DNA from: Deroplatys truncata
Taxonomy: Eukaryota; Arthropoda; Insecta; Mantodea; Mantidae
DNA: 64,000 bases
Direction of reading: 5' to 3'
Assembly: GCA_030765065.1 (NCBI GenBank)
Contig: CM060975.1
Location: 103,994,094 to 104,058,093, forward strand
Numbering within the stretch: position 1 is the stretch's first letter; the number at the start of each line of letters is the position of its first letter. This document shows, one piece after another, positions 1 to 64,000 of this stretch. The position numbers and the translations under genes were made by a program. A model generated the notes under the pieces. The model saw only the letters and a list, made by a program, of their open reading frames with translations, was not told where the DNA came from and did not search any database.

Positions 1-356
1 TTTATTTAGCATTAATTGTGTGCTTTAAAGAGATCTATATTTTTGTGTAGTAAGATTTTGTCTATCTCTTACGGTTTACTAATTATACAAAAGTCATTCA
101 GGTATTCACAGTCTATTACCAGAAAATTCAAGAAGTACATTTCATTTGCGGACAAATATCTTAAAATAGGTTATTTTAATCAAGATCGTTATAGCCATTT
201 TAGTGAAAATAAAAAATGACTAAAATGTTTTCATGTAAAGGGTAGTTTGGGATGGGTAGATTGTCTTGAAAATCTTTGTATCGCATCCTTAGAAGATGCT
301 AAACTTAAATACCAAGTTTGGTATTTAACCAACTTTTCGGTTTTGAAATTCTAATA
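1..356 (-). mobile_element. RC1 (HINE-like) copy, partial
   Basis: Internal RC1 sequence in reverse orientation, recognised by the blocks around GTCTATCTCTTACGG, the GTAAAGGGTAGTTTGGG stretch and the AATACCAAGTTTGGTATTTA palindrome. It is cut by the left window edge and loses similarity before the microsatellite and left terminal hairpin. Moderately diverged from the younger copies. Confidence 0.8.
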
Positions 357-404
357 CTGCGAGAAAAAAGAACATAAAGCGTGTAGAATTTTTTATTATT
401 ATGC

Positions 405-594
405 AATTAATTGTGATTCATTACAACTAATAAAATTAATTACACTTTTTAAAGACCTAACCTGTTCTGGGCATGTTTTTAACATAGAGTCAGCTGAAAA
501 ATGCAATGCCACAGCTGGGATTTGGTTTGGGCCAGACCAGGTTAGGTCTTTAAAAATAAATTAATATCTTTAATTGTAATGAATCATAATTAAT
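405..594. repeat. Foldback element (long terminal inverted repeats)
   Basis: Two arms of about 55-59 bases are inverted copies of each other (405-465 and about 535-594). Both carry GATTCATTACAA and the block AAAGACCTAACCTG. A spacer of about 70 bases separates them. No coding capacity. This fits a foldback MITE. No superfamily could be assigned because the flanking duplication is lost in AT-rich sequence. Confidence 0.6.
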
Positions 595-719
595 TATCTA
601 ATAAAAGCTTCTAACAAAGTAATACCCCGTAATAATAAAAAAATAGGACTTGCGATTGCAAGTCGCCATTGAGGTTGCTATATGTAGTTGGCGGCCTTGG
701 TGTTCTACCTGGGAAATAA

Positions 720-845
720 CTTGTGCCAGTTGAGAAATTCAATATACGAGTAGTAGCTCAGAGGTTAGAGTAACAGCACGGAAAGGGTGAGAACCGCGTT
801 CAGATCCCGGCTGTAATATTTAATTTTTCAACTGACTTCTATATT
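720..845 (+). repeat. SINE-B copy (tRNA-derived), old
   Basis: A tRNA-like promoter is visible: box A TAGCTCAGAGGTTAGAG at about 753 and a box B-like GTTCAGATCCC at about 799. The upstream CAGTTGAGAAATTCAAT and downstream TTTTTCAACTGACTTCTA match the SINE pair at 20629-21012, so this is a diverged member of that family and not a functional tRNA gene. Confidence 0.6.
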
Positions 846-917
846 AAAACTAAAACGTGTATTTTAACGAGCTTTACATACTTCCTGTAGAAGGCTTCTA
901 CTTCTTTTTCTTTTATT

Positions 918-1020
918 CGCGCGCGCGGACCATCTCAAGGGACTTGAAAACGCATACTTCCGGTGAAATCTCCATTCCGACTAATTGGGTGAAGAACGAA
1001 ACACTGGAGGTCTCGCAGTT
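918..1020 (-). mobile_element. RC1 left-end fragment, very old
   Basis: About 90 bases around CTTCCGGTGAAATCTC resemble the reverse complement of the RC1 segment next to its left terminus. The terminal hairpin is not recognisable. Weak similarity only. Confidence 0.35.
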
Positions 1021-1782
1021 TACCGAAACATCTAGTTTCCTTAGTGTTTTCCTTTATTCAATTTCGGTAGAACCCCTGTGTCATTCGATGTTTAAACCAG
1101 GTCTTGAGTAAGTGGTTTAAGTAAATTCCGGCACAAACTTGTAGCCTGTTCTAAAGTGAGAAGTGAAAGTGAGAAGTAATAAAAGCTATAACCTAAGTGA
1201 CTGGAAAGTACTGCTTGGCAAAAGTTGTCTTCCATATTAATTCATGCAACTTTGCCAGTAAACATGGACTGCAAAACCAAAAGTTATGGCATTGATGAAA
1301 AGATAAAAACCAGCAATATACTGATCAATCCTAAACATTTTGTAACATCATTAGTGTTAATACTTTCATCTTGATGTAGCTAAAATAAGTTAAAATTTCC
1401 TCTTTATACCTTTACTTAATTTTTACAGTTCTAAAATACTTTTAAAGAAACGGAAATAAATCTACATTGTTTCACCAAAAGAGTTTCCTCTCCTCTATTA
1501 TTCCTTCTCTATTTTAAGAAAATGTTTTGTATGTACCTTAATATGAGTACTATTTTGATTTACCATTATATTCACACTTTTACAAAACGGATAAGCGCAG
1601 TTATAATTAAAAAGTGTGATTTTAAGATGTAAACATAAGGCTTTCGAACATGGAAATCTTGGAGGTATTCCCATACTTTTATGTTCTGTAAAACAACAAA
1701 ATATGTAACTACAAATAAATATATATGATTATAGGTATAGGTTATACATATGAGGGGGACATCTCGCGCACTGCGACCTACA

Positions 1783-3050
1783 TACGAGGGCGGATTGATA
1801 AGTCAGTGACTTTCTAAAGAAAATAATTTTTTCCAAAAATCAATTTTATTTCTCAACATAGTCTCCTTTCAATTCAATACACATTGTCCAACGTTTCTCC
1901 AACTTTTTTAACTCTTCCAAAAGCCATGATTTTTCGAAGTCTGCAAAATATGAGACGGTTTCTGCCATGAATGCGTTCACTGGACGTGAATTTCTTTCCA
2001 GCAAGCCAATTTTTCAAACTTGGAAGAGGAAGAAGTCAGTCGGAGCCACTTCTGGAGAATATGGTGGGTGAGTTAGCAATTCATAGCCCAATTCCACAAA
2101 TTGTGGCTGATTTGTGTACGAGTGCATTATCTTATTGAAAGAGAACCTTTTTCTTCACCAAATGGGGTCGTTTCTTTAACAATTCCTTGTGAAACTGATC
2201 CAGCAGTGCATCGTAATATGAACCTGTGATCGGTTTACCCTTTTTCAGGTAGTGGATGTCTATCACCCCTTGTGAATCCCAAAACACAGCTGCCATGACT
2301 TTTCCTGCCGACGGAATGGTTTTCGCTTTCTTTGGAGCAGGTTCGCCGGAGGAAATCCACTGCTTTGATTGTTTTTCGGTTTCAGGTTGTTAGTGATGCA
2401 TCCAAGTTTCATCAACCGTGATATAGCGCCGCAAAACTATTTGGGTTGCGCTGGACCATGTTCAAACATCAGTGAAATGGTCGCACGATTCCGCTTGTTC
2501 TCAACTGTGAGCAGTCGCGGCATCCATCTTGCTGACAGCTTTCTCATACCCAAAAATTTCTTGCAGAATGTTATACACCGTTCACTCGAGATGTTTACGG
2601 TCCTGGCTATCTCAGGGATTTTCACTCGGCGGTCTTCCAACACAATAAACTTTGTTCACCATTTCTTCTGTTGTGACACCCGGCCGTCCTGTGCGCATGT
2701 CAAATCTTGTGCTCGAACGGCCACATCGAAATTCTGTCAATCACTTGTGAAACATGACATGCGATGGAGCAAAGTCCCTATAATACTTGTTCAGCGTTTC
2801 TTTCGTTTCCTTCACCGTCTTACCGCGCAAAAAGTAGTGCTTTATCAGAACACGAAATTCGCTTTTCTCCATTTTCTACGAAGCAACACCCATCTGCTTA
2901 TTTTACACGCTCTCAGCAATGTTCTAAGAAACAAATGACGAAGAATTGCTGCGATTATACCCAAAATAGATACAAGACTTGGGTGCAAACAAGAAACCTG
3001 TGATTAGAACACTCTCTTCAAGGTCATGGACTTATCAATCCGCCCTCGTA
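1783..3050 (-). mobile_element. mariner transposon, complete ends, dead
   Basis: Terminal inverted repeats sharing CGAGGGCGGATTGATAAGTC (about 20 identical bases, with further partial matches inward) occur just inside TA dinucleotides at both ends. The element is about 1.27 kb, the usual mariner size. It lies in sequence that reads continuously on either side (CGACCTA / GATGTAGC). The transposase is on the minus strand and broken, so this copy is non-autonomous. Confidence 0.92.
1810..2872 (-). pseudogene. mariner transposase pseudogene
   Basis: Conceptual translation from the ATG at 2872 begins MEKSEFRVLIKHYFLRGKT, the N-terminal helix-turn-helix of an insect mariner transposase. The second helix-turn-helix and linker follow (VKIPEIARTVNISSERC, then LGMRKLSARWMPRLLT at about 2450-2640). 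The catalytic core is readable: a DETW-type motif (VDETWMHH) carries the first aspartate, and a DNALVHKS stretch the second. The third-aspartate region near 2010-2060 is degraded. Several stops and frame shifts interrupt it, so no full protein is made. The family cuts and pastes DNA at TA sites using a D,D34D active site. The plus-strand open frame over this region is an antisense shadow. Confidence 0.9.
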
Positions 3051-4944
3051 GATGTAGCTATCACCCCTCAGGAGGAAGGGATGAAACGAAGGAATCATAG
3101 AAGGCCACAGAGACGCGCGGAAGTCTAACATTTCCTGGCTTGAAGACTCGTCCCACTGCTGGAGCTACATGAGAGGGTGAGGAACGGTCCGACGACCAAG
3201 TAGCCCACTATTATTTTTTTTTAAATTAAGCAAAACATAGACTATATCCGCCTGCTGGCAACAAAGGATAAGCGCCGGCTGGCAATCAGCTCAGGGAAAT
3301 TGCTAGTATCAGATAAAGGTGGGGTGTAGGTGTTTTAGCATTCTGTTACGAACAAACTACTCATGCTCCCAAACGGCAGAGAATGTCTTGACAACACAAC
3401 AAAACAGCGGACTATTACAAATATAGGAACACTGATTCACGACGCCCAGCTTCATTACCGATGAAACTTCGAACCATTAACTAAATGTGTAGCAGTCTGG
3501 TTGCACTTATTTTTTCTGCTCAGTGTTTTGATTGGTGGACTCAAACATTTTGAACACTGCGCTTAGCAGGTTAGGTGCTGCAGTGTGAACCATAATTGGA
3601 TAATTGTCAATTACTGACAATGAGGATGGGGTGTGAAATGCGGTCACACAGAATCACTCCCCGTAATTATACCCTAATTATTGAGGTCAGAGTAGGGGGT
3701 GAAGGTCAAATTGTTTATCCTAAAAGTTCCGCCCTTGCTCACAGCATTCCGATGTCATAAAAGTTATCAGAGTGTAACGGAGGTATTTAGCGCAGCTATT
3801 TGCCGCGCTATTCATATTTTTGTGTTATTATTGATCCTCTTGTTTCTGGCGAAAATTTAAAGTATGCCGCACTGTATTTATTGCCATTTCAGTAAATAAC
3901 GTGGTGATATGGTAAGGGTAATACACGTTGAAATTGGGAGGCTATGTTCCTTTATTTTTGGCAGCCTTACATAACTGCCCTGTTTTATTGCGTAACTACG
4001 GTACATATTGCTTTTTCCACAATAGTGTTTTTTTATCTTCCCGTTAATGCTGCTGTGTTGGAAAGCTGAATTTCCTGCATTCACAGCTGGTAACCTAACC
4101 TACCTGCGTGTATTTTACTGCACCAACTATATTAAGTCCCCTAACTTTTGATATATTTATTACTGCAGACATGGAATATAATCATATTTGGTAGCACAAT
4201 TTTAACATCTAAATCTTATCTGAGTAACTACAAGCAGCAGTTAAGTATGCTAAGTATGAACAATAGATCGTCTTTTCGCCACCAAAGTGACCTTGCTATT
4301 CGAACCACTGTGTTCAACAGCTGTTAGTCAATTATTCATTTTATGTTTTGCAAGTATTATTTATATTATTCACTATCGTCGAGAAAATAGTGCGCAATGC
4401 GCATACATTAAGTTGCATTAAAGATTCTCGTAAGTAGAAAATATCCAACTTTGTCTTGTATTTTCAAACTCTTTCTCGTCCTCCAATGGTGCGCTTACCA
4501 CTCTTGTATTGCAATATACTATTTTTATATGTCTCATTCTAACGGTGGTTAAGCCAGAGAGCTTGCAAAATCACTAAATTTCTTTACATCCTCTTTCAAG
4601 GTAAAAAATATTTTTAAAAAAATATGATGTACACTCCATCACTTTCTCCTACTCTCATTTCTACTCTCCTACTTACATACATAAAATTTATTAAAAACTG
4701 ATTCCTCTAACCATGCACGCAATATACTTTTGCCTAAAAATAATCTGAAATTAACAAATAAAGCATTACATGTAAATTGATGTTCAAATTTTAATTTAAA
4801 GAAAGGAATAATGAATTTAAGTCCTAGTCTTAGGGGAATAAAACCCCTCCATGGTCATAATAACCTGTTGCATGGCAAAAGTGAAAATACGAGGAAATTT
4901 TAGGCATCTTCTATGAGATGACACTTAATTCTGGAAAATGTAAA
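3051..4944. other. Unassigned DNA
   Basis: No supported gene. 3060-3230 is somewhat GC-richer and reads as one block with the sequence left of the mariner, so the mariner may have inserted into another unidentified repeat. The rest is AT-rich without recognisable features. Confidence 0.45.
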
Positions 4945-5400
4945 GATTAAATACTTTGAAAACTTTTAAAGCTAACAAGAAAACTGGCATAATTTTTTTT
5001 TCAATGAGCTCTATGTTGCTTCTGGAGTATGTTATTGTCTATCACTTATGGCCTCCTAGGTATACAAAATTCAATGAGAAGAAGAGTACTTCACGGGTTA
5101 TTTGCAGGAAATCGAAGATTCACATTATATTAGTCATGTCAATCTGTCAAGTGCAGTATAGCTTAATTTTTACAGCCGTTGTTGTTAAAATGGAAAATAA
5201 CAAATGTTTCCTATGTATGGGGTAGTTTAGGGTGGGAAAAATTTCTTGGAAGATAGTGGACTTAAATACGAATTTTTGTATTTATTCGCTTTTCGATATT
5301 GAGTTGTGCCTCTTTCTCCCTCTTCCTCACACACATATTTACATTTGTTTCTGAAAATGCCTTTTGTAGGCTCACGGTTCCTCAAAAATGATAATGCCGA
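4945..5400 (-). mobile_element. RC1 copy, degraded partial
   Basis: Reverse-strand RC1 internal sequence is recognisable from GTTATTGTCTATCACTTATGG through GGGGTAGTTTAGGGTGGG to the (AC)n remnant at about 5325. The left terminal hairpin is absent. High divergence marks it as an old copy. Confidence 0.65.
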
Positions 5401-5691
5401 TGTAACATAACATAGGTATGGGATAGAGAAAGTAAAACTGTATTCTTAACTATTCATGGTCTATTTAATTCTTGTATTAATCTGTGGTGCTAGCTGATAT
5501 GATTCGCGTAAATAGAGGTTGTTACGAGGGGGATTCGGAGAGGAAAATCAACTAAACAGAAATTTTCAAAATTGGTGAAATGTGAATTACTATCACAATT
5601 AGAAAGCGCAGGAAACATTAATTTTAAAGATATTTAGTCCTGGACTAATGAAGGTTCAGTGCGTGAAATGCCTTGCTTTGTATATCTCTTG

Positions 5692-5944
5692 TCCTCCGAG
5701 GCCTAGGGGTACCAAGAGCGCGGGTTCAAACCCGGCGGAAGGCGATAGACTTTTCGGGCATAAAAATCCTTAGCATGGCTTCCTTCGGAAGGTAAGTAAA
5801 GCTGGCGATCCCGTGTCGTAGATTTACGCACCTAAAAGAACCTCAGGCCTGATAAAGAGACCTCTGAGCAAAATTTCCGGTTTTTCACGCTCAATATAGA
5901 TTGGGACGCTAAGGACCACAGCAATTAAAGAGCGTCCATAAATT
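5692..5944 (+). repeat. SINE-A copy (tRNA-derived)
   Basis: The tRNA-like head contains box B GCGGGTTCAAACCCG. It is followed by the family body with CATGGCTTCCTTCGGAAGG, GTAGATTTACG, AAAAGAACCTCA and GGACCACAGCAATTAAAGAG, ending AGCGTCCATAAA. The head is shortened between boxes A and B compared with the full copies at 33290-33577 and 55476-55765. Confidence 0.88.
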
Positions 5945-7104
5945 GTTGTACTTCTCCGCCGCGGAGATACATAAATACGATTTTCGTTCATTAGCGCATT
6001 TTCATAATGCTTCCTCTATTTTTCTCTCATACAATATTAAAAGCAATTGTGTTTGATTGGTAAACACACTGCGGCGATAGCAGGTTGCACACCTGAGAGT
6101 ATTTCACAAATTATATCAACATTTAAAGTGCAGAGCCGATAAGCACGTAACCACCCTTCTCGAACAATCGAGCTGACCTTTTATTAGGTACTGTGATGTA
6201 GGACTAATATGAAAAATTTAAATAATAATTTTACAAATCATCATCAGTGACAGCAATTTCTAAGGACTAAAGGAATTCAAGTTGAATTGTTAGTGGACTT
6301 TACGCAGTGACGTTACAAATCACCCCCACCCCTCATACAGTCTGTTGGCGTTTGCAGACAGCACACACCAGAACGTGTTTACCTGGCCAACAGTGATCGC
6401 AGCCATTGTTGTTTACATTCTTTTTATTTATGTATGGTCTCAGTGTATATAACTTGAAGCCAGCAGCTTAATTCTGTCTGATGATTATCATCTCATTTTA
6501 ATGGCCTTACCAAACAGAGATGAAGAACGTCACAGAAAAAGTAGTGGTTACCGGAAAAATTGTGGGTCAAGAGTGGCTATTCAATAAGAATTATGTTTTC
6601 AATAAAGTTGTCTTATAACAGTATTTCTCAAACTGATTCATTAATATCTGCGTAGTTTAAGTTGTTTTAATATAATATAAGCAATTCTTTTTAGAAAATC
6701 ATGTTAACTTCACCTTTTAAAGAGCTCGATTTGCACCATCTAAGGCAATTAATCTAAATAATTATTCAACATCCATATTTCTACCACGAACATTAACAAA
6801 TAAAGCACAAAAACTCTTCGGCAATTAAAACTCAACCATATGCGTCATGTTTTCAGTTAATTAATGAAAAACAGTTTTATATGACAGATAAAATTATCTA
6901 CAACCAATACGTTAGATTAATTTGTTACAGGTTACGGTGTCATTTCTGTTACTAAGTTGCTAAGACTGATTGCCATTAATGTGCCTATTAATTACACAGT
7001 GACTCCAGAAAGTTTAGGTAATAAACGGAGATACTCCTCTGATTTTTAGTATGCAGAAAGAACAAACGTTATTAATGTGTGCTTTAGCAAATGTAACAAT
7101 ATTT
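5945..7104. other. Unassigned DNA
   Basis: A small perfect palindrome, TCTCCGCCGCGGAGA, lies at about 5957. A 28-codon frame at about 6500 (MALPNRDEERHRKSSGYRKN) lies after TATA-like sequence but is too short to call. Nothing else was recognised. Confidence 0.4.
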
Positions 7105-7956
7105 TTACTTTCTCTACTACGTATAGTAAGTAGGGGAAGTATTGCATTCCACCCAAGAATTCGATACCGAGATTTTATCGGAAATACATGTTTTGAGACC
7201 CCTTGAATCCAAAAGAAATTAGAATCACGTCCGTGTGTGTGTCTGTGAACAGCATAACTCAAAAGCGAAAAGTTGTATAAATACCAAACTTGGCATTTAG
7301 GTTCAGTATCTTACAAGGATGCGACACAAAGATTTTCAAGAAAATTACCCCACTCCAGACTACACTCTACATGGAGTATTTTTCGAAAATGTTTATTTTC
7401 TCAAAAATGGCTCTAACGATTTTGATTAAAATATCATTTGTTTACGATATTTTCATGGCAAATGAAATGTATATCCTGAATTTTCTGGGAATATCCCCAA
7501 AAGTCCTTTTCATTCAGTTTGACTTTTGCATAAATTTTAAACCGTAAGAGTTAACAAAATTGTTCTACGATTATTCTATACAAAAAACTTAGATCTCGTT
7601 AAAACACACAATTTATGTCACATACGTTTCGAGTGAACCAACCATCTTTGAGATATTCCTTGTTATTTGTTTTCATTTTGCAAAACTTAATTTTTTCAAA
7701 TGGGAATTCGATATTCCTTTTTTTTATGTCCTGTACATGCAAAGAGAATGGAATGCTCCACATAGCAACCAGCTCTTAAAAAGTTTACTATCGCTTAAAG
7801 CCTACTATAATCCCCTTGCACCTGCAACAAAATTAGCAATTTCTGCAAATGTTTATCTCCATTGACATGAAGTAGATGGAGAATAAGGTTTATAAAGATA
7901 CTGTATACAAGAGTAGAGAAAGTCATGCGAGTGCAACACATCCGACTTTTTATAAT
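7105..7956 (+). mobile_element. RC1 copy, full length
   Basis: Left terminus TTACTTTCTCTACTACGTA at 7105 with the terminal hairpin. Right terminus has GAGTAGAGAAAGTC followed by the short stem-loop and a T-run at about 7955. About 850 bp. The microsatellite is short in this copy (about 7228-7243). No open reading frame. Confidence 0.9.
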
Positions 7957-7967
7957 TTGTACACCCT

Positions 7968-8362
7968 TAGATATAGGCAAAAATTTACTACATAAAAATG
8001 CAGTTCTTACAAAAACATATAATTTGTGTCAAATAATGTTTGTTGATTAAATATTTCCTAGATTTTTTTATAGTTGATTGTAATTCTAAAGTACTGTATT
8101 ATGTAAATTTCAAGTGGTAGGTTGGTACGGTGTTTTTTCTTTCTCTCTCTCCCTTTCAAAGCCATCACACAGGACCCGCTTTTAAAAGATCTGATATGCT
8201 TAAATCTACTGCATTCTCTTGTACCAACAACGAAATATCCAATAAAATCATTTCTACGAATGTTGATCTCGATTAACATGAAGCAGATAGAAGAATAAGC
8301 TTTTGGAAGAATAGTTTGTAGATCGGGGAGGGAGAACGTCAATATAATACACCAGAGCTTTT
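7968..8362 (+). mobile_element. RC1 copy, right part only
   Basis: Directly follows the previous copy and starts inside the element at the CATATAATTTGTGTCA block. It continues to a diverged right end (GGGAGAACGTCAATATAATACACCAGA). Old copy. Confidence 0.7.
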
Positions 8363-8912
8363 AATTGTGCTTTCTTTGCCTACTTTAAAAATCCCCGTTT
8401 ATTAAGGACAGAATAATGAAGAATTCTTAGCTAATACCATTTTATACTTTTTCCCTTATTTCTAAGAGAATCCCAAGTAAGTAGCTCCGGTTTACTGGTT
8501 ATTACTTTTCCTGGAAAATATAGGGACCTTTTAAAAGCCGTAATGCTGCTCGTGTAGCTCCGTCTCTCTGGTTGCTATGATACTAATTCTCTTTTGATGC
8601 TGTTGCCTTAGCGACAGAATTGATAGTAATAGGAATCAGAATTCAATCACTTCTTGCGACCTTCGTTCCACCAAAGTTCATCTCCTTCAACTTATTTCAC
8701 AATATTCTTCTCAAAAAAATCCCTTATTTTTCTTACACCATCTTTTCTGATACCTTCTCTTTACGTTATATGTCCTCATAACAAGCTTTTTATTGTTTGT
8801 GTTAACGTCTAGGAAGAGAAGCTTTCAGTGATGGTAACATTTAAACTAAATAGGCGTCTCAAATTAGCTTTTAAAATACATGTGTCAAGAATTGAAAACT
8901 GGAAGAATATGC
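8363..8912. other. Unassigned DNA
   Basis: No gene or repeat was recognised between two RC1 copies. Confidence 0.4.
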
Positions 8913-9460
8913 TCTACTTTCTATTACTACGTAGAGGTAGCACTGCATTTCACCCAAAACTTCGATACGGAGATTTCATCGAAAATACACGTTTTGAGAC
9001 TCCCTAAATCCAAATGATAAGTCTCAGAAAAAGGTCCGTGCTAGCGCGTGAGTGTGTGTGTGTGCATAAACAACATAAATAAAAGGCTAAAAGTGGGTTA
9101 TATACCAAACTTTTCTCAAAAATTGTTCTAGTGCTTTTGAATAAAATACCATATGTTTAGGATGCTTGCATAACAAATAAAATTCATATCTTGACTTTTC
9201 TGCAAATACCACTGAAGTGCTGTTTATTCTGAACGAACTGCAAGCTATAGGCAGCATGCTACTATATGTGTTAAAGCATACAATTTATGTCAAATATTAT
9301 TGTTGTGGCGTTAAGCATTTCCGAGATATTCTTTGTTATTGGTTGAATTTTCAAATGCTCATGCTTTTCTCAAGTGGTAAGCCGCTATTCGTTTTCTCCC
9401 CTTCTCATGGTGATGCAAAGAACATGAAATTTCAATAGAACATTACGTACCGACCCGTTT

Positions 9461-9573
9461 TTACTTTCTCTAGGAGAAGTATTGCATTCCACCCAAAAAT
9501 TCGATACCGAAATTTCACCAGAAATACGTGTTTTGAGGCCCACTGATCCAAAAAAAGCATTTTTAGAAACGTT

Positions 9574-9620
<47 letters not shown>

Positions 9621-11029
9621 TGAACAGCATAACTCAAAACCGACTAGTCGGAGAAATCCCAAGCTTGGTATTTAGGTTCAGTATCTTTCAAAGCTTAGAC
9701 ACAAAGATTTTAGAGAAAATCTCTCCACACCAGACTACCCTTTACGTTGAAAATTTTTCGACAATTTTTATTTTCTTATAATTGGCTCTAACGATTTTGA
9801 TTAAAATATCATATGTTTAAGATATTTTTATGGCAAATGAAATGTACATCTTGAATTTTCTGGGAATGCCCCCAAAAATCCTCTTCATTTTAAATGACTT
9901 TTGCATAACTAGTAAACCGTAAGAAATAGGCAACATTCTACACAATAAATTTAGATCTTGTTAAAACACACAATTTATGTCATATACATTTTTTTTTGCT
10001 CAGGGAACCATTTCCGAGGTATTCCTTGTGGTGTTTGAATTCTCGAATACCAATACTTTTTCTCAAATGGTTATTCGTTAACTTCTTTTTTTACTTTTCT
10101 CCTACGTATATTAAGTAGGGGAAGTATTGCATTTCACTCAAAAATTCGATACCGAGATTTCATCGGAAATATGTGTTTTGAGGCCTCCTGAATCCAAAAA
10201 AAGTATTTTTGGAAACATGTCCGTGTGTGTGTCTGTGAACAGTACAACTCAGAAACGAACAGTCGGATAAACACCAAACTTGTATTTAGGTTCAGTATCT
10301 TCCAGAGATGCGACACGAAGGTTTTCAAGAAAATCCCCCCAGGCCAGGTTACCCTTTACATGGAACATTTTTCGAAAATATATTTTAAAAGCTCTAACGA
10401 TTTTGATTAAAGTATCATTTGAGTGAACCATTTTCGAGATATTTCTTGTTATTCCTTTAAATTTTCCAATACTTATACTTTTTCTCAAATGGGAATTCGT
10501 TATTCATTTTTTTTGTCTTGGATATGCAAAGAGTATTAAATTGTGGCAAAGAGATTGGTCTGCACATAACAACCAGCTATTAAGAGATATGTCTATGCTT
10601 AAAGGCTACTATATTTCTATATTGCCCTGGCAAATGTATATTTCCCTTACACCTACAAGAAAATTAGCAATAAAATAGAGCTTACAAATGTTATCTCGAT
10701 TAATATGAAGTAGAGGTAGAATAAGCGTGTGTAAAAATAGTTTGTACAATCGTAGAGAAAGTCATGTGAGTGTAACACATCAGATTTTTTATATAAGTCC
10801 TGGACATGTAAAGAGAATGGAATGCTCCACATAGCAACTAGCTCTTTAAAGATTTGACTATCGCTTAAAGCCAACCATTTTCAGCTTGTACCTACAAGAA
10901 AATTAGCAATAAGATAGTTTCTGCTAGCTTTTGTCTAGATTAACATGAAACAGATACAGAATAAGCGTTGCTAAAAACATTTTTACAAGAGTAATGTTAG
11001 TACTGTGAGTGTAACAGATCAGATTTTTT
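9461..11029 (+). mobile_element. RC1 middle copy of the nest
   Basis: Left end TTACTTTCTC at 9461 with a small deletion in the terminal hairpin. A long (TG)n tract of about 40 bases lies at 9580-9619. The sequence is interrupted at 10091 in its internal T-run and resumes at 10791 with ATATAAGTCCTGGACATG, ending GTGAGTGTAACAGATCAGATTTTT at 11029. It contains a third copy. Confidence 0.88.
10091..10790 (+). mobile_element. RC1 innermost copy, internally deleted
   Basis: Left end TTACTTTTCTCCTACGTA at 10091 and right end GTGAGTGTAACACATCAGATTTTTT at 10790, about 700 bp. Compared with full copies it lacks about 170 bases between ATTAAAGTATCATTT and GAGTGAACCATTTTCGAG (junction near 10418). Both termini are intact. 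Confidence 0.9.
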
Positions 11030-11243
11030 AAAAATGTGACTCGCTTTAACATATCCTACATCAAAATATCTAAATGTGTACTGAATGTTTATCTGCATTA
11101 AAAATAAATAGAATAATCAACAAGCTTTTGTACGAAAAGTCTGTAGAAGAGTGAGTAGAGAAAGTCATTTTGATGCTATTTATGGCTTCAATGCCTTAAA
11201 TAATCAATAAAATATTTTAGTACCCTGAAAAGTATAACTATTT

Positions 11244-11373
11244 TTACTTTCTCTGCTACGTATAGTAAGTAGGGGAAGTATTGTATTCCACCCTAAAATT
11301 CGATACCCAGATTTCACCGGAAATATATGTTTTGAGGCCCCCTGAATCCAAAAAAAGCATTTTTGGAAACATG

Positions 11374-11409
<36 letters not shown>

Positions 11410-12110
11410 TGTGAACAGCATAAGTCAGAAACGATCAGTCGGATAAACACCAAATTTGGTATTTAGGTTTAGTATCTTCCAGAAATACAACATGAAGGTT
11501 TTCAAGAAAATCCCCCACTCCAGATTACCCTTTACATGGAACTTTTTTCGAAAAATGTAATTCCCAAAAATGGCTCTAACGATTTTGTTGGAAATATCAT
11601 ATGTTTAAGATATTTTCATGACAAATAAAATCTATATCTTGAATTTTCTGGGAATGTCACCAAAAGTATTGTTTATTGTGAACGACTTTTGCGTAACTGG
11701 TAAACCATAAGAGATAGACAAAATGTTACTACACAAAAAATGTAGATCGCATTAAAATACACAATTTATGTCATATACATTTTTTGTTGAATTAACCATT
11801 TTCGAGATATTGCTTGTTATTCCCCTAAATTTTCCAATACTTTTACTTTTTCTCAAAGGGAATTTGTTCTTCATTTTTTATGCCCTGGCAATGCAAAGAG
11901 AATGGAATACTCCACATAGCAACCAGCTCTTAAAATATTTGACTATCGCTTAAAGCCTACCAATTCCCCTTGCATCTACAAGAAAATTAGCAATAAGATT
12001 AACATATCGATATTTCGATTAACATGAAGCATATGGAGAATAAACGTTTGTAATAATAGTTTGTACAAGAGTAGAGAAAGTCATGTGAGTGTAACACATC
12101 AGATTTTTTT
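11244..12110 (+). mobile_element. RC1 copy, full length, young
   Basis: The best plus-strand reference copy, about 867 bp. Left terminus TTACTTTCTCTGCTACG at 11244, (GT)n at 11377-11408, right terminus AAGAGTAGAGAAAGTCATG followed by the stem-loop ATGTGAGTGTAACACAT, CAGA and a T-run at 12110. No coding sequence. Both ends lie in T-runs without a duplicated flank. Confidence 0.93.
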
Positions 12111-13072
12111 ACACATATTTCAGTACGGTATAACAGAAGGTATTGTCCCCAAGCCCCCTAAGACACCAGGTACAATTTCTTCAACCCTTCGCATAAACTC
12201 GATTGTTACAGCAAACGCAATATCGGAACTACCAGTTCCCAATATTGTTCGACTTCGCTGCAAATCCCTGTCGAATTCTACAAATTTAACGAGACAAGAA
12301 AACAATAGGAAAAGACAGATAGGTACTCTTCTTTTTTCACTTTAGTCGTCGGTCTTTTATGTGTTGCAGACACATACAGTCTGATGCAGTTAATGAGTTG
12401 GAAGCCTTGTTTACTAGACCTTGCTGCTGTCTCTTCCCTTTTACTTCGACATGTCTCCTTTTTCTCCGCTTTGTTAAATTAGGAGGAAATGAAAAGAAAA
12501 TCAACAATGAGTACGAGAAACAAAATTTCCAGCACATTCCGGATTTGAAACAAAGAAAACAGACGAAGGTTTAAGAGAAAAAATAACAAAATCGCCTTTG
12601 TCGAATTTCACTCTAATCTCATGGTACAAAAGGAAAAGCGTTAAGGTTTAAAGGCATGATTAAGTAATAAGCTGCGAGTTTTATAATTTAACAAAAGATC
12701 TTTGAGAAGCATAGGCCATAACAAAAGAGAAAACAAGGTTTTGGCTTTCTGAGAATTATGATGTTTGCTAACACGCACGACTAGGTCGCTTTAAATTCTT
12801 AAATGCAAACGATTATTTAAGCACGTGACATTGCCAACATCATGATCCCAATAGTTACGGCATTACTGGAGTTTATTAATTATTTAAGAGCATTTTATTA
12901 AATATTTAGGGGTTTTTCTGGCAAAACCTCGTATTCCAAAATCATAAATCTCTAAAGAGAGCAAAACCAGGAATTGTCTGTTTTAAATTATTAACTCCCA
13001 CACAGTATGTGTAGAGCCGCTGCATTGTTGAACAAATATAAGTTATAGCTTATTCTCTTAGTCCCGAAAATG
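12111..13072. other. Unassigned DNA with an ambiguous open stretch
   Basis: 12115-12345 is open on both strands: plus reads GIVPKPPKTPGTISSTLRIN, minus reads CLVKFVEFDRDLQRSRTILG. A pyrimidine tract ending in CAG at about 12122 could be a splice acceptor for the plus frame. Neither translation was recognised, and real coding on either strand is uncertain. The rest is AT-rich and unassigned. Confidence 0.3.
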
Positions 13073-13150
13073 TTTTCACTTCCTCTACTACTGACCTATG
13101 ATAAGTATTGTCATACTCCACCAACACTCTGAAGTTGAAACCCGTAAAGC
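13073..13150 (+). mobile_element. RC1 left-end fragment
   Basis: TTTCACTTCCTCTACTACTG with a decayed hairpin and the following TCATACTCCACC match the left terminus of RC1. Nothing beyond about 75 bases aligns. Confidence 0.55.
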
Positions 13151-13878
13151 CTGCCCAGCAAAGCGTAAACATTTTGTGATTATATGAAATTTAGAATGCG
13201 TAAAACATTCCGTGCAGTAAATATTCTAAAATTACATATAAAATAAACAAAATTCCGTCTTATAAGAATTCTCGAAGACCTGGTAGTACTGCTTATTTCT
13301 GCCATACTTACTGAATTATTGTTGGTACCACAAAACACGTATTAAATAAAGGAAAACACTTCCCAGGATATAGACAGATTTATAGCCCATACTTTACGCT
13401 TCATAGCATGAACTATAAACAAATACTGTCTCAAAAACTGGGAAACATTCCGCAGCCATAGAACCTGAGGTAAATAATTTACCTGAGGTAGCAGATTTTA
13501 CAATTCACATCGTCCATTACTGAAAGATCGCGCCCTTAACTCCTCCTAGGTTACTGCTGGTTAGCACTAGAGGTGCAATCAAATTCTAATTTTACATTTT
13601 GCTACGGCCCATTGAAGGAAGAGCGTGGTCATGATGGAGGAGAATAGACACACAGATAAGCTCTGCCCCATCAACGTACTGTATAGGTATATTCAGTCTG
13701 TGATCTTAAGTTATAATACAGTGCAATATAATTCAATGCTTTATCAAGTCATTGTGAAAAACTAACACCTTGAATCTGCTCACAAAACTGTAAAAACGCC
13801 TCCTTTGGCGTAAAATCGTAAACAGGCCTATGCTCCTGTACACATAATGGGAAAACCGCAAAAATTGGCAAGTAAATA
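13151..13878. other. Unassigned DNA
   Basis: AT-rich sequence. No open frame or repeat was recognised. Confidence 0.4.
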
Positions 13879-14193
13879 CGTAAAAAGTATTGTATTCCGG
13901 CCAAAATTTCTATATTTCACCGGAAACACACGTTTCGGAGTCCTCTGAACACTGGATTTTCAGAAAAACTTACGCAAGCGTGTCGCATCTTTGAAAGATA
14001 CTAACTATATACCAAGTTTGATATTTATCCAACTTTTCGTTTTTGAGTTATGCTGTTCATAGATACAAACACGGACCTTTCCTAATTTTTTTATTCAGGG
14101 GGTCTCAAAACATATATTTCCGGTGAAATCTCGGTATCGAATTTTTGGGTGGAATACAATACTTCCCCTACTTACTATACGTAGTAGAGAAAG
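13879..14193. mobile_element. Two RC1 left-end fragments in head-to-head orientation
   Basis: 13879-13970 is a plus-strand piece of the RC1 left region (AAGTATTGTATTCCGGCC to TCCTCTGAACAC). 13971-14193 is a reverse-strand left region running from GTCGCATCTTTGAAAGATAC to the terminal hairpin TACGTAGTAGAGAAAGTAA at 14193. The two form an imperfect inverted pair, suggesting a rearranged or nested insertion. Confidence 0.75.
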
Positions 14194-15240
14194 TAATAAG
14201 ACTGCTATGCATAGGCACACAACCGATTCTATCTATGGCCTTTTGACCTTTTAATGGGTTACGTAAGTTATATCTTATCTGTTTCCTGTTATGGATCCAA
14301 TTAGGTAATTCCAAGAAACAAGCATAGTCAACTTTTAAAAAGCAAATTGTTATCGATATTACAAAATAGTTGCGTGAGCTCATAAGAAGCAAAAGGAGAC
14401 CATTTTGGAGCATGATTTCCTACTATATAAACATAGAAATGTCTATTGTTATAATCCATCTCAAAAATTATATATTCTAATAAACTATTTATAAAATGTT
14501 TGGTATACTAGCTGTGATATTACAAATTGTTTAACATCAGGTGAAACAAAACAGTGGTAACTTGGTATTTAAATGTATACTCGTCAAAATATGGAACAAT
14601 TTAAACAAACAGCAATGAAATAGAGTAAATCTGCCTATTAGCTTTGATTTTTAAGATACTTCATTCTCTATTATCTGCGTAATACCCAATCCAATAGCCG
14701 GAATTTGAAATCGTTCTTGGCGCGACAACTTTGATGTGGCTCCTTGCTTCAAATTTTTATAACATCTAATGTTACCTGCTTGTTGGTGAGCTTTATAATG
14801 TTATCTCGTAGCTCGTTCTGCGTTGAATCGTGCGCCAAGCTTCCCTAGCGGTATGGTTATCAGTTCTTTATCTCGGGGGTATGGCCGAGTGTATTTTGAA
14901 AGAATAACACCAGTTTAGTTAGCTGATAAATTTTAATGCTGACTAAAATGTTTAATTTGTGACGAGTCGCCGACTGTTGAATTTACGAATTAATTACTCC
15001 TATAAGAAGTGCCAGTTGCAGTTAAGTCGCAGAAATGTTGCTCGGAAAAATCCCTCTCAATAGCCGCTAAATCTTTCTAAAGTCGGCGAGTTCATGTGCA
15101 CTACTCAACTTAAAAGTTATACACGAGAGTAGGTACACAAGAGTCACGAATAGGTCACGAATGTGAATGTGTCTCTGATTTAGAATATGTGATCTTTCCT
15201 TAACTTAAGCTCCGCCCACATATCACTACCCGTAGTTACT
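14194..15240. other. Unassigned DNA
   Basis: No supported gene. The minus frame at 14168-14413 starts in unknown sequence and runs into the RC1 end. Confidence 0.4.
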
Positions 15241-15597
15241 TCTCGCACGGTCCAATCTTAAAATCTTACGTGCGTCTCTTACCTTGTTGCTAAGCCGTAC
15301 CTCACACTTTTCTAATTTACAGAATTGCTGCCTATGTGACTTTGCAAACGTACTGAACTTAACTCTCACTGCATTTCAGGAATCTTTATGCTAATGTATT
15401 CTATTCTCGGCTGTTACTAGTGTCATCACATGACTTGCTAATGACCGTTTTCTTTCCGGACAATACTTTCAACTCGGGTTTATTATATTATACAATTATT
15501 TAACACACGAAAATTATTTATTGCAATTATTTCTCTATCTTACTATCATTTCTTTATTTAGTTATTTATATCTTCCGGTTAATAATTACGGTATCAA
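15241..15597 (+). repeat. Unnamed dispersed repeat, copy 1
   Basis: Aligns in direct orientation with 22027-22388. Shared blocks include ACGTGCGTCTCT, TTTACAGAATT, AACTGCATTYCAG-like sequence, GCTAATG and TTATTTATATCTTCC. Identity is roughly two thirds by eye. No open frame or terminal repeat was identified, so the class is unknown. Confidence 0.6.
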
Positions 15598-15833
15598 ATT
15601 TCTGCGCGTATAATACGCAGTCTCGGGAAGTAACACGCCAAAAATTGGAAATTAAGGAATATTTGGAAGAAGCTGGCGCATTCAAAGACACGATACTTTA
15701 AATACACACATAAAGGCCAGTTTTGAGAACCCAAAAGCAATATGTAAAGGGAGGTACAAATGCACGTAAGGTGGTGAAGAATATTCCTGCAAGTCTTAGC
15801 TTTGCATCCTCAAAAGAACCAGGTAAGCAGGAA

Positions 15834-15838
<5 letters not shown>

Positions 15839-15879
<41 letters not shown>
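15839..15879 (+). repeat. (TC)n microsatellite
   Basis: About 20 uninterrupted CT units. It produces spurious LSLSLS / REREREF reading frames on the two strands. Confidence 0.95.
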
Positions 15880-15881
<2 letters not shown>

Positions 15882-15936
15882 CACATTAATAAATTCGCGT
15901 GGGCATTCCATTTTCTAAAAATGCTACTGTAGGTTT

Positions 15937-17195
15937 TTATTTTCGCTGCTACATTCCTTTAGTGGGAGTGTGCTCTATTCCGGCAAAAAATTCATTCGAG
16001 ATTTCTTCGAAAATACTGTTTTGAAGCACGCTGAATAAAAAATTAGATAAAGATACTGTGACTTGTGTGGGAGAGAGAGAGCAGCTTAATTCAAAAAAAT
16101 AAATGTCGGATAAACACCGAACTTGGTATTTAAGTTCGGCATCTTCCAGAGATGCGACACAAATATTTTCAAAAAAATCTGATGTGTTACACTCACATGA
16201 CTTTCTCTACTCTTGTACAATCTATTTTTACAAACGCCTATTCTCCATATGCTTCATATTAATCGAGATATCGAGATGTCAATCTTATTTGTAATTTTCT
16301 TGTAGATGCAAGGGGAATATGGTAGCTTTTAAGCGATAGTCAAATATTTTATCGCTGGTTGCTATGTGGCGCATTCCATTCTCTTTGCATGTCCAGGACA
16401 TAAAAAAATGAATAACGAATTTGAGAAAAAGTATAAGTATTGGAAAATTTAAGGAAATAACAAGCAATATCTCGAAAACGGTTCACTCAACAAAAAAAAA
16501 TGTATATGATATAAGTTGTGTATTTTAACGCCATCTACATTTTGTGTGTAGTAAAATTTTGTCTATCTCTTATGGTTTACCAGTTATGCAAAAGTCGTTC
16601 ATAATGAAGAATACTTTTGGAGACATTCCCAGAAATTTCGAGATATACATTTCATTTCTCATGACATTATCTTAAACATATGATATTTTCATCAAAATCG
16701 TTAGAGCCAGTTTTGAGAAAATTAAAATTTTCGAAAAATGTTCCATGTAAAGGATAGTCTGGGGTGGGGGGATTTTCTTGAAAATCTTCGTGTCGCATCT
16801 CTGGAAGATACTGAACGTAAATACCAAGTTTGGTGTTTATCCGACTGTTAGTTTTTGAGTTATGCTGTTCACAGACACACACACACACACAGACACACAG
16901 ACACACACACACACAGACACACAGACGGACATGTTTCCAAAAATGCTTTTTTTGGATTCAGGAGGTCTCAAAACATGTATTTCCGGTGAAATCTCGGTAT
17001 CGAATTTTTGGGTGGAATGCAATACTTCCCTTACTTACTATACGTAGTAGAGAAAGTAAAAAAAATTATCTCACTCCAAACTATCATTTACATATCAAAT
17101 TTTTAGAACTTTTTCTCAAAAATAGCCCTAACGATTTTGAAAAGAACTGTCATATATTTAAGATATTAACATGAAGATTTAAAATTATTGAGCAG
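15937..17195 (+). mobile_element. RC1 old copy split by a younger RC1 copy
   Basis: The left part is 15937-16171, from a diverged left terminus to GATGCGACACAAATATTTTC. The right part is 17061-17195, resuming ATTATCTCACTCCAAACTATC and ending near GATATTAACATGAAG. The two parts are contiguous in the RC1 consensus, so the copy between them is a later insertion. The right end of the old copy is missing. Confidence 0.82.
16172..17060 (-). mobile_element. RC1 copy, full length, young
   Basis: Right terminus (reverse strand) starts AAAAAATCTGATGTGTTACA at 16172. Left terminus ends TACGTAGTAGAGAAAGTAA at about 17059. About 889 bp. The microsatellite is a compound of CA and CAGACA units at 16875-16926. 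It sits inside an older plus-strand copy. Confidence 0.93.
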
Positions 17196-17345
17196 GTTTC
17201 CAGTTTCAAGTACTGAGGATGTGTAAGCTCAAATTTAAGTAATAGTGATGTAGAAAATAAATTAATGTATAAAGTTAAGTGGGACTATTAAATGGACATT
17301 ATTAAATGAAGTAGATATAGAGACGATTTCATTTTATAGGATGAT

Positions 17346-18449
17346 GGGTTTTATGGAGTTATTTTTATGGAGTTGAGACTTGGACATTAATAAAAAAAAT
17401 CTGATGTGTTACACTCACATGACTTTCTCTACTCTTGTACAATCTAATTTTACAAACGCCTATTCTCCATATGCTTCATGTTAATCGAGATATCGAGATG
17501 TCAATCTTATTGGTAATTTTCTTGTAGATGCAAGGGGAATATGGTAGCTTTTAAGCGAGTCAAATATTTTAACGCTGGTTGCTATGTGGCGAATTCCATT
17601 CTCTTTGCATGTTCAGGACATAAAAAAAATGAATAACGAATTTGAGAAAAAGTATAAGTATTGGAAAATTTAAGGAAATAACAAGCAATATCTCGAAAAC
17701 GGTTCACTCAACAAAAGAAACGTATATGACATAAGTTGTGTATTTTAACGCGATCTACATTTTTTGTGTAGTCAAATTTTGTCTATCTCTTATGGTTTAC
17801 CAGTTATGCAAAAGTCGTTCACAATGAAGAATATTTTTGGAGACATTCCCAGAAAATTCGAGATATACATTTTATTTGTCATGACAATATCTTAAACATA
17901 TGATATTTTAATCAAAATCGTTAGAGCCGTTTTTGAGAAAATTAAAATTTTCGAAAAATGTTCCATGTAAAGGGTAGTCTGGGGTGGGGGGATTTTCTTG
18001 AAAACCTTCGTGTCGCATCTCTGGAAGATACTGAACCTAAATACCAGGTTTGGTGTTTATCCGACTGTTCGTTTTTGAGTTATGCTGTTCACAGACACAC
18101 AGACACACAGACAGACAGACACACAGACACACAGACACACAGACAGACACACACACGGACATGTTTCCAAAAATGCTTTTTTTGGATTCAGTGATTCTCA
18201 AAACATGTATTTCCGGTGAAATCTCGGTATCGAATTTTTGGGTGGAATGCAATACTTCCCCTACTTACTATACGTAGTAGAGAAAGTAAAAACGTAAGGG
18301 ATATTGGAATAGCAGAAATGAAATTACTAAAACCTCTTGCTGAATATTTGCCTCTGAACCATCAGAGAAACGATAACAATGTAACCAACATATCAGAAGT
18401 AATGGCACAATGCAGATTGCAGAACAACGCAGTAAACATTAGAAGATAG
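17346..18449 (+). pseudogene. LINE reverse-transcriptase C-terminal remnant, split by RC1
   Basis: Before the inserted RC1 copy, 17346-17392 translates as LWSYFYGVETWTLIK. This matches the YG.ETW motif found after the catalytic palm domain of many non-LTR reverse transcriptases. After it, 18290-18449 reads RDIGIAEMKLLKPLAEYLPL and NHQRNDNNVTNISEV, the usual RIEAAEMKFLR...NDDIR-type continuation. The RC1 copy at 17393-18289 lies exactly between them. The piece is short and lacks the catalytic part. The clade is not certain. Recognition is from memory of the motif pair, not from a search. Confidence 0.7.
17393..18289 (-). mobile_element. RC1 copy, full length, young
   Basis: About 897 bp, very similar to 16172-17060 and in the same orientation. 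Right terminus TCTGATGTGTTACACTCACA at about 17400. Left terminus ends TACGTAGTAGAGAAAGTAA at 18289. The microsatellite at 18094-18154 is built of CAGACA/CACA units. It disrupts the LINE remnant. Confidence 0.93.
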
Positions 18450-18518
18450 AGAAAAGTACGTTTTGATAAAAGTTATTTTATTTTAAAATACTATCCAATA
18501 ATACTTTAAACAACCCAT

Positions 18519-18692
18519 TGCCAAGTTTGGTGTTTATCCGACTTTTCGTTTTTGAGTTACGCTGATCACACAACTCAAAGCATGTATTTCCGATGAAATC
18601 TCGGTACTGAAATTTTGGGTGGAATACAATACTTTCTCCACCTACTACGTACGTGGAAGAGAAAGTAATAAATAACTTAATAGTAGTAAATG
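18519..18692 (-). mobile_element. RC1 left-end fragment
   Basis: Reverse-strand left region from GCCAAGTTTGGTGTTTATCC to a diverged terminal hairpin (ACTTTCTCCACCTACTACGT...AGAGAAAGTAA). The microsatellite has been lost. Confidence 0.85.
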
Positions 18693-19415
18693 GCAAATTC
18701 TAAAATAAGATTCACTCTAAAAGTTGTGAACGTTCCATACCAATACCTACATCCAGTTCTGAGAAAAGTGCGTCCAAAAGCTGGAATATTAGTATATGTG
18801 AGATAGGGCACAAACACACACGCTGCAATAGATATACTGCTGGTATCTCCGTTGAACTGTCGACGCCTTCTGTCTGGGAAGGTAATGCAGCTCAAGTGGC
18901 GGCGCGAACCAGTGGGGGATTCCAATTACAGAAATTAGCGGCAAACTCCACCTGAATTAAGTCCTCCCATTTTCATTAACACGCCAATAAATTAATTGCT
19001 CGAGCATTATTCATTCACAACACCGTCATTGCGGTGACAGAAATATACATGCAGTGGAAATGTGATTTATAGGGAGGACCCTTCTAAGGACATAAATCAG
19101 GTTGGCGTGCCTGCAGCGACATCACAATGCGCCACAGTGCAGCCAACTGTTTCCGAATATGCCCTTCTTCCCAATTTCTGACGGCTGTTCTCGAGACAGA
19201 GCACAGTTTGCGTTATACACTAGGAAACTCCAGTTGTGCGGTTGGCAGTACCGGATGGTCGAAATGATATGTATTAAAAACTTAATCCAACAGTACTTTT
19301 TAAAATGCTAAGCGACCGTCCTTTTGCTTCTCGTGAACCTGTGCAGAAAGTGTATAATACCAAAGTTGGCAAAATACGAGTATATCCACCTGTTTTGGAA
19401 ACTATGCGGTAGTAA
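18693..19415. other. Unassigned DNA
   Basis: GC content is slightly higher at 18830-19260 and short frames occur on both strands, but no domain was recognised. Confidence 0.35.
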
Positions 19416-19888
19416 TACAGGGTTATTCAAAAAGAAGGAACAGATTATAAGTATTAATTTCTAAAGAACGACAACAGGTAACGACACACACGATACATCA
19501 GTGGATAGACGAAAGTTCAAAGTTTTAATACCGCACCTACTAGATCCATTAAGTGCCTACAGAGGCGCTGTGGTTTGTTTACGCGATAATGGCGACGCCA
19601 CATAAAAGGTCGCCTTGTGTGCTGCAGCATGCAAAGAGTAAATCCATTGTTTCAGTGCAGCGTGCATTTCGTTGCAAGTTCAACATAGAGCCGCCTCTCG
19701 TAAAAGATTTACAATTGGTACAAGAAATTCTTAGAAGATGGTTCCATAAGCATCCTCGCATAACAAATGGTGCTCATGTTGAATGCATAAATTAAAACTT
19801 TGAACTTTCCTCTGTTCAATGATGCATCGCATGTGTGTCTATCTGTTAAATAAAATATTTTAAATCTGCTCCTTTTTAAATAACTCTA
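19416..19888 (+). mobile_element. Internally deleted Tc1/mariner-type element
   Basis: Imperfect terminal inverted repeats (ACAGGGTTATTCAAAAAGAAGGAAC at the left is too long to quote fully; the core is GTTATT.AAAAAG.AG.A) face each other next to TA at both ends. The 470-bp element carries one short frame (19553-19795) and is far below autonomous length. It is a deletion derivative of a transposon whose protein starts with a DUF4817-type helix-turn-helix. Confidence 0.75.
19553..19795 (+). pseudogene. Transposase remnant: N-terminal HTH fused to C-terminus
   Basis: An 80-codon frame. Residues 16-46 (HKRSPCVLQHAKSKSIVSVQ to FRCKFNIEPP) match the DUF4817-type DNA-binding domain found at the start of many arthropod Tc1/mariner-like transposases. 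The last residues (RITNGAHVECIN) match the typical extreme C-terminus (V.NGAHIEH). The whole catalytic middle of about 250 residues is missing, so this is an internal-deletion product. A residual DNA-binding function is conceivable but there is no evidence for it. Confidence 0.7.
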
Positions 19889-20014
19889 AGAAATACTTCT
19901 AATTGTAGTTTTAGAAATATTAGGCATTTAAATTAAATTATTTGCGACGAATAATACTATTAAAGTCAAGCAGATACAAAACTTAACCTTTTTATGAATA
20001 ATTCATAGATTTAA

Positions 20015-20285
20015 CTACCAAGATGTCAGCGCCGGGGTAGTGGGTTGAAGCGTGTCGTTTCAGTTACACTTGAGTTCAAGCCCACCACGGGGTTGCGGGT
20101 TTTTCGGCACATATATAGGACCGGTGCATCGTGATACATTTGGGTTTGCAGATCGCGAAAACCAACCCCAGCTGGGAGAAAGCATGGCCACAACATCTCG
20201 TCGTATCGGATGAATGGTCGTACAACTCAGCCATGCTCATATGGACGTGAAGTCGACGGCCGGGTTAGTAATTGCACAGAGGTTG
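20015..20285 (+). repeat. SINE-E (tRNA-like), single copy
   Basis: Box A-like GGGTAGTGGGTTGAAGCG at about 20035 and box B-like GAGTTCAAGCCC at about 20082 precede a GC-richer body of about 180 bases (GGACCGGTGCATCGTGAT, ATGGACGTGAAGTCGACGGC). The structure fits a tRNA-derived SINE. No second copy was seen in the window. Confidence 0.5.
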
Positions 20286-20628
20286 TCGTGTCACAGATTA
20301 TTAGAGTAACTACGAACATACATTGTAACGGGTAGAAAAATTCTAATGATTTTTACACATCGTATATCAGTATTTGTGTCAATATAGACTATGTCTGGTA
20401 AGACAATTCGGGAAGTAGTTCTTTCCACAGCATGGGAAAAATGGCGATAGGAAGAAGAAAGAGGGCACAAGGTGTTTTGATATGGCAGAAGAGGAAAGGA
20501 CCCTAGAAAAGGTTCTGGTGGAGATAAAGAGCAACCTTGAGGATTAGGGTATAAAGTTAAATGCCAGAAAGAGAGAGAGAGGGACAAAGACTGTGGTTAA
20601 TAGAGGAAAAGGAAAAGTAAAGAAGAAT

Positions 20629-20792
20629 TGGAAAGGTAGAATCAGATGATTGAAAAATTCAATGTCATAGCCGGCATTTGAACCACGGATCTCCCGGTCT
20701 CCGTCCGGTTGCTGTAACCACTGATCTACCATGGCAACATGCGACACGACATTAAATTCTCCAACTGATTCGTATTTTTCCCGGTAAACCAC
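20629..20792 (-). repeat. SINE-B copy, minus arm of a palindrome
   Basis: Reverse-strand box A TGGTAGATCAGTGGTTACAG and box B GGTTCAAATGCCGG are readable. The sequence is a near-perfect inverted copy of 20850-21012. Confidence 0.85.
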
Positions 20793-20849
20793 AAGGAGAT
20801 CTCAGATTGTATTGAGATGTCATACCCCAATGGCGACTTACATACATGG

Positions 20850-21062
20850 TGGTTTACCGGGAAAAATACGAATCAGTTGGAGAATTTAATGTCGTGTCGC
20901 ATGTTGCCATGGTAGATCAGTGGTTAGAGCAACCGGACGGAGACCGGGAGATCCGTGGTTCAAATCCCGGCTATGGCATTGAATTTTTCAGTCATCTGAT
21001 TCTACATTTCCAACCCTGTCCAACACACGGCTTGTATGAAAGAACAATTAATTCCATAAAGA

Positions 21063-21100
<38 letters not shown>
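20850..21100 (+). repeat. SINE-B copy, plus arm, with (ATT)n tail
   Basis: tRNA-like head with box A TGGTAGATCAGTGGTTAGAG and box B GGTTCAAATCCCGG. A short body ends in a (TTA)n tail at 21063-21099. The 5' leader GGTTTACCGGGAAAAATACG precedes the tRNA-like part and is shared with the inverted copy. Confidence 0.87.
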
Positions 21101-21834
21101 GAATACGAGGTAGCGGAATAGGTGGACAGCTTTAGATGTATTATAAGTAGTCTTATCTGTTCTCAAGAAGTCAATCGTGAGATAGGAGTCACAAAGGAAA
21201 TTTTAAATATAAAACGAAATATCATCTGTATATCCTTATGGAAAGGAAGATATTAGATTTGAGCAGAGTATGGCATTTTGTAGTGCGAAAACTATGACTG
21301 GTCTATCGTTATAAACTAATTGCTAAGATCTTGTATAAGTTTCAATCCATCGAAAACCTCCCATCATCAATAATACCACAGAATGTGCTGTTTCAAGAGG
21401 TAGATTTTAGTTTACCCTTTTTACTTGTTCAGGTTGACCCAAAATAGAGTATGCTATGGGATACAAGTAATACTGGAAGTTGGTCATTGGCTTCATGTTG
21501 TGTATAAAGCTGAGGTCATTAGCTTACGATAAGTACAGGTAAAATATGATCCGTTGTAATTTAGGCCTTAACGTACTGACAAAACTAATGAGTCCAGTTA
21601 AAAGTACACGCCGTTTGATGACTGCACGGTGAATTTTAGTCACATTACATTCGTTAAAGAGAAACGCTGACAAATAGCATGCAAATTACAATCTGCAGCG
21701 TATAACAAATATACGGCTAAACTTTCATTCCAACATGTAGAGGAATAAAATTGCTTCATGGATATGGATCCAGGAACTCTTTATTTCATGTTAGAATTTC
21801 ATTTTCTACAATTCTCCATAGTATATTGATTATC
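21100..21834. other. Unassigned DNA
   Basis: No gene or repeat was recognised. Confidence 0.4.
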
Positions 21835-22000
21835 GGAAGCACACAGAAACAGAAAGCACCAGCGTAACACGTGAAACTATTACCTACATTTAATGTTCAA
21901 AATGCCCACCGCTAACATTGATACATGCATCAACTCGCTGTCGCATTGAATCCCGGATGCGCTGATGTATCCCTGGAGAATTGCTCATTTGTTTCGTGAC
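21835..22000 (-). pseudogene. Tc1/mariner-type transposase C-terminal fragment
   Basis: The reverse strand reads IRDSMRQRVDACINVSGGHF followed by EH and a stop at about 21895. This is the characteristic end of DUF4817-type Tc1/mariner transposases (MR.RV.ACI...GGHFEH). Only this end is recognisable and no terminal repeat was found. Confidence 0.65.
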
Positions 22001-22026
22001 CTTTTACAATACGGCCAGAAAGACAC

Positions 22027-22388
22027 TGCATGCGGCCCAATACTAAAAACTCTTACACGTGCGTCTCTGACGATGTTACTATGCGGAACTCCCCCCTACC
22101 CGAATTTAAGAGTTTCATTTACCTTTCTCTTTTACAGAATTCTGGACTTATGACTGTTCAAACCTGAGAACCCAATCCTAACTGCATTCCAGAAACTTTT
22201 AGGCTAACGCATTCGTTACTCGGCTAATGCTAACCTGAGTCGCTAATGAACTTTTTTCTGCGAACAAATCTTTCAAATCAAGGTTGTTAAATTATTTTAA
22301 TATTCGGACATTATTTTTGTAATCATTTCCCTATCTTACCATTATTTCGCTAATTATTTATATCTTCCTGTCAATAATTACGCTATCA
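22027..22388 (+). repeat. Unnamed dispersed repeat, copy 2
   Basis: Direct-orientation partner of 15241-15597, sharing TCTTACACGTGCGTCTCT-like sequence, TTTTACAGAATTCTGG, AACTGCATTCCAGAAAC and the AATAATTACGSTATCA end. No coding potential. It may extend further than the aligned part. Confidence 0.6.
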
Positions 22389-22596
22389 CCAATTTATATA
22401 CTTAAGCTATAGGACTCGGAGAATTTCGCAGGCTAGCTTACAGCTTTCATAAACTACCCCTACTAATATTTCCAACCCTCACAAATAAAACTGTACTATT
22501 TGGCCATTCAGACAAAAATCAGGAATTACACACACACTGTAGATCTCAGTGAGCCTTATTTCCGTAGGTACACTGTCGTACATAAAAGGTAGCCCA

Positions 22597-25500
22597 TTCC
22601 CTTAGATCGCCATAGTGTTTTTCTCTCCGTAAGGTTTCCACCTTCGGTAACCAACCGTTGATCGCCATAGTGTGTTACTCTCCGTAAGGTTTCAACCTTC
22701 AGGTAATCAAACTTTGATCGCCATAGTGTGTTACTCTCCGTAAGGTTTCAACTTTCAGGTAACCAAACTTTGATCGCCATAGTGTGTTACTCTCCGTAAG
22801 GTTTCAACTTTCAGGTAACCAAACTTTGATCGCCATAGTGTGTTACTCTCCGTAAGGTTTCAACTTTCAGGTAACCAAACTTTGATCGCCATAGTGTGTT
22901 ACTCTCCGTAAGGTTTCAACTTTCAGGTAACCAAACTTTGATCGCCATAGTGTGTTACTCTCCGTAAGGTTTCAACTTTCAGGTAACCAAACTTTGATCG
23001 CCATAGTGTGTTACTCTCCGAAAGGATTCAACCATCGGTAACCAAACTTTGATCGCCATAGTGTGTTTCTCTCTGTAAGGTTTCCACCTACGGTAACCAA
23101 TTTTTGATCGCCATAGTGTGTTACTCTCCGTAAGGTTTCCACCTACGGTAACCAATTTTTGATCGCCATAGTGTGTTACTCTCCGTAAGGTTTCCACCTA
23201 CGGTAACCAACCTTTGATCGCCATATTGTGTTACTCTCCGTAAGGTTTCAACCATCGGTAACCAAACTTTGATCGCCATAGTGTGTTACTCTCCGTAAGG
23301 TTTCCACCTTCAAACCAAACTTTGATCGCCATAGTGTGTTACTCTCCGTAAGGTTTTCACCTTCGGTAACCAACCATTGATCGCCATAGCGTGTTACTCT
23401 CCGTAAGGTTTCCACCTTCGGTAACCAACCGTTGATCGCCATAGTGTGTTACTCTCCGTAAGGTTTCCACCTACGGTAACCAATTTTTGATCGCCATAGT
23501 GTGTTACTCTCCGTAAGGTTTCCACCTACGGTAACCAACCTTTGATCGCCATAGTGTGTTACTCTCCGTAAGGTTTCAACCATCGGTAACCAAACTTTGA
23601 TCGCCATAGTGTGTTACTCTCCGTAAGGTTTCCACCTTCAGGTAACCAAACTTTGATCGCCATAGTGTGTTACTCTCCGTAAGGTTTTCACCTTCGGGAC
23701 CAACCATTGATCGCCATAGTGTGTAACTCTCCGTAAAGTTTCCACCTTCGGTAACCAACCGTTGATCGCCATAGTGTGTTACTCTCCGTAAGGTTTTCAC
23801 CTTCGGTAACCAACCGTTGATCGCCATAGTGTGTTACTCTCCGTAAGGTTTCCACCTTCGGTAACCAACCGTTGATCGCCATAGTGTGTTACTCTCCGTA
23901 AGGTTTCCACCTTCGGTAACCAACCGTTGATCGCCATAGTGTGTTACTCTCCGTAAGGTTTCCACCTTCGGTAACCAACCGTTGATCGCCATAGTGTGTT
24001 ACTCTCCGTAAGGTTTCCACCTTCGGTAACCAAACTTTGATCGCCATAGTATGTTACTCTCCGTAAGATTTGCACCTACGGTAACCAACCTTTGATCGCC
24101 ATAGTGTGTTACTCTCCGTAAGATTTGCACCTACGGTAACCAACATTTGATCGCCATAGTGTGTTACTCTCCGTAAGATTTGCACCTACGGTAACCAACC
24201 TTTGATCGCCATAGTGTGTTACTCTCCGTAAGATTTGCACCTACGGTAACCAACATTTGATCGCCATAGTGTGTTACTCTCTGTAAGATTTGCACCTACG
24301 GTAACCAACCTTTGATCGCCATACTGTGTTACTCTCCGTAGGATTTGCACCTACGGTAACCAACCTTTGATCGCCATAGTGTGTTACTCTCCGTAAGATT
24401 TGCACCTACGGTAACCAACATTTGATCGCCATAGTGTTTTTCTCTCCGTAAGGTTTCCACCTTCGGTAACCAACCGTTGATCGCCATAGTGTGTTACTCT
24501 TCGTAAGGTTTCAACTTTCAGGTAACCAAACTTTGATCGCCATAGTGTGTTACTCTCCGTAAGGTTTCAACTTTCAGGTAACCAAACTTTGATCGCCATA
24601 GTGTGTTACTCTCCGTAAGGTTTCAACTTTCAGGTAACCAAACTTTGATTGCCATAGTGTGTTACTCTCCGTAAGGTTTCAACCATCGGTAACCAAACTT
24701 TGATCGCCATAGTGTGTTACTCTCCGTAAGGTTTTCACCTTCGGTAACTAATTTTTGATCGCCATAGTGTGTTACTCTCCGTAAGGTTTCAACCTTCAGT
24801 AACCAACCTTTGATCGCTATAGTGTGTTACTCTCTGTAAGGTTTCAACCTTCAGGTAACCAACTTTAGATCGCCATAGTGTGTTATTCTCCGTAAGGTTT
24901 CAACCTTCAGGTAACCAACTTTAGATCGCCATAGTGTGTTTCTCTCTGTAAGGTTTCCACCTTCTGTAACCAACCTTTGATCGCTATAGTGTGTTTCTCT
25001 CCCTAAGATTTCCACCTTCGGTAACCAACCTTTGATCGCCATAGTGTGTTACTCTCTGTAAGATTTGCACCTACGGTAACCAACATTTGATCGCCATAGT
25101 GTGTTTCTCTCTGTAAGATTTCAACCTTCAGGTAACCAACTTTAGATCGCCATAGTGTGTGTCTCTTCGTAAGGTTTCCACCTTCAGGTAACCAACTTTA
25201 GATCGCCATAGTGTGTTTCTCTCCGTAAGGTTTCAACCTTCAGGTAACCAACTTTAGATCGCCATAGTGTGTTACTCTCCGTAAGGTTTCAACCTTCAGG
25301 TAACCAACTTTAGATCGCCATAGTGTGCGTCTCTTCGTAAGGTTTCCACCTTCAGGTAACCAACTTTAGATCGCCATAGTGTGTTACTCTCCGTAAGGTT
25401 TCAACCTTCACGTAACCAACTTTAGATCGCCATAGTGTGTTACTCTCCGTAAGGTTTCAACCTTCAGGTAACCAACTTTAGATCGCCATAGTGTGTTACT

Positions 25501-25926
25501 CTCCGTAAGGTTTCAACCTTCAGTAACCAACCTTTGATCGCTATAGTGTGTTACTCTCTGTAAGGTTTCAACCTTCAGGTAACCAGCTTTAAATCGCCAT
25601 AGTGTGTTACTCTCCGTAAGGTTTCAACCTTCAGGTAACCAACTTTAGATCGCCATAGTGTGTTACTCTCCGTAAGGTTTCAACCTTCAGGTAACCAACT
25701 TTAGATCGCCATAGTGTGTTACTCTCCGTAAGGTTTCCACCTTCTGTAACCAACCTTTGATCGCTATAGTGTGTTTCTCTCCGTAAGATTTCCACCTTCG
25801 GTAACCATCCTTTGATCTCCATAGTGTGTTACTCTCCGAAAGGTTTCCACCTTCGGTAACCAACCTTTGATCGCCATAGTGTTTTTCTCTCTGTAAGGTT
25901 ACCACCTTCAGATAACCAACTTTTGA
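22597..25926. repeat. 55/56-bp satellite array, about 60 monomers
   Basis: Head-to-tail monomers of the form GATCGCCATAGTGTGTTACT-CTCCGTAAGGTTTC-(variable)-GGTAACCAA-(variable). Two length forms exist: 55 bases with CGGTAACC and 56 with CAGGTAACC. Variant classes are grouped: TTCAACTTTCAGG near 22690-22985, TTTGCACCTACGG near 24060-24420 alternating CCTTTG/CATTTG ends, and TTCAACCTTCAGG..CTTTAG near 24850-25720. A six-monomer block at about 23110-23440 is repeated at about 23440-23770. There are no spacers between monomers. Minus-strand frames through it are by-products. Confidence 0.97.
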
Positions 25927-26634
25927 CTCCACCCAGCAGGTATCCGTTTTCTATGTGACTGGCCAGAAATACAACACAGGAATACTCAAACTAGCCAATG
26001 AACGATGTTCATAATCTATGTGGAATGAAGGGGTCGTCCGGATACCACCTCTATGAAAGCATTCCACTACGATTGGTACATAAGGAAAGGCTAAACCAAT
26101 TACAAATAATTTGGCCTTATAGAGGAAGGAATGAATGATTATTAATCGCATGTGTGGTTAAACTGAACGACAGCTATATTTACAAATATGAGAGCTTTCC
26201 ATCATCGTCATGGAGACGAAGGTTAAAGTTATTGCCACTACTAAACGAAAATAAGAAAACCGGCATTAAGTAAAGGGTAGTGTACCTTGAAAATATATGG
26301 TTTAAGTTGTAATGTTAGCCTTCAACAGTCAGTCCATACTTTAGGGGAGGTAAAGTACCAATCCAGTGGCTATAACTGTGCTGGAAAAACAGAGCTGCTC
26401 ACGCTGATAAGGGTGGGGCTAGATTTTATCAATACCAACATAAACAGTTCCGTTCCATTATGGGCCACATTTTATGCACATCAGTATACATTCATGCCAC
26501 ACTAGTGTTTTATATTTAGTTTTTCCTAGTTAAAATACCCGACATATGGATAAAACCTCAAATTACTTTAGAGACATGGGGATAAATTATTAAACTTGGA
26601 AAACGTTAAGCATCTGCATTTTTTAAATGTTCCA
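25927..26634. other. Unassigned DNA flanking the satellite
   Basis: No gene recognised. Short frames here have no domain or conserved motif. Confidence 0.4.
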
Positions 26635-26925
26635 TTTATACCCCGCCTTTAACTGCAATGGTCATATCGTCGGCCTTTACCTTTGGAACATTTTCCTATT
26701 GCAATGGTGTTAACTCGTAGAACGTTGTCAATGGGTTTTTGGTTGTTTCTTTGGGTTTTCTACATTAGATCACACACACATTCACACTCTCATTCATGCT
26801 TCCAGATTCTGGGGAGAATAGGGAATAATCTTGGTTAGAAAAGAATTTCAACCCCCATTCGGAAAAGGAACCCGGGACCCCTTGCACAGTAGACAGATGC
26901 TCCGACTGAGCAACGGGGGCAGCCC
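26635..26925 (-). repeat. SINE-F copy (tRNA-derived)
   Basis: The reverse strand carries box A GTTGCTCAGTCGGAGCATC and a box B-like GGTCCCGGGTTCC at 26868-26920. The body to its left (CACATTCACACTCTCATTCA, CTTCCAGATTCTGGGGAGAA) matches the second copy at 61858-62118. Confidence 0.75.
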
Positions 26926-27364
26926 AATATATGCATTGTACAGCTTCCTAAGATGGTTTCTATCGATACACATGTTTCTTCCTCCTGACAGATGCAGAGA
27001 AAGTAACTGACTAAACAGCATTTTCCCAATTATGCATGGAAAAATCAGATAGTTATACGAAAACGTGATATTGTGGGTTATCAAGCAATTTCCTCACACA
27101 CGTAGTTTATGTGAGAGAAAATAACTGTTTGGACGAGTACTATAAGCAGTTTCGTTAATGCTGTACTAACTCGGCTTAAACATTCTTAATCCCATACTAA
27201 CCCATCTGTTCTACAGGAACTCATGTTCTGAGCTAGGTACTTACTCTCCTCTTAAGATAAAGTGTCGTGCAATCTTTCTGGAACTTACCTAGAAGTAGAA
27301 AAGAAAAGATATTTTAGAAATTAACCAGGTTACACATGAAAACATATACAACAAAACATTTTAC
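26926..27364. other. Unassigned DNA
   Basis: AT-rich, nothing recognised. Confidence 0.4.
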
Positions 27365-28190
27365 TGAGGCAGAATTTTTAACACTTAAATGATTGCAGTC
27401 TAATTATATAATATAAAACATATGTAACAGTCATTGTATTATGTTTATATTATTGTATAATAACGTTATGTGAATGCATTAAGTAATTTAATAATATAGG
27501 AGCTGTGAGAATAGAGGCCGAAAGTTGCTAACAATGAGGTAACCTTGAGGCAATAATGAATTAGAAAGTTTAATAATGCTACTAGTAATACTTGGAACAT
27601 TAATGTAATATTTTATATAACAGTTTATAAATAGCCAGTCAACAACGAGAAAAGCTGAAAGTTAAATAAAAGTATTCTATTGGAGTAAAATTAGTCAATA
27701 CAGACTTGAAATAGAGAAACTTACAAATTTAAGCGTTAAACGCCAGTCGCTAGTAGACAGTGTTCCTAACCGGACGCTAGACACGTTCCTGAGCAGTTAA
27801 ATATGTATTCAGTGTGAGACATATAAAATTCATTACGGCGAGAATATTATAAAGTTTACTTGTTAAAAAGTGCAAATAGTTAATAAATAATCTCACAGCT
27901 CTCTATATAAGTGAAGTGTTATTTATTCGTGTGAAATTTTAATAAATGGAGTGAAGTAAAAATTTTAATTTGTGTAAGCCTACATTCTTTAGCGGCATCA
28001 CCCCCTGCAAAGAGATTCATGTTTCTACAAATTACTACTGACGCAGCCGAGGCAAACATAAATATATATACTAGTTAAAGAAACATTAAAATACACCACC
28101 GGAACGTGAACGTTGGGACAAAGACCCACCGGAAACTTGTATGGCACGTGGTTGCAACTACTTCAAGTTCGGTTCCCCAAAAACGGAACC
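27365..28190 (+). repeat. Solo-LTR-like repeat, copy 1
   Basis: One of three related copies of about 0.8-0.9 kb (also 33805-34704 minus and 40843-41745 plus). Shared landmarks in order are TGAGGCAG at the left, GGAGCTGTGAGAATA, AACAATGAGGTAAC, a TATAAATAGCC promoter-like motif, GTATTCTATTGGAG, a CTCACAGCTCTCTATATAAG block, and GCAGCCGAGGCA near the right. Length, promoter-like and polyadenylation-like signals and lack of coding fit a solo LTR fossil. Family not assigned. Confidence 0.6.
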
Positions 28191-28338
28191 ACAATACAAC
28201 TTCTACTTCAAATTTGCTTCCTAAATGTGGGTTAATATCATAAACAACACCCTTCTTTATTACTAACCCTACCATTAACAAACTACGGGTTGAAAGGGGT
28301 TTAAATATTATAAGTGTAATGCATTCTGATGTATGATT

Positions 28339-28593
28339 AGTTCCCGAGGTCGCGGGTTCAAACCCGATAGAGGGGGATGGATTTTTTCGGGCGTAAAAAT
28401 CCTTAGCATGGCTTCCTTTGGAAGGGAAGTAAAGTCGGTGGTCCCGTGTCGTAGATATACAGCACGTAAAAGAACCTCAAGCAGATAAAGAGGCCTCTAA
28501 GCAGAATTACCGGTCTTTCACGCCCAATATAGAATGAGATGCTAAGGACCACAGCAATTATGAGCGTCCATAAATAAAAAACTCAATTTAAAG
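28339..28593 (+). repeat. SINE-A copy, head truncated
   Basis: Starts AGTTCCCGAGGTCGCGGGTT with box B intact but no box A. The family body follows, ending AGCGTCCATAAATAAAAAAC and a CAATTTAA tail. The 5' break falls at the same family position as in 38196-38449 and 48118-48383. Confidence 0.88.
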
Positions 28594-28640
28594 ATGTATG
28601 ACAATACACTAAAGTATAATCATACTGTAAAAATGTGTAA

Positions 28641-28865
28641 CAATTATACGATTCCTTTTTTCTGTTTGTCCAAGATGTATGTAACAAATTCTTTTGCATT
28701 TCTTTTATTACAAATCGATGTAAAATGTGGAATAATTTTAGTTGCATAAGGAATGGCCTTGACAACAATGTCGTTTTGACTGAACAGAATCCTGTTTGGT
28801 GCACGTTTCACATACCGAACTGTGGAACAGGCGACTTGCATTGTGGTGTTGCACTTTGGTTTAAA
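28641..28865 (-). CDS. Candidate terminal exon, unknown product
   Basis: Not recognised. On the reverse strand a pyrimidine-rich tract ending in TAG (GTGTCTTTCCTAG) is followed by a 74-codon open stretch to a stop at 28644. It reads FKPKCNTTMQVACSTVRYVK, then RAPNRILFSQNDIVVKAIPY, ATKIIPHFTSICNKRNAKEF and VTYILDKQKKGIV. The residue mix is protein-like (balanced charges, no low complexity), unlike the surrounding AT-driven frames. It could be the last exon of a host gene, a processed fragment, or a transposon exon. No upstream exon was found, so confidence is low. Confidence 0.33.
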
Positions 28866-29382
28866 CTAGGAAAGACACAGCAAAATGTTTGTTCCTCGTA
28901 AATTGATTTATGTACGCATTTAATAGTAGTGTACTCTTACACCTTTCATCCCGTAGAGGTCGTAGGATTCTTAACTCAGGATTTGCATTCTCTTACATTA
29001 TTGGCATGGATCGTTCCGGTACCCTGTTAATGCAGCGCTATTGCCGGTAAATCAATCTTTAATGACTGCAAGGGCTTACAGCTTCCTGGAGTAGTAATTT
29101 GCAAAGGCATCTTCAGAAAGCTTTTGGTAGAAGTGTTCAGGTTTAGACACTGTCCGCTGGATCGTATCCTATGATATACTGCCTACCTACGTAAGTCACG
29201 TAAGTAAACTATAGACACAATCTAAAGGAAAGCATATTGGTTACTAGATCACAACGTAACGTTATAAGAACATTCATATATTACTTGGGGCCGCATTCTT
29301 AGGTTTTAACCTTTCTTTCTTTCTTCCATTTAATGAACCATTTTCAGGTTATTAATGTGCTTCATACTTCCTGGGGCTAAAC
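28866..29382. other. Unassigned DNA upstream of mariner 2
   Basis: No feature recognised. Confidence 0.4.
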
Positions 29383-30683
29383 ACGAGGCGCATCCAGAAA
29401 GTAAGTTTCCCTATTTTTTACATGAAAAACTTTATTGGCAAAAGGTACAGCAATGTTTGAGCTATTTTTCGATGTAGTCACCACAAGAATTGAGACCCTG
29501 TCATAGGTGGGATCAACTTGTACTCCAGTATCGAAGAAGTCTGCTGCCTGTGAATGGAACCAGCGTGTGACAGTCGTCTTCAGCTCCTCGTCGTTGTCAA
29601 AACGCTGACCGGAGGACAGGAATTTCTTGAGGTGCAAGAAAAGATGGAAATCGCTGGAAGCTAAATCAGGATTGTATGGTGGATGATCAAACAGCTTGCA
29701 GCCGAACTTCTGCAGTTGCTGTGCGTCGAGCCGTATGTGGACTAGCATTGTCATGGAGCAGCACAACACCTGCAGTAAGCATTCCACGGCTCTTGTTTTG
29801 AATGGCGCGTCGCAATATCCGCAGTGTTTCACAGTAACGGTCAGCGTTCACCGTTTCACCTCTGGGCAGAAAGTCATTGAGCGGAATGCCCTTTCTGTTT
29901 CAGAACACCGTGCACATCACTTTCTGCACCGACACAATCTGTTTGAATTTCGTCTTGACCAGAGATCCACTGTGACGCCAATGCATTGACTGCTGTTTAG
30001 TTTCCGGGGTAAAGTGCGAAATCCACGTCTCATCGCCGGTGACGATCCTGCGAGAAATTCGCCGCCGCCATCATGATACAGCTGCAGAAATGTCAGTGCT
30101 GCTCCTAATCGTTTCGTTTTGCGCTCGAGTGTCAGGTTTTTCGGCACCCACCGGGCATACAGTTCCTGAACAGCAGGTGCTTAGTGACAATTTCATGCAA
30201 CAAGGATCGCGATATCTGCGGAAAATGGCTGCTGAGCTGCGTAATCGTGAAGTGACGGTTCTCCACAATGCGCTGCCGCACCAGCTCAACAAGGTCATAT
30301 TGATGAGGGACGGTCACCCACTGCGCTCTTTATTATGGACACTTTGACGACCATCAGAAAAATCGCCTGCACCAGCGACGCACCATCTGTTTGCTCATGA
30401 TGTTCGGGCCGTAGACCTGACAGAGCTGACGATGAATTTCGATCGGCGCTATGTTTTGTGCAGTAAGGAGCTTTATCACTGACCGAACTTCGCAGGCGGC
30501 GGGAAAACGAATAAGAGCCTCCATTTCGGGCCACTGCTGCCGCGCTACTGGCACCAGACGGAACCTGTCCGGCATATGATTCATACGTCATAGATCTGTT
30601 ACGCATGCGCAATTTTCCCGGCTAAATACGTTTACTTTTAATGAAACAAAATCGGGAAACTTACTTTCTGAATACGTCGCATA
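29383..30683 (-). mobile_element. Second mariner-type transposon, dead
   Basis: About 1.3 kb. The ends share CAGAAAGTAAGTTTCCC in inverted orientation, with partly matching outer parts (CGAGGCGCATC versus TGCGACGTATT). TA-rich sequence flanks both sides. The transposase is on the minus strand and broken. Its terminal repeats and protein are unlike those of the mariner at 1783-3050, so it is a separate lineage. Confidence 0.88.
29400..30530 (-). pseudogene. mariner-type transposase pseudogene
   Basis: The reverse-strand N-terminus (from about 30524) reads MEALIRFPAACEVRSVIKLL and IEIHRQLCQVYGPNIMSKQM, the first helix-turn-helix. 30132-30317 holds the second (LVELVRQRIVENRHFTITQL). The catalytic core is readable in pieces: GDETWISHFTPETK with the first aspartate at about 30030, VLLHDNASPHTAR with the second at about 29745, and YNPDLASSDFHLF with the third at about 29650. 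This is a D,D34D-type spacing. Pieces lie in different frames and the copy is not functional. Plus-strand frames over this region are shadows. Confidence 0.9.
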
Positions 30684-30817
30684 TATTAATTTCATAGGAC
30701 CTAAAAATTCCTGAATGAGGGGTTGATACCTAAAATGTCCTAAAGCGCTGTTTTCAGTTCTTCAGATGATAAATACATATTTATCCGACGCTCCCATTAT
30801 TTTTGTTTCTCTTGCAG

Positions 30818-31173
30818 ATAACAATGCACATAAATATATACCAGAAGCTGTTCTCTATTTGGAAAGCGCAACCCTGACACATCAAGAGAGGCTTTGGATA
30901 TCATTGGCAATTTCCAGAGACGAGGTATCCGGACTAGAGGGAGTTGCATGTTCTTCGAAGCTTGACGCTGATTTGTTTAGTACTTCAGGGAGAAAAACAC
31001 ACAGGATAATTAAGTGTAGAACCTGCATTAGCGTCTACGATCTATACTTCAATAACAGTGTTCCGTGGAGAGAACCTTTTCAACATAAAAATGTACTATT
31101 TTTCAATAGGAAATCGTTCATGCCAGAAAATGTGGGCATGTACGAGTGTACGCAGTTACCTACCACAATATAA
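30818..31173 (+). CDS. Candidate terminal exon, unknown product
   Basis: Not recognised. A good splice acceptor-like sequence (TTTTTGTTTCTCTTGCAG) ends at 30817. An open stretch of about 118 codons follows to a stop at 31173, reading NNAHKYIPEAVLYLESATLT, then HQERLWISLAISRDEVSGLE, further on IIKCRTCISVYDLYFNNSVP, and ending VGMYECTQLPTTI. An AATAAA signal lies at 31266. Composition is protein-like and more GC-rich than the flanks. A CRTC pair could be half of a metal site, but nothing confirms it. It may also be a transposon fragment or chance. No upstream exon was identified. Confidence 0.35.
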
Positions 31174-33289
31174 AGGCAACAGGAGAAGCTGATATTATTG
31201 TATGTTTATTGTGTATTATTTGTATGTTTTCCTGTTAATAGTTTGATGTGAAACACGTATCTATAAATAAATATTACTAAGTTAAACAGAAAGTGACAAT
31301 AGGAAACCGTCCACGCCAGACAATTGTAGATATACTTTATTGCGTTGTCAACAAATACAAGAAAAAGACGTAGTAAAATCTATTCAATTCTGTTGGTTAC
31401 TGATAAGGTGTACTTTTGTGAGAAAAAAAAGCTTAAAATGAGCGTTAGTAAAATAAGAAGCAGAAAATTATAGGTGTTTGTAATAATGAGCCACAAAGAA
31501 AACCTAAAAAACAAATCCTGTTTAAATGAAACGAAAGCTTAAAACCAAGTCTAACGAGACCTAAAACTCCGGGCCCTATGTGGGGAAGACTTCTGTTGAT
31601 TTTCCAACATTAGATAAGGCAAAATATTACTACAAACTAGAAGCATAGGCGCGTTTTCGACAACTCTAAGCTTTTTATAAAAGAACAAGAAACCAAAAGT
31701 AAGCAGAAAGATAAGTGCTGCGGTTTGAGCAGATAGTGTAAACATAACGGGTAATTTGTAGTGCTAAGCTTTCCCTGGCCCTACATAAAGAGAGCGCTAG
31801 ATAACAGAGCAATTCGTGGGGTACAAACACAGACCCCCAACCCTAGTTACATTTTGTACTCCTGCACCCGGTGTGTGATCAGCCTTGGGGTAGCCGTCTC
31901 ACAGCAATTCCACATCGACGATAATGGGCAAAAATATGGGCGCCTGTCTGTCGTGTTTGGACAATGAAGAATAATGCGCCGTCCATAAATCCATCGGGTT
32001 CGATCCCTTTTTGTGTAACCTGTATAGGAAATATGGAGTCATAAAAGTAGCAAACGCCAGGCTGGCCATTAGCTGCGTGGAGCCAACAGGCTTCCAGATT
32101 AATGATTAAGCGCTGAAATTTGCGTAACACGGACGCTGTGATCTGATCTCTGCACCCTATCGACCTGTGAATGGCCATCAAATAGCGTCTAAATCTATTA
32201 CAGTCGCCGATATTCATGTTAGGTCCTTTTTGTATTTATATGTATGATTTAGCGAATTATCATGGCACAATCTTATTCATAAAACAATTAAATGTCACAT
32301 TGCTGCTAAAGGATAGGATGAAAACGAAGTTAACAACAATTACTTGAAGTGTTCAAGATAAACGATTTAACATTATGAAATGTTTCTGGAGAAACTGGCA
32401 AAATTTCAGGACTTTTTTCAACTAATTGCAGATGAGACTCTACAGAACAGGAGTCATGTCTGAAAAACTTACATATAAATGTTAGTCTTGAAATGTCATT
32501 AAAATATTTGGACTTGCTTTGTCTTGGTATCATTTGGATAAACACATTCCAAACAGATACCCAGAGTTCATTATAATACGTGTATATTAAATCCATCAGC
32601 GGTGAAGTTATTCAGAAATAACTAAGATATTAATTCAAAGAATTCTTATTTGTTGGAAAATTTTAGGAAAAAGCAGTCAAATTTTGAGGAATATTAAAAT
32701 GTAAATGGACTTGCATATTCTTTAATTCAGTGTTCCCTTTAGATGGGCTTATTTTAATCATTTTTTCGGATTTGGATGAAAATACAAAATATTTAAAAGA
32801 TATTTTAAAATGTTCAGACATATTAAATCTAAGGTATTCTCGTTGGAACAAACATATAACACAGTTGTATGCATAATTGCTTTTATCTTACATGCTTTTT
32901 ATATATACTACATTATTATACTGTGTTAGATGACTTTTTAAGAAATTGGAAGACAAATAAAAGTGTTTTACATTAAGTCAAAGGCTGTGAAAGCAGTCAG
33001 TCACGACCATACTAAACAAAAACATTTTCTTACTTTTAAACAATGAGCTTTGTATCATTGCTAGTTATCTGTAGTATATACCATTCTAAGTAGACTCAAC
33101 AAAGCCATCATGCCAGGCTAAGTTTCAATATATCTTATTACGAAGAATGGAATTCAGAATCAGAGTTAAGTCAAAGAACTGTTGTATAAATTAATGTTCT
33201 GTGAACAGTTATGTTGGTCTTACTAGATTGCAATTCACGGAGCTTTATTAACTTATTTTACGCAAGTACTATATGACCTTAGATGTTAT
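31174..33289. other. Unassigned DNA
   Basis: A minus-strand open frame at 31879-32217 (112 codons, MNIGDCNRFRRYLMAIHRSI...) lies in a locally GC-richer patch. It has no recognised domain or splice context and is not called. 31102-31143 and 31293-31334 are short diverged direct repeats (CAATAGGAAAYCGTYCAYGC). The rest is AT-rich. Confidence 0.4.
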
Positions 33290-33577
33290 ATTTTATTTTT
33301 ATTTATGGACGCTCTTTAACTACTGTGGTTCTTGGCGTCTCATTCTATATTGGGTGTGAAAGATCGGACATTTTGCTCATAGGTCTCTTTATCAGGCTTG
33401 ATGTTCTTTTACGTGCCATAAATCTGAAACAAGGGACCACCGACTTTACTTCCCTTCCGAAGGAAGCCATGATAAGGATTCTTACGCCCGAAAAAAAATC
33501 TATCGCCCTCCGCCGGGTTTGAAACCCGTGACCTCGGGTCCTAGAGGCTAGCATGATACCACTAGACCACGGAGGAC
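33290..33577 (-). repeat. SINE-A copy, full length
   Basis: The reverse strand has a complete tRNA-like head: TCCTCCGTGGTCTAGTGGTA (box A region) and GTCACGGGTTTCAAACCC (box B, one base inserted). The family body follows, ending in the GCGTCCATAAATAAAAATAA tail. The acceptor-like stem TCCTCCG...CGGAGG is preserved. Confidence 0.92.
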
Positions 33578-33804
33578 GACTTAGATATAAGTGGCATACA
33601 CGTGAAACAAAGTATAAATAAGAACCTTCATTGCAATACTTGTGTGTTCATTGGCTTGCAGAAGAAATGCTGACACGATACACTATCGTAAGCAAACTGG
33701 AGGGAGGAAAACAAAAGTACGATTGATTTCCAATCAGAAAGCCTATATTTAATTAGAATAAATAATTAAAATTCTAAGTCTTTTGAAGGTTGAGAAAGGA
33801 GTAT

Positions 33805-34704
33805 TTTAGGAGCCGAACTTGTAGTAGCTGCAATCGCAGGTATAGTAAACAGCTTCCGGTAGCCTTCGCCCCAAATGTACTTTCAGGTGGCCTTTGCCCC
33901 AAGTTTAAAATAAATATTAACTCTGTAATTTAACTGTTTCTTTAAATATTATATATTTATGTTTGCCTCGGCTGCGTCAGTATTTGTTAGAGACACGTTT
34001 CTCTTAGCAGGGTTGTGGTGCGACAAGAATGTAGGCTTACACAAATTATAATTTTACTTCACTCCTTTTATTAATACTTGATACGATTTAAATAACACTT
34101 CACTGATATAGAGAGCTGTGAGATTCCTTAATTAATTGCTTGCACTTTTTAACACGTAAACTATTTTTCGTCTCACACGAATACGTATTAAATCTCCCGA
34201 GGAGGTGTCTTGCGTCCGGTTAGGAACACTGTTTGCAGGCAACTGAATTGATTTCAACCGTCTCAACTTGTAAATTTCTGCATTTCAAGTCTCTGATTGG
34301 CTAATCCTACTCCAATAGAATACCTTCATTTAACTAAACCTTTTTCTGGTTGTTGACTGACTATTTTTTAAACTGTCTCAAAATTTACATTATTGTTGCT
34401 CCAATAATGACTAGTAGCGTTTAAACTTTCAAATTCATTATTGCCTCAAGGTTATCTCATTGTTACCTCATTGTTAGCAACATTTAACCTATTATTCTCA
34501 CAGCTCCTACATTATTAAATTACGTAATATATTCACATAACATTATTACACACGGATACAATAAAACAAACATATACACTGATTGTTACATACATTTTTA
34601 CAAATTATTACATACACATATTGCTTCAAGGCGGGCTGTTATTGAATTTATATATTATATAATTAGACTGAAATTATTTTAGTGTTAAAATACTGCCTCA
34701 AGGT
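33805..34704 (-). repeat. Solo-LTR-like repeat, copy 2
   Basis: Reverse-oriented partner of 27365-28190 and 40843-41745, with the same ordered landmarks (GCTGCGTCAG side at 33965, GCTGTGAGATT block at about 34120, CACAGCTCCTACATT at about 34499, TGCCTCAAGG at the far end). A family of old LTR-like fossils. No internal coding region is attached. Confidence 0.6.
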
Positions 34705-36796
34705 CACTTCTTAAAAACATCTAAATGCGACTTCTATGACATGTTCAATTAACTATTCAATGTGAATTAATTCTACATTATTCATATAATGTTATTCTAT
34801 ATAATAAGAATATTATACGTTTATTTATATATTGCTGAAGACATACATAAACAAGCTGAATTATTTCATAAATTATTATTCTTCTTGTTGTTGCTGCTGC
34901 TTATATGCAAGACCTTCTACATACATGTTATTCGTTTCGCAAGTGAAGTCCTCGTAACACCATTAATACTTCAAATCAATAGCAACTTCGTCTCGACGTT
35001 TCTTCTGCATCGGATGGTTCACATAAGATCATTAATAACGTTTCAGAAATAACCATATCCATATAAAATGTTATCCTTTCTAGGCTTTTCTTGGAAAACA
35101 TTACTGACAAGGGCAATTTCTCATAAGATTAATTCAAATATAAAAGCATATGTCGTAATAAAGTAGGTATAACTAGTAAGCGAACAGATTAATCTTAAAA
35201 TTAAGCTTTACATTTATACTGAAATAATTCGATGAAATCTAGATTAATAAAATCGTTTTAATTATATTTTTCAGATTAAAATAGAACGTAACTGTTAATT
35301 GTCTGTTTCTGTAATTTTATATTATAAGGCCGTGTAAGAGTGATTCAATGTTTTTTTTTCTTTCTTTCGGTTTCCTTTCTTTTTTGGCTAATAAAGTCTA
35401 CGTTAATACTTTAAATCCATTTTCCTATTTCCGAAACATTTTCAATCAACAATTTTAACTCACGCATTTGTAACTGGTTTATTAAATTCTATTTAAATAA
35501 TGTCTGTGTTCAAACTTTTGCGAAGCATACATATATGACATCACCAAGCAAAGCTCGAGCGTCCAGGTATCTAATCGTTTTAATTACAGCATAAAACTTT
35601 AAATATGTAACCGATGATTTTGGCATTAAATTTTAAGACGTGTTTAATAAATTAGAAGAAACCTTTGTCAGTGTTTAAAACAAAGGATATAGCATTTAAA
35701 AGCTTAAAAGAATGTTTGCATTTCATTTGGAAACCCTAGCTTTGCAAAATAATTTGCAATCATTTCACATTCTATCGAACTGATCCTATAATTTATAGAT
35801 CAATATTCAGCTTTGATTTGTTGGATAACGTTAAAGAACGAATTTCGGTGGCTAAGAATAAATTGGAAAAATTCCTTCCCTGGCTGCAATTTTTCTGTTT
35901 TGTGTTCTACAACAATTTAGTGTTTGAAGACACTTCTGGAATATCCCATTGTTGCAGATATCAGGGAAAGCACGAGCAGTTTCCACTTTTGAAACAAAAT
36001 AATATTCTTTCATAACCTTGATAGAATTTCATATATAAATTGCCTTAAGCGAGCATATTAAGTTGATAAGCTACCTTTTTCACAAGCTATTAATTTCAGC
36101 AATATGATATTGTCTAAGTTTTAATTTTTGTGTTGGAGCGGAATTGATCTGATGTTTAAAGCGGAATACAATCTCGAGAGCCGGTCCCTGGGGATTGACT
36201 TCGTTTTTATTCTGATTAAATCTCCTCCCCTTCCCTCCCCATGTCCCCCACAAATCAAATTTGCTTCGGGCGCCGCAATGGGCATTCCATACGCAACGCC
36301 TCCCTTCCCCTTTGTGTCCAGCTCAACAAGTTGCCGAAAAACATTTAGCAGTGCCCTTTAAGGGCTTTGCCACATGCACAACTTCCAACTGATAGCGGTT
36401 CAATAAATTCCTCCCATCTTTTAGAGTAGAAAAAAGTGAAACTACCCTGTAGTCAACAGTTTACTCACAGCCTTCAACATCAAAGTGATTGACAGAGACA
36501 ACTGCGTTCACAAATACCTAAGGGGCATACGATTACTTTAAATGAGAAATCTTAATCCTCAAGCTAACAGTATAACGTTTGGGCAAATCTTGCTTTACCC
36601 AAAACAATGAAAACTTTTTGCACCTTCCCAAGGTATGCGAAAGTGCAAATATCTGAATGGGGCCGGGTGTTGGTGTTGCTCTAATCAGTGTAGTGTTGAA
36701 TAGGTTATTCAAATACAAATGAATTCAAGTATTAGTGCTGTCAAGTACATATAAACATTTCAAAAACACAAAGAGTGTAATAATGCGGTAATAATT
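34705..36796. other. Unassigned AT-rich DNA
   Basis: No gene or repeat supported. The frame at 36128-36361 is proline/serine-rich by composition and has no domain. Confidence 0.45.
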
Positions 36797-37455
36797 AAAA
36801 AATCTGATATGTTATATCCACATGACTTCCTCTACCCTCTTTGTTTTATTAGTGAGAACACAAAGTATTCTTATGAAAGTTTGTTTTGCTATCTAATTCT
36901 AGTTTGCAGAAATAGCTACATTACATATTTCATTAGCATGCAAAGAGAACATTGCTAGTCAAATGTTTAAGAACTGGACGCTATATGCTGACCTTAAGAT
37001 TCGATTTCCATGCAAGCATTACAAACAACTGAAAATCGATTACAGTATTGAATGACAGTAGTGGACAAATCGAACTATTAATAACGGATATCTCGGAAAT
37101 GGATGATGCTACAAAAAAGTTTTTTTTTCAAATTAATTGTGCGTTTTAAAAATATCTACATGCTTTGTGTAATACGCCTTCCTATATCGCTTAAGTTTAC
37201 ACAAAATTTCTTCCCAATAAAGAGGTTAAGTCTATTCCCAGAAAATTAAAAATATACATTTTATTTGTCATGTAAATATCTTTAACGTATGGTATTTTAA
37301 TCAAAATCGTTAAGAACCATTCTTTAGAAAATAAGTTTCGAAAAACGTTCCATGTAAAGCTTAGTTTGTGGTTGGGGATTTTCTTGAAAATCTTCGTATT
37401 GCATCCTTAGAAACTACTGAACTTAATACCAATTTTGGTATTTATCACACTAGAC
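36797..37455 (-). mobile_element. RC1 copy, right and middle part
   Basis: Reverse-strand right end AAAATCTGATATGTTATATC at 36797, then the internal blocks to ACCAATTTTGGTATTTATC at about 37455. The left end and microsatellite are missing. It is directly followed by another copy in the same orientation. Confidence 0.8.
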
Positions 37456-37462
37456 CCTCTTC

Positions 37463-38138
37463 TAAAAATTTGATGTGACACATTCATATGACTTTCTCTA
37501 CCCTCTATTTTTATTAGTGGGTACACAAGCTATTGTTACTAAAGCTTATTTTTCTAATTACTACGTTTAATCCAAATAAACTTTGCAAAAATAGCTACAT
37601 AACACATTTCGTTACAAATACAAAGAGAACAGCCACAGTCAAATGTTTAAGAAGTGGAAGTTATATGCTGGCCTTAAAATTCTATACTGTTTCCATGCAA
37701 TCGCGAGAAACAACTAAAAGAATGGCAAGTATTGAACAATTCGAACCTCTTTTAACGAATATCTCAGAAACGGCATATGTCACAAAAAATATTTTAGGTA
37801 AGCTGTGTTTTAAAGAGATCTACATTTTTTGTGGTACGTTTTTGTCTATCGCTTAACGTTTACAAGTTATACAAGATTACACAAAATTTCTTCCGAATAA
37901 AGAGAATTTCCTAGGCTATTCTCAAAAAATTCAAGATATTCATTTTGTTTTTCAAGTAAATACCTTTCGTATATGGTATTTTAATCAAAATCGTTTGAGC
38001 TATTTTGAAGAATCTTCCACGTAAAGAGCAGTTCCGAGTGTAGGTATTTTCTTGAAAATCCTCATGTATTCTTGGAAGATACTTGACTGAAATACCAAGT
38101 TGGATATTTATCCGACTTTTCGGTTTTGAGTTATGGCA
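37463..38138 (-). mobile_element. RC1 copy, right and middle part
   Basis: Reverse-strand right end AAATTTGATGTGACACATTC at 37463, running to TCGGTTTTGAGTTATGGC at about 38138. It stops at almost the same internal point as the copy before it. This suggests tandem truncated copies, or one copy inserted near the boundary of the other. Confidence 0.78.
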
Positions 38139-38195
38139 ACATGCTCCTGCACCTTCATCTACTTCCACCAAGTAGTTCATTTGTTATATTACTTT

Positions 38196-38449
38196 AGTTC
38201 TCGAGGTCACGGATTCAAATCCGGCGGAGGGCGATGGATTTTTCCGGGCGTAAAAATCCTTAGCATGGCTTCCTTGGGAAGGGAAGTAAAGCCGGTGTTC
38301 ACTTGTCGTATATTTACGGCACGTAAAAGAACCTCAAGTCTGATAAAAGAGGCCTCTGAGCAAAATTACCAGTCTTTCACGCCCAAAACGGAATGGGGCG
38401 CTAAGGACCACAGCAGTTAAGGAGCGTTCTGAAATAAAATTCAATTTAA
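38196..38449 (+). repeat. SINE-A copy, head truncated, with 16-bp target duplication
   Basis: Begins GTTCTCGAGGTCACGG and ends in an AATAAAATTCAATTTAAT tail. It is flanked by TTGTTATATTACTTTA (38180-38195) and TTGTTATGTTACTTTA (38450-38465). This one-mismatch 16-bp target-site duplication shows that the shortened form is what was inserted. Confidence 0.93.
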
Positions 38450-38465
38450 TTTGTTATGTTACTTT

Positions 38466-39067
38466 ACCCATCTCATCCTTAGGGTTTGTACACCAGTGTA
38501 TTTTATAAACATGCACCACGTACATATTTTTCAGGTATGCTCCTGTGTATTCCCTCTGTTGGTTACATTATCCTGCCAAAGGCACACAGCATATTTTGAA
38601 AATTCTCACTTGGGTGCTACAGGGAATACTCTATCGTTGTATCATAGGTAATCCCATGTGAGGTTACGAATAATTTATTGGTGAAACTCTTAACTTCGAA
38701 TGCGATTTGTTACGCTTATACAATGCAACATGTATACACAATAATTACTTTCTTGCTTATGTTGTTTGAAATCAAATCGCCATTGTCAACTGTCAGATCA
38801 CGGCATGCTAAATGAATGTGTTACCAAAAACTACGCATCAGTGAGAAATGGGAAGAAAATAGTTACTTCATAATTAAGAAATCAGAGATGAATAAACAAA
38901 CAGTTTTTTCAATAATATCATTTATTTGGAAAGTGACGCTATTTGAATGTGCGTTAATTAAAAATGCCATATCCAAAGTTGAAAGTTAAAGGAATCTATT
39001 GATTTTTGGTAATGGAAGCTTAACTGAATTGCACTGGAGTGGATGTTAATAGGATTTCGTAATTTCT
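38466..39067. other. Unassigned DNA
   Basis: No feature recognised. Confidence 0.4.
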
Positions 39068-39297
39068 CTGGTTTTGTTGTTGTTTTTTTTAATGACGCTG
39101 TCAGTTGACAGGAGCGCCGCCGTTGTGCTGGAATTTCGTTCCGCAGGAGTTATTTTACATGCTAGTAAATCTATTGACATAGTGCTGTCACTTTTAATCA
39201 CACTTGAAAACCATCGGTCTGGGCCGGGTTTGAAACCGCGACCTTGGGATCAGAAGGCCAGCGCCTAACCAACTGAGCCACCCAAACCGACAGAAAT
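39068..39297 (-). repeat. SINE-G (tRNA-derived), single copy
   Basis: The reverse strand carries box A GTGGCTCAGTTGGTTAGGCG and box B GCGGTTTCAAACCCGG at 39230-39285. A body of about 120 bases follows, ending in an A-rich AAAAAAAACAACAACAAAA tail at 39070-39092. The anticodon stem does not pair, so this is a SINE and not a tRNA gene. Confidence 0.78.
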
Positions 39298-39642
39298 GTT
39301 GAATGACGAGATGGATGACGGAACAGTCTATTAATCACTGCATCTGATACTGTTACGGTTCTGTAACGAACCTGCGTTTTATCCGATAAAAATCCATCAT
39401 CGCTAGCATATTATAAGATAAGCAACCCTGATTGGTCAATATACGAGGCCTTGGTAAACGTTATTGGTCAATATTAAGTATGCGGTATATGCATGGAAAC
39501 ATTAAAATAGAAGTGGCCCTACAAAGATGGAATTTTAAATTCAATTAACTGCTTACCTTCTTGTGGTTGAAAAAGAAATACTGTAAGATGATAAGTTAAT
39601 CCCTGCATTATAAGTTAGAACGAGATTAGACGGTTTTATAAT

Positions 39643-40480
39643 TTGCTTTCTCTAGCACCCACTTATAGCAGGTAGAGGAAGTATTGCATTACACCCAGAA
39701 AGTCTATTTCGAAATTTCACCGGAAATACATGTTTTGAGTACCCTTAATAGAAAGTTTTTTTATTACATGTCTGAGTGTGTGCGCACATGAACCAAACCT
39801 AAAAATCAAATGTCGGATGACTACCGAACTTCGCACTTAAGTTCTGTATCTTACTGGGAGGACACTAAGTTTCTTGAGAAAATTCCCCAACCCAAACTAC
39901 CCTTCACATCTGAAAGTGTTTCTTTGGTTTTAATTTTCCAAACAATGGTTAACATTTTGATTAAAATACTATACAAAATAAGATTATGTACATCTTGTAT
40001 ATATTAATACATATATTGAAATTTCTGGGAGCAGCCGTGAAGTCTTCATTCGGAATTAATTTTATATAAGTTTGTGTAACTGGTAAATTATAAGAGATAC
40101 AAAAAGCTTACTACAAAAACATGTACATCTATTTAAAATTGGCAATTTATTTCAAATAACTTTATTTATGGAATCAGTGATTTTGTGGAATGTTTCTTTA
40201 AATTGTTCAATAATTTTGTCATTTTTTGAAGTGCTGAAACCATTCAATAGTGCCTTATATCATGAAATTTTAAAGTGACCCAATTTTTAAACATTTGAGT
40301 ATGCCTTCAGCCTCCTGTGTCCCCATAATGTGTAATGAAATTATTTCTGCAAATGCTTATCTCGATTAACATGAACCAGATAGAAAAATAAGCTTTAGCA
40401 AGAATAGTTTGCAAAAGCTGTATAAAAATAAACGGTATTTGTTAAAGAAAGTCATGTGGATCTTAACACATCAAATGTTT
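39643..40480 (+). mobile_element. RC1 copy, near full length, old
   Basis: Left end GCTTTCTCTAGCACCCACTT with a decayed hairpin at 39645. Right end AAAGAAAGTCATGTGGATCT then TTAACACATCAAA at about 40475. About 838 bp. The microsatellite is reduced to GAGTGTGTGCGC. Divergence is clearly higher than in the 11244 or 16172 copies. Confidence 0.85.
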
Positions 40481-40842
40481 TAATTGTAATTTTTAGGCGC
40501 CTCTAACTTAGAGTTAATTTCGGTGACTTTGATGGTGAGAATTGATATTTGCCGGATTCACATTGTTTACCCCAATCAGCTATTTTGTAATAGTTCGCTC
40601 AAAGTTGAATTCTATTTTGCTTCGATTTAATGTTCTAATACTACAAAAACAATAGAGATATTGCAGCTGCAATCACGCTTTTGAAGATTATTCAAACATT
40701 AGTCAACACTAATAATAATAATATATTTTTTAAATATTCCATATTGATAACTTAGTTTCACTATATTTTCAATTGAGTTAAGTTTATTGTTGTTCTAATA
40801 TTTGTGTTATTTATGTTTTGTATTCCTTTGCATATTGTTTAC

Positions 40843-41745
40843 CTTGAGGCAGTATTTTTAACACTTAAATGATATCAGTCTAATTATATAATATTACAAA
40901 TAATAACAGCCGCCTTAAAGCAATATGTGTATAATATAATATAAAGTGTATGTAACAGTCATTGTATTATGTAATATTATTATGTACATGTATAATAATG
41001 TTATGTGAATGTATTACGTAGTTTAACAATGTAGGAGCTGTGAGAATAAAAACAAGCTGTTTTCCGTAGCAAACAGAATTATAAAGTAGAAGCCGAAAGT
41101 TTCTAACAGTGAGGTAACAATGAGGAAACCTTGAGACAATAATAAATTAGAAAGTTTAATAAAGGTTATTAATAATTCTTGGAAGAACAATAGTGTAATA
41201 TTTAAAACAGTTTATAAATAGCCAATAAAAACTAGAAAAAGTTTAAGTTAAATAAAAGTATTCTATTGGAGTAGGATTAGGCAATCAGAAACTTGAAATA
41301 GAGGAAATGTGCAAATTCAGGCGGGAGACGCTACAAGATTGCGTACCCAAGCAATCAGTTAGATTTGGTACGTGTTCAGTGTGAGACATGAAAATTTATT
41401 GCGGTGAGAATAATATAAAGTTTACGTGTTAAAAAGTACAATTAACAATAATCTCACAGCTCTATAGTAGGATACATCAGTGAAGTGTTATTTAACTGTG
41501 TGAAGGATTAATAAACAAAGTACAATACCATTATAATTTGCGTAAGCCTTGTTCTTTAGCCATACCAGCCCTGCTAAGAGATACGTGTTCTGAAAATTAC
41601 TACTCACGTAGCCGAGGCATACATATATAATATTTAAATAAACATTAAAATACAAAGTTGATTTTTAAACGTGGGGCGAAGGCCACCGGAAAGTTTGTAT
41701 CGTATGTGGGGCTACAACTACTGCACGTTTGGCTTTCCAACAGTG
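40843..41745 (+). repeat. Solo-LTR-like repeat, copy 3
   Basis: Same landmark order as copy 1: CTTGAGGCAGTATTTTTAAC at 40843, GGAGCTGTGAGAATA at 41033, TATAAATAGCC at 41212, GTATTCTATTGGAG at 41259, AATCTCACAGCTC at 41451, GTAGCCGAGGCA at about 41608. It then extends into GGGGCGAAGGCCACCGGAAA, which is shared with the other copies. No coding region is attached. Confidence 0.6.
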
Positions 41746-43391
41746 ATACCTTCAACCTGGACCATCATTGTGTTCAGGATATTATATTTAGGATTTTTCT
41801 GTGGTTGAGCGGAAGAGGAGGCCAAATGGCCATAACTCTGCCACGATAAATAAATCTCCTTTTTCATGGAAGACAAAAAAATATCTTCAGTGATATTAAA
41901 AGAAACAGATGAGGCGAAAAGTAAATATTTTTGTTTGCTTCACTGGGAATGAATACTGATCTACTGAAACAGTGTTTTACTTAAAATTCAAGATATAGTT
42001 TTTTCCGCAGCATTGGCATTTAAAATGTTCCGAAACCTCAATTGGCATTTATTATCGACCAACGTAAATAGCAAGTTACAAATGTGCATTTGTAATTGCG
42101 CACTGTAATTACTGCAACTATCTAAATCGCCATTTAAGATGCTGCGTTCGAAAGCAAATGCAGCATAAGATCAGAGAAACTGCACAATATTAACACTTAC
42201 AAATCTCAAACAATAAAAGGGCGAAACCGATCACATTATTCGGCTTTCTTTAAGAATTTTAGATCATATGTACTACAAATAATAACCAAAAGAATGATTT
42301 ATGAGCTCACTATGCAGTTATTATAAGCAGAATTGAAGTAACATTGAAAAAATATTTTGCCTATTTATTACTCGTTTAGCCAGGCGAGGGGCGTGCCGCC
42401 TGGAGTGAAAAATAGGTCCTTGTCTATAAAACATTATTGCCGCATAAGGATTATCGTGTCCCGTTGTGCTTCCTCTCTCGGGCGGATAGGTACTAATCCC
42501 TTCACCTAACTAAAACATGAGTAAACGTACAGTAGGTACAAATGTGAATATAAAAATGGATGATAAATCTTTAAGAAGATATTCATACTTTGCTTCAAAC
42601 TGTGAATGAATATAAGCTGTTACAGATACTGGCTAAGACTGCACCAATGGATTGACGTACTAAAGAAGCCCTTCTTTTGATAACAGGTGGTTGCAACAGG
42701 CCACTCTAAAATATTATTTATGCACTTTCGTCAGTTTCATGACAGGTGGCTTCTAACAATTTTAGTTAACTATGTTTCATTGTTTGAAGTCGTAGTAATA
42801 GGTACTAGCTAATGCATTCTAAACCAACCGAAAAAAATTGAAAGCAAAATAAAAGACTCGTACTTTTTTGAGATAGCGTTCCTATTTTCTGAGACGTGAT
42901 TTACTTTCACGGGATCTATTTTCCTCTGGCATTATTCCCTTGGGAACTTTTATGACCACGCCGTTAGGACTTTAAGGGATGATTTACGCTTTAATACATA
43001 TGGAATAGTTGGCCTTCTTTGATCTAGAACCACGTCTGCTGCCGGTTTAAAAAGGAAATGTTATTACCCGCCGTGCATGACATCCTATAAGAGACTATAT
43101 AGAAAAAGGGCTGCATTTTACGACCTATAACGTTAGAAATTAAATCAGTAAAATGTAATAAAAGATTTTTAGAAGCGCATACAGGAGTGATGCGTTTGAA
43201 TTAATATCCAATTTGTAATACATTCCCTTTTAAACGTCAGCCTTTACACCTTTTACAGGGATATTTTTATATTCCTTTTGTTCTAGTATTGAGTTCTGAA
43301 TTGCGATATATTTGTCACACAGTCAACACCTTCTTCGCAGCATAAATGGTCTATAGAGCCATTCGATGAAAGGGAGACATGAAGCATAAAA
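41746..43391. other. Unassigned DNA
   Basis: No gene or repeat was recognised in about 1.6 kb. Confidence 0.4.
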
Positions 43392-44428
43392 ATCGGATGA
43401 GTACTTTCACATTGGTTTCGCTACCAACTATGGTTTATTTTAATACACCTTCTACAAACTTCTCTTCAAATTTTTATTTTTCTACCCATTTCATGTCAAT
43501 CGAGATAAACTTTTGTTTAAATATGTTCTAGGTACAAACAAGAGGGATAGAAGAAACCGAATTGATAGATGTTTAAGAGCGGCTCGCCATATTTTGGCTT
43601 TGAAGTACATTACTCTTTCCACGACATTGTGAGAAACAAATGAATGGCGACAGCATTATCGAAAAATTCAAACTAATATTAATAGATATCATGGAAAAGA
43701 ATGATGCCACAACAAATTTATTTAAAATATATTGTGTTTTTAAACACATTTACATTTTTGGTGTAGTAAGTTTTTGTCTATCTCTTATAGTTTACCAGTA
43801 TACAAAATTTCACAAGTGAAGGGAACCTAATAAGCTATTCACATAAAACGTCGAGATAAACATTTTATTTATCATTTTAATATATTAAATACATGGTGTT
43901 TTAATGAAAATCGTCAGAGCCGATGTTGGAAAAATAAAAAAACATCTAAATGTTTTCAAAATAGTGGGGAGGAGGATTTTCTTTAAAATCTTCGTGTCGG
44001 ATTTTTTGATGATACTGATCTTAAATACCTAATTTAGTAACGCAGTGTTTCGATCCTGGCTGTCGTACTGGTGGTCCAAGGTTAGATTCCCGGCTGTGGG
44101 ATGGCGATTTTAATTCGTCCCTATCCACGCCTTTACCTCTGACTTGCCCATGTGAAGCCTCCAATGTCCAATGTGATTTGTAGTCCATGGCAAAAGCTGC
44201 GGGTCCTCTCATTTCACCGGCATCATCACCACCCTACCATCGGAAGTAACGAATTCTGCCCGCTGGGTACTTCCACCTTAGAAGTGGATCTAGTCATCTC
44301 TTGGTGGAATGAGATAAATCCCGTAGGTCATAGACCATATATGAGTAGAGTTAGAGACGACGGCGACGATTTATCCAGCATTTTGTTTTAGAATTACGCT
44401 GTTCATTCTTTCTCTCTCTCCCCCTCCC

Positions 44429-44468
<40 letters not shown>

Positions 44469-44609
44469 GCATACAAGGATGTATTTTCTAATATTACTTT
44501 ATTTACTAACCTCATAACATGTACTTCAGTGAAATCACGACTGAAATTTCTGGGTGGGAATACAACACTTATTCTTACCTAGTGTACGTATGTTGTAGAG
44601 AAAGTAAAA
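43392..44609 (-). mobile_element. RC1 copy with SINE-D inside, old
   Basis: Reverse-strand right end AAAAATCGGATGAGTACTTT at 43392. The left end with a diverged hairpin ends GTTGTAGAGAAAGTAA at 44609. A tRNA-derived SINE interrupts it at 44039-44380. The compound (TC)n(AC)n microsatellite at 44408-44469 sits at the usual RC1 microsatellite position. Confidence 0.83.
44039..44380 (+). repeat. SINE-D (tRNA-like head), inserted in RC1
   Basis: Box B-like GGTTAGATTCCCGG at about 44080 follows a weak box A region. A GC-richer body of about 280 bases (CTATCCACGCCTTTACCTCT, CTCTTGGTGGAATGAGATAA) ends near ATTTATCC. RC1 sequence resumes immediately after, so this is a later insertion. No other copy in the window. 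Confidence 0.62.
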
Positions 44610-44744
44610 ATTATTCTTCTCCTAAGCTTAACAGAACGTTTCCAGAGCTTGTTAGCGATCTTAAATATTCTGGAGAAAACAGCCAGCTTCTGACAACTGA
44701 AAGGGTTCCATTTTTAGAATGGTTATAATTAGCTGGGTGAGTTT

Positions 44745-45620
44745 TTACTTCCTCTACTACGTATAGTAAGTAGGGGAAGTATTGCATTCCACTGAAAAAT
44801 TCGATACCGAGATTTCAACGGAAATATATGTTTTGAGGCCTCCTGAATCCAAAAAAGTATTTTTGGAAACATATCCGTGTGCCTGTGTGTGTGAACATCA
44901 TAACTCAGAAACGAACAGTCGGATAAACACCAAACTTGGTATTTAGGTTCAGTATCTTCCAGAGATGCGACACGAAGGTTTACAAGAAAATCCCCCCACT
45001 CCAGATTACACTTTATATGGAACATTTTTCGAAAATTGTTATTTTCTCAAAAATGGCTAACGATTTTGATTAAAGTATCATATGTTTAATATATTTATAT
45101 GGATTATATAGAAAATAAAATGTATATCTTGAATTTTCTGGGAATGTCTTCAAAAGTATTCATTGTGAACGCCTTTTACATAACTGGTAAACCCTAAGAG
45201 AGAGACAAAATTTTACTACACAATTTATGTCATATACATTTTTCTTTGTTGAGTGAACCATTTTCGGGATGTTGCTTGTTATTCCCTTAAATTTTACAAT
45301 AGTTTTACTTTTTCTCAAATGGGAATTCGTTATTCATTTTTTGTCTTGGTTTATGCAAGGAGTATTAATCTGTGGCAAAGAGAATGGTGCTGCACCTAGC
45401 AACCAGCTATTAAGAGATATGTCTATGCTTAAAGGCTACTGTATTTTTATATTGCCCTTGCAAATATATATTCCCCTTACACCTGCAAGAAAATTAGCAA
45501 TAAGATAGAGTCTGCAAATGCTTATCTCGATTAACATGAAGTAGATGGAGAATAAGCGTTTGTAAAGATAGTTTGTACAAGAGTAGAGAAAGTCATGTGA
45601 GCTTAACACATCAGATTTTT
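44745..45620 (+). mobile_element. RC1 copy, full length, young
   Basis: About 876 bp. Left end TTACTTCCTCTACTACGTA, very short (TG)n at about 44875-44892, right end AGTAGAGAAAGTCATGTGAG then CTTAACACATCAGATTTTT at 45620. The right stem-loop loop sequence varies from other copies while the stem is kept. Confidence 0.92.
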
Positions 45621-47049
45621 TTCTTTATTTTAAAATAAACTTTAAAATGTGTTTTAATTTGTATATAACATCAGACAGTTGTAGCAGTAATTTCAGAGCA
45701 TAAGCGCATGTAGATAGATTATCTCCGTAAAATGCTGGCCGAAAAGTTCACATTAGAATAAAGGATTTCATGTACGACGCATTTCATGTGAAAACCAACT
45801 CGTGTCTAGAAGCATGTAAGCAATTTTTAAAGAAAGTTCCTGAAGTTAAATTCTAAGAGACACAGCTAGACGCTTGTTCTTAAATTTACAGAAATTGGTG
45901 TGTCAATAATAACACATTTAATTATGAATATTGGAGAATGCTGAATGCAATTGGAGAAGCTTTAGAAGGTTCAAGAAAATCCCCAAGTCCTCTGTATCGG
46001 GAAGTGGGCGTTTCAAAAGGATTATTTCAGGCCATAATTAAGCTAATAAAGTTGAAAGACTGTTTAGGCACATGTAACCCGGACGTTACGGGGTTAAGCT
46101 TCCGGGAGTCAGGCGCAACTACGTTGTATACCGCTTCCGCGCTCTCTCGGCCGAAACATAATATGACCTAAATTTGTAGGTACTAAAATTAGTATGTTAT
46201 ACTGCACATCATCTATAATGGCTTCCCTTATTTTCTGTATAATATTCAAGTAGACAAATTTGTAACCTGACTCATAGTAACCAAAATTCTAAGTTGGTAA
46301 CTAAAATTAAGTATTTATTTTCCAAGATAATACTCTCTAGTATTTCAAATATACTACGTGCAGAAAGTAGCTTCCTGGGATAATCTGGAGAGCAGACTTA
46401 TATAAAACACAAATGCTTAATCTTGCTGAGAATCCATTTCAAAGTAGCGCGTGTTACTTTAAAAATTACTTTAAAATTTTAAAAAAAAATGTAAATGATT
46501 TTTTAAATGTTGATTTTATGAACAGATATTCTATTAATCACGAATTAAAAGTAAACAGAAACGTTTTAGCTAGCAGTATTTGGTTGGAGTGCGCACATCT
46601 TTCAATTTAAAGAAAAAGTCTCCAGCTATGATACTAGTCACATGGAACGATCGTGAAGCTAATAATTCGGACTTTTTAACGTAGGTAAAGCGATATAACA
46701 TGGTGGAAAAAATGAATTCAAAGTTGGAGAACGTAACAGATATTCATATCACGTGACGATCTCTATTTCATACACATTGTGGGTAATATACCAAGCCCGA
46801 TGAAGGCTTTGAGCAACTACTCCTCGAGAATGCTTGCCGTTTGCATTGTGGTAAATTCTGGCATATGTGTCTTCCTAGCAATAGGGGATTGTAAATAAGT
46901 ATGCCTGAGTTAGGAGATAACTGCCAGCGAGTTATGAGCGATTTTTAAGTTAGAGCTGCAAAGCGAGTTTTGTTAAGTATTCCGCGTAATATATAGTTTA
47001 TTACAGTGGTGATAACAATGTGATAACGGTATTCATTCATTATCTGTTT
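45621..47049. other. Unassigned DNA
   Basis: No recognised gene. Frames at 45938-46171 and 46413-46610 lack domains. Confidence 0.4.
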
Positions 47050-47365
47050 ACCCTCCTCTTATGTAGGACTTACAAGCGGATGCCTGGAGTCAGAGGCCCG
47101 TCGAGGAGCAGACACTCATGGATCAGACAGAACATCCAGGATGGGATGAAGGAAGTAGATGAAACGAAATGTTGGTGAAATCAACAAAATCAATGAAAGA
47201 AAAGGTGATGATGGAGCAGTTGGTGAAAGGAATGGCGGGGGAAAGCGGAGAACCCGGAGAAAACCCGCCCAGACGCCGCTTCGTCCACCATAAATCCCAC
47301 ATGCAGGTCCCTGGGATTGAACCCGGGCCGCCTCGGCCACGGCGCCGCCTCGTGATAAAAGTAGC
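47050..47365 (-). repeat. SINE-C copy (tRNA-derived)
   Basis: The reverse strand has box A CCGTGGCCGAGGCGGCC and box B CCCGGGTTCAATCCC (47305-47350). The body continues left to AGACACTCATGGATCAGACA and AGTCAGAGGCCCGTCG. The body matches 62325-62650. Frames on both strands across it are spurious. Confidence 0.75.
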
Positions 47366-47485
47366 TAGAACAAAATGTTCCCAAGGAATCATAGTAATTA
47401 ATAGGTAGAAAAGGTGTTTTTCCCACTACCAAGCTCTAAGGAATGCCATTGTCAAACTATTTTAAGTTACCAAAGTTGTCCTTTT

Positions 47486-48604
47486 TTAGTTTCTCTACTA
47501 CGTATAGTATGGGAAGTGTTACATTCCACCCAACAATTCCATACTGAGATTTCACCGGAAATAAAAAATTCATATACCTGTGTGAATATGTATCCATGTG
47601 TCTGTGAACAGCATTAACTCAAAAACGAAAAGCCGGATAAATACCAAACTAGGTATTTAGGTTCAGTATCTTTCAAAGATGCGACACGAAGATTTTCAAG
47701 AAAATCCCCCCACTCTAGCTTACTCTTTACATGGAACATTTCTCGAAAATTTTTATTTTCGCAAAAATGGCTCTAAAGATTTTGATTAAAATATCATATA
47801 TTTAAAATATTTTTATGGCAAATGAAATGTATATCAAGAATTTTTTAGGAATGTCCCCAGAAGTCCTCTTTATTTTTAGTGACCTGCATAACTGGTAAAC
47901 CGTAGGAGATAGAAAACATTTTACTAGACTATAAATGTAGATCTCGTTAAAACACACAGTTTATGTCATATATATATAATTTTTTTTTTGGCCGAGTGAA
48001 CTATTTCCGAGATATTCCTTGTTATACTTTTAAATTTTCCAATACTTATACTTTTGCTCAAATGATCATTCCTTATTCGTTTTTTAATGCCCTGGACATG
48101 CAAAGAAAATGGAATGACTCTAGTTCCCGAGGTCGCGGGTTCAAATCCGTCGGAGAGTGGTGGATTTTTTCGGGCGTAAAAATCCTTAGCATGGTTTCCT
48201 TCGGACGGGAAGTCAAGCCGGTGATACCGTGTCGTAGATTTACGGTTCGTAAAAGAACCTCAAGCCTAATAAAGAGGCCTCTGAGCAAACTTTCCGGTCT
48301 TTCACGCCCAATATAGAATTGGATGCTAAGGACCACAGCAGTTAAAGAGTGTCCATAAATAAAAGTCAATTTAATTTAATTTTAGAATGGAATGCTCCAC
48401 ATTGCAACCAGCACTTAAAATATTTGACTATCGCTTAAAGCCCACCATATTCCCCTTGCATCTACAAGAAAATTAGCAATAAGGTTAATCTCTTATGCAA
48501 ACGTTTGTCTCTATTAAAATGAAGTAGATGGAGAATAAGCGTTTGCAAAAATAGTTTGTACAAGAGTAGAGAAAGTCACGTGAAATTAACACATCAGATT
48601 TTTA
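47486..48604 (+). mobile_element. RC1 copy, full length, with SINE-A inside
   Basis: Left end TTAGTTTCTCTACTACGTA at 47486 with a shortened hairpin. Right end AGTAGAGAAAGTCACGTGAA then ATTAACACATCAGATTTTT at 48604. Excluding the 0.27-kb SINE it is about 850 bp. The microsatellite is nearly absent. Confidence 0.92.
48118..48383 (+). repeat. SINE-A copy, head truncated, nested in RC1
   Basis: Starts CTCTAGTTCCCGAGGTCGCG, lacks box A, keeps box B GCGGGTTCAAATCC, and ends AATAAAAGTCAATTTAATTT. It is flanked by AAAATGGAATG and AGAATGGAATG, a short target duplication of RC1 sequence. This proves that it inserted into an existing RC1 copy. Confidence 0.93.
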
Positions 48605-51600
48605 TTCAAGGAAATTAGTTTTATTAAAGCAACTTTTGAGCACAATTATACTTGAAAGAGGTAGCTTTAATACAAAAGGATTTTTCAGCCCTTTTATGAC
48701 ATCCGGTATCTTGAATGTATTTTCTTCGTCGTATTCGTCGCTCTTAGATTCAGTTCCTCTTTGATTAATATAATGATCCAAAATTCTCTCTGTGCAGAAA
48801 TTAATGGCAATACAAACAACGATAGTTTACTGCCGTGTCATAGCAAGGTAGGAATTATGAACACCTGGATGCTTTTGATAATTCATAAATTCTTGTTAGC
48901 AGAAAAAATTAAGTTTGCAACCCGTACAGATAGCTCTTTTTGTACTTCGCTTACGGCTCGTTCCAAAATATTCTCACCACCTTAAAGAAGTACTACGCTT
49001 TCCGACCTGCTGCATAAATAACTATTTTAACCCTTTATTACGATTTTAGCCGTTAGGTTGGACTTGAAATAGTTTCTTTATAAATGGATTGGCAGCTCTT
49101 AAATTTTAACATAAAAATAGAGAGTATTATGGGGAGTAAGCTTTACTTTATGTTTAAAATAGTTCCTATGTAAAAATATATGGAGAACAACATAGCATTG
49201 AATAGTTACATGTAGAATAACATAATGCGGATAGAAAAATAATGCTTATTTGAATAACAGGTAAGATATATTTCAACAAACATTGTGGCGAGCATATTTA
49301 GAGTTATGTTGGTACGCCTAACACGGGGTCGGCGCTTCCGGAATGAGTTTGGTAGACCTGTTCATTCCGAAAGGCTCAACTCAAATTTTGGTAGCTTGAT
49401 TTTGTTCTAAATTAGCTCAGAATGTTTTGGTGGCTTTGAGGCCTTTTGATAGGAAGTAGGAATGGGAATGGTTGCACATAAAATGATTGGAGATTAATTG
49501 TTGGACCTCTCTGACAGCAAGACCTCTTAATGTAGATAGGTAGGTGGATGGATGGATGGAAGGATGGATGGATAGATAAGGTATCTTTATTAGTTTCATA
49601 TTATCGAAGTTATTACATAATTATTTAGTGCATGTTCATTGACCGTGCATGCATATTTAAAATACAAGGTATGGTGGCAAAAGAAAAAACAGAAAAACAA
49701 AAAAACCAAGAAGGAAAATAGATATAAATTGCCTTTCACTAACTGAAAAGAAAACCCTAGCTTCGCGCACTTTAGCTAAGAAATTGCCCGTTTTGCCAGT
49801 TCCTCTGGTCAGCCAGTAGATCCCAACATGCCAACCTTCTTCTACAGGACTTAAGAATTTTTCTTTGAGTTTAATTATTCGCTGGTTCTCCCATTGTGCG
49901 CATTTCGCCAAAATTTGTACCCATTCCTCACCCAAATCACAGAAGTGGTGTGCTCTCTGCACCTACCTCGTGGTAAGGATGAATTATGGGCGATGACTTT
50001 TTTGTGAACAACATGTAAGGTTAAAGTAACATCTTTTGTTAATATAATAGACACTTGTAGCGATCTAACTACTCTCTTCTTTAGACTTCTTTATATATTC
50101 CTCAACTCAAATCCTTAGTTTCGTATGCTTAGCGAGTTTCACCCCGTTGTCATGGCTTTAAGTATGGAAAGGTTCGGGAAATTGCTTAATTAATCTATAT
50201 TCGTGGCAATGTGGAAGAATAAATGTAATATTTATACTTATACACAATAAATTTAAAAAAAACTTGGTATCATACGTTCTGGAGTGGACTTCAGGTGCCA
50301 GGATGCATTATAGTAGGTTTTATTTTAATGTTTTAATGAATAAATAATGTGAATTTTTAAGTAGTAGAGAAAGTGGTATGCACATAAGATTTTTCTGTGA
50401 CATTGTATTATTTTCCATAAGCTGATGACGCCTATAAACCTTCCATTTGAAAACCGCTTATCGAGAATTCGTTTCCAAAATGTGTGGCAGTATTTTTCTA
50501 CTCCGCTTATTCAACTGTGTGTGTTTTAAATAGGTATTACCAAAGTTAGCAACACGAAGTAGACAAGAGGAACATCAGTGACATTACTTCAACAGAACTT
50601 CTACATTAACGACGACTGCTGAAGGAGGGTTCTAGCGGTTGCCATTACTAACCACGCCTACACTCTTTTGTTTTCCCACATGGGACACAGCCATTTGTTT
50701 TTCTTCGAATTCCTACTTTTGTCTGCAACAGGAGGGAAAGAGGCAGCTTCTCTCAGTTGGCACGCGTGTTCTGGGTCAATGGGAGAGAGACAAAAGTTTG
50801 ATATAACACTTTCTTCATCCATGCAGAGAGGCGTTGTGGGTCTTCCAACCCGTGGGAAATCACAAACACAATTACGTCATACGGCGCATATTGATAACCT
50901 ATCTGTATTCACACGCACATCCTTTCCAAATACATACGTTTCAAAATCAAAATATTGCCTTGTTATTCCTGCTTCCAAAGCCCCTCCAGTATATTGACAG
51001 TACGGCTCGGAATTCTTTCAAAACGGAAGCCCTAACATGAGTCCCAAAAACACTGTGGGCAAGAGCGAGGACTGGGTAAACATACTATGTTGCACTTAAA
51101 AACAGCCACGTGAAACTGAAAGCATGAATGCAAAACTTTCATCTTTCCTAAGCGGAGATGGTTCTGCCAATCTCGACAATGTTAATTTACCTAATTTCAG
51201 GTGTGCTTTTCTTGAAACCTTCAGTGCAATAACATGAATATTTTTGAATATTTAATTAACTCTTCTTCTTGGTGTTAAACTAAACTTCGTATAAATTTAA
51301 TTTTAATTTAAGAACATAATTCTAATAATTATAAATTTCTTTATTTAAAAATGTGGAAATTAAGGTTTTATTTTGAATTTTAATACTTTTATCATTAACA
51401 TTCTATTGCAGAAAACTTTTATAAAGCTATACAAAAAATGACTACAAAAATGTTGGGAGTCATTGAAAATATTCATAGCGTGTGGCAATTAATTTTTCTT
51501 AGCACTAACCGTTTGCGCAGTATTGCTGTTATATGAAAATTGTGCTAAAATTTACCTGGTAGTTATTAAAGCTAATAACTTCAAATTCACAATGAACATG

Positions 51601-51989
51601 AAACCAACGTATTAGCAATTTAATATAAAAAATGTTAATAATCAAATGACTAAAATCCAGAATAAAAATTTTAATTTCAATTTTAGAAGTAAACCCTTAT
51701 ATATATATTAAAAAATAGGTTGTATGAAACGAAAATAAAAATTATATAACATTGACTTAACAATAAGTTAAATCTTCAAAAAATCTTAATGTTTGTATGT
51801 TAAATAGTTTCTAGGAAAAGTATACCTAAATTTAGGCAAATTAACATTGTCGAAATACGGAGAAAGCATTAAAAGTTTTAGTTGTAGCATAACAAGCTAT
51901 GGAAAGAAAAAGGAAAAAATAAGAATTCCAAACTTTCGAGCATGTCTATCAGATGTAATACTTGGGAAAGTATACATACGCAACAAGAA
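48605..51989. other. Unassigned DNA
   Basis: A (GGAT)n-like microsatellite lies at about 49546-49575. An A-rich tract at 49677-49715 next to a protein-like minus stretch (49657-49962, MQRAHHFCDLGEEWVQILAK...) could be the tail of an old retrotransposed fragment, but the protein is not recognised. A possible RC1 right-end scrap (GTAGTAGAGAAAGTGGTA) lies at 50355-50395. Confidence 0.35.
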
Positions 51990-52208
51990 TATTCCGAAAT
52001 AAATTATTTTACACTAATAGTATATTTCAATGAGCTCGACATTTTCTTCGCAGTATATTTTTCTATATTTCTACACAAAATCGATTCAGGATGAAGAGGG
52101 ATTCACAAACTATCCACATAAAATTTAAATAGATATTACATATAAGGTCATATTGATACCTCCTATATATTGTAATCAAAACTGGTAGAACCGTTTTTGA
52201 GCCGTATT

Positions 52209-52247
<39 letters not shown>

Positions 52248-52508
52248 GTAAGTGTTAGAGTGGATGGATTGTATTGAAACTGTTCGCCTGGGCGACTTTG
52301 GTATTTATTATTAGGTAAGCGTGCTATTTAGTATTAAGTCTAACTTTTCAGTTCTTTGTTGTGCTTTCACACACATGCATATGCTCACACAGTTTTTTCT
52401 AAAAACATTTTTATTCAGCGGAGCTGAAAATATAACTCTTATGATGAGTTTTTAGGTGGAGTACAATACTTCCTCTACCTGCTCTATGTAGGTGGTAGGG
52501 GAAATTAA
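51990..52508 (-). mobile_element. RC1 copy, left and middle part, old
   Basis: Reverse-strand internal blocks from about 52020 (GAGCTCGACATTTTCTTC region) lead to the left end with a decayed hairpin (ACTTCCTCTACCTGCTCTAT, then GTGGTAGGGGAAATTAA) at 52508. A (TA)n tract at 52214-52243 interrupts it. Confidence 0.68.
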
Positions 52509-54885
52509 ATCATTTGCTTGGTAAGTTTTCAAACATGGAAACATTATAAGACATGTAGTGGTATACAACAGCAGATAATCCACATTTTGTTATTTTCACA
52601 ACCTTCTTTAAGTGCCTCGTTTCACTGCAATTTAGCATTTTAACAGTAAATCGAAGCTTATGCCAGTTATGGCGAATGTTACTTAAACCGTACGCAGCCT
52701 TTAATTTATTTTTTATACAGCATGGCCTAAAAGTTGAACTTCTAATACAGAGCACACGAGCTAAAATCTTTAGATTATCGCCCTAGTGCGATAATCCACA
52801 GTGTGGCCAACTTTGGTTTCAAGTCCAATTACATGGCAATTACGTTTTGTATTTCCACATGTTTAACATGACCTGGTTTGGTTAGGTTTTACTTTTCATT
52901 ATGTTTTTATATAATTAATTTCTCATGGCGCTCACATTATCTGTTCACAACACAAATCGTAATGCTTCAATTTTTCGCAATTCGTTATGGAGTTAACCAA
53001 AAGGTTATATTGTCAGCTTTCTTTGATATAAAACGTTACTGATCTATCTAACCTACATAAATATTAAATGGCGGAAGTTATGAATTCAGGCCTATGGATT
53101 TTGTTTCGCAAACATTCCTACTCGCCAAATAAAACAACACTTCTACCCCGTGCATCATAATCTAATACTATCTGCGACCATTTAATGATGGCTATTTATC
53201 CATCATCTTATCACCATCGTAATAAATCAATATACTTACATGTCATGCTTAACATTCAAAACGAAAACAATATTTATTATTACTACACATTTCTTACAAA
53301 TAAAATAACACAACAGATTATTAGAAGCAGAATTTCATCAACAGTATATTATTAATTACATAGATTAATATCACAATGAATAATTCAAAATATGTGACGA
53401 TTGTTAAGTATAATTTTCCTAATAATTCTGAATTATTACATTATCTTTTAAACCAAAAATATTTAAAGAAGTGATACTTTCTTCAGAATAACTCATTATT
53501 CACAGCGAACTAAGTCTATTTTGCTTGATTCCAGATCATACACATCATTCCATTTTTACCGTATACAAATTAATATCGTTATATCAATTCTTTTGTTTCT
53601 AGAGCAACGTTACTATGATCAACAGAATAATATTAACTATGCTTTTTTTTCATTGAATCACAGAGTATCACAATATTTACTGAATGATAATGCTGTTATT
53701 TACGCATAAACGTAATCGTCATCGTGAACGTAGATAAGGTAAGTAGCCATTATTAAATGGTCGCGGATAAAATATTGTATCCAACTAGTGGGGTGGGCAT
53801 AATTACCGCTCTCATGTAATTACAGAACCCGGCTTACGCCTCGTTCTGGCAAAACACATTCGAGTGGTAATGACGCTCATATCCCACTAGTTGCGTAAAT
53901 AACTAGTATTTTATTGTATTTCTAATTGCTAAGCAAAACACAGCAGTTCGGCTTAAAAGAAATAATGTCAAGAGTTATTTTGGCATTCAGATAGATAATA
54001 TTAAGATAATTTTCTGAAATCAAATTAAGATCCCGTCGCTCATTCTTATAACCTTTCAATTTTAATCTTGATTTTAAATAATTCAGGTCGTTTCAGTTTT
54101 CTCTATCAAAAAGACTCCCTAAGCCATGGAAGCAGGAAGTTCACTTGTTTCATAGCCTTCGTTATTTCTTTTCTAGCTTTTATTTTGCATCTCTGTTTTC
54201 CTCTTCATTGTTATGTTCTGGTATGTATAAAAAGTTGCGTTTCCATTATTCTTTTGTTATCTGAAATACTACAAAGAAACCTCTCATAAAAGCCTTAGCT
54301 TTAGTAGTCTCCGAGACACAATAAAACCTATATTCTGTAGCTATTTGATTTAATCTCGAGGTAAAAATATACCATTTTTGTAAAATTCTTATATATCAGC
54401 GAAGTTCTTTGAGACCAGCGCTATGATGATAATAAATTCCACAGGATATCGAGAACTTTATATCCCCAGTCTTTGTGCCCCGTGAAGTGTGAATTTCATT
54501 TTCTTCTTCCATCATTCTTTCATTTCCCATTCTCTTTTACCCACTCCCCGCCCGCGCGCGTCGATCTTCTCACGAGTTGACTTCGCCGGGGGCAGAACCC
54601 TGATGTTGAATAGCAAGATGAGATATCGATGCAAGTCCCTCACCCTTTAGCCACGGCTACACTAAATTTAGTTTTCAACCTTCCCTTTGGAGGGTGGCAG
54701 GCACCTTATCACTGTGTTATTATCGAAATGGCATACGTTTGCAGGAAATGAGTACAATACCTGCACATGATGTAGAACATAACACATTTATCATGAAGCA
54801 GCTATTGGTAGCTTTTATCACAATGTTTCTGTCTTCAAAAGCGTTGTCCAATAAAACACTTTAAGGGGGAGGTATACTAAACAAT
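52509..54885. other. Unassigned AT-rich DNA
   Basis: Contains the palindromic element at 53766-53917, listed separately. No gene recognised. Confidence 0.4.
53766..53917. repeat. Palindromic (foldback) repeat
   Basis: Outer arms are inverted copies sharing CAACTAGTGGG and ATTACC (53783-53806 and about 53866-53895). An inner hairpin CAGAAC...GTTCTG lies at 53823-53848 around a GC-rich core. About 150 bp, no coding. It may be a small MITE. Confidence 0.55.
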
Positions 54886-56016
54886 TTTTATTTTTTCTAA
54901 TTCGATACTGAAATCAGCAAAAATTCGAAACCGAAATTTCATTGGAAATACACGTTTTAAGGCTCTTTAATTCAAACAAAGCATTCTTATAAAAAGGGCG
55001 CGCGGGCGCGTGTGTATGTGTGAATAGAGAAAAGTTAAAACATGAAAATTCGCCAAAATACCAAACTTGATACTTAGGTTCATCATTTTTAAGGATGGGA
55101 TACGAATTTTCAGAAAATCCCTTCACTCCGAAATACCCTTTACATGCAAAATGTTTCGTTATTTTCGATTTTCTCAAAAATGGCTAATGATTTTCATTAA
55201 AATACCATGTGTTAAGATATTTTCATGACAAAAAAAACGCACTATCTTGAATTTTCTGGAAATAGCCTGTGAAGTCGGCTTCATTCTCAATAACTTTTGT
55301 GTAATTGATAAACCGTAAGAAATACAAAATATGTTGCTACACAAAAATGTAAGTCTCATTAAAAAACAAAATTTGTCAAATAAGGTTTTGTGGCGTTAAG
55401 CATTTCCGAGATATTCTTTGTTATTGCTTTGGATTTTCGAATACTTATACTTTTTTAAGTGGTAAGTCGCTATTCTTTTACTATTATTATTATTATTTAT
55501 GGACACCCTTTAAGTACTATGGTCCTTAGCTTGCCATTCTATATTGGGCGTGAAAGACCCTAATTTTGCTCAGTGGCCTCTTATCAGGCTTGAGGTTCTT
55601 TTACGTGCCGTAAAACTACAACAAGGCGCCACCGGCTTTATTCCCTTCCGAAGGAAGCCATGCTAAGGATTTTTACGCCCGTAAAAATCCATCGCCCTCC
55701 GCCGGGTTTGAACCCGCGACCTCGGGAACTGCAGGCTAGCATAGTAACCACTACACCACGGAGGAGCGACTATTCGTTTTTCCCGTGGCCATGCAAAGAA
55801 CATGGAATTTCAAAGCCATCACAAAGCAATCCGCTTTTTAAAAATATGACTATCGCTTTAGAACTACTGTAGCTAATACCCACAATGAAATGAAAGGGTT
55901 TAAATATGTAATGAAATTTTATCTCTATTAACAAGAATAGATCGAAGAAGAAGCTGTTGTAAGAATAGTTTATGGAAGAGTGAGTAGAGAAACTCATCTG
56001 AATGCAACACAAAATA
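54886..56016 (+). mobile_element. RC1 copy with SINE-A inside, old
   Basis: A diverged left end lies at about 54886, before the ATTCGAAACCGAAATTTCAT block. The microsatellite is a GCGCGCGGGCGCGTGTGTAT remnant at about 54998. The right end GAGTAGAGAAACTCATCTGA lies at about 55985. It is split by a SINE at 55476-55765. Confidence 0.83.
55476..55765 (-). repeat. SINE-A copy, full length, nested in RC1
   Basis: The reverse strand has the full head TCCTCCGTGGTGTAGTGGTT (box A) and GCGGGTTCAAACCCGG (box B). The body ends in ATAAATAATAATAATAATAG. Flanking AGTCGCTATTC and AGCGACTATTC are a decayed target duplication of RC1 sequence. Confidence 0.92.
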
Positions 56017-58439
56017 AGTAAATAAAAAAAAACTTATTTTCTTTTTGCTTTGAATCGTTCCTTCGAGTCAGATACATGGAACAAATCATTTACAGCTGTT
56101 CTACCTCTGTAAAACGTGATCAGGCAACCATTTTTATGCAGTTTGTTAGTATCTTGATAGGATAGTTTATAACGTTACAGCTCTGTTCCTGGGATATATA
56201 GTATTTTTTGTTGCTGTTTACGTTTTTTATCACAAGAACACACATTACTTGAAATATTAAGCTACAAGTATGATCGGATGTGCTTGTTCGTTAAATTCTA
56301 ATGACTATTGTTCTGTAAAGTAATTAAAGTTTGAAATGAATTTTAATTACGCATATAATAAGTATAAGCTGTTTAAAAAACTCGGTATTTTAAAATGTCC
56401 TTCAATATTTTCAAGCTTGCGCTGGTATAAATGCCTAGTATTTTAACAGTGTGAGGAATATGCAGTGAATCTATCTAAAAAATGAAAGGAGCTTAAGTAT
56501 TTGAAACTAAATATATAAAAAAAATGTAGGAGTGCATAAATCCTAAACCATAAAAAGTAATACGTAAATGAGTAGGAAAAACACTTGAATATTTTTCAAA
56601 AAATTCACTGGTAGCTTAAGTAATGTAAATATGATATTTTTATGCCATTAAATATGCTCGCAATAGATAAAATATTTAAGAATAATCCATATTTATACCA
56701 TTAAACGATTAACATATAAGATAAGCATCATCAAGTCCACATCATGCTGTGTATAGAAGGGATCAGGCGCGTCGGATACTGTTCAATTTTAATTTAAATT
56801 GGCACTGCGAAGATTACCTCACTTACTCAGTCTCCCCATTGCTTTAAAAGGAATGTGCATTCAAGCATAGCAGTGCTCCGCTCGAAATTTCAACGGAAAA
56901 TCGGAGAAACAATCACGGATATACTGATGGGACTGTAAGTCTGCTGTGTTAACTTAAATAAATTTCCCAATGCTTAAATTTGACAAAGAGTAAGCATCTG
57001 AAATGACTTACATATATTAATCTCCTAAGCGTAAGGGTCCACTAGTCCACATCTTACGCTTCGAACTTATTAGATCTGTGCAATGCGACCTCTTGGTGAC
57101 TTATCTTCCCATTAATGTGAAAAATGTGCGGATGCATTGCTCGAAAGTGCAAAGCCATCAGCACGTATTGGGAAAGGTGCCTCTCTTACAATCCGTCACT
57201 GGTTTACCGATATTCCCATGCGTGCGTTACGTTAAAGGCCCCCCCCCCTTGGTGAAAAACGTATGATTACAAACAATTACCTATAACATCCAGAGTTTTT
57301 AAGACCATGTAATGAAACTTGGCGTCAACATTTGAAATACTAATGCTCACTAACACTGAAAGTTTGAAATTTTTTCCTAGCACGTTAATAGCTAATAATA
57401 CAAAACTTTCCTTGTACTTTTCGTGAGAATTCATACAGCCAATTGTATTCAACCTTTGCGATCAAGTTCCTTATACGGCGATGATAAATAGTGTGCAGTA
57501 AAATTTTGATTAACATACTGCTTTTTTAAATAGAAAAAATTATAATTTTGGTTTGAAAAAGAGTCCTTCAATTCATTGGTATTCATAATCGCAAAGCCTA
57601 TCATTTTTAAAATATCAAAAATATGCTTACTGGATTCTTTATTGTACACTTTTAGATAATACTTAGTTTCACTGCTGAATTAAGTATATTTGGTTTCACA
57701 AAAAGGCGCCTTATTTGTAGAAAAAAATTGTCCATCTTATGACACCTCTATTTCAAGGCTGAAAATATGCTGTTGGTGGGATGTTTAAATGTGCTTAGAG
57801 GTGGAAACAAACAAAATGCCCTAGGAACGTGTTACAAAATGTATAATCTATCAAATAAAAACGTTAGAAAGAAAATTCACTTTGCCTACATGTACCCTTA
57901 TTTGGACGCTGTTGCATTTGACTTAACGAACATTTTTCTGTGCGTCCGAACCTACAATTGAAAATTTATCTTGATTCCGATTTTCTGGATGCACTAGTAT
58001 GCCATTTATTTTATTCTTATTAATTTTGAAATAAATTATAAAAGATTCGACAATACACAACGCAGTATGTGCATATTAAGTTATAAGGGTTAGTAAAGCA
58101 TAACTAGTTCATGCTAAACCTCCTTAAATCTGGTGAATCAAACCGACACGGCATTAGAATTACCTGAACATCCGACAGAATGGTAATATGTAGATTAGTT
58201 ACCACTATCAATGGCATAGCGTCTCTACCTCAAAGTTTGAGACAAACATTCTTTTAGCTGATCTTGGTTTTCAGTTTTCCATAACATTTAAACATAAATT
58301 ACACTAGTCTGCATGATATTGGATGACTGAAAACTAATAAATGATTCTGACTCACTTTTGTATGCTGATTTCAGAACTGCTTTTAGCTTTTTTCTATCAC
58401 GTACAGTTTTTTTTCACAATTGCACTTCAAAGCTATAGA
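56017..58439. other. Unassigned AT-rich DNA
   Basis: No gene supported. A C-run of about ten bases lies at 57240-57249. Frames here have no recognised domains. Confidence 0.4.
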
Positions 58440-58998
58440 GATATAAAGATATTGCTTCCGCCACTACACATAAAATTGGGCTTCATAAGCAATTTGTAAG
58501 GACTCTACCACAGGATGGACCCTGCTTCAAGTACCTTTCCAAGAAATTTCCCTTCATTACACAAGACAAATTAAAGGCTGGAATTTTTGTTGGTCCTCAA
58601 ATAAAGAAATTGATGAAGGGTGAAGATTTTGAGAAGGCAATGAATGAGAAGAGAAATAGAAGCATGGACCGCCTTCCGATTAGTTACTGAAAACTTCTTA
58701 AAACAATAACAAAGATCCTAATTACAAGGCCATTGTCGAAACAATGTTGGAAAACTTCAAGAAGATGGGTTGTAACATGAGTGTAAAGGTGCATTTTCTG
58801 CATTCACATATCCACTACTTATCAGAAAATCTGGGACATTATAGTGAAGACAGGGTGAACGTTTTCACCAAGATATTAAGAAAAAGGAGAAGAGGTACCA
58901 GGGGAGAGGGAATGAAATTATGATGGCCGACTACTGTTGGATGTTGAGAGGGACAGTCATCTTCAAGGATCTGCAAGGAAGTCAAAGGAGGGAAAGTT
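58440..58998 (+). pseudogene. Remnant of a widespread arthropod repetitive protein (FHQDI..RYQG..ADYCW family)
   Basis: Readable pieces in order are LLPPLHIKLGFI (58455-58490), KYLSKKFPFITQDKLKAGIF with VGPQIKKLMKG (58540-58625), AWTAFRLVTENFL (58665-58695), NYKAIVETMLENFKKMGCNM with SVKVHFLHSHIHYL (58715-58830), and RFHQDIKKKEKRYQGRG with MMADYCWMLRG (58860-58955). I recognise this as the C-terminal part of a protein present in many copies across arthropod and other invertebrate genomes. I do not know its biochemical function or the element class that carries it. The pieces lie in more than one frame, so it is dead. It ends just where RC1 begins at 59002. Confidence 0.72.
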
Positions 58999-59001
58999 TG
59001 A

Positions 59002-59711
59002 AAAAAATCTGATGTGTTACACTCACATGACTTTCGCTACTCTTGTACAAACTATTTTTACAAACGCTTATTCTCCATATGCTTCATGTTAATCGAGATA
59101 TCGAGATGTCAATCTTATTGCTAGTTTTATTGTAGATGCAAAGGGAATATGGTAGGTTTCAAGCGATAGTCAAATATTTTAAGCACTGGTTGCTATGTGG
59201 CGCATTCCATTCTCTTTGCATGTCCAGGACATACAAAAAATGAATAACAAATTTGAGAAAAAGTATAAGTATTGGAAAATTTAAGGGAATAACAAGCAAT
59301 ATCTCGAAAACGGTTCACTCAACAACAAAACTGTATATGACATAAATTGTGTATTTTAACGCGATCTACATTTTGTGTGTAGTAAAATTTTGTCTATCTC
59401 TTATGGTTTACCAGTTATGCAAAAGTCGTTCACAATGAACAATACTTTTTGAGACATTCCCAGAAAATTCGAGATATACATTTCATTTCTCATGTCAATA
59501 TCTTAAACATGTGATATTTTAATCAAAATCGTTAGAGCCATTTTTGAGAAAATTAAAATTTTCGAAAAATGTTCCATATAAAGGGTAGTCTGGGGTGGGG
59601 GAATTTTCTTGAAAACCTTCGTGTCGCATCTCTGGACGATACCAAACCTAAATACTAAGTTTGGTGTTTATCCGACTGTTCGTTTCTGAGTTATGCTGTT
59701 CACAGACACAA

Positions 59712-59747
<36 letters not shown>

Positions 59748-59891
59748 ACACACACACGGACATGTTTCCAAAAATGCTTTTTTTGGATTCAGGTGGTCTC
59801 AAAACATGTATTTCCGGCGAAATCTCGGTATCGAATTTTAGGGTCGAATACAATACTTCCCCTACTTACTATACGTAGTAGAGAAAGTAAA
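59002..59891 (-). mobile_element. RC1 copy, full length, young
   Basis: About 890 bp. Right end AAAAAATCTGATGTGTTACA at 59002, (CA)n at about 59714-59757, left end TACGTAGTAGAGAAAGTAA at 59891. Very close to the copies at 16172 and 17393, implying recent spread. Confidence 0.93.
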
Positions 59892-60716
59892 AATTAAATG
59901 AAACACTTTGGCTTCTTCTTTTGTTAAAATGTAGTCATGAAATAAATTAGGGAAGTCCTTGAGAGTATTCCTAAAATGTTTCTTGAATAAAAACTTACCT
60001 TGTGTGAAATGGTATTTGAATACTTTTCTACGCTCATTAGTAAAATTGTCAAAACATTACTTCTTATTTTGTGTAAAAACCTGAAGTGATAGAAAAAACG
60101 GAAGTTATTTCTGGAATCAGCATAAAAATTTGATACAAGAACACCTACTTTTAAGAAATCATCTGACAAAAATTTGAAAATGCAGACTAGTGTTATTAGC
60201 GTCTTCAGTTGTGCCTAAATAACATTTGTATCAAGAGTATATATTGAAAGAGAATATATCGCTCTATTGTACAAAGCTGCCCCTCTGGAATATATTTTTC
60301 CTTGTGTGTTTACTCTATTATGAAAGCAAAGCGACAATATAATATGTGGTTGCACTACCACCTTCACTTTCCTTCCGCAGCTCCACTTCTGCATTTGGAT
60401 AGCACCGCGTATTATAATTTGTTTTCAATAGTGTTAAGTGTTACTGCGCATGCTCTCTTTACCCTATTGACCTTCATGTTCGATGTCTATCTGTAACCGA
60501 CATGTCATAGCGGGGCATCTCCATGCAACATTGGCATGTGTATATCGCCCATACACTGTTTTCTTTCTTCTGAGTATCAATGTCTTTGTTGTAGATTCGT
60601 TAGTGAAGCTGTGCGTTTTGAAGCTTATATTAATATAATTAAATGGGGCATGTTCTGGGGAGTTTAATACGTACATATAACTTTAAGACGTCATTCTTTT
60701 AATAAAACATTCATTA
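59892..60716. other. Unassigned DNA
   Basis: No feature recognised. Frames here are short and without domains. Confidence 0.4.
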
Positions 60717-61285
60717 TTAAATTTGATGTTGCACTCACATGACTCTCTCTACTCTTGTACAAACTATTTATACAAACGCTTTTTCTCCATCTACTTCATA
60801 TTAATCAAGATAAACATTTGCAGAAATTTCAGAAATCTTATTGGGAATGCTCCACATAGCAATCAGCTCTTAAAAGATTTGACTATCGCTTAAAGCACAC
60901 CATATTCCCTTTGGACCTACAAGAAAATTAGCAATAAAACAGTTTCTGCAAATGTTTATCTCGGTTAATATGAAGTAGATTGAGAATAAGCGTTTGTAAA
61001 AATAGTTTGTTCAAGAATAAAGAAACTCATGCTAGTGCAACACACCAGATATCTTATTCATGCAAAGAGAACAGAATTTCAAAGCCATCATAGCGACCGG
61101 ATTTGAAAAGATTTGACTATCGCTTTAGCTTATGTGTTCTTCTTATACCTACATCGAAATCAGTAAATGAATAATGAAGCTTTATCTGTATTAGCAGAAG
61201 TAGATAGAAGAATAAGCTTTTGTAAGGGCAGTTTATAGAATATTGAGTAAAGAAAGTCATGCAAGCGCAACAAATCAATTTGAAA
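60717..61285. mobile_element. Cluster of three RC1 right-end fragments
   Basis: 60717-60843 is a reverse-strand right end. 60844-61052 is a plus-strand right part ending CAAGAATAAAGAAACTCATG and a diverged tail. 61053-61285 is another plus-strand right part ending TGAGTAAAGAAAGTCATGCA. The first two form an inverted pair of right ends. No left ends are present. Confidence 0.78.
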
Positions 61286-61479
61286 TAGGCGGCTGGTTTT
61301 AAAACTAAGTACAGGTAACTTTTTAAAAAAACTGCACTGCATTCATTTTCAAATACTTTATCATCATTCTTTACCTTACACCGTTTCTCCATCATCGTCG
61401 TTGAAATGTTTTCCACCAAGGAACACATCAAAATCACCGAGTGCCAAATTCGGACTTGTGAAAGAAGCGCAGACTTGGC

Positions 61480-61590
61480 CTTCATCACAGGCGGCATCAT
61501 TCTTTGACGAAGGCATACAAAAACTGATTTCCAGTTATGACTAGTGCCCGAATAACAGCGATGACTATGTGGAGTAATAGGTAAGGTGTA
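61480..61590 (+). pseudogene. Transposase C-terminal fragment (mariner/Tc1-like)
   Basis: Reads FFDEGIQKLISSYD then, after a stop, CPNNSDDYVE at about 61497-61560. This fits the C-terminus of mariner-type transposases (F..GI.KL..RYDKCL...GDYVE). The preceding bases can be read as QTWPSSQAAS. The long minus-strand frame 61117-61713 is antisense to this and to RC1. Short match, so moderate confidence. Confidence 0.5.
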
Positions 61591-61857
61591 GGATAATGAA
61601 TAATGATGAAGTAATAACTCTGTTATTTTTTTAAAAATTATCGGTACTTTAAAACCACACCTCCAAAAACAACCCATCCCAAGGACATGTCTGAGCGTTC
61701 TAGCTTGTAACATAGTTGTTTCTTCACCGCTTTATAAAAGGGTTTTCCATGCGAAGTTTCAGAACTGAAGTATGCGGGTTCGATCTCGGTCCTGGAGATA
61801 ATTAATGCCCCCAACTATTCTACTGTGTGTATAGCCTACGGAATGGACAGTGCATCA
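61591..61857. other. Unassigned DNA with a box B-like motif
   Basis: GCGGGTTCGATCTCGG at about 61767 resembles a tRNA box B, but no box A or SINE body was found. Confidence 0.35.
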
Positions 61858-62118
61858 CCACTGCACTCCTTTTATTGTTTCATTTGTATAGCCCCCTTTA
61901 ACTTCTCTGGTCATGTGAGGGCTTTTGACTTTAGAAACAATTAACCCGTTGACTGTAGGTTTTTTTATTACTAGGAAACACATTCACTCCCAAATTCATA
62001 CTTTCAGACTCTTCAGAGAGTATAGAATGCTTCTAATTAAAGTAAAAATTCCCCAACCCAGGCTGAAATCGAACTCAAGAGCCGTAACGCGACCACTCGA
62101 CTACAGAGGCAGTCAACA
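61858..62118 (-). repeat. SINE-F copy (tRNA-derived)
   Basis: The reverse strand has box A TCTGTAGTCGAGTGGTCGCG and box B GAGTTCGATTTCAG at 62065-62112. The body (CACATTCACTCCCAAATTCA, TTTCAGACTCTTCAGAGAGT) aligns with 26635-26925. Confidence 0.75.
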
Positions 62119-62324
62119 CATTGATAGTTCTGTACTTGTGACAAAAAATGTTCGCGAGTTCTTTGAATACACGAGGATAAACCTGTTTTGAATAAAGAAA
62201 TAATTTATGTCATAGAAGAACTCTGCGAGCAATAACCAACGAGAGACAACTAAGAAAACTTATGGTTGATATGCAGAGTAAGGTAAGGGGAACCTGAGCT
62301 TATATATTCGTCTTCTTCTTCTTT

Positions 62325-62650
62325 AGCAGATTATCCGCTCGTTGTAGGACTGGACTTAAAAGCCAATACCTTGGGTCAGTAGCCTGTCAGGAACAAGCAA
62401 ACTCTGGATCATAGCATATTCAGGTTGTTGATCATGCCTGGTATGGCCGTGGAGAAGCAGGAAATGAAATGTAGTGATGAAAGGGATTATAGGAAAATTC
62501 GCGGATCAAATTATCCAACCCAGCATTCACCTAGCAACCGAGGAAAATACCTTCGGTCAGGATGGTGGGCCCCGGGACTTTGAATCCGGGTCCTCCAAAA
62601 TGGATACCACAGACACTGCTGCTGACCCGCTCGGTGAGCTTAGATATTCA
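62325..62650 (-). repeat. SINE-C copy (tRNA-derived)
   Basis: The reverse strand has box B-like GGATTCAAAGTCCC at 62575-62590. The body shares GGGTCAGTAGCCTGTC, CTCTGGATCATAGCATATTC and GCAGGAAATGAAATGTAGTG-like sequence with 47050-47365. The box A region is decayed. Confidence 0.68.
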
Positions 62651-62693
62651 AGAAATGTAACTCCTTAAACATCACGGAATAATTGAACCTAAG

Positions 62694-62969
62694 CTATTAG
62701 ACCAAGTTATATTAACTGGACTACGTGTTGGACATACTTCTATAACGCACAAACATCTCCTCAACCGTGACCTTCCTCCTGTGTGCGATCTCTGTAGATC
62801 CAACCTCACAGTTCATATCTCGTTAGTGTCTACCGTCACTATGTACAACACAGAGAAAGATGTGAAACCCCCCAACAGCCTGCCAGACACCCTACATTCA
62901 GCACAACAAACAACTTTAAACTTTATGAAAGCGACAAAATTATATAACAATGTCAGCACACCTACCTAG
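62694..62969 (+). pseudogene. LINE C-terminal fragment (after RNase H)
   Basis: A continuous open stretch reads LLDQVILTGLRVGHTSITHK, then HLLNRDLPPVCDLCRSNLTV, and ends TTLNFMKATKLYNNVSTPT before a stop. The order RLR.GHT..TH..LL....P..C..C...LTV.H is the conserved region between the RNase H domain and the C-terminus of I/Jockey-type non-LTR retrotransposons. Here the H/C knuckle is partly lost. The reverse transcriptase and endonuclease parts are absent. A 5'-truncated, dead copy. Confidence 0.75.
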
Positions 62970-63341
62970 AGAATTTAATGTTGTATGTACTATTACTGTT
63001 TATTTATTAACACTTCCCTCAATTAAGGGCTGTCATATAGACAAAGTATACCTATACAATTAATAAATTTAAATTGACAATGACGAAGTTAACATATCAA
63101 AATAATGAAAATCAACTTAAAATACAAATATAAATGAATTTAAATCGGAACAGAAAAGTGGTATAAAACAATCCTATTATGCAGTTAAAATAACTAAATA
63201 TGTAATAATTTAATAATTTCAATTATTTTTAAAGTGGTGTATCAATATTATATTGAATGCAAATGATTTCTGAGGATGAGAATTGATCCTCTAATAGCCA
63301 TGATTGCTATTTCATAAAGTAGGCGTTTATCAAGGCCGTAC
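62970..63341. other. AT-rich DNA, possibly 3' UTR of the flanking LINE
   Basis: No coding. It follows the stop of the minus-strand LINE below and could hold its 3' untranslated region. No poly(A) or terminal repeat was identified with certainty. Confidence 0.35.
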
Positions 63342-64000
63342 TCACCAAAACTTGTGTGGATTTTTAGTCATTGTCCCTCTAGCTCCTATCATCAATCCTG
63401 TGACTGAGATTTTATTTAAATTGTATTTATCCTTGTAATAGGAGATAGTGAGTTCATAAATAGCCTTTTTTTCTGCGTCTACTTCTTCGGGCTGTTGACA
63501 GTGGAATTCAAAGCGCACAGTAGGATCAATGATTAATCCGCTACTGTCAGATGATGTCTTGCAGGCGATGAAGTCGATGCGGCTGCTGCTACCACTGTTG
63601 GATAATCCATATACCTCCTCGTGGACCTGAAAACCGCTTTCCTCCATACCTGCTGCAATCACGCTTCTTATTTTGTGATGTCTGCTGTTTCGCAGACCTT
63701 CTCCGTATGGACAAGCACCTAGAACGTGTGTAAGGGTTTCGTGCTCTCTGCCACAACGGCGGCAGAGGGTATTGTTCTGGGACCTCCCTGGTAAGAAGCG
63801 TACAGCAGTAACTCCAGCAGTCGTTTTGATGGCATCGCTCCATTCTGAGCAAGAAAGTCCGCGATGATCTCGGATCCATTTATTAGTAGGTGTATAATCA
63901 CTGAACATTTTAACTCCTCTTCGTTTGTGCGGTAATTCGCTCCCAAGTTGAAATTATTTTTCTCTCGGACGTCGTTTTACTTTCCTTGCATCTGGGAGAA
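63342..64000 (-). pseudogene. R2/RLE-type non-LTR retrotransposon C-terminus, cut by window edge
   Basis: The 188-codon frame (63342-63908) holds, in order, IRDHRGLSCSEWSDAIKTTA, then the zinc knuckle CRRCGREHETLTHVLGAC (C-x2-C-x8-H-x4-C). A restriction-like-endonuclease-type stretch follows, with SSRIDFIACK and GLIIDPTVRFEF, then YELTISYYKDKYNL and ISVTGLMIGARGT. This is the usual end of RLE-class LINEs (R2-like), which cleave target DNA and prime reverse transcription there. The frame does not run cleanly to the right edge: upstream sequence continues in other frames. The reverse transcriptase, if present, lies beyond 64000. It may be 5'-truncated. Confidence 0.8.

What the first reader, a model, noticed from the sequence alone, without database searches (positions are those of the whole stretch)
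11244..12110. A high-copy repeat family (RC1) with the anatomy of Helentron-associated rolling-circle elements
Seen: about 25 copies share a 12-base subterminal inverted repeat (ACTTTCTCTACT / AGTAGAGAAAGT), a left-end hairpin (ACTTTCTCTACT...AGTAGGGGAAGT), and a short stem-loop beyond the right repeat (ATGTG...CACAT) followed by CAGA and a T-run. A TG microsatellite lies at a fixed position near the left end. There is no coding and no obvious target duplication. Known: HINE/DINE-1 elements in Drosophila have subterminal inverted repeats, a 3' stem-loop, an internal microsatellite and TT insertion. Inferred: RC1 is such a family, moved by an unseen Helentron.
Basis: partly seen in the sequence, partly recalled or inferred. 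Interest (0 to 1): 0.85.

Follow-up and report, generated by a model that had tools for sequence, protein, structure and literature searches.

The report
Helentron-dependent repeats and their autonomous partner
This repeat is a non-coding jumping-gene family (a HINE) with more than a hundred thousand left ends counted in one large genome, and its apparent driver, a rolling-circle transposon with the same ends and an open coding frame, is in that genome too.

Summary
RC1 covers 24% of the window. An exact 34-base left-end pattern occurs 138,838 times in the 4.29-Gb genome. In 20 evenly placed 1.5-kb stretches RC1 covers 10.4%.

(1) Paralogous empty sites: RC1 enters T-runs. In the sites read only Ts are gained and no other base is duplicated. 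(2) Autonomous partner: the genome holds a 10.4-kb Rep/PIF1-helicase/AP-endonuclease element with RC1 ends. The one copy read through has a single 2,324-codon frame, the Helentron-diagnostic GSP at the Rep motif and a C-terminal Exo_endo_phos_2 domain. All 11 copies examined share its right end.

RC1 is therefore a HINE family of DINE-1 architecture: a new member of a known kind, notable for scale and its partner. Unusually, 8 of 11 Helentron copies begin with an RC1 left end placed before their own, as if a Helentron nested in RC1 had adopted its host's terminus. RC1 is not a simple deletion derivative of this Helentron: their last 60 bp agree at only 38 positions. Trans-mobilisation is inferred.

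The parts
11241..12110 (+). RC1 copy given in the finding (complete, both ends)
   Evidence: model 1-877, 992 bits
11246..11257 (+). left subterminal inverted repeat; also the 5' arm of the left hairpin
11268..11279 (+). 3' arm of left hairpin (AGTAGGGGAAGT)
11377..11413 (+). internal (GT)n microsatellite
12070..12081 (+). right subterminal inverted repeat (AGTAGAGAAAGT)
12083..12099 (+). right stem-loop ATGTG-7 nt-CACAT, followed by CAGA and T7
   Evidence: weak as a fold
7102..7951 (+). RC1 complete copy A, followed directly by a 5'-truncated RC1 (7952-8361)
9459..11029 (+). RC1 copy interrupted by a nested RC1 (10088-10789) in its T-run at consensus 637-644
15934..17182 (+). RC1 copy interrupted by a complete RC1 in opposite orientation (16172-17062, minus) at an A/T run
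17394..18292 (-). RC1 complete copy D
44742..45621 (+). RC1 complete copy E
47483..48603 (+). RC1 copy G with a SINE-like repeat inserted at 48117-48377
59002..59893 (-). RC1 complete copy F
39642..40480 (+). older RC1 copy, both ends present but diverged
36797..38136 (-). two older RC1 copies head to tail; no RC1 match left of the microsatellite in either
43388..44610 (-). older RC1 copy split near the microsatellite by a ~330-bp insert

Best explanation
RC1 is a non-autonomous Helentron (a HINE of the DINE-1 architecture). A Rep/helicase/endonuclease made by an autonomous Helentron in the same genome recognises the two ends shared by both elements: the left subterminal repeat with its hairpin, and the right subterminal repeat with stem-loop, CAGA and Ts. 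One strand is copied by rolling-circle replication and joined into a host T-run near its 5' edge, with no mixed-base target duplication. RC1's own internal T-runs are targets, which gives nested and head-to-tail copies. Shown: shared ends, coding partner, T-run target, nesting. Inferred: single-strand rolling-circle chemistry and trans-mobilisation.
For: Anatomy as defined for HINE/DINE-1. 138,838 exact left ends genome-wide, reversed-pattern control 0. The T-run before the left repeat is exactly T5 in 28 of 40 ends (range 2-8); the right T-run varies 4-8 in 26 of 28. 7 of 25 complete copies had a match running across the joined flanks; cleanest, satellite L014: empty GTGACAG-T6-ATATTG, filled T5/T6. 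Of 12 left-flank junctions into RC1, 10 fall at consensus T-runs and 2, in reverse, near A-runs. Partner: 152 PF14214 matches, 18 of those listed with open frames of 2,108-2,543 aa. The C1 copy encodes DUF6570, Helitron_like_N (1.2e-27), PIF1 (1.1e-28) and Exo_endo_phos_2 (2.2e-6, 28.0 bits against a cut-off of 27.4), with RGSPHEH and YIIKYISK. 10 of 10 further copies have the same right end; in 9 of 10 the Helentron's own RC1-type left end was read; outer left ends in 7 lie in unrelated flanks. RC1 consensus 1-640, 2-731 and 837-874 align to the Helentron at 94.6, 90.6 and 94.7%.
Against: RC1's last 60 bp agree with the Helentron's at 38 of 60 positions, below the 80% that Thomas et al. ask for one subfamily, so another Helentron may be the closer partner. 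The right stem-loop is not a significant fold. Hairpin covariation does not exceed shuffles, and several diverged left ends no longer form the hairpin. A pure-T duplication cannot be told from Ts carried by the element. No similarity to the (recalled) DINE-1 core beyond chance. No solved endonuclease was matched by the C-terminal part.
Confidence: 0.95

Rival explanations
1. A MITE moved by a DDE transposase: terminal inverted repeats, cut-and-paste, fixed target duplication (here it would have to be all T).
For: Short inverted repeats near both ends; a TTTTT duplication would also fit the T counts at empty sites.
Against: The right repeat lies 22 bases plus the T-run inside the end, so the two ends are asymmetric. 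The coding element with these ends encodes Rep/PIF1/EN. The only Pfam match above cut-off among the 40 of 93 window ORFs scanned, a mariner piece at 2135-2389, is not in an RC1 copy.
Confidence: 0.03
2. A SINE or other element copied by target-primed reverse transcription, read in the opposite orientation with a short A tail.
For: A/T runs at both ends; some copies are truncated on one side.
Against: Truncations occur on either side; no match to two simple pol III box patterns on either strand of the consensus; no mixed-base target duplication in the sites read; hairpin and subterminal repeats shared with a Rep/Hel element.
Confidence: 0.01
3. Canonical Helitron non-autonomous family (5'-TC...CTRR-3', insertion between A and T; these features are recalled).
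For: Same Rep/PIF1 enzyme class; the genome also holds higher-scoring Helitron_like_N matches of another kind.
Against: Ends are T5-ACTTTC...CAGA with inverted repeats and T-run target; partner has GSP, not the L of Helitrons, and a C-terminal endonuclease.
Confidence: 0.01

Closest known systems
DINE-1 / INE-1 of Drosophila (Yang & Barbash 2008, PMC2374699; passages seen)
   Different: RC1's sequences are its own; microsatellite mainly TG/TGTC rather than (CCGT)n(CTGT)n; stem of 5 bp instead of 7-11; no tandem central repeats noticed; copy number far higher (rows of the DINE-1 table seen: 334-5,190 hits).
HINE-Mo / Helentron-Mo of the mite Metaseiulus and Culex Helentrons (Thomas et al. 2014, PMC4067079; abstract, passages and sections 7-9 read)
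   Same: Shared subterminal repeats between non-autonomous copies and a Rep/Hel/EN element, T-strings at borders, no target modification, GSP signature, Exo_endo_phos_2.
   Different: RC1 repeats are not themselves palindromic; right repeat 22 nt plus Ts from the end (38-60 in mite); RC1 is not a simple deletion derivative of the Helentron copy read; no RPA-like second ORF recognised (frames of 100 aa or more listed for one copy, not scanned for RPA).

Membership tests
HINE (non-autonomous Helentron) | 11-15 bp subterminal inverted repeats, 5' one next to the end, 3' one inside the end | tested here: met
   12 bp; 3' spacing shorter than the mite range
HINE (non-autonomous Helentron) | inverted repeat pairing with the 5' subterminal repeat (DINE-1 type) | tested here: met
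   z -3.9; among diverged copies n18669, n39642 and n52504 still fold, n9459, n44610, n13078 and n8915 do not; covariation not above shuffles
HINE (non-autonomous Helentron) | 3' palindrome/stem-loop | tested here: inconclusive
   ATGTG...CACAT exact in 7 of 18 right-end rows and in the Helentron, but 5 bp and z -0.3
HINE (non-autonomous Helentron) | T-rich target, variable Ts at borders, no target modification shown by empty sites | tested here: met
   an all-T duplication not excluded
HINE (non-autonomous Helentron) | no coding capacity | tested here: met
   frames of 110 aa or more that overlap RC1 are 9428-9781, 16821-17174, 37518-37856, 47951-48316 and (in part) 61117-61731, up to 121 aa except the last; only the last was scanned with Pfam, no match
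HINE (non-autonomous Helentron) | autonomous Helentron sharing both termini (family rule: at least 11 bp identical subterminal repeats) | tested here: met
   11 bp identical on the right
[quoted passage not shown]
   38 of 60 with the Helentron copy read; other Helentron lineages not read
Helentron (the partner) | Rep (HUH) + PIF1 helicase + C-terminal AP endonuclease, GSP signature | tested here: met
   tested in one copy (C1:248257786)
Helentron (the partner) | Helentron clade in Rep/helicase phylogeny | not tested
   no named Helentron sequences were fetched
DINE-1 proper | homologous block A core | tested here: not met
   local alignment to a recalled DINE-1 sequence: score reached by 33% of shuffles; weak test, since the reference is from recall
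DDE MITE | fixed target duplication | tested here: not met
   no non-T duplication in the empty sites read; an all-T one not excluded

The most novel reading that the evidence does not exclude
The Helentron lineage most often sampled is a composite made by end capture. A Helentron landed in the internal T-run of an RC1 copy (consensus ~641), so that RC1's left end lay upstream of the Helentron's own, and the unit from RC1's left end to the Helentron's right end then amplified as one element. 8 of 11 copies read have RC1 1-641 followed by a second, inner left end. L045 shows what looks like the un-captured nested state in another RC1 (RC1 440-644 | Helentron | RC1 638-838), and L049 has a single left end in the ~350 bases read upstream. 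If so, the non-autonomous family supplies new ends to its driver, and an RC1 left end has been used by the Helentron machinery in nature.
Probability: 0.7. Interest if true: 0.6.

Novelty: new member of a known kind. Interest (0 to 1): 0.5.

Why it matters
In the 2014 Helentron paper the transposition mechanism is inferred from sequence, and its authors say biochemical studies will be necessary (passage seen). This genome offers at least 18 listed copies with frames over 2,100 aa, over a hundred thousand left ends and readable empty sites, so the end requirements, the role of the endonuclease in the T-run target and the source of the border Ts become directly testable. It may be one of the largest HINE amplifications; that is recollection, no survey of copy numbers was made.

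Tried and rejected
MITE, SINE and canonical Helitron readings: see rivals.

Homology to the DINE-1 core: a resemblance by eye (GTCCGT microsatellite, TGAAC) did not survive shuffling (A2 block score 18 vs mean 16.7, reached by 33% of 2,000 shuffles; left block 19%). Not claimed. A Drosophila primer in PMC6315112 (one passage seen) contains part of the recalled string, which is all that checks the recall.

Covariation of the left hairpin: 86.9% of cells paired against 46.6-63.1% for slid versions, but no better than shuffled 3' letters (83 of 500 as high); one pair has changes on both sides, in 3 sequences.

Relatives elsewhere: exact patterns in viral contigs (5 scans) and genome contigs (2 scans), and blastn against plasmids and phages, gave nothing, as expected for a eukaryote. 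7 papers hold one of three 12-base strings; none has a title about transposons, and none was opened. Literature searches for Helentron with spider, SINE strings, HLE2 and mini-me did not add sources (listings only).

Rep/Hel inside the window: 40 of 93 stop-to-stop ORFs of at least 70 aa outside RC1 were scanned with Pfam; none is Rep or helicase. The other 53 were not scanned.

Endonuclease: phmmer of the C-terminal 261 aa against PDB sequences gave only one match, E 0.46, an integrase; the assignment rests on Pfam and the SDHKP motif (motif recalled).

Ungapped comparison of Helentron left ends is not meaningful because of microsatellite indels; (blastn, 98.0-98.4% over ~1.2 kb between 7 copies and the C1 copy) replaces it. 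In L043 the left end found belongs to an RC1 sitting inside the Helentron's 5' region, so its outer left end was not read. L021's joined-flank match is not interpretable as an empty site. The list printed was cut in the middle, within the rows of the two L014 queries. In one search the right run length printed for the window nest at 10088 is wrong (slice error); the counts used (T7/T6) are read. In one search the T-runs of 0 for n9459 and n18669 come from an offset of one base; one search shows T5 for the first and T2 for the second.

A genome-wide count of the Helentron right end was asked for nine times and never answered.

Full report
What is there. The copy in the finding (11241-12110) and six others in the window are near complete; the six without a SINE-like insert are 82-96% identical to each other. 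Their consensus begins T5-ACTTTCTCTACT-ACGTATAGTA-AGTAGGGGAAGT and ends AGTAGAGAAAGT-C-ATGTG-7 nt-CACAT-CAGA-Tn, with a TG/TGTC microsatellite in the left part. The ends are among the best conserved parts (96.3% in the first 50 alignment columns, 92.6% in the last 27, 81.7-93.4% between). A profile of six copies covers 23.9% of the window in 36 pieces.

How common. The genome holding the window has 4.29 Gb in 818 contigs, and an exact left-end 34-base pattern occurs 69,226 + 69,612 times, against 0 for the reversed control. In 20 stretches of 1.5 kb placed at round coordinates on ten contigs, RC1 covers 3,120 of 30,000 bases (10.4%; bootstrap 3.8-18.2%; 9 of 20 stretches have any), and none in shuffled sequence. 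The window is therefore probably richer than average.

Where it inserts. The sample is the window plus 20 ten-kb stretches chosen around exact left ends, so it is biased to young copies. 40 left ends matched by a pattern have T-runs of 2-8, exactly 5 in 28; the base before the run is A in 24, G in 8 and C in 8. 28 right ends have T-runs of 4-8, with 2 at zero. For 25 complete copies the two flanks were joined and compared with the sample; 7 had a match running across the joint. The cleanest is an RC1 in a ~49-bp satellite in L014: empty GTGACAG-T6-ATATTG, filled GTGACAG-T5-[RC1]-T6-ATATTG, flanks 99.4% identical over 166 bases. An RC1 within RC1 in L024 has T5 on the left and T7 on the right; of five empty copies displayed, four have T7 and one T8.

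In those two sites the right run equals the empty site's run and five Ts are gained on the left. The other sites are less exact: L024 + has 5/6 where its empty relative has T5 and then G; L015 has 5/6 against T5; the two window nests have 7/6 and 8/7 where empty relatives have about 7 T or T-rich positions. In all of these only Ts are gained. This is either Ts carried by the element or a duplication of Ts; the two cannot be told apart. The constant offset from the 5' edge of the T-run is close to what Yang & Barbash report for DINE-1 (WTTTT; passages seen).

Of 12 left-flank junctions into RC1, 10 map to its T-runs at consensus 610-614 (4, all in the tandem units of L019/L020), 637-644 (3) and 870-875 (3). 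Two, in reverse orientation, map near A-runs. This explains nested and head-to-tail copies such as those in the window.

The autonomous partner. A search for Helitron_like_N (PF14214) in the same genome gave 152 matches (150 of 291 candidates scored, so a lower bound). Among those listed, 18 sit in open frames of 2,108-2,543 aa. One (C1:248257786) was read with its flanks. Its single frame of 2,324 codons has no stop. Domains on the 2,245-aa part scanned include DUF6570, Helitron_like_N, PIF1 and Pif1_2B. The C-terminal 261 aa match Exo_endo_phos_2 just above its cut-off. The Rep motif reads VEFQMRGSPHEH, with the S that Thomas et al. give as diagnostic of Helentrons against the L of Helitrons, and YIIKYISK follows. 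The element, 10,441 bp as bounded by its outer left end and right end, matches RC1 consensus 1-640 (94.6%), 2-731 (90.6%) and 837-874 (94.7%).

Ten further copies, chosen for long frames, were sampled at both ends. 10 of 10 have the identical right end GTAGAGAAAGTTATGTGAATGTAACACATCAGA followed by Ts. In 9 of 10 the window holds the Helentron's own RC1-type left end; in L043 the left end found is that of an RC1 inside the Helentron's 5' region. Outer left ends were read in 7; flanks beyond the ends are unrelated (15-42% ungapped identity over 55 bases). Whole Helentrons sit in RC1: cleanly in L037/L038 (left flank RC1 437-641, right flank 637-837), L045/L046 (440-644, 638-838) and, reversed, L047/L048 (298-111, 115-4). 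Less cleanly they do so in L033, L035, L039 and L041. L031 and L049 have no RC1 in the 200 bases on either side.

End capture. Eight of the 11 copies (C1, L031, L033, L035, L037, L039, L041, L047) start with RC1 1-641 and then a second left end; L045 and L049 show only the inner one in the ~320-350 bases read upstream, and L043 is unresolved. The junction is the RC1 T-run at ~641. L045 lies in the same T-run of an RC1 that differs from the one in the composites (CTCAAATTCG against CTCAAATGCG just before the T-run). The simplest reading (inference) is that a Helentron nested in RC1 was mobilised from RC1's left end to its own right end, and that the composite then multiplied. That would also be natural evidence that an RC1 left end works with the Helentron's right end and enzyme. 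A rival is that a 3'-truncated RC1 became joined to the Helentron's left end some other way.

Limits. RC1's last 60 bp agree with the Helentron's at 38 of 60 positions (32 of the last 35), so RC1 belongs to the same family by the subterminal-repeat rule but not the same subfamily. RC1 is not a simple deletion derivative of the copy read, and a closer partner may exist. The right stem-loop is short and unremarkable as a fold. No phylogeny was made. No tool names the host; an invertebrate is my guess from recall of similar repeats, and I make no claim on it.

Verdict. It is a new member of a known kind, of more than routine interest because of its scale, the coding copies with open frames, the T-run target rule and the probable end capture.

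Noticed in passing
window 22588-25931: Satellite of about 60 copies of a 55-bp unit, 93% matches.
   Followed up: no
window 5719-5943, 28337-28591, 33289-33581, 38188-38452, 48117-48377, 55480-55770: Six copies of a ~225-295-bp SINE-like repeat, 83-87% identical; those at 48117 and 55480 interrupt RC1 copies.
   Followed up: partly
window 27360-28180, 33879-34704, 40838-41740: Three copies of an ~800-bp repeat, 71-77% identical, unclassified.
   Followed up: no
window 2135-2389 (minus): Mariner-type transposase piece (Transposase_1, 3.3e-23).
   Followed up: no
window 20628-21013: Palindrome (90% inverted self-match) that contains an Rfam tRNA match at 20906-20978 (2.4e-6); ARAGORN finds no tRNA.
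   Followed up: no
window 13078-13089 and 50363-50374: Two RC1-like end repeats without an adjoining RC1 body: old copies, or other families with the same ends.
   Followed up: partly
L019/L020 (G000:C1:8173001-8193000): RC1-derived head-to-tail units about 477 bp apart, lacking the right end, in two inverted copies about 10 kb apart.
   Followed up: no
L014: Satellite of ~49-bp units with two RC1 copies about 7.4 kb apart in identical flanks, so RC1 was probably multiplied as part of a longer satellite repeat.
   Followed up: partly
G000:C1:38116489, C13:170325206, C4:128870265 and others: Other Helitron_like_N matches scoring higher (up to 196 bits), many with stops; termini not read.
   Followed up: no
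L029:3264-9998 (minus), residues 1-133: N-terminal match to Herpes_teg_N (2.9e-5, 24.2 bits, just under the cut-off of 25) in the Helentron protein, possibly a cysteine-protease-like domain.
   Followed up: no
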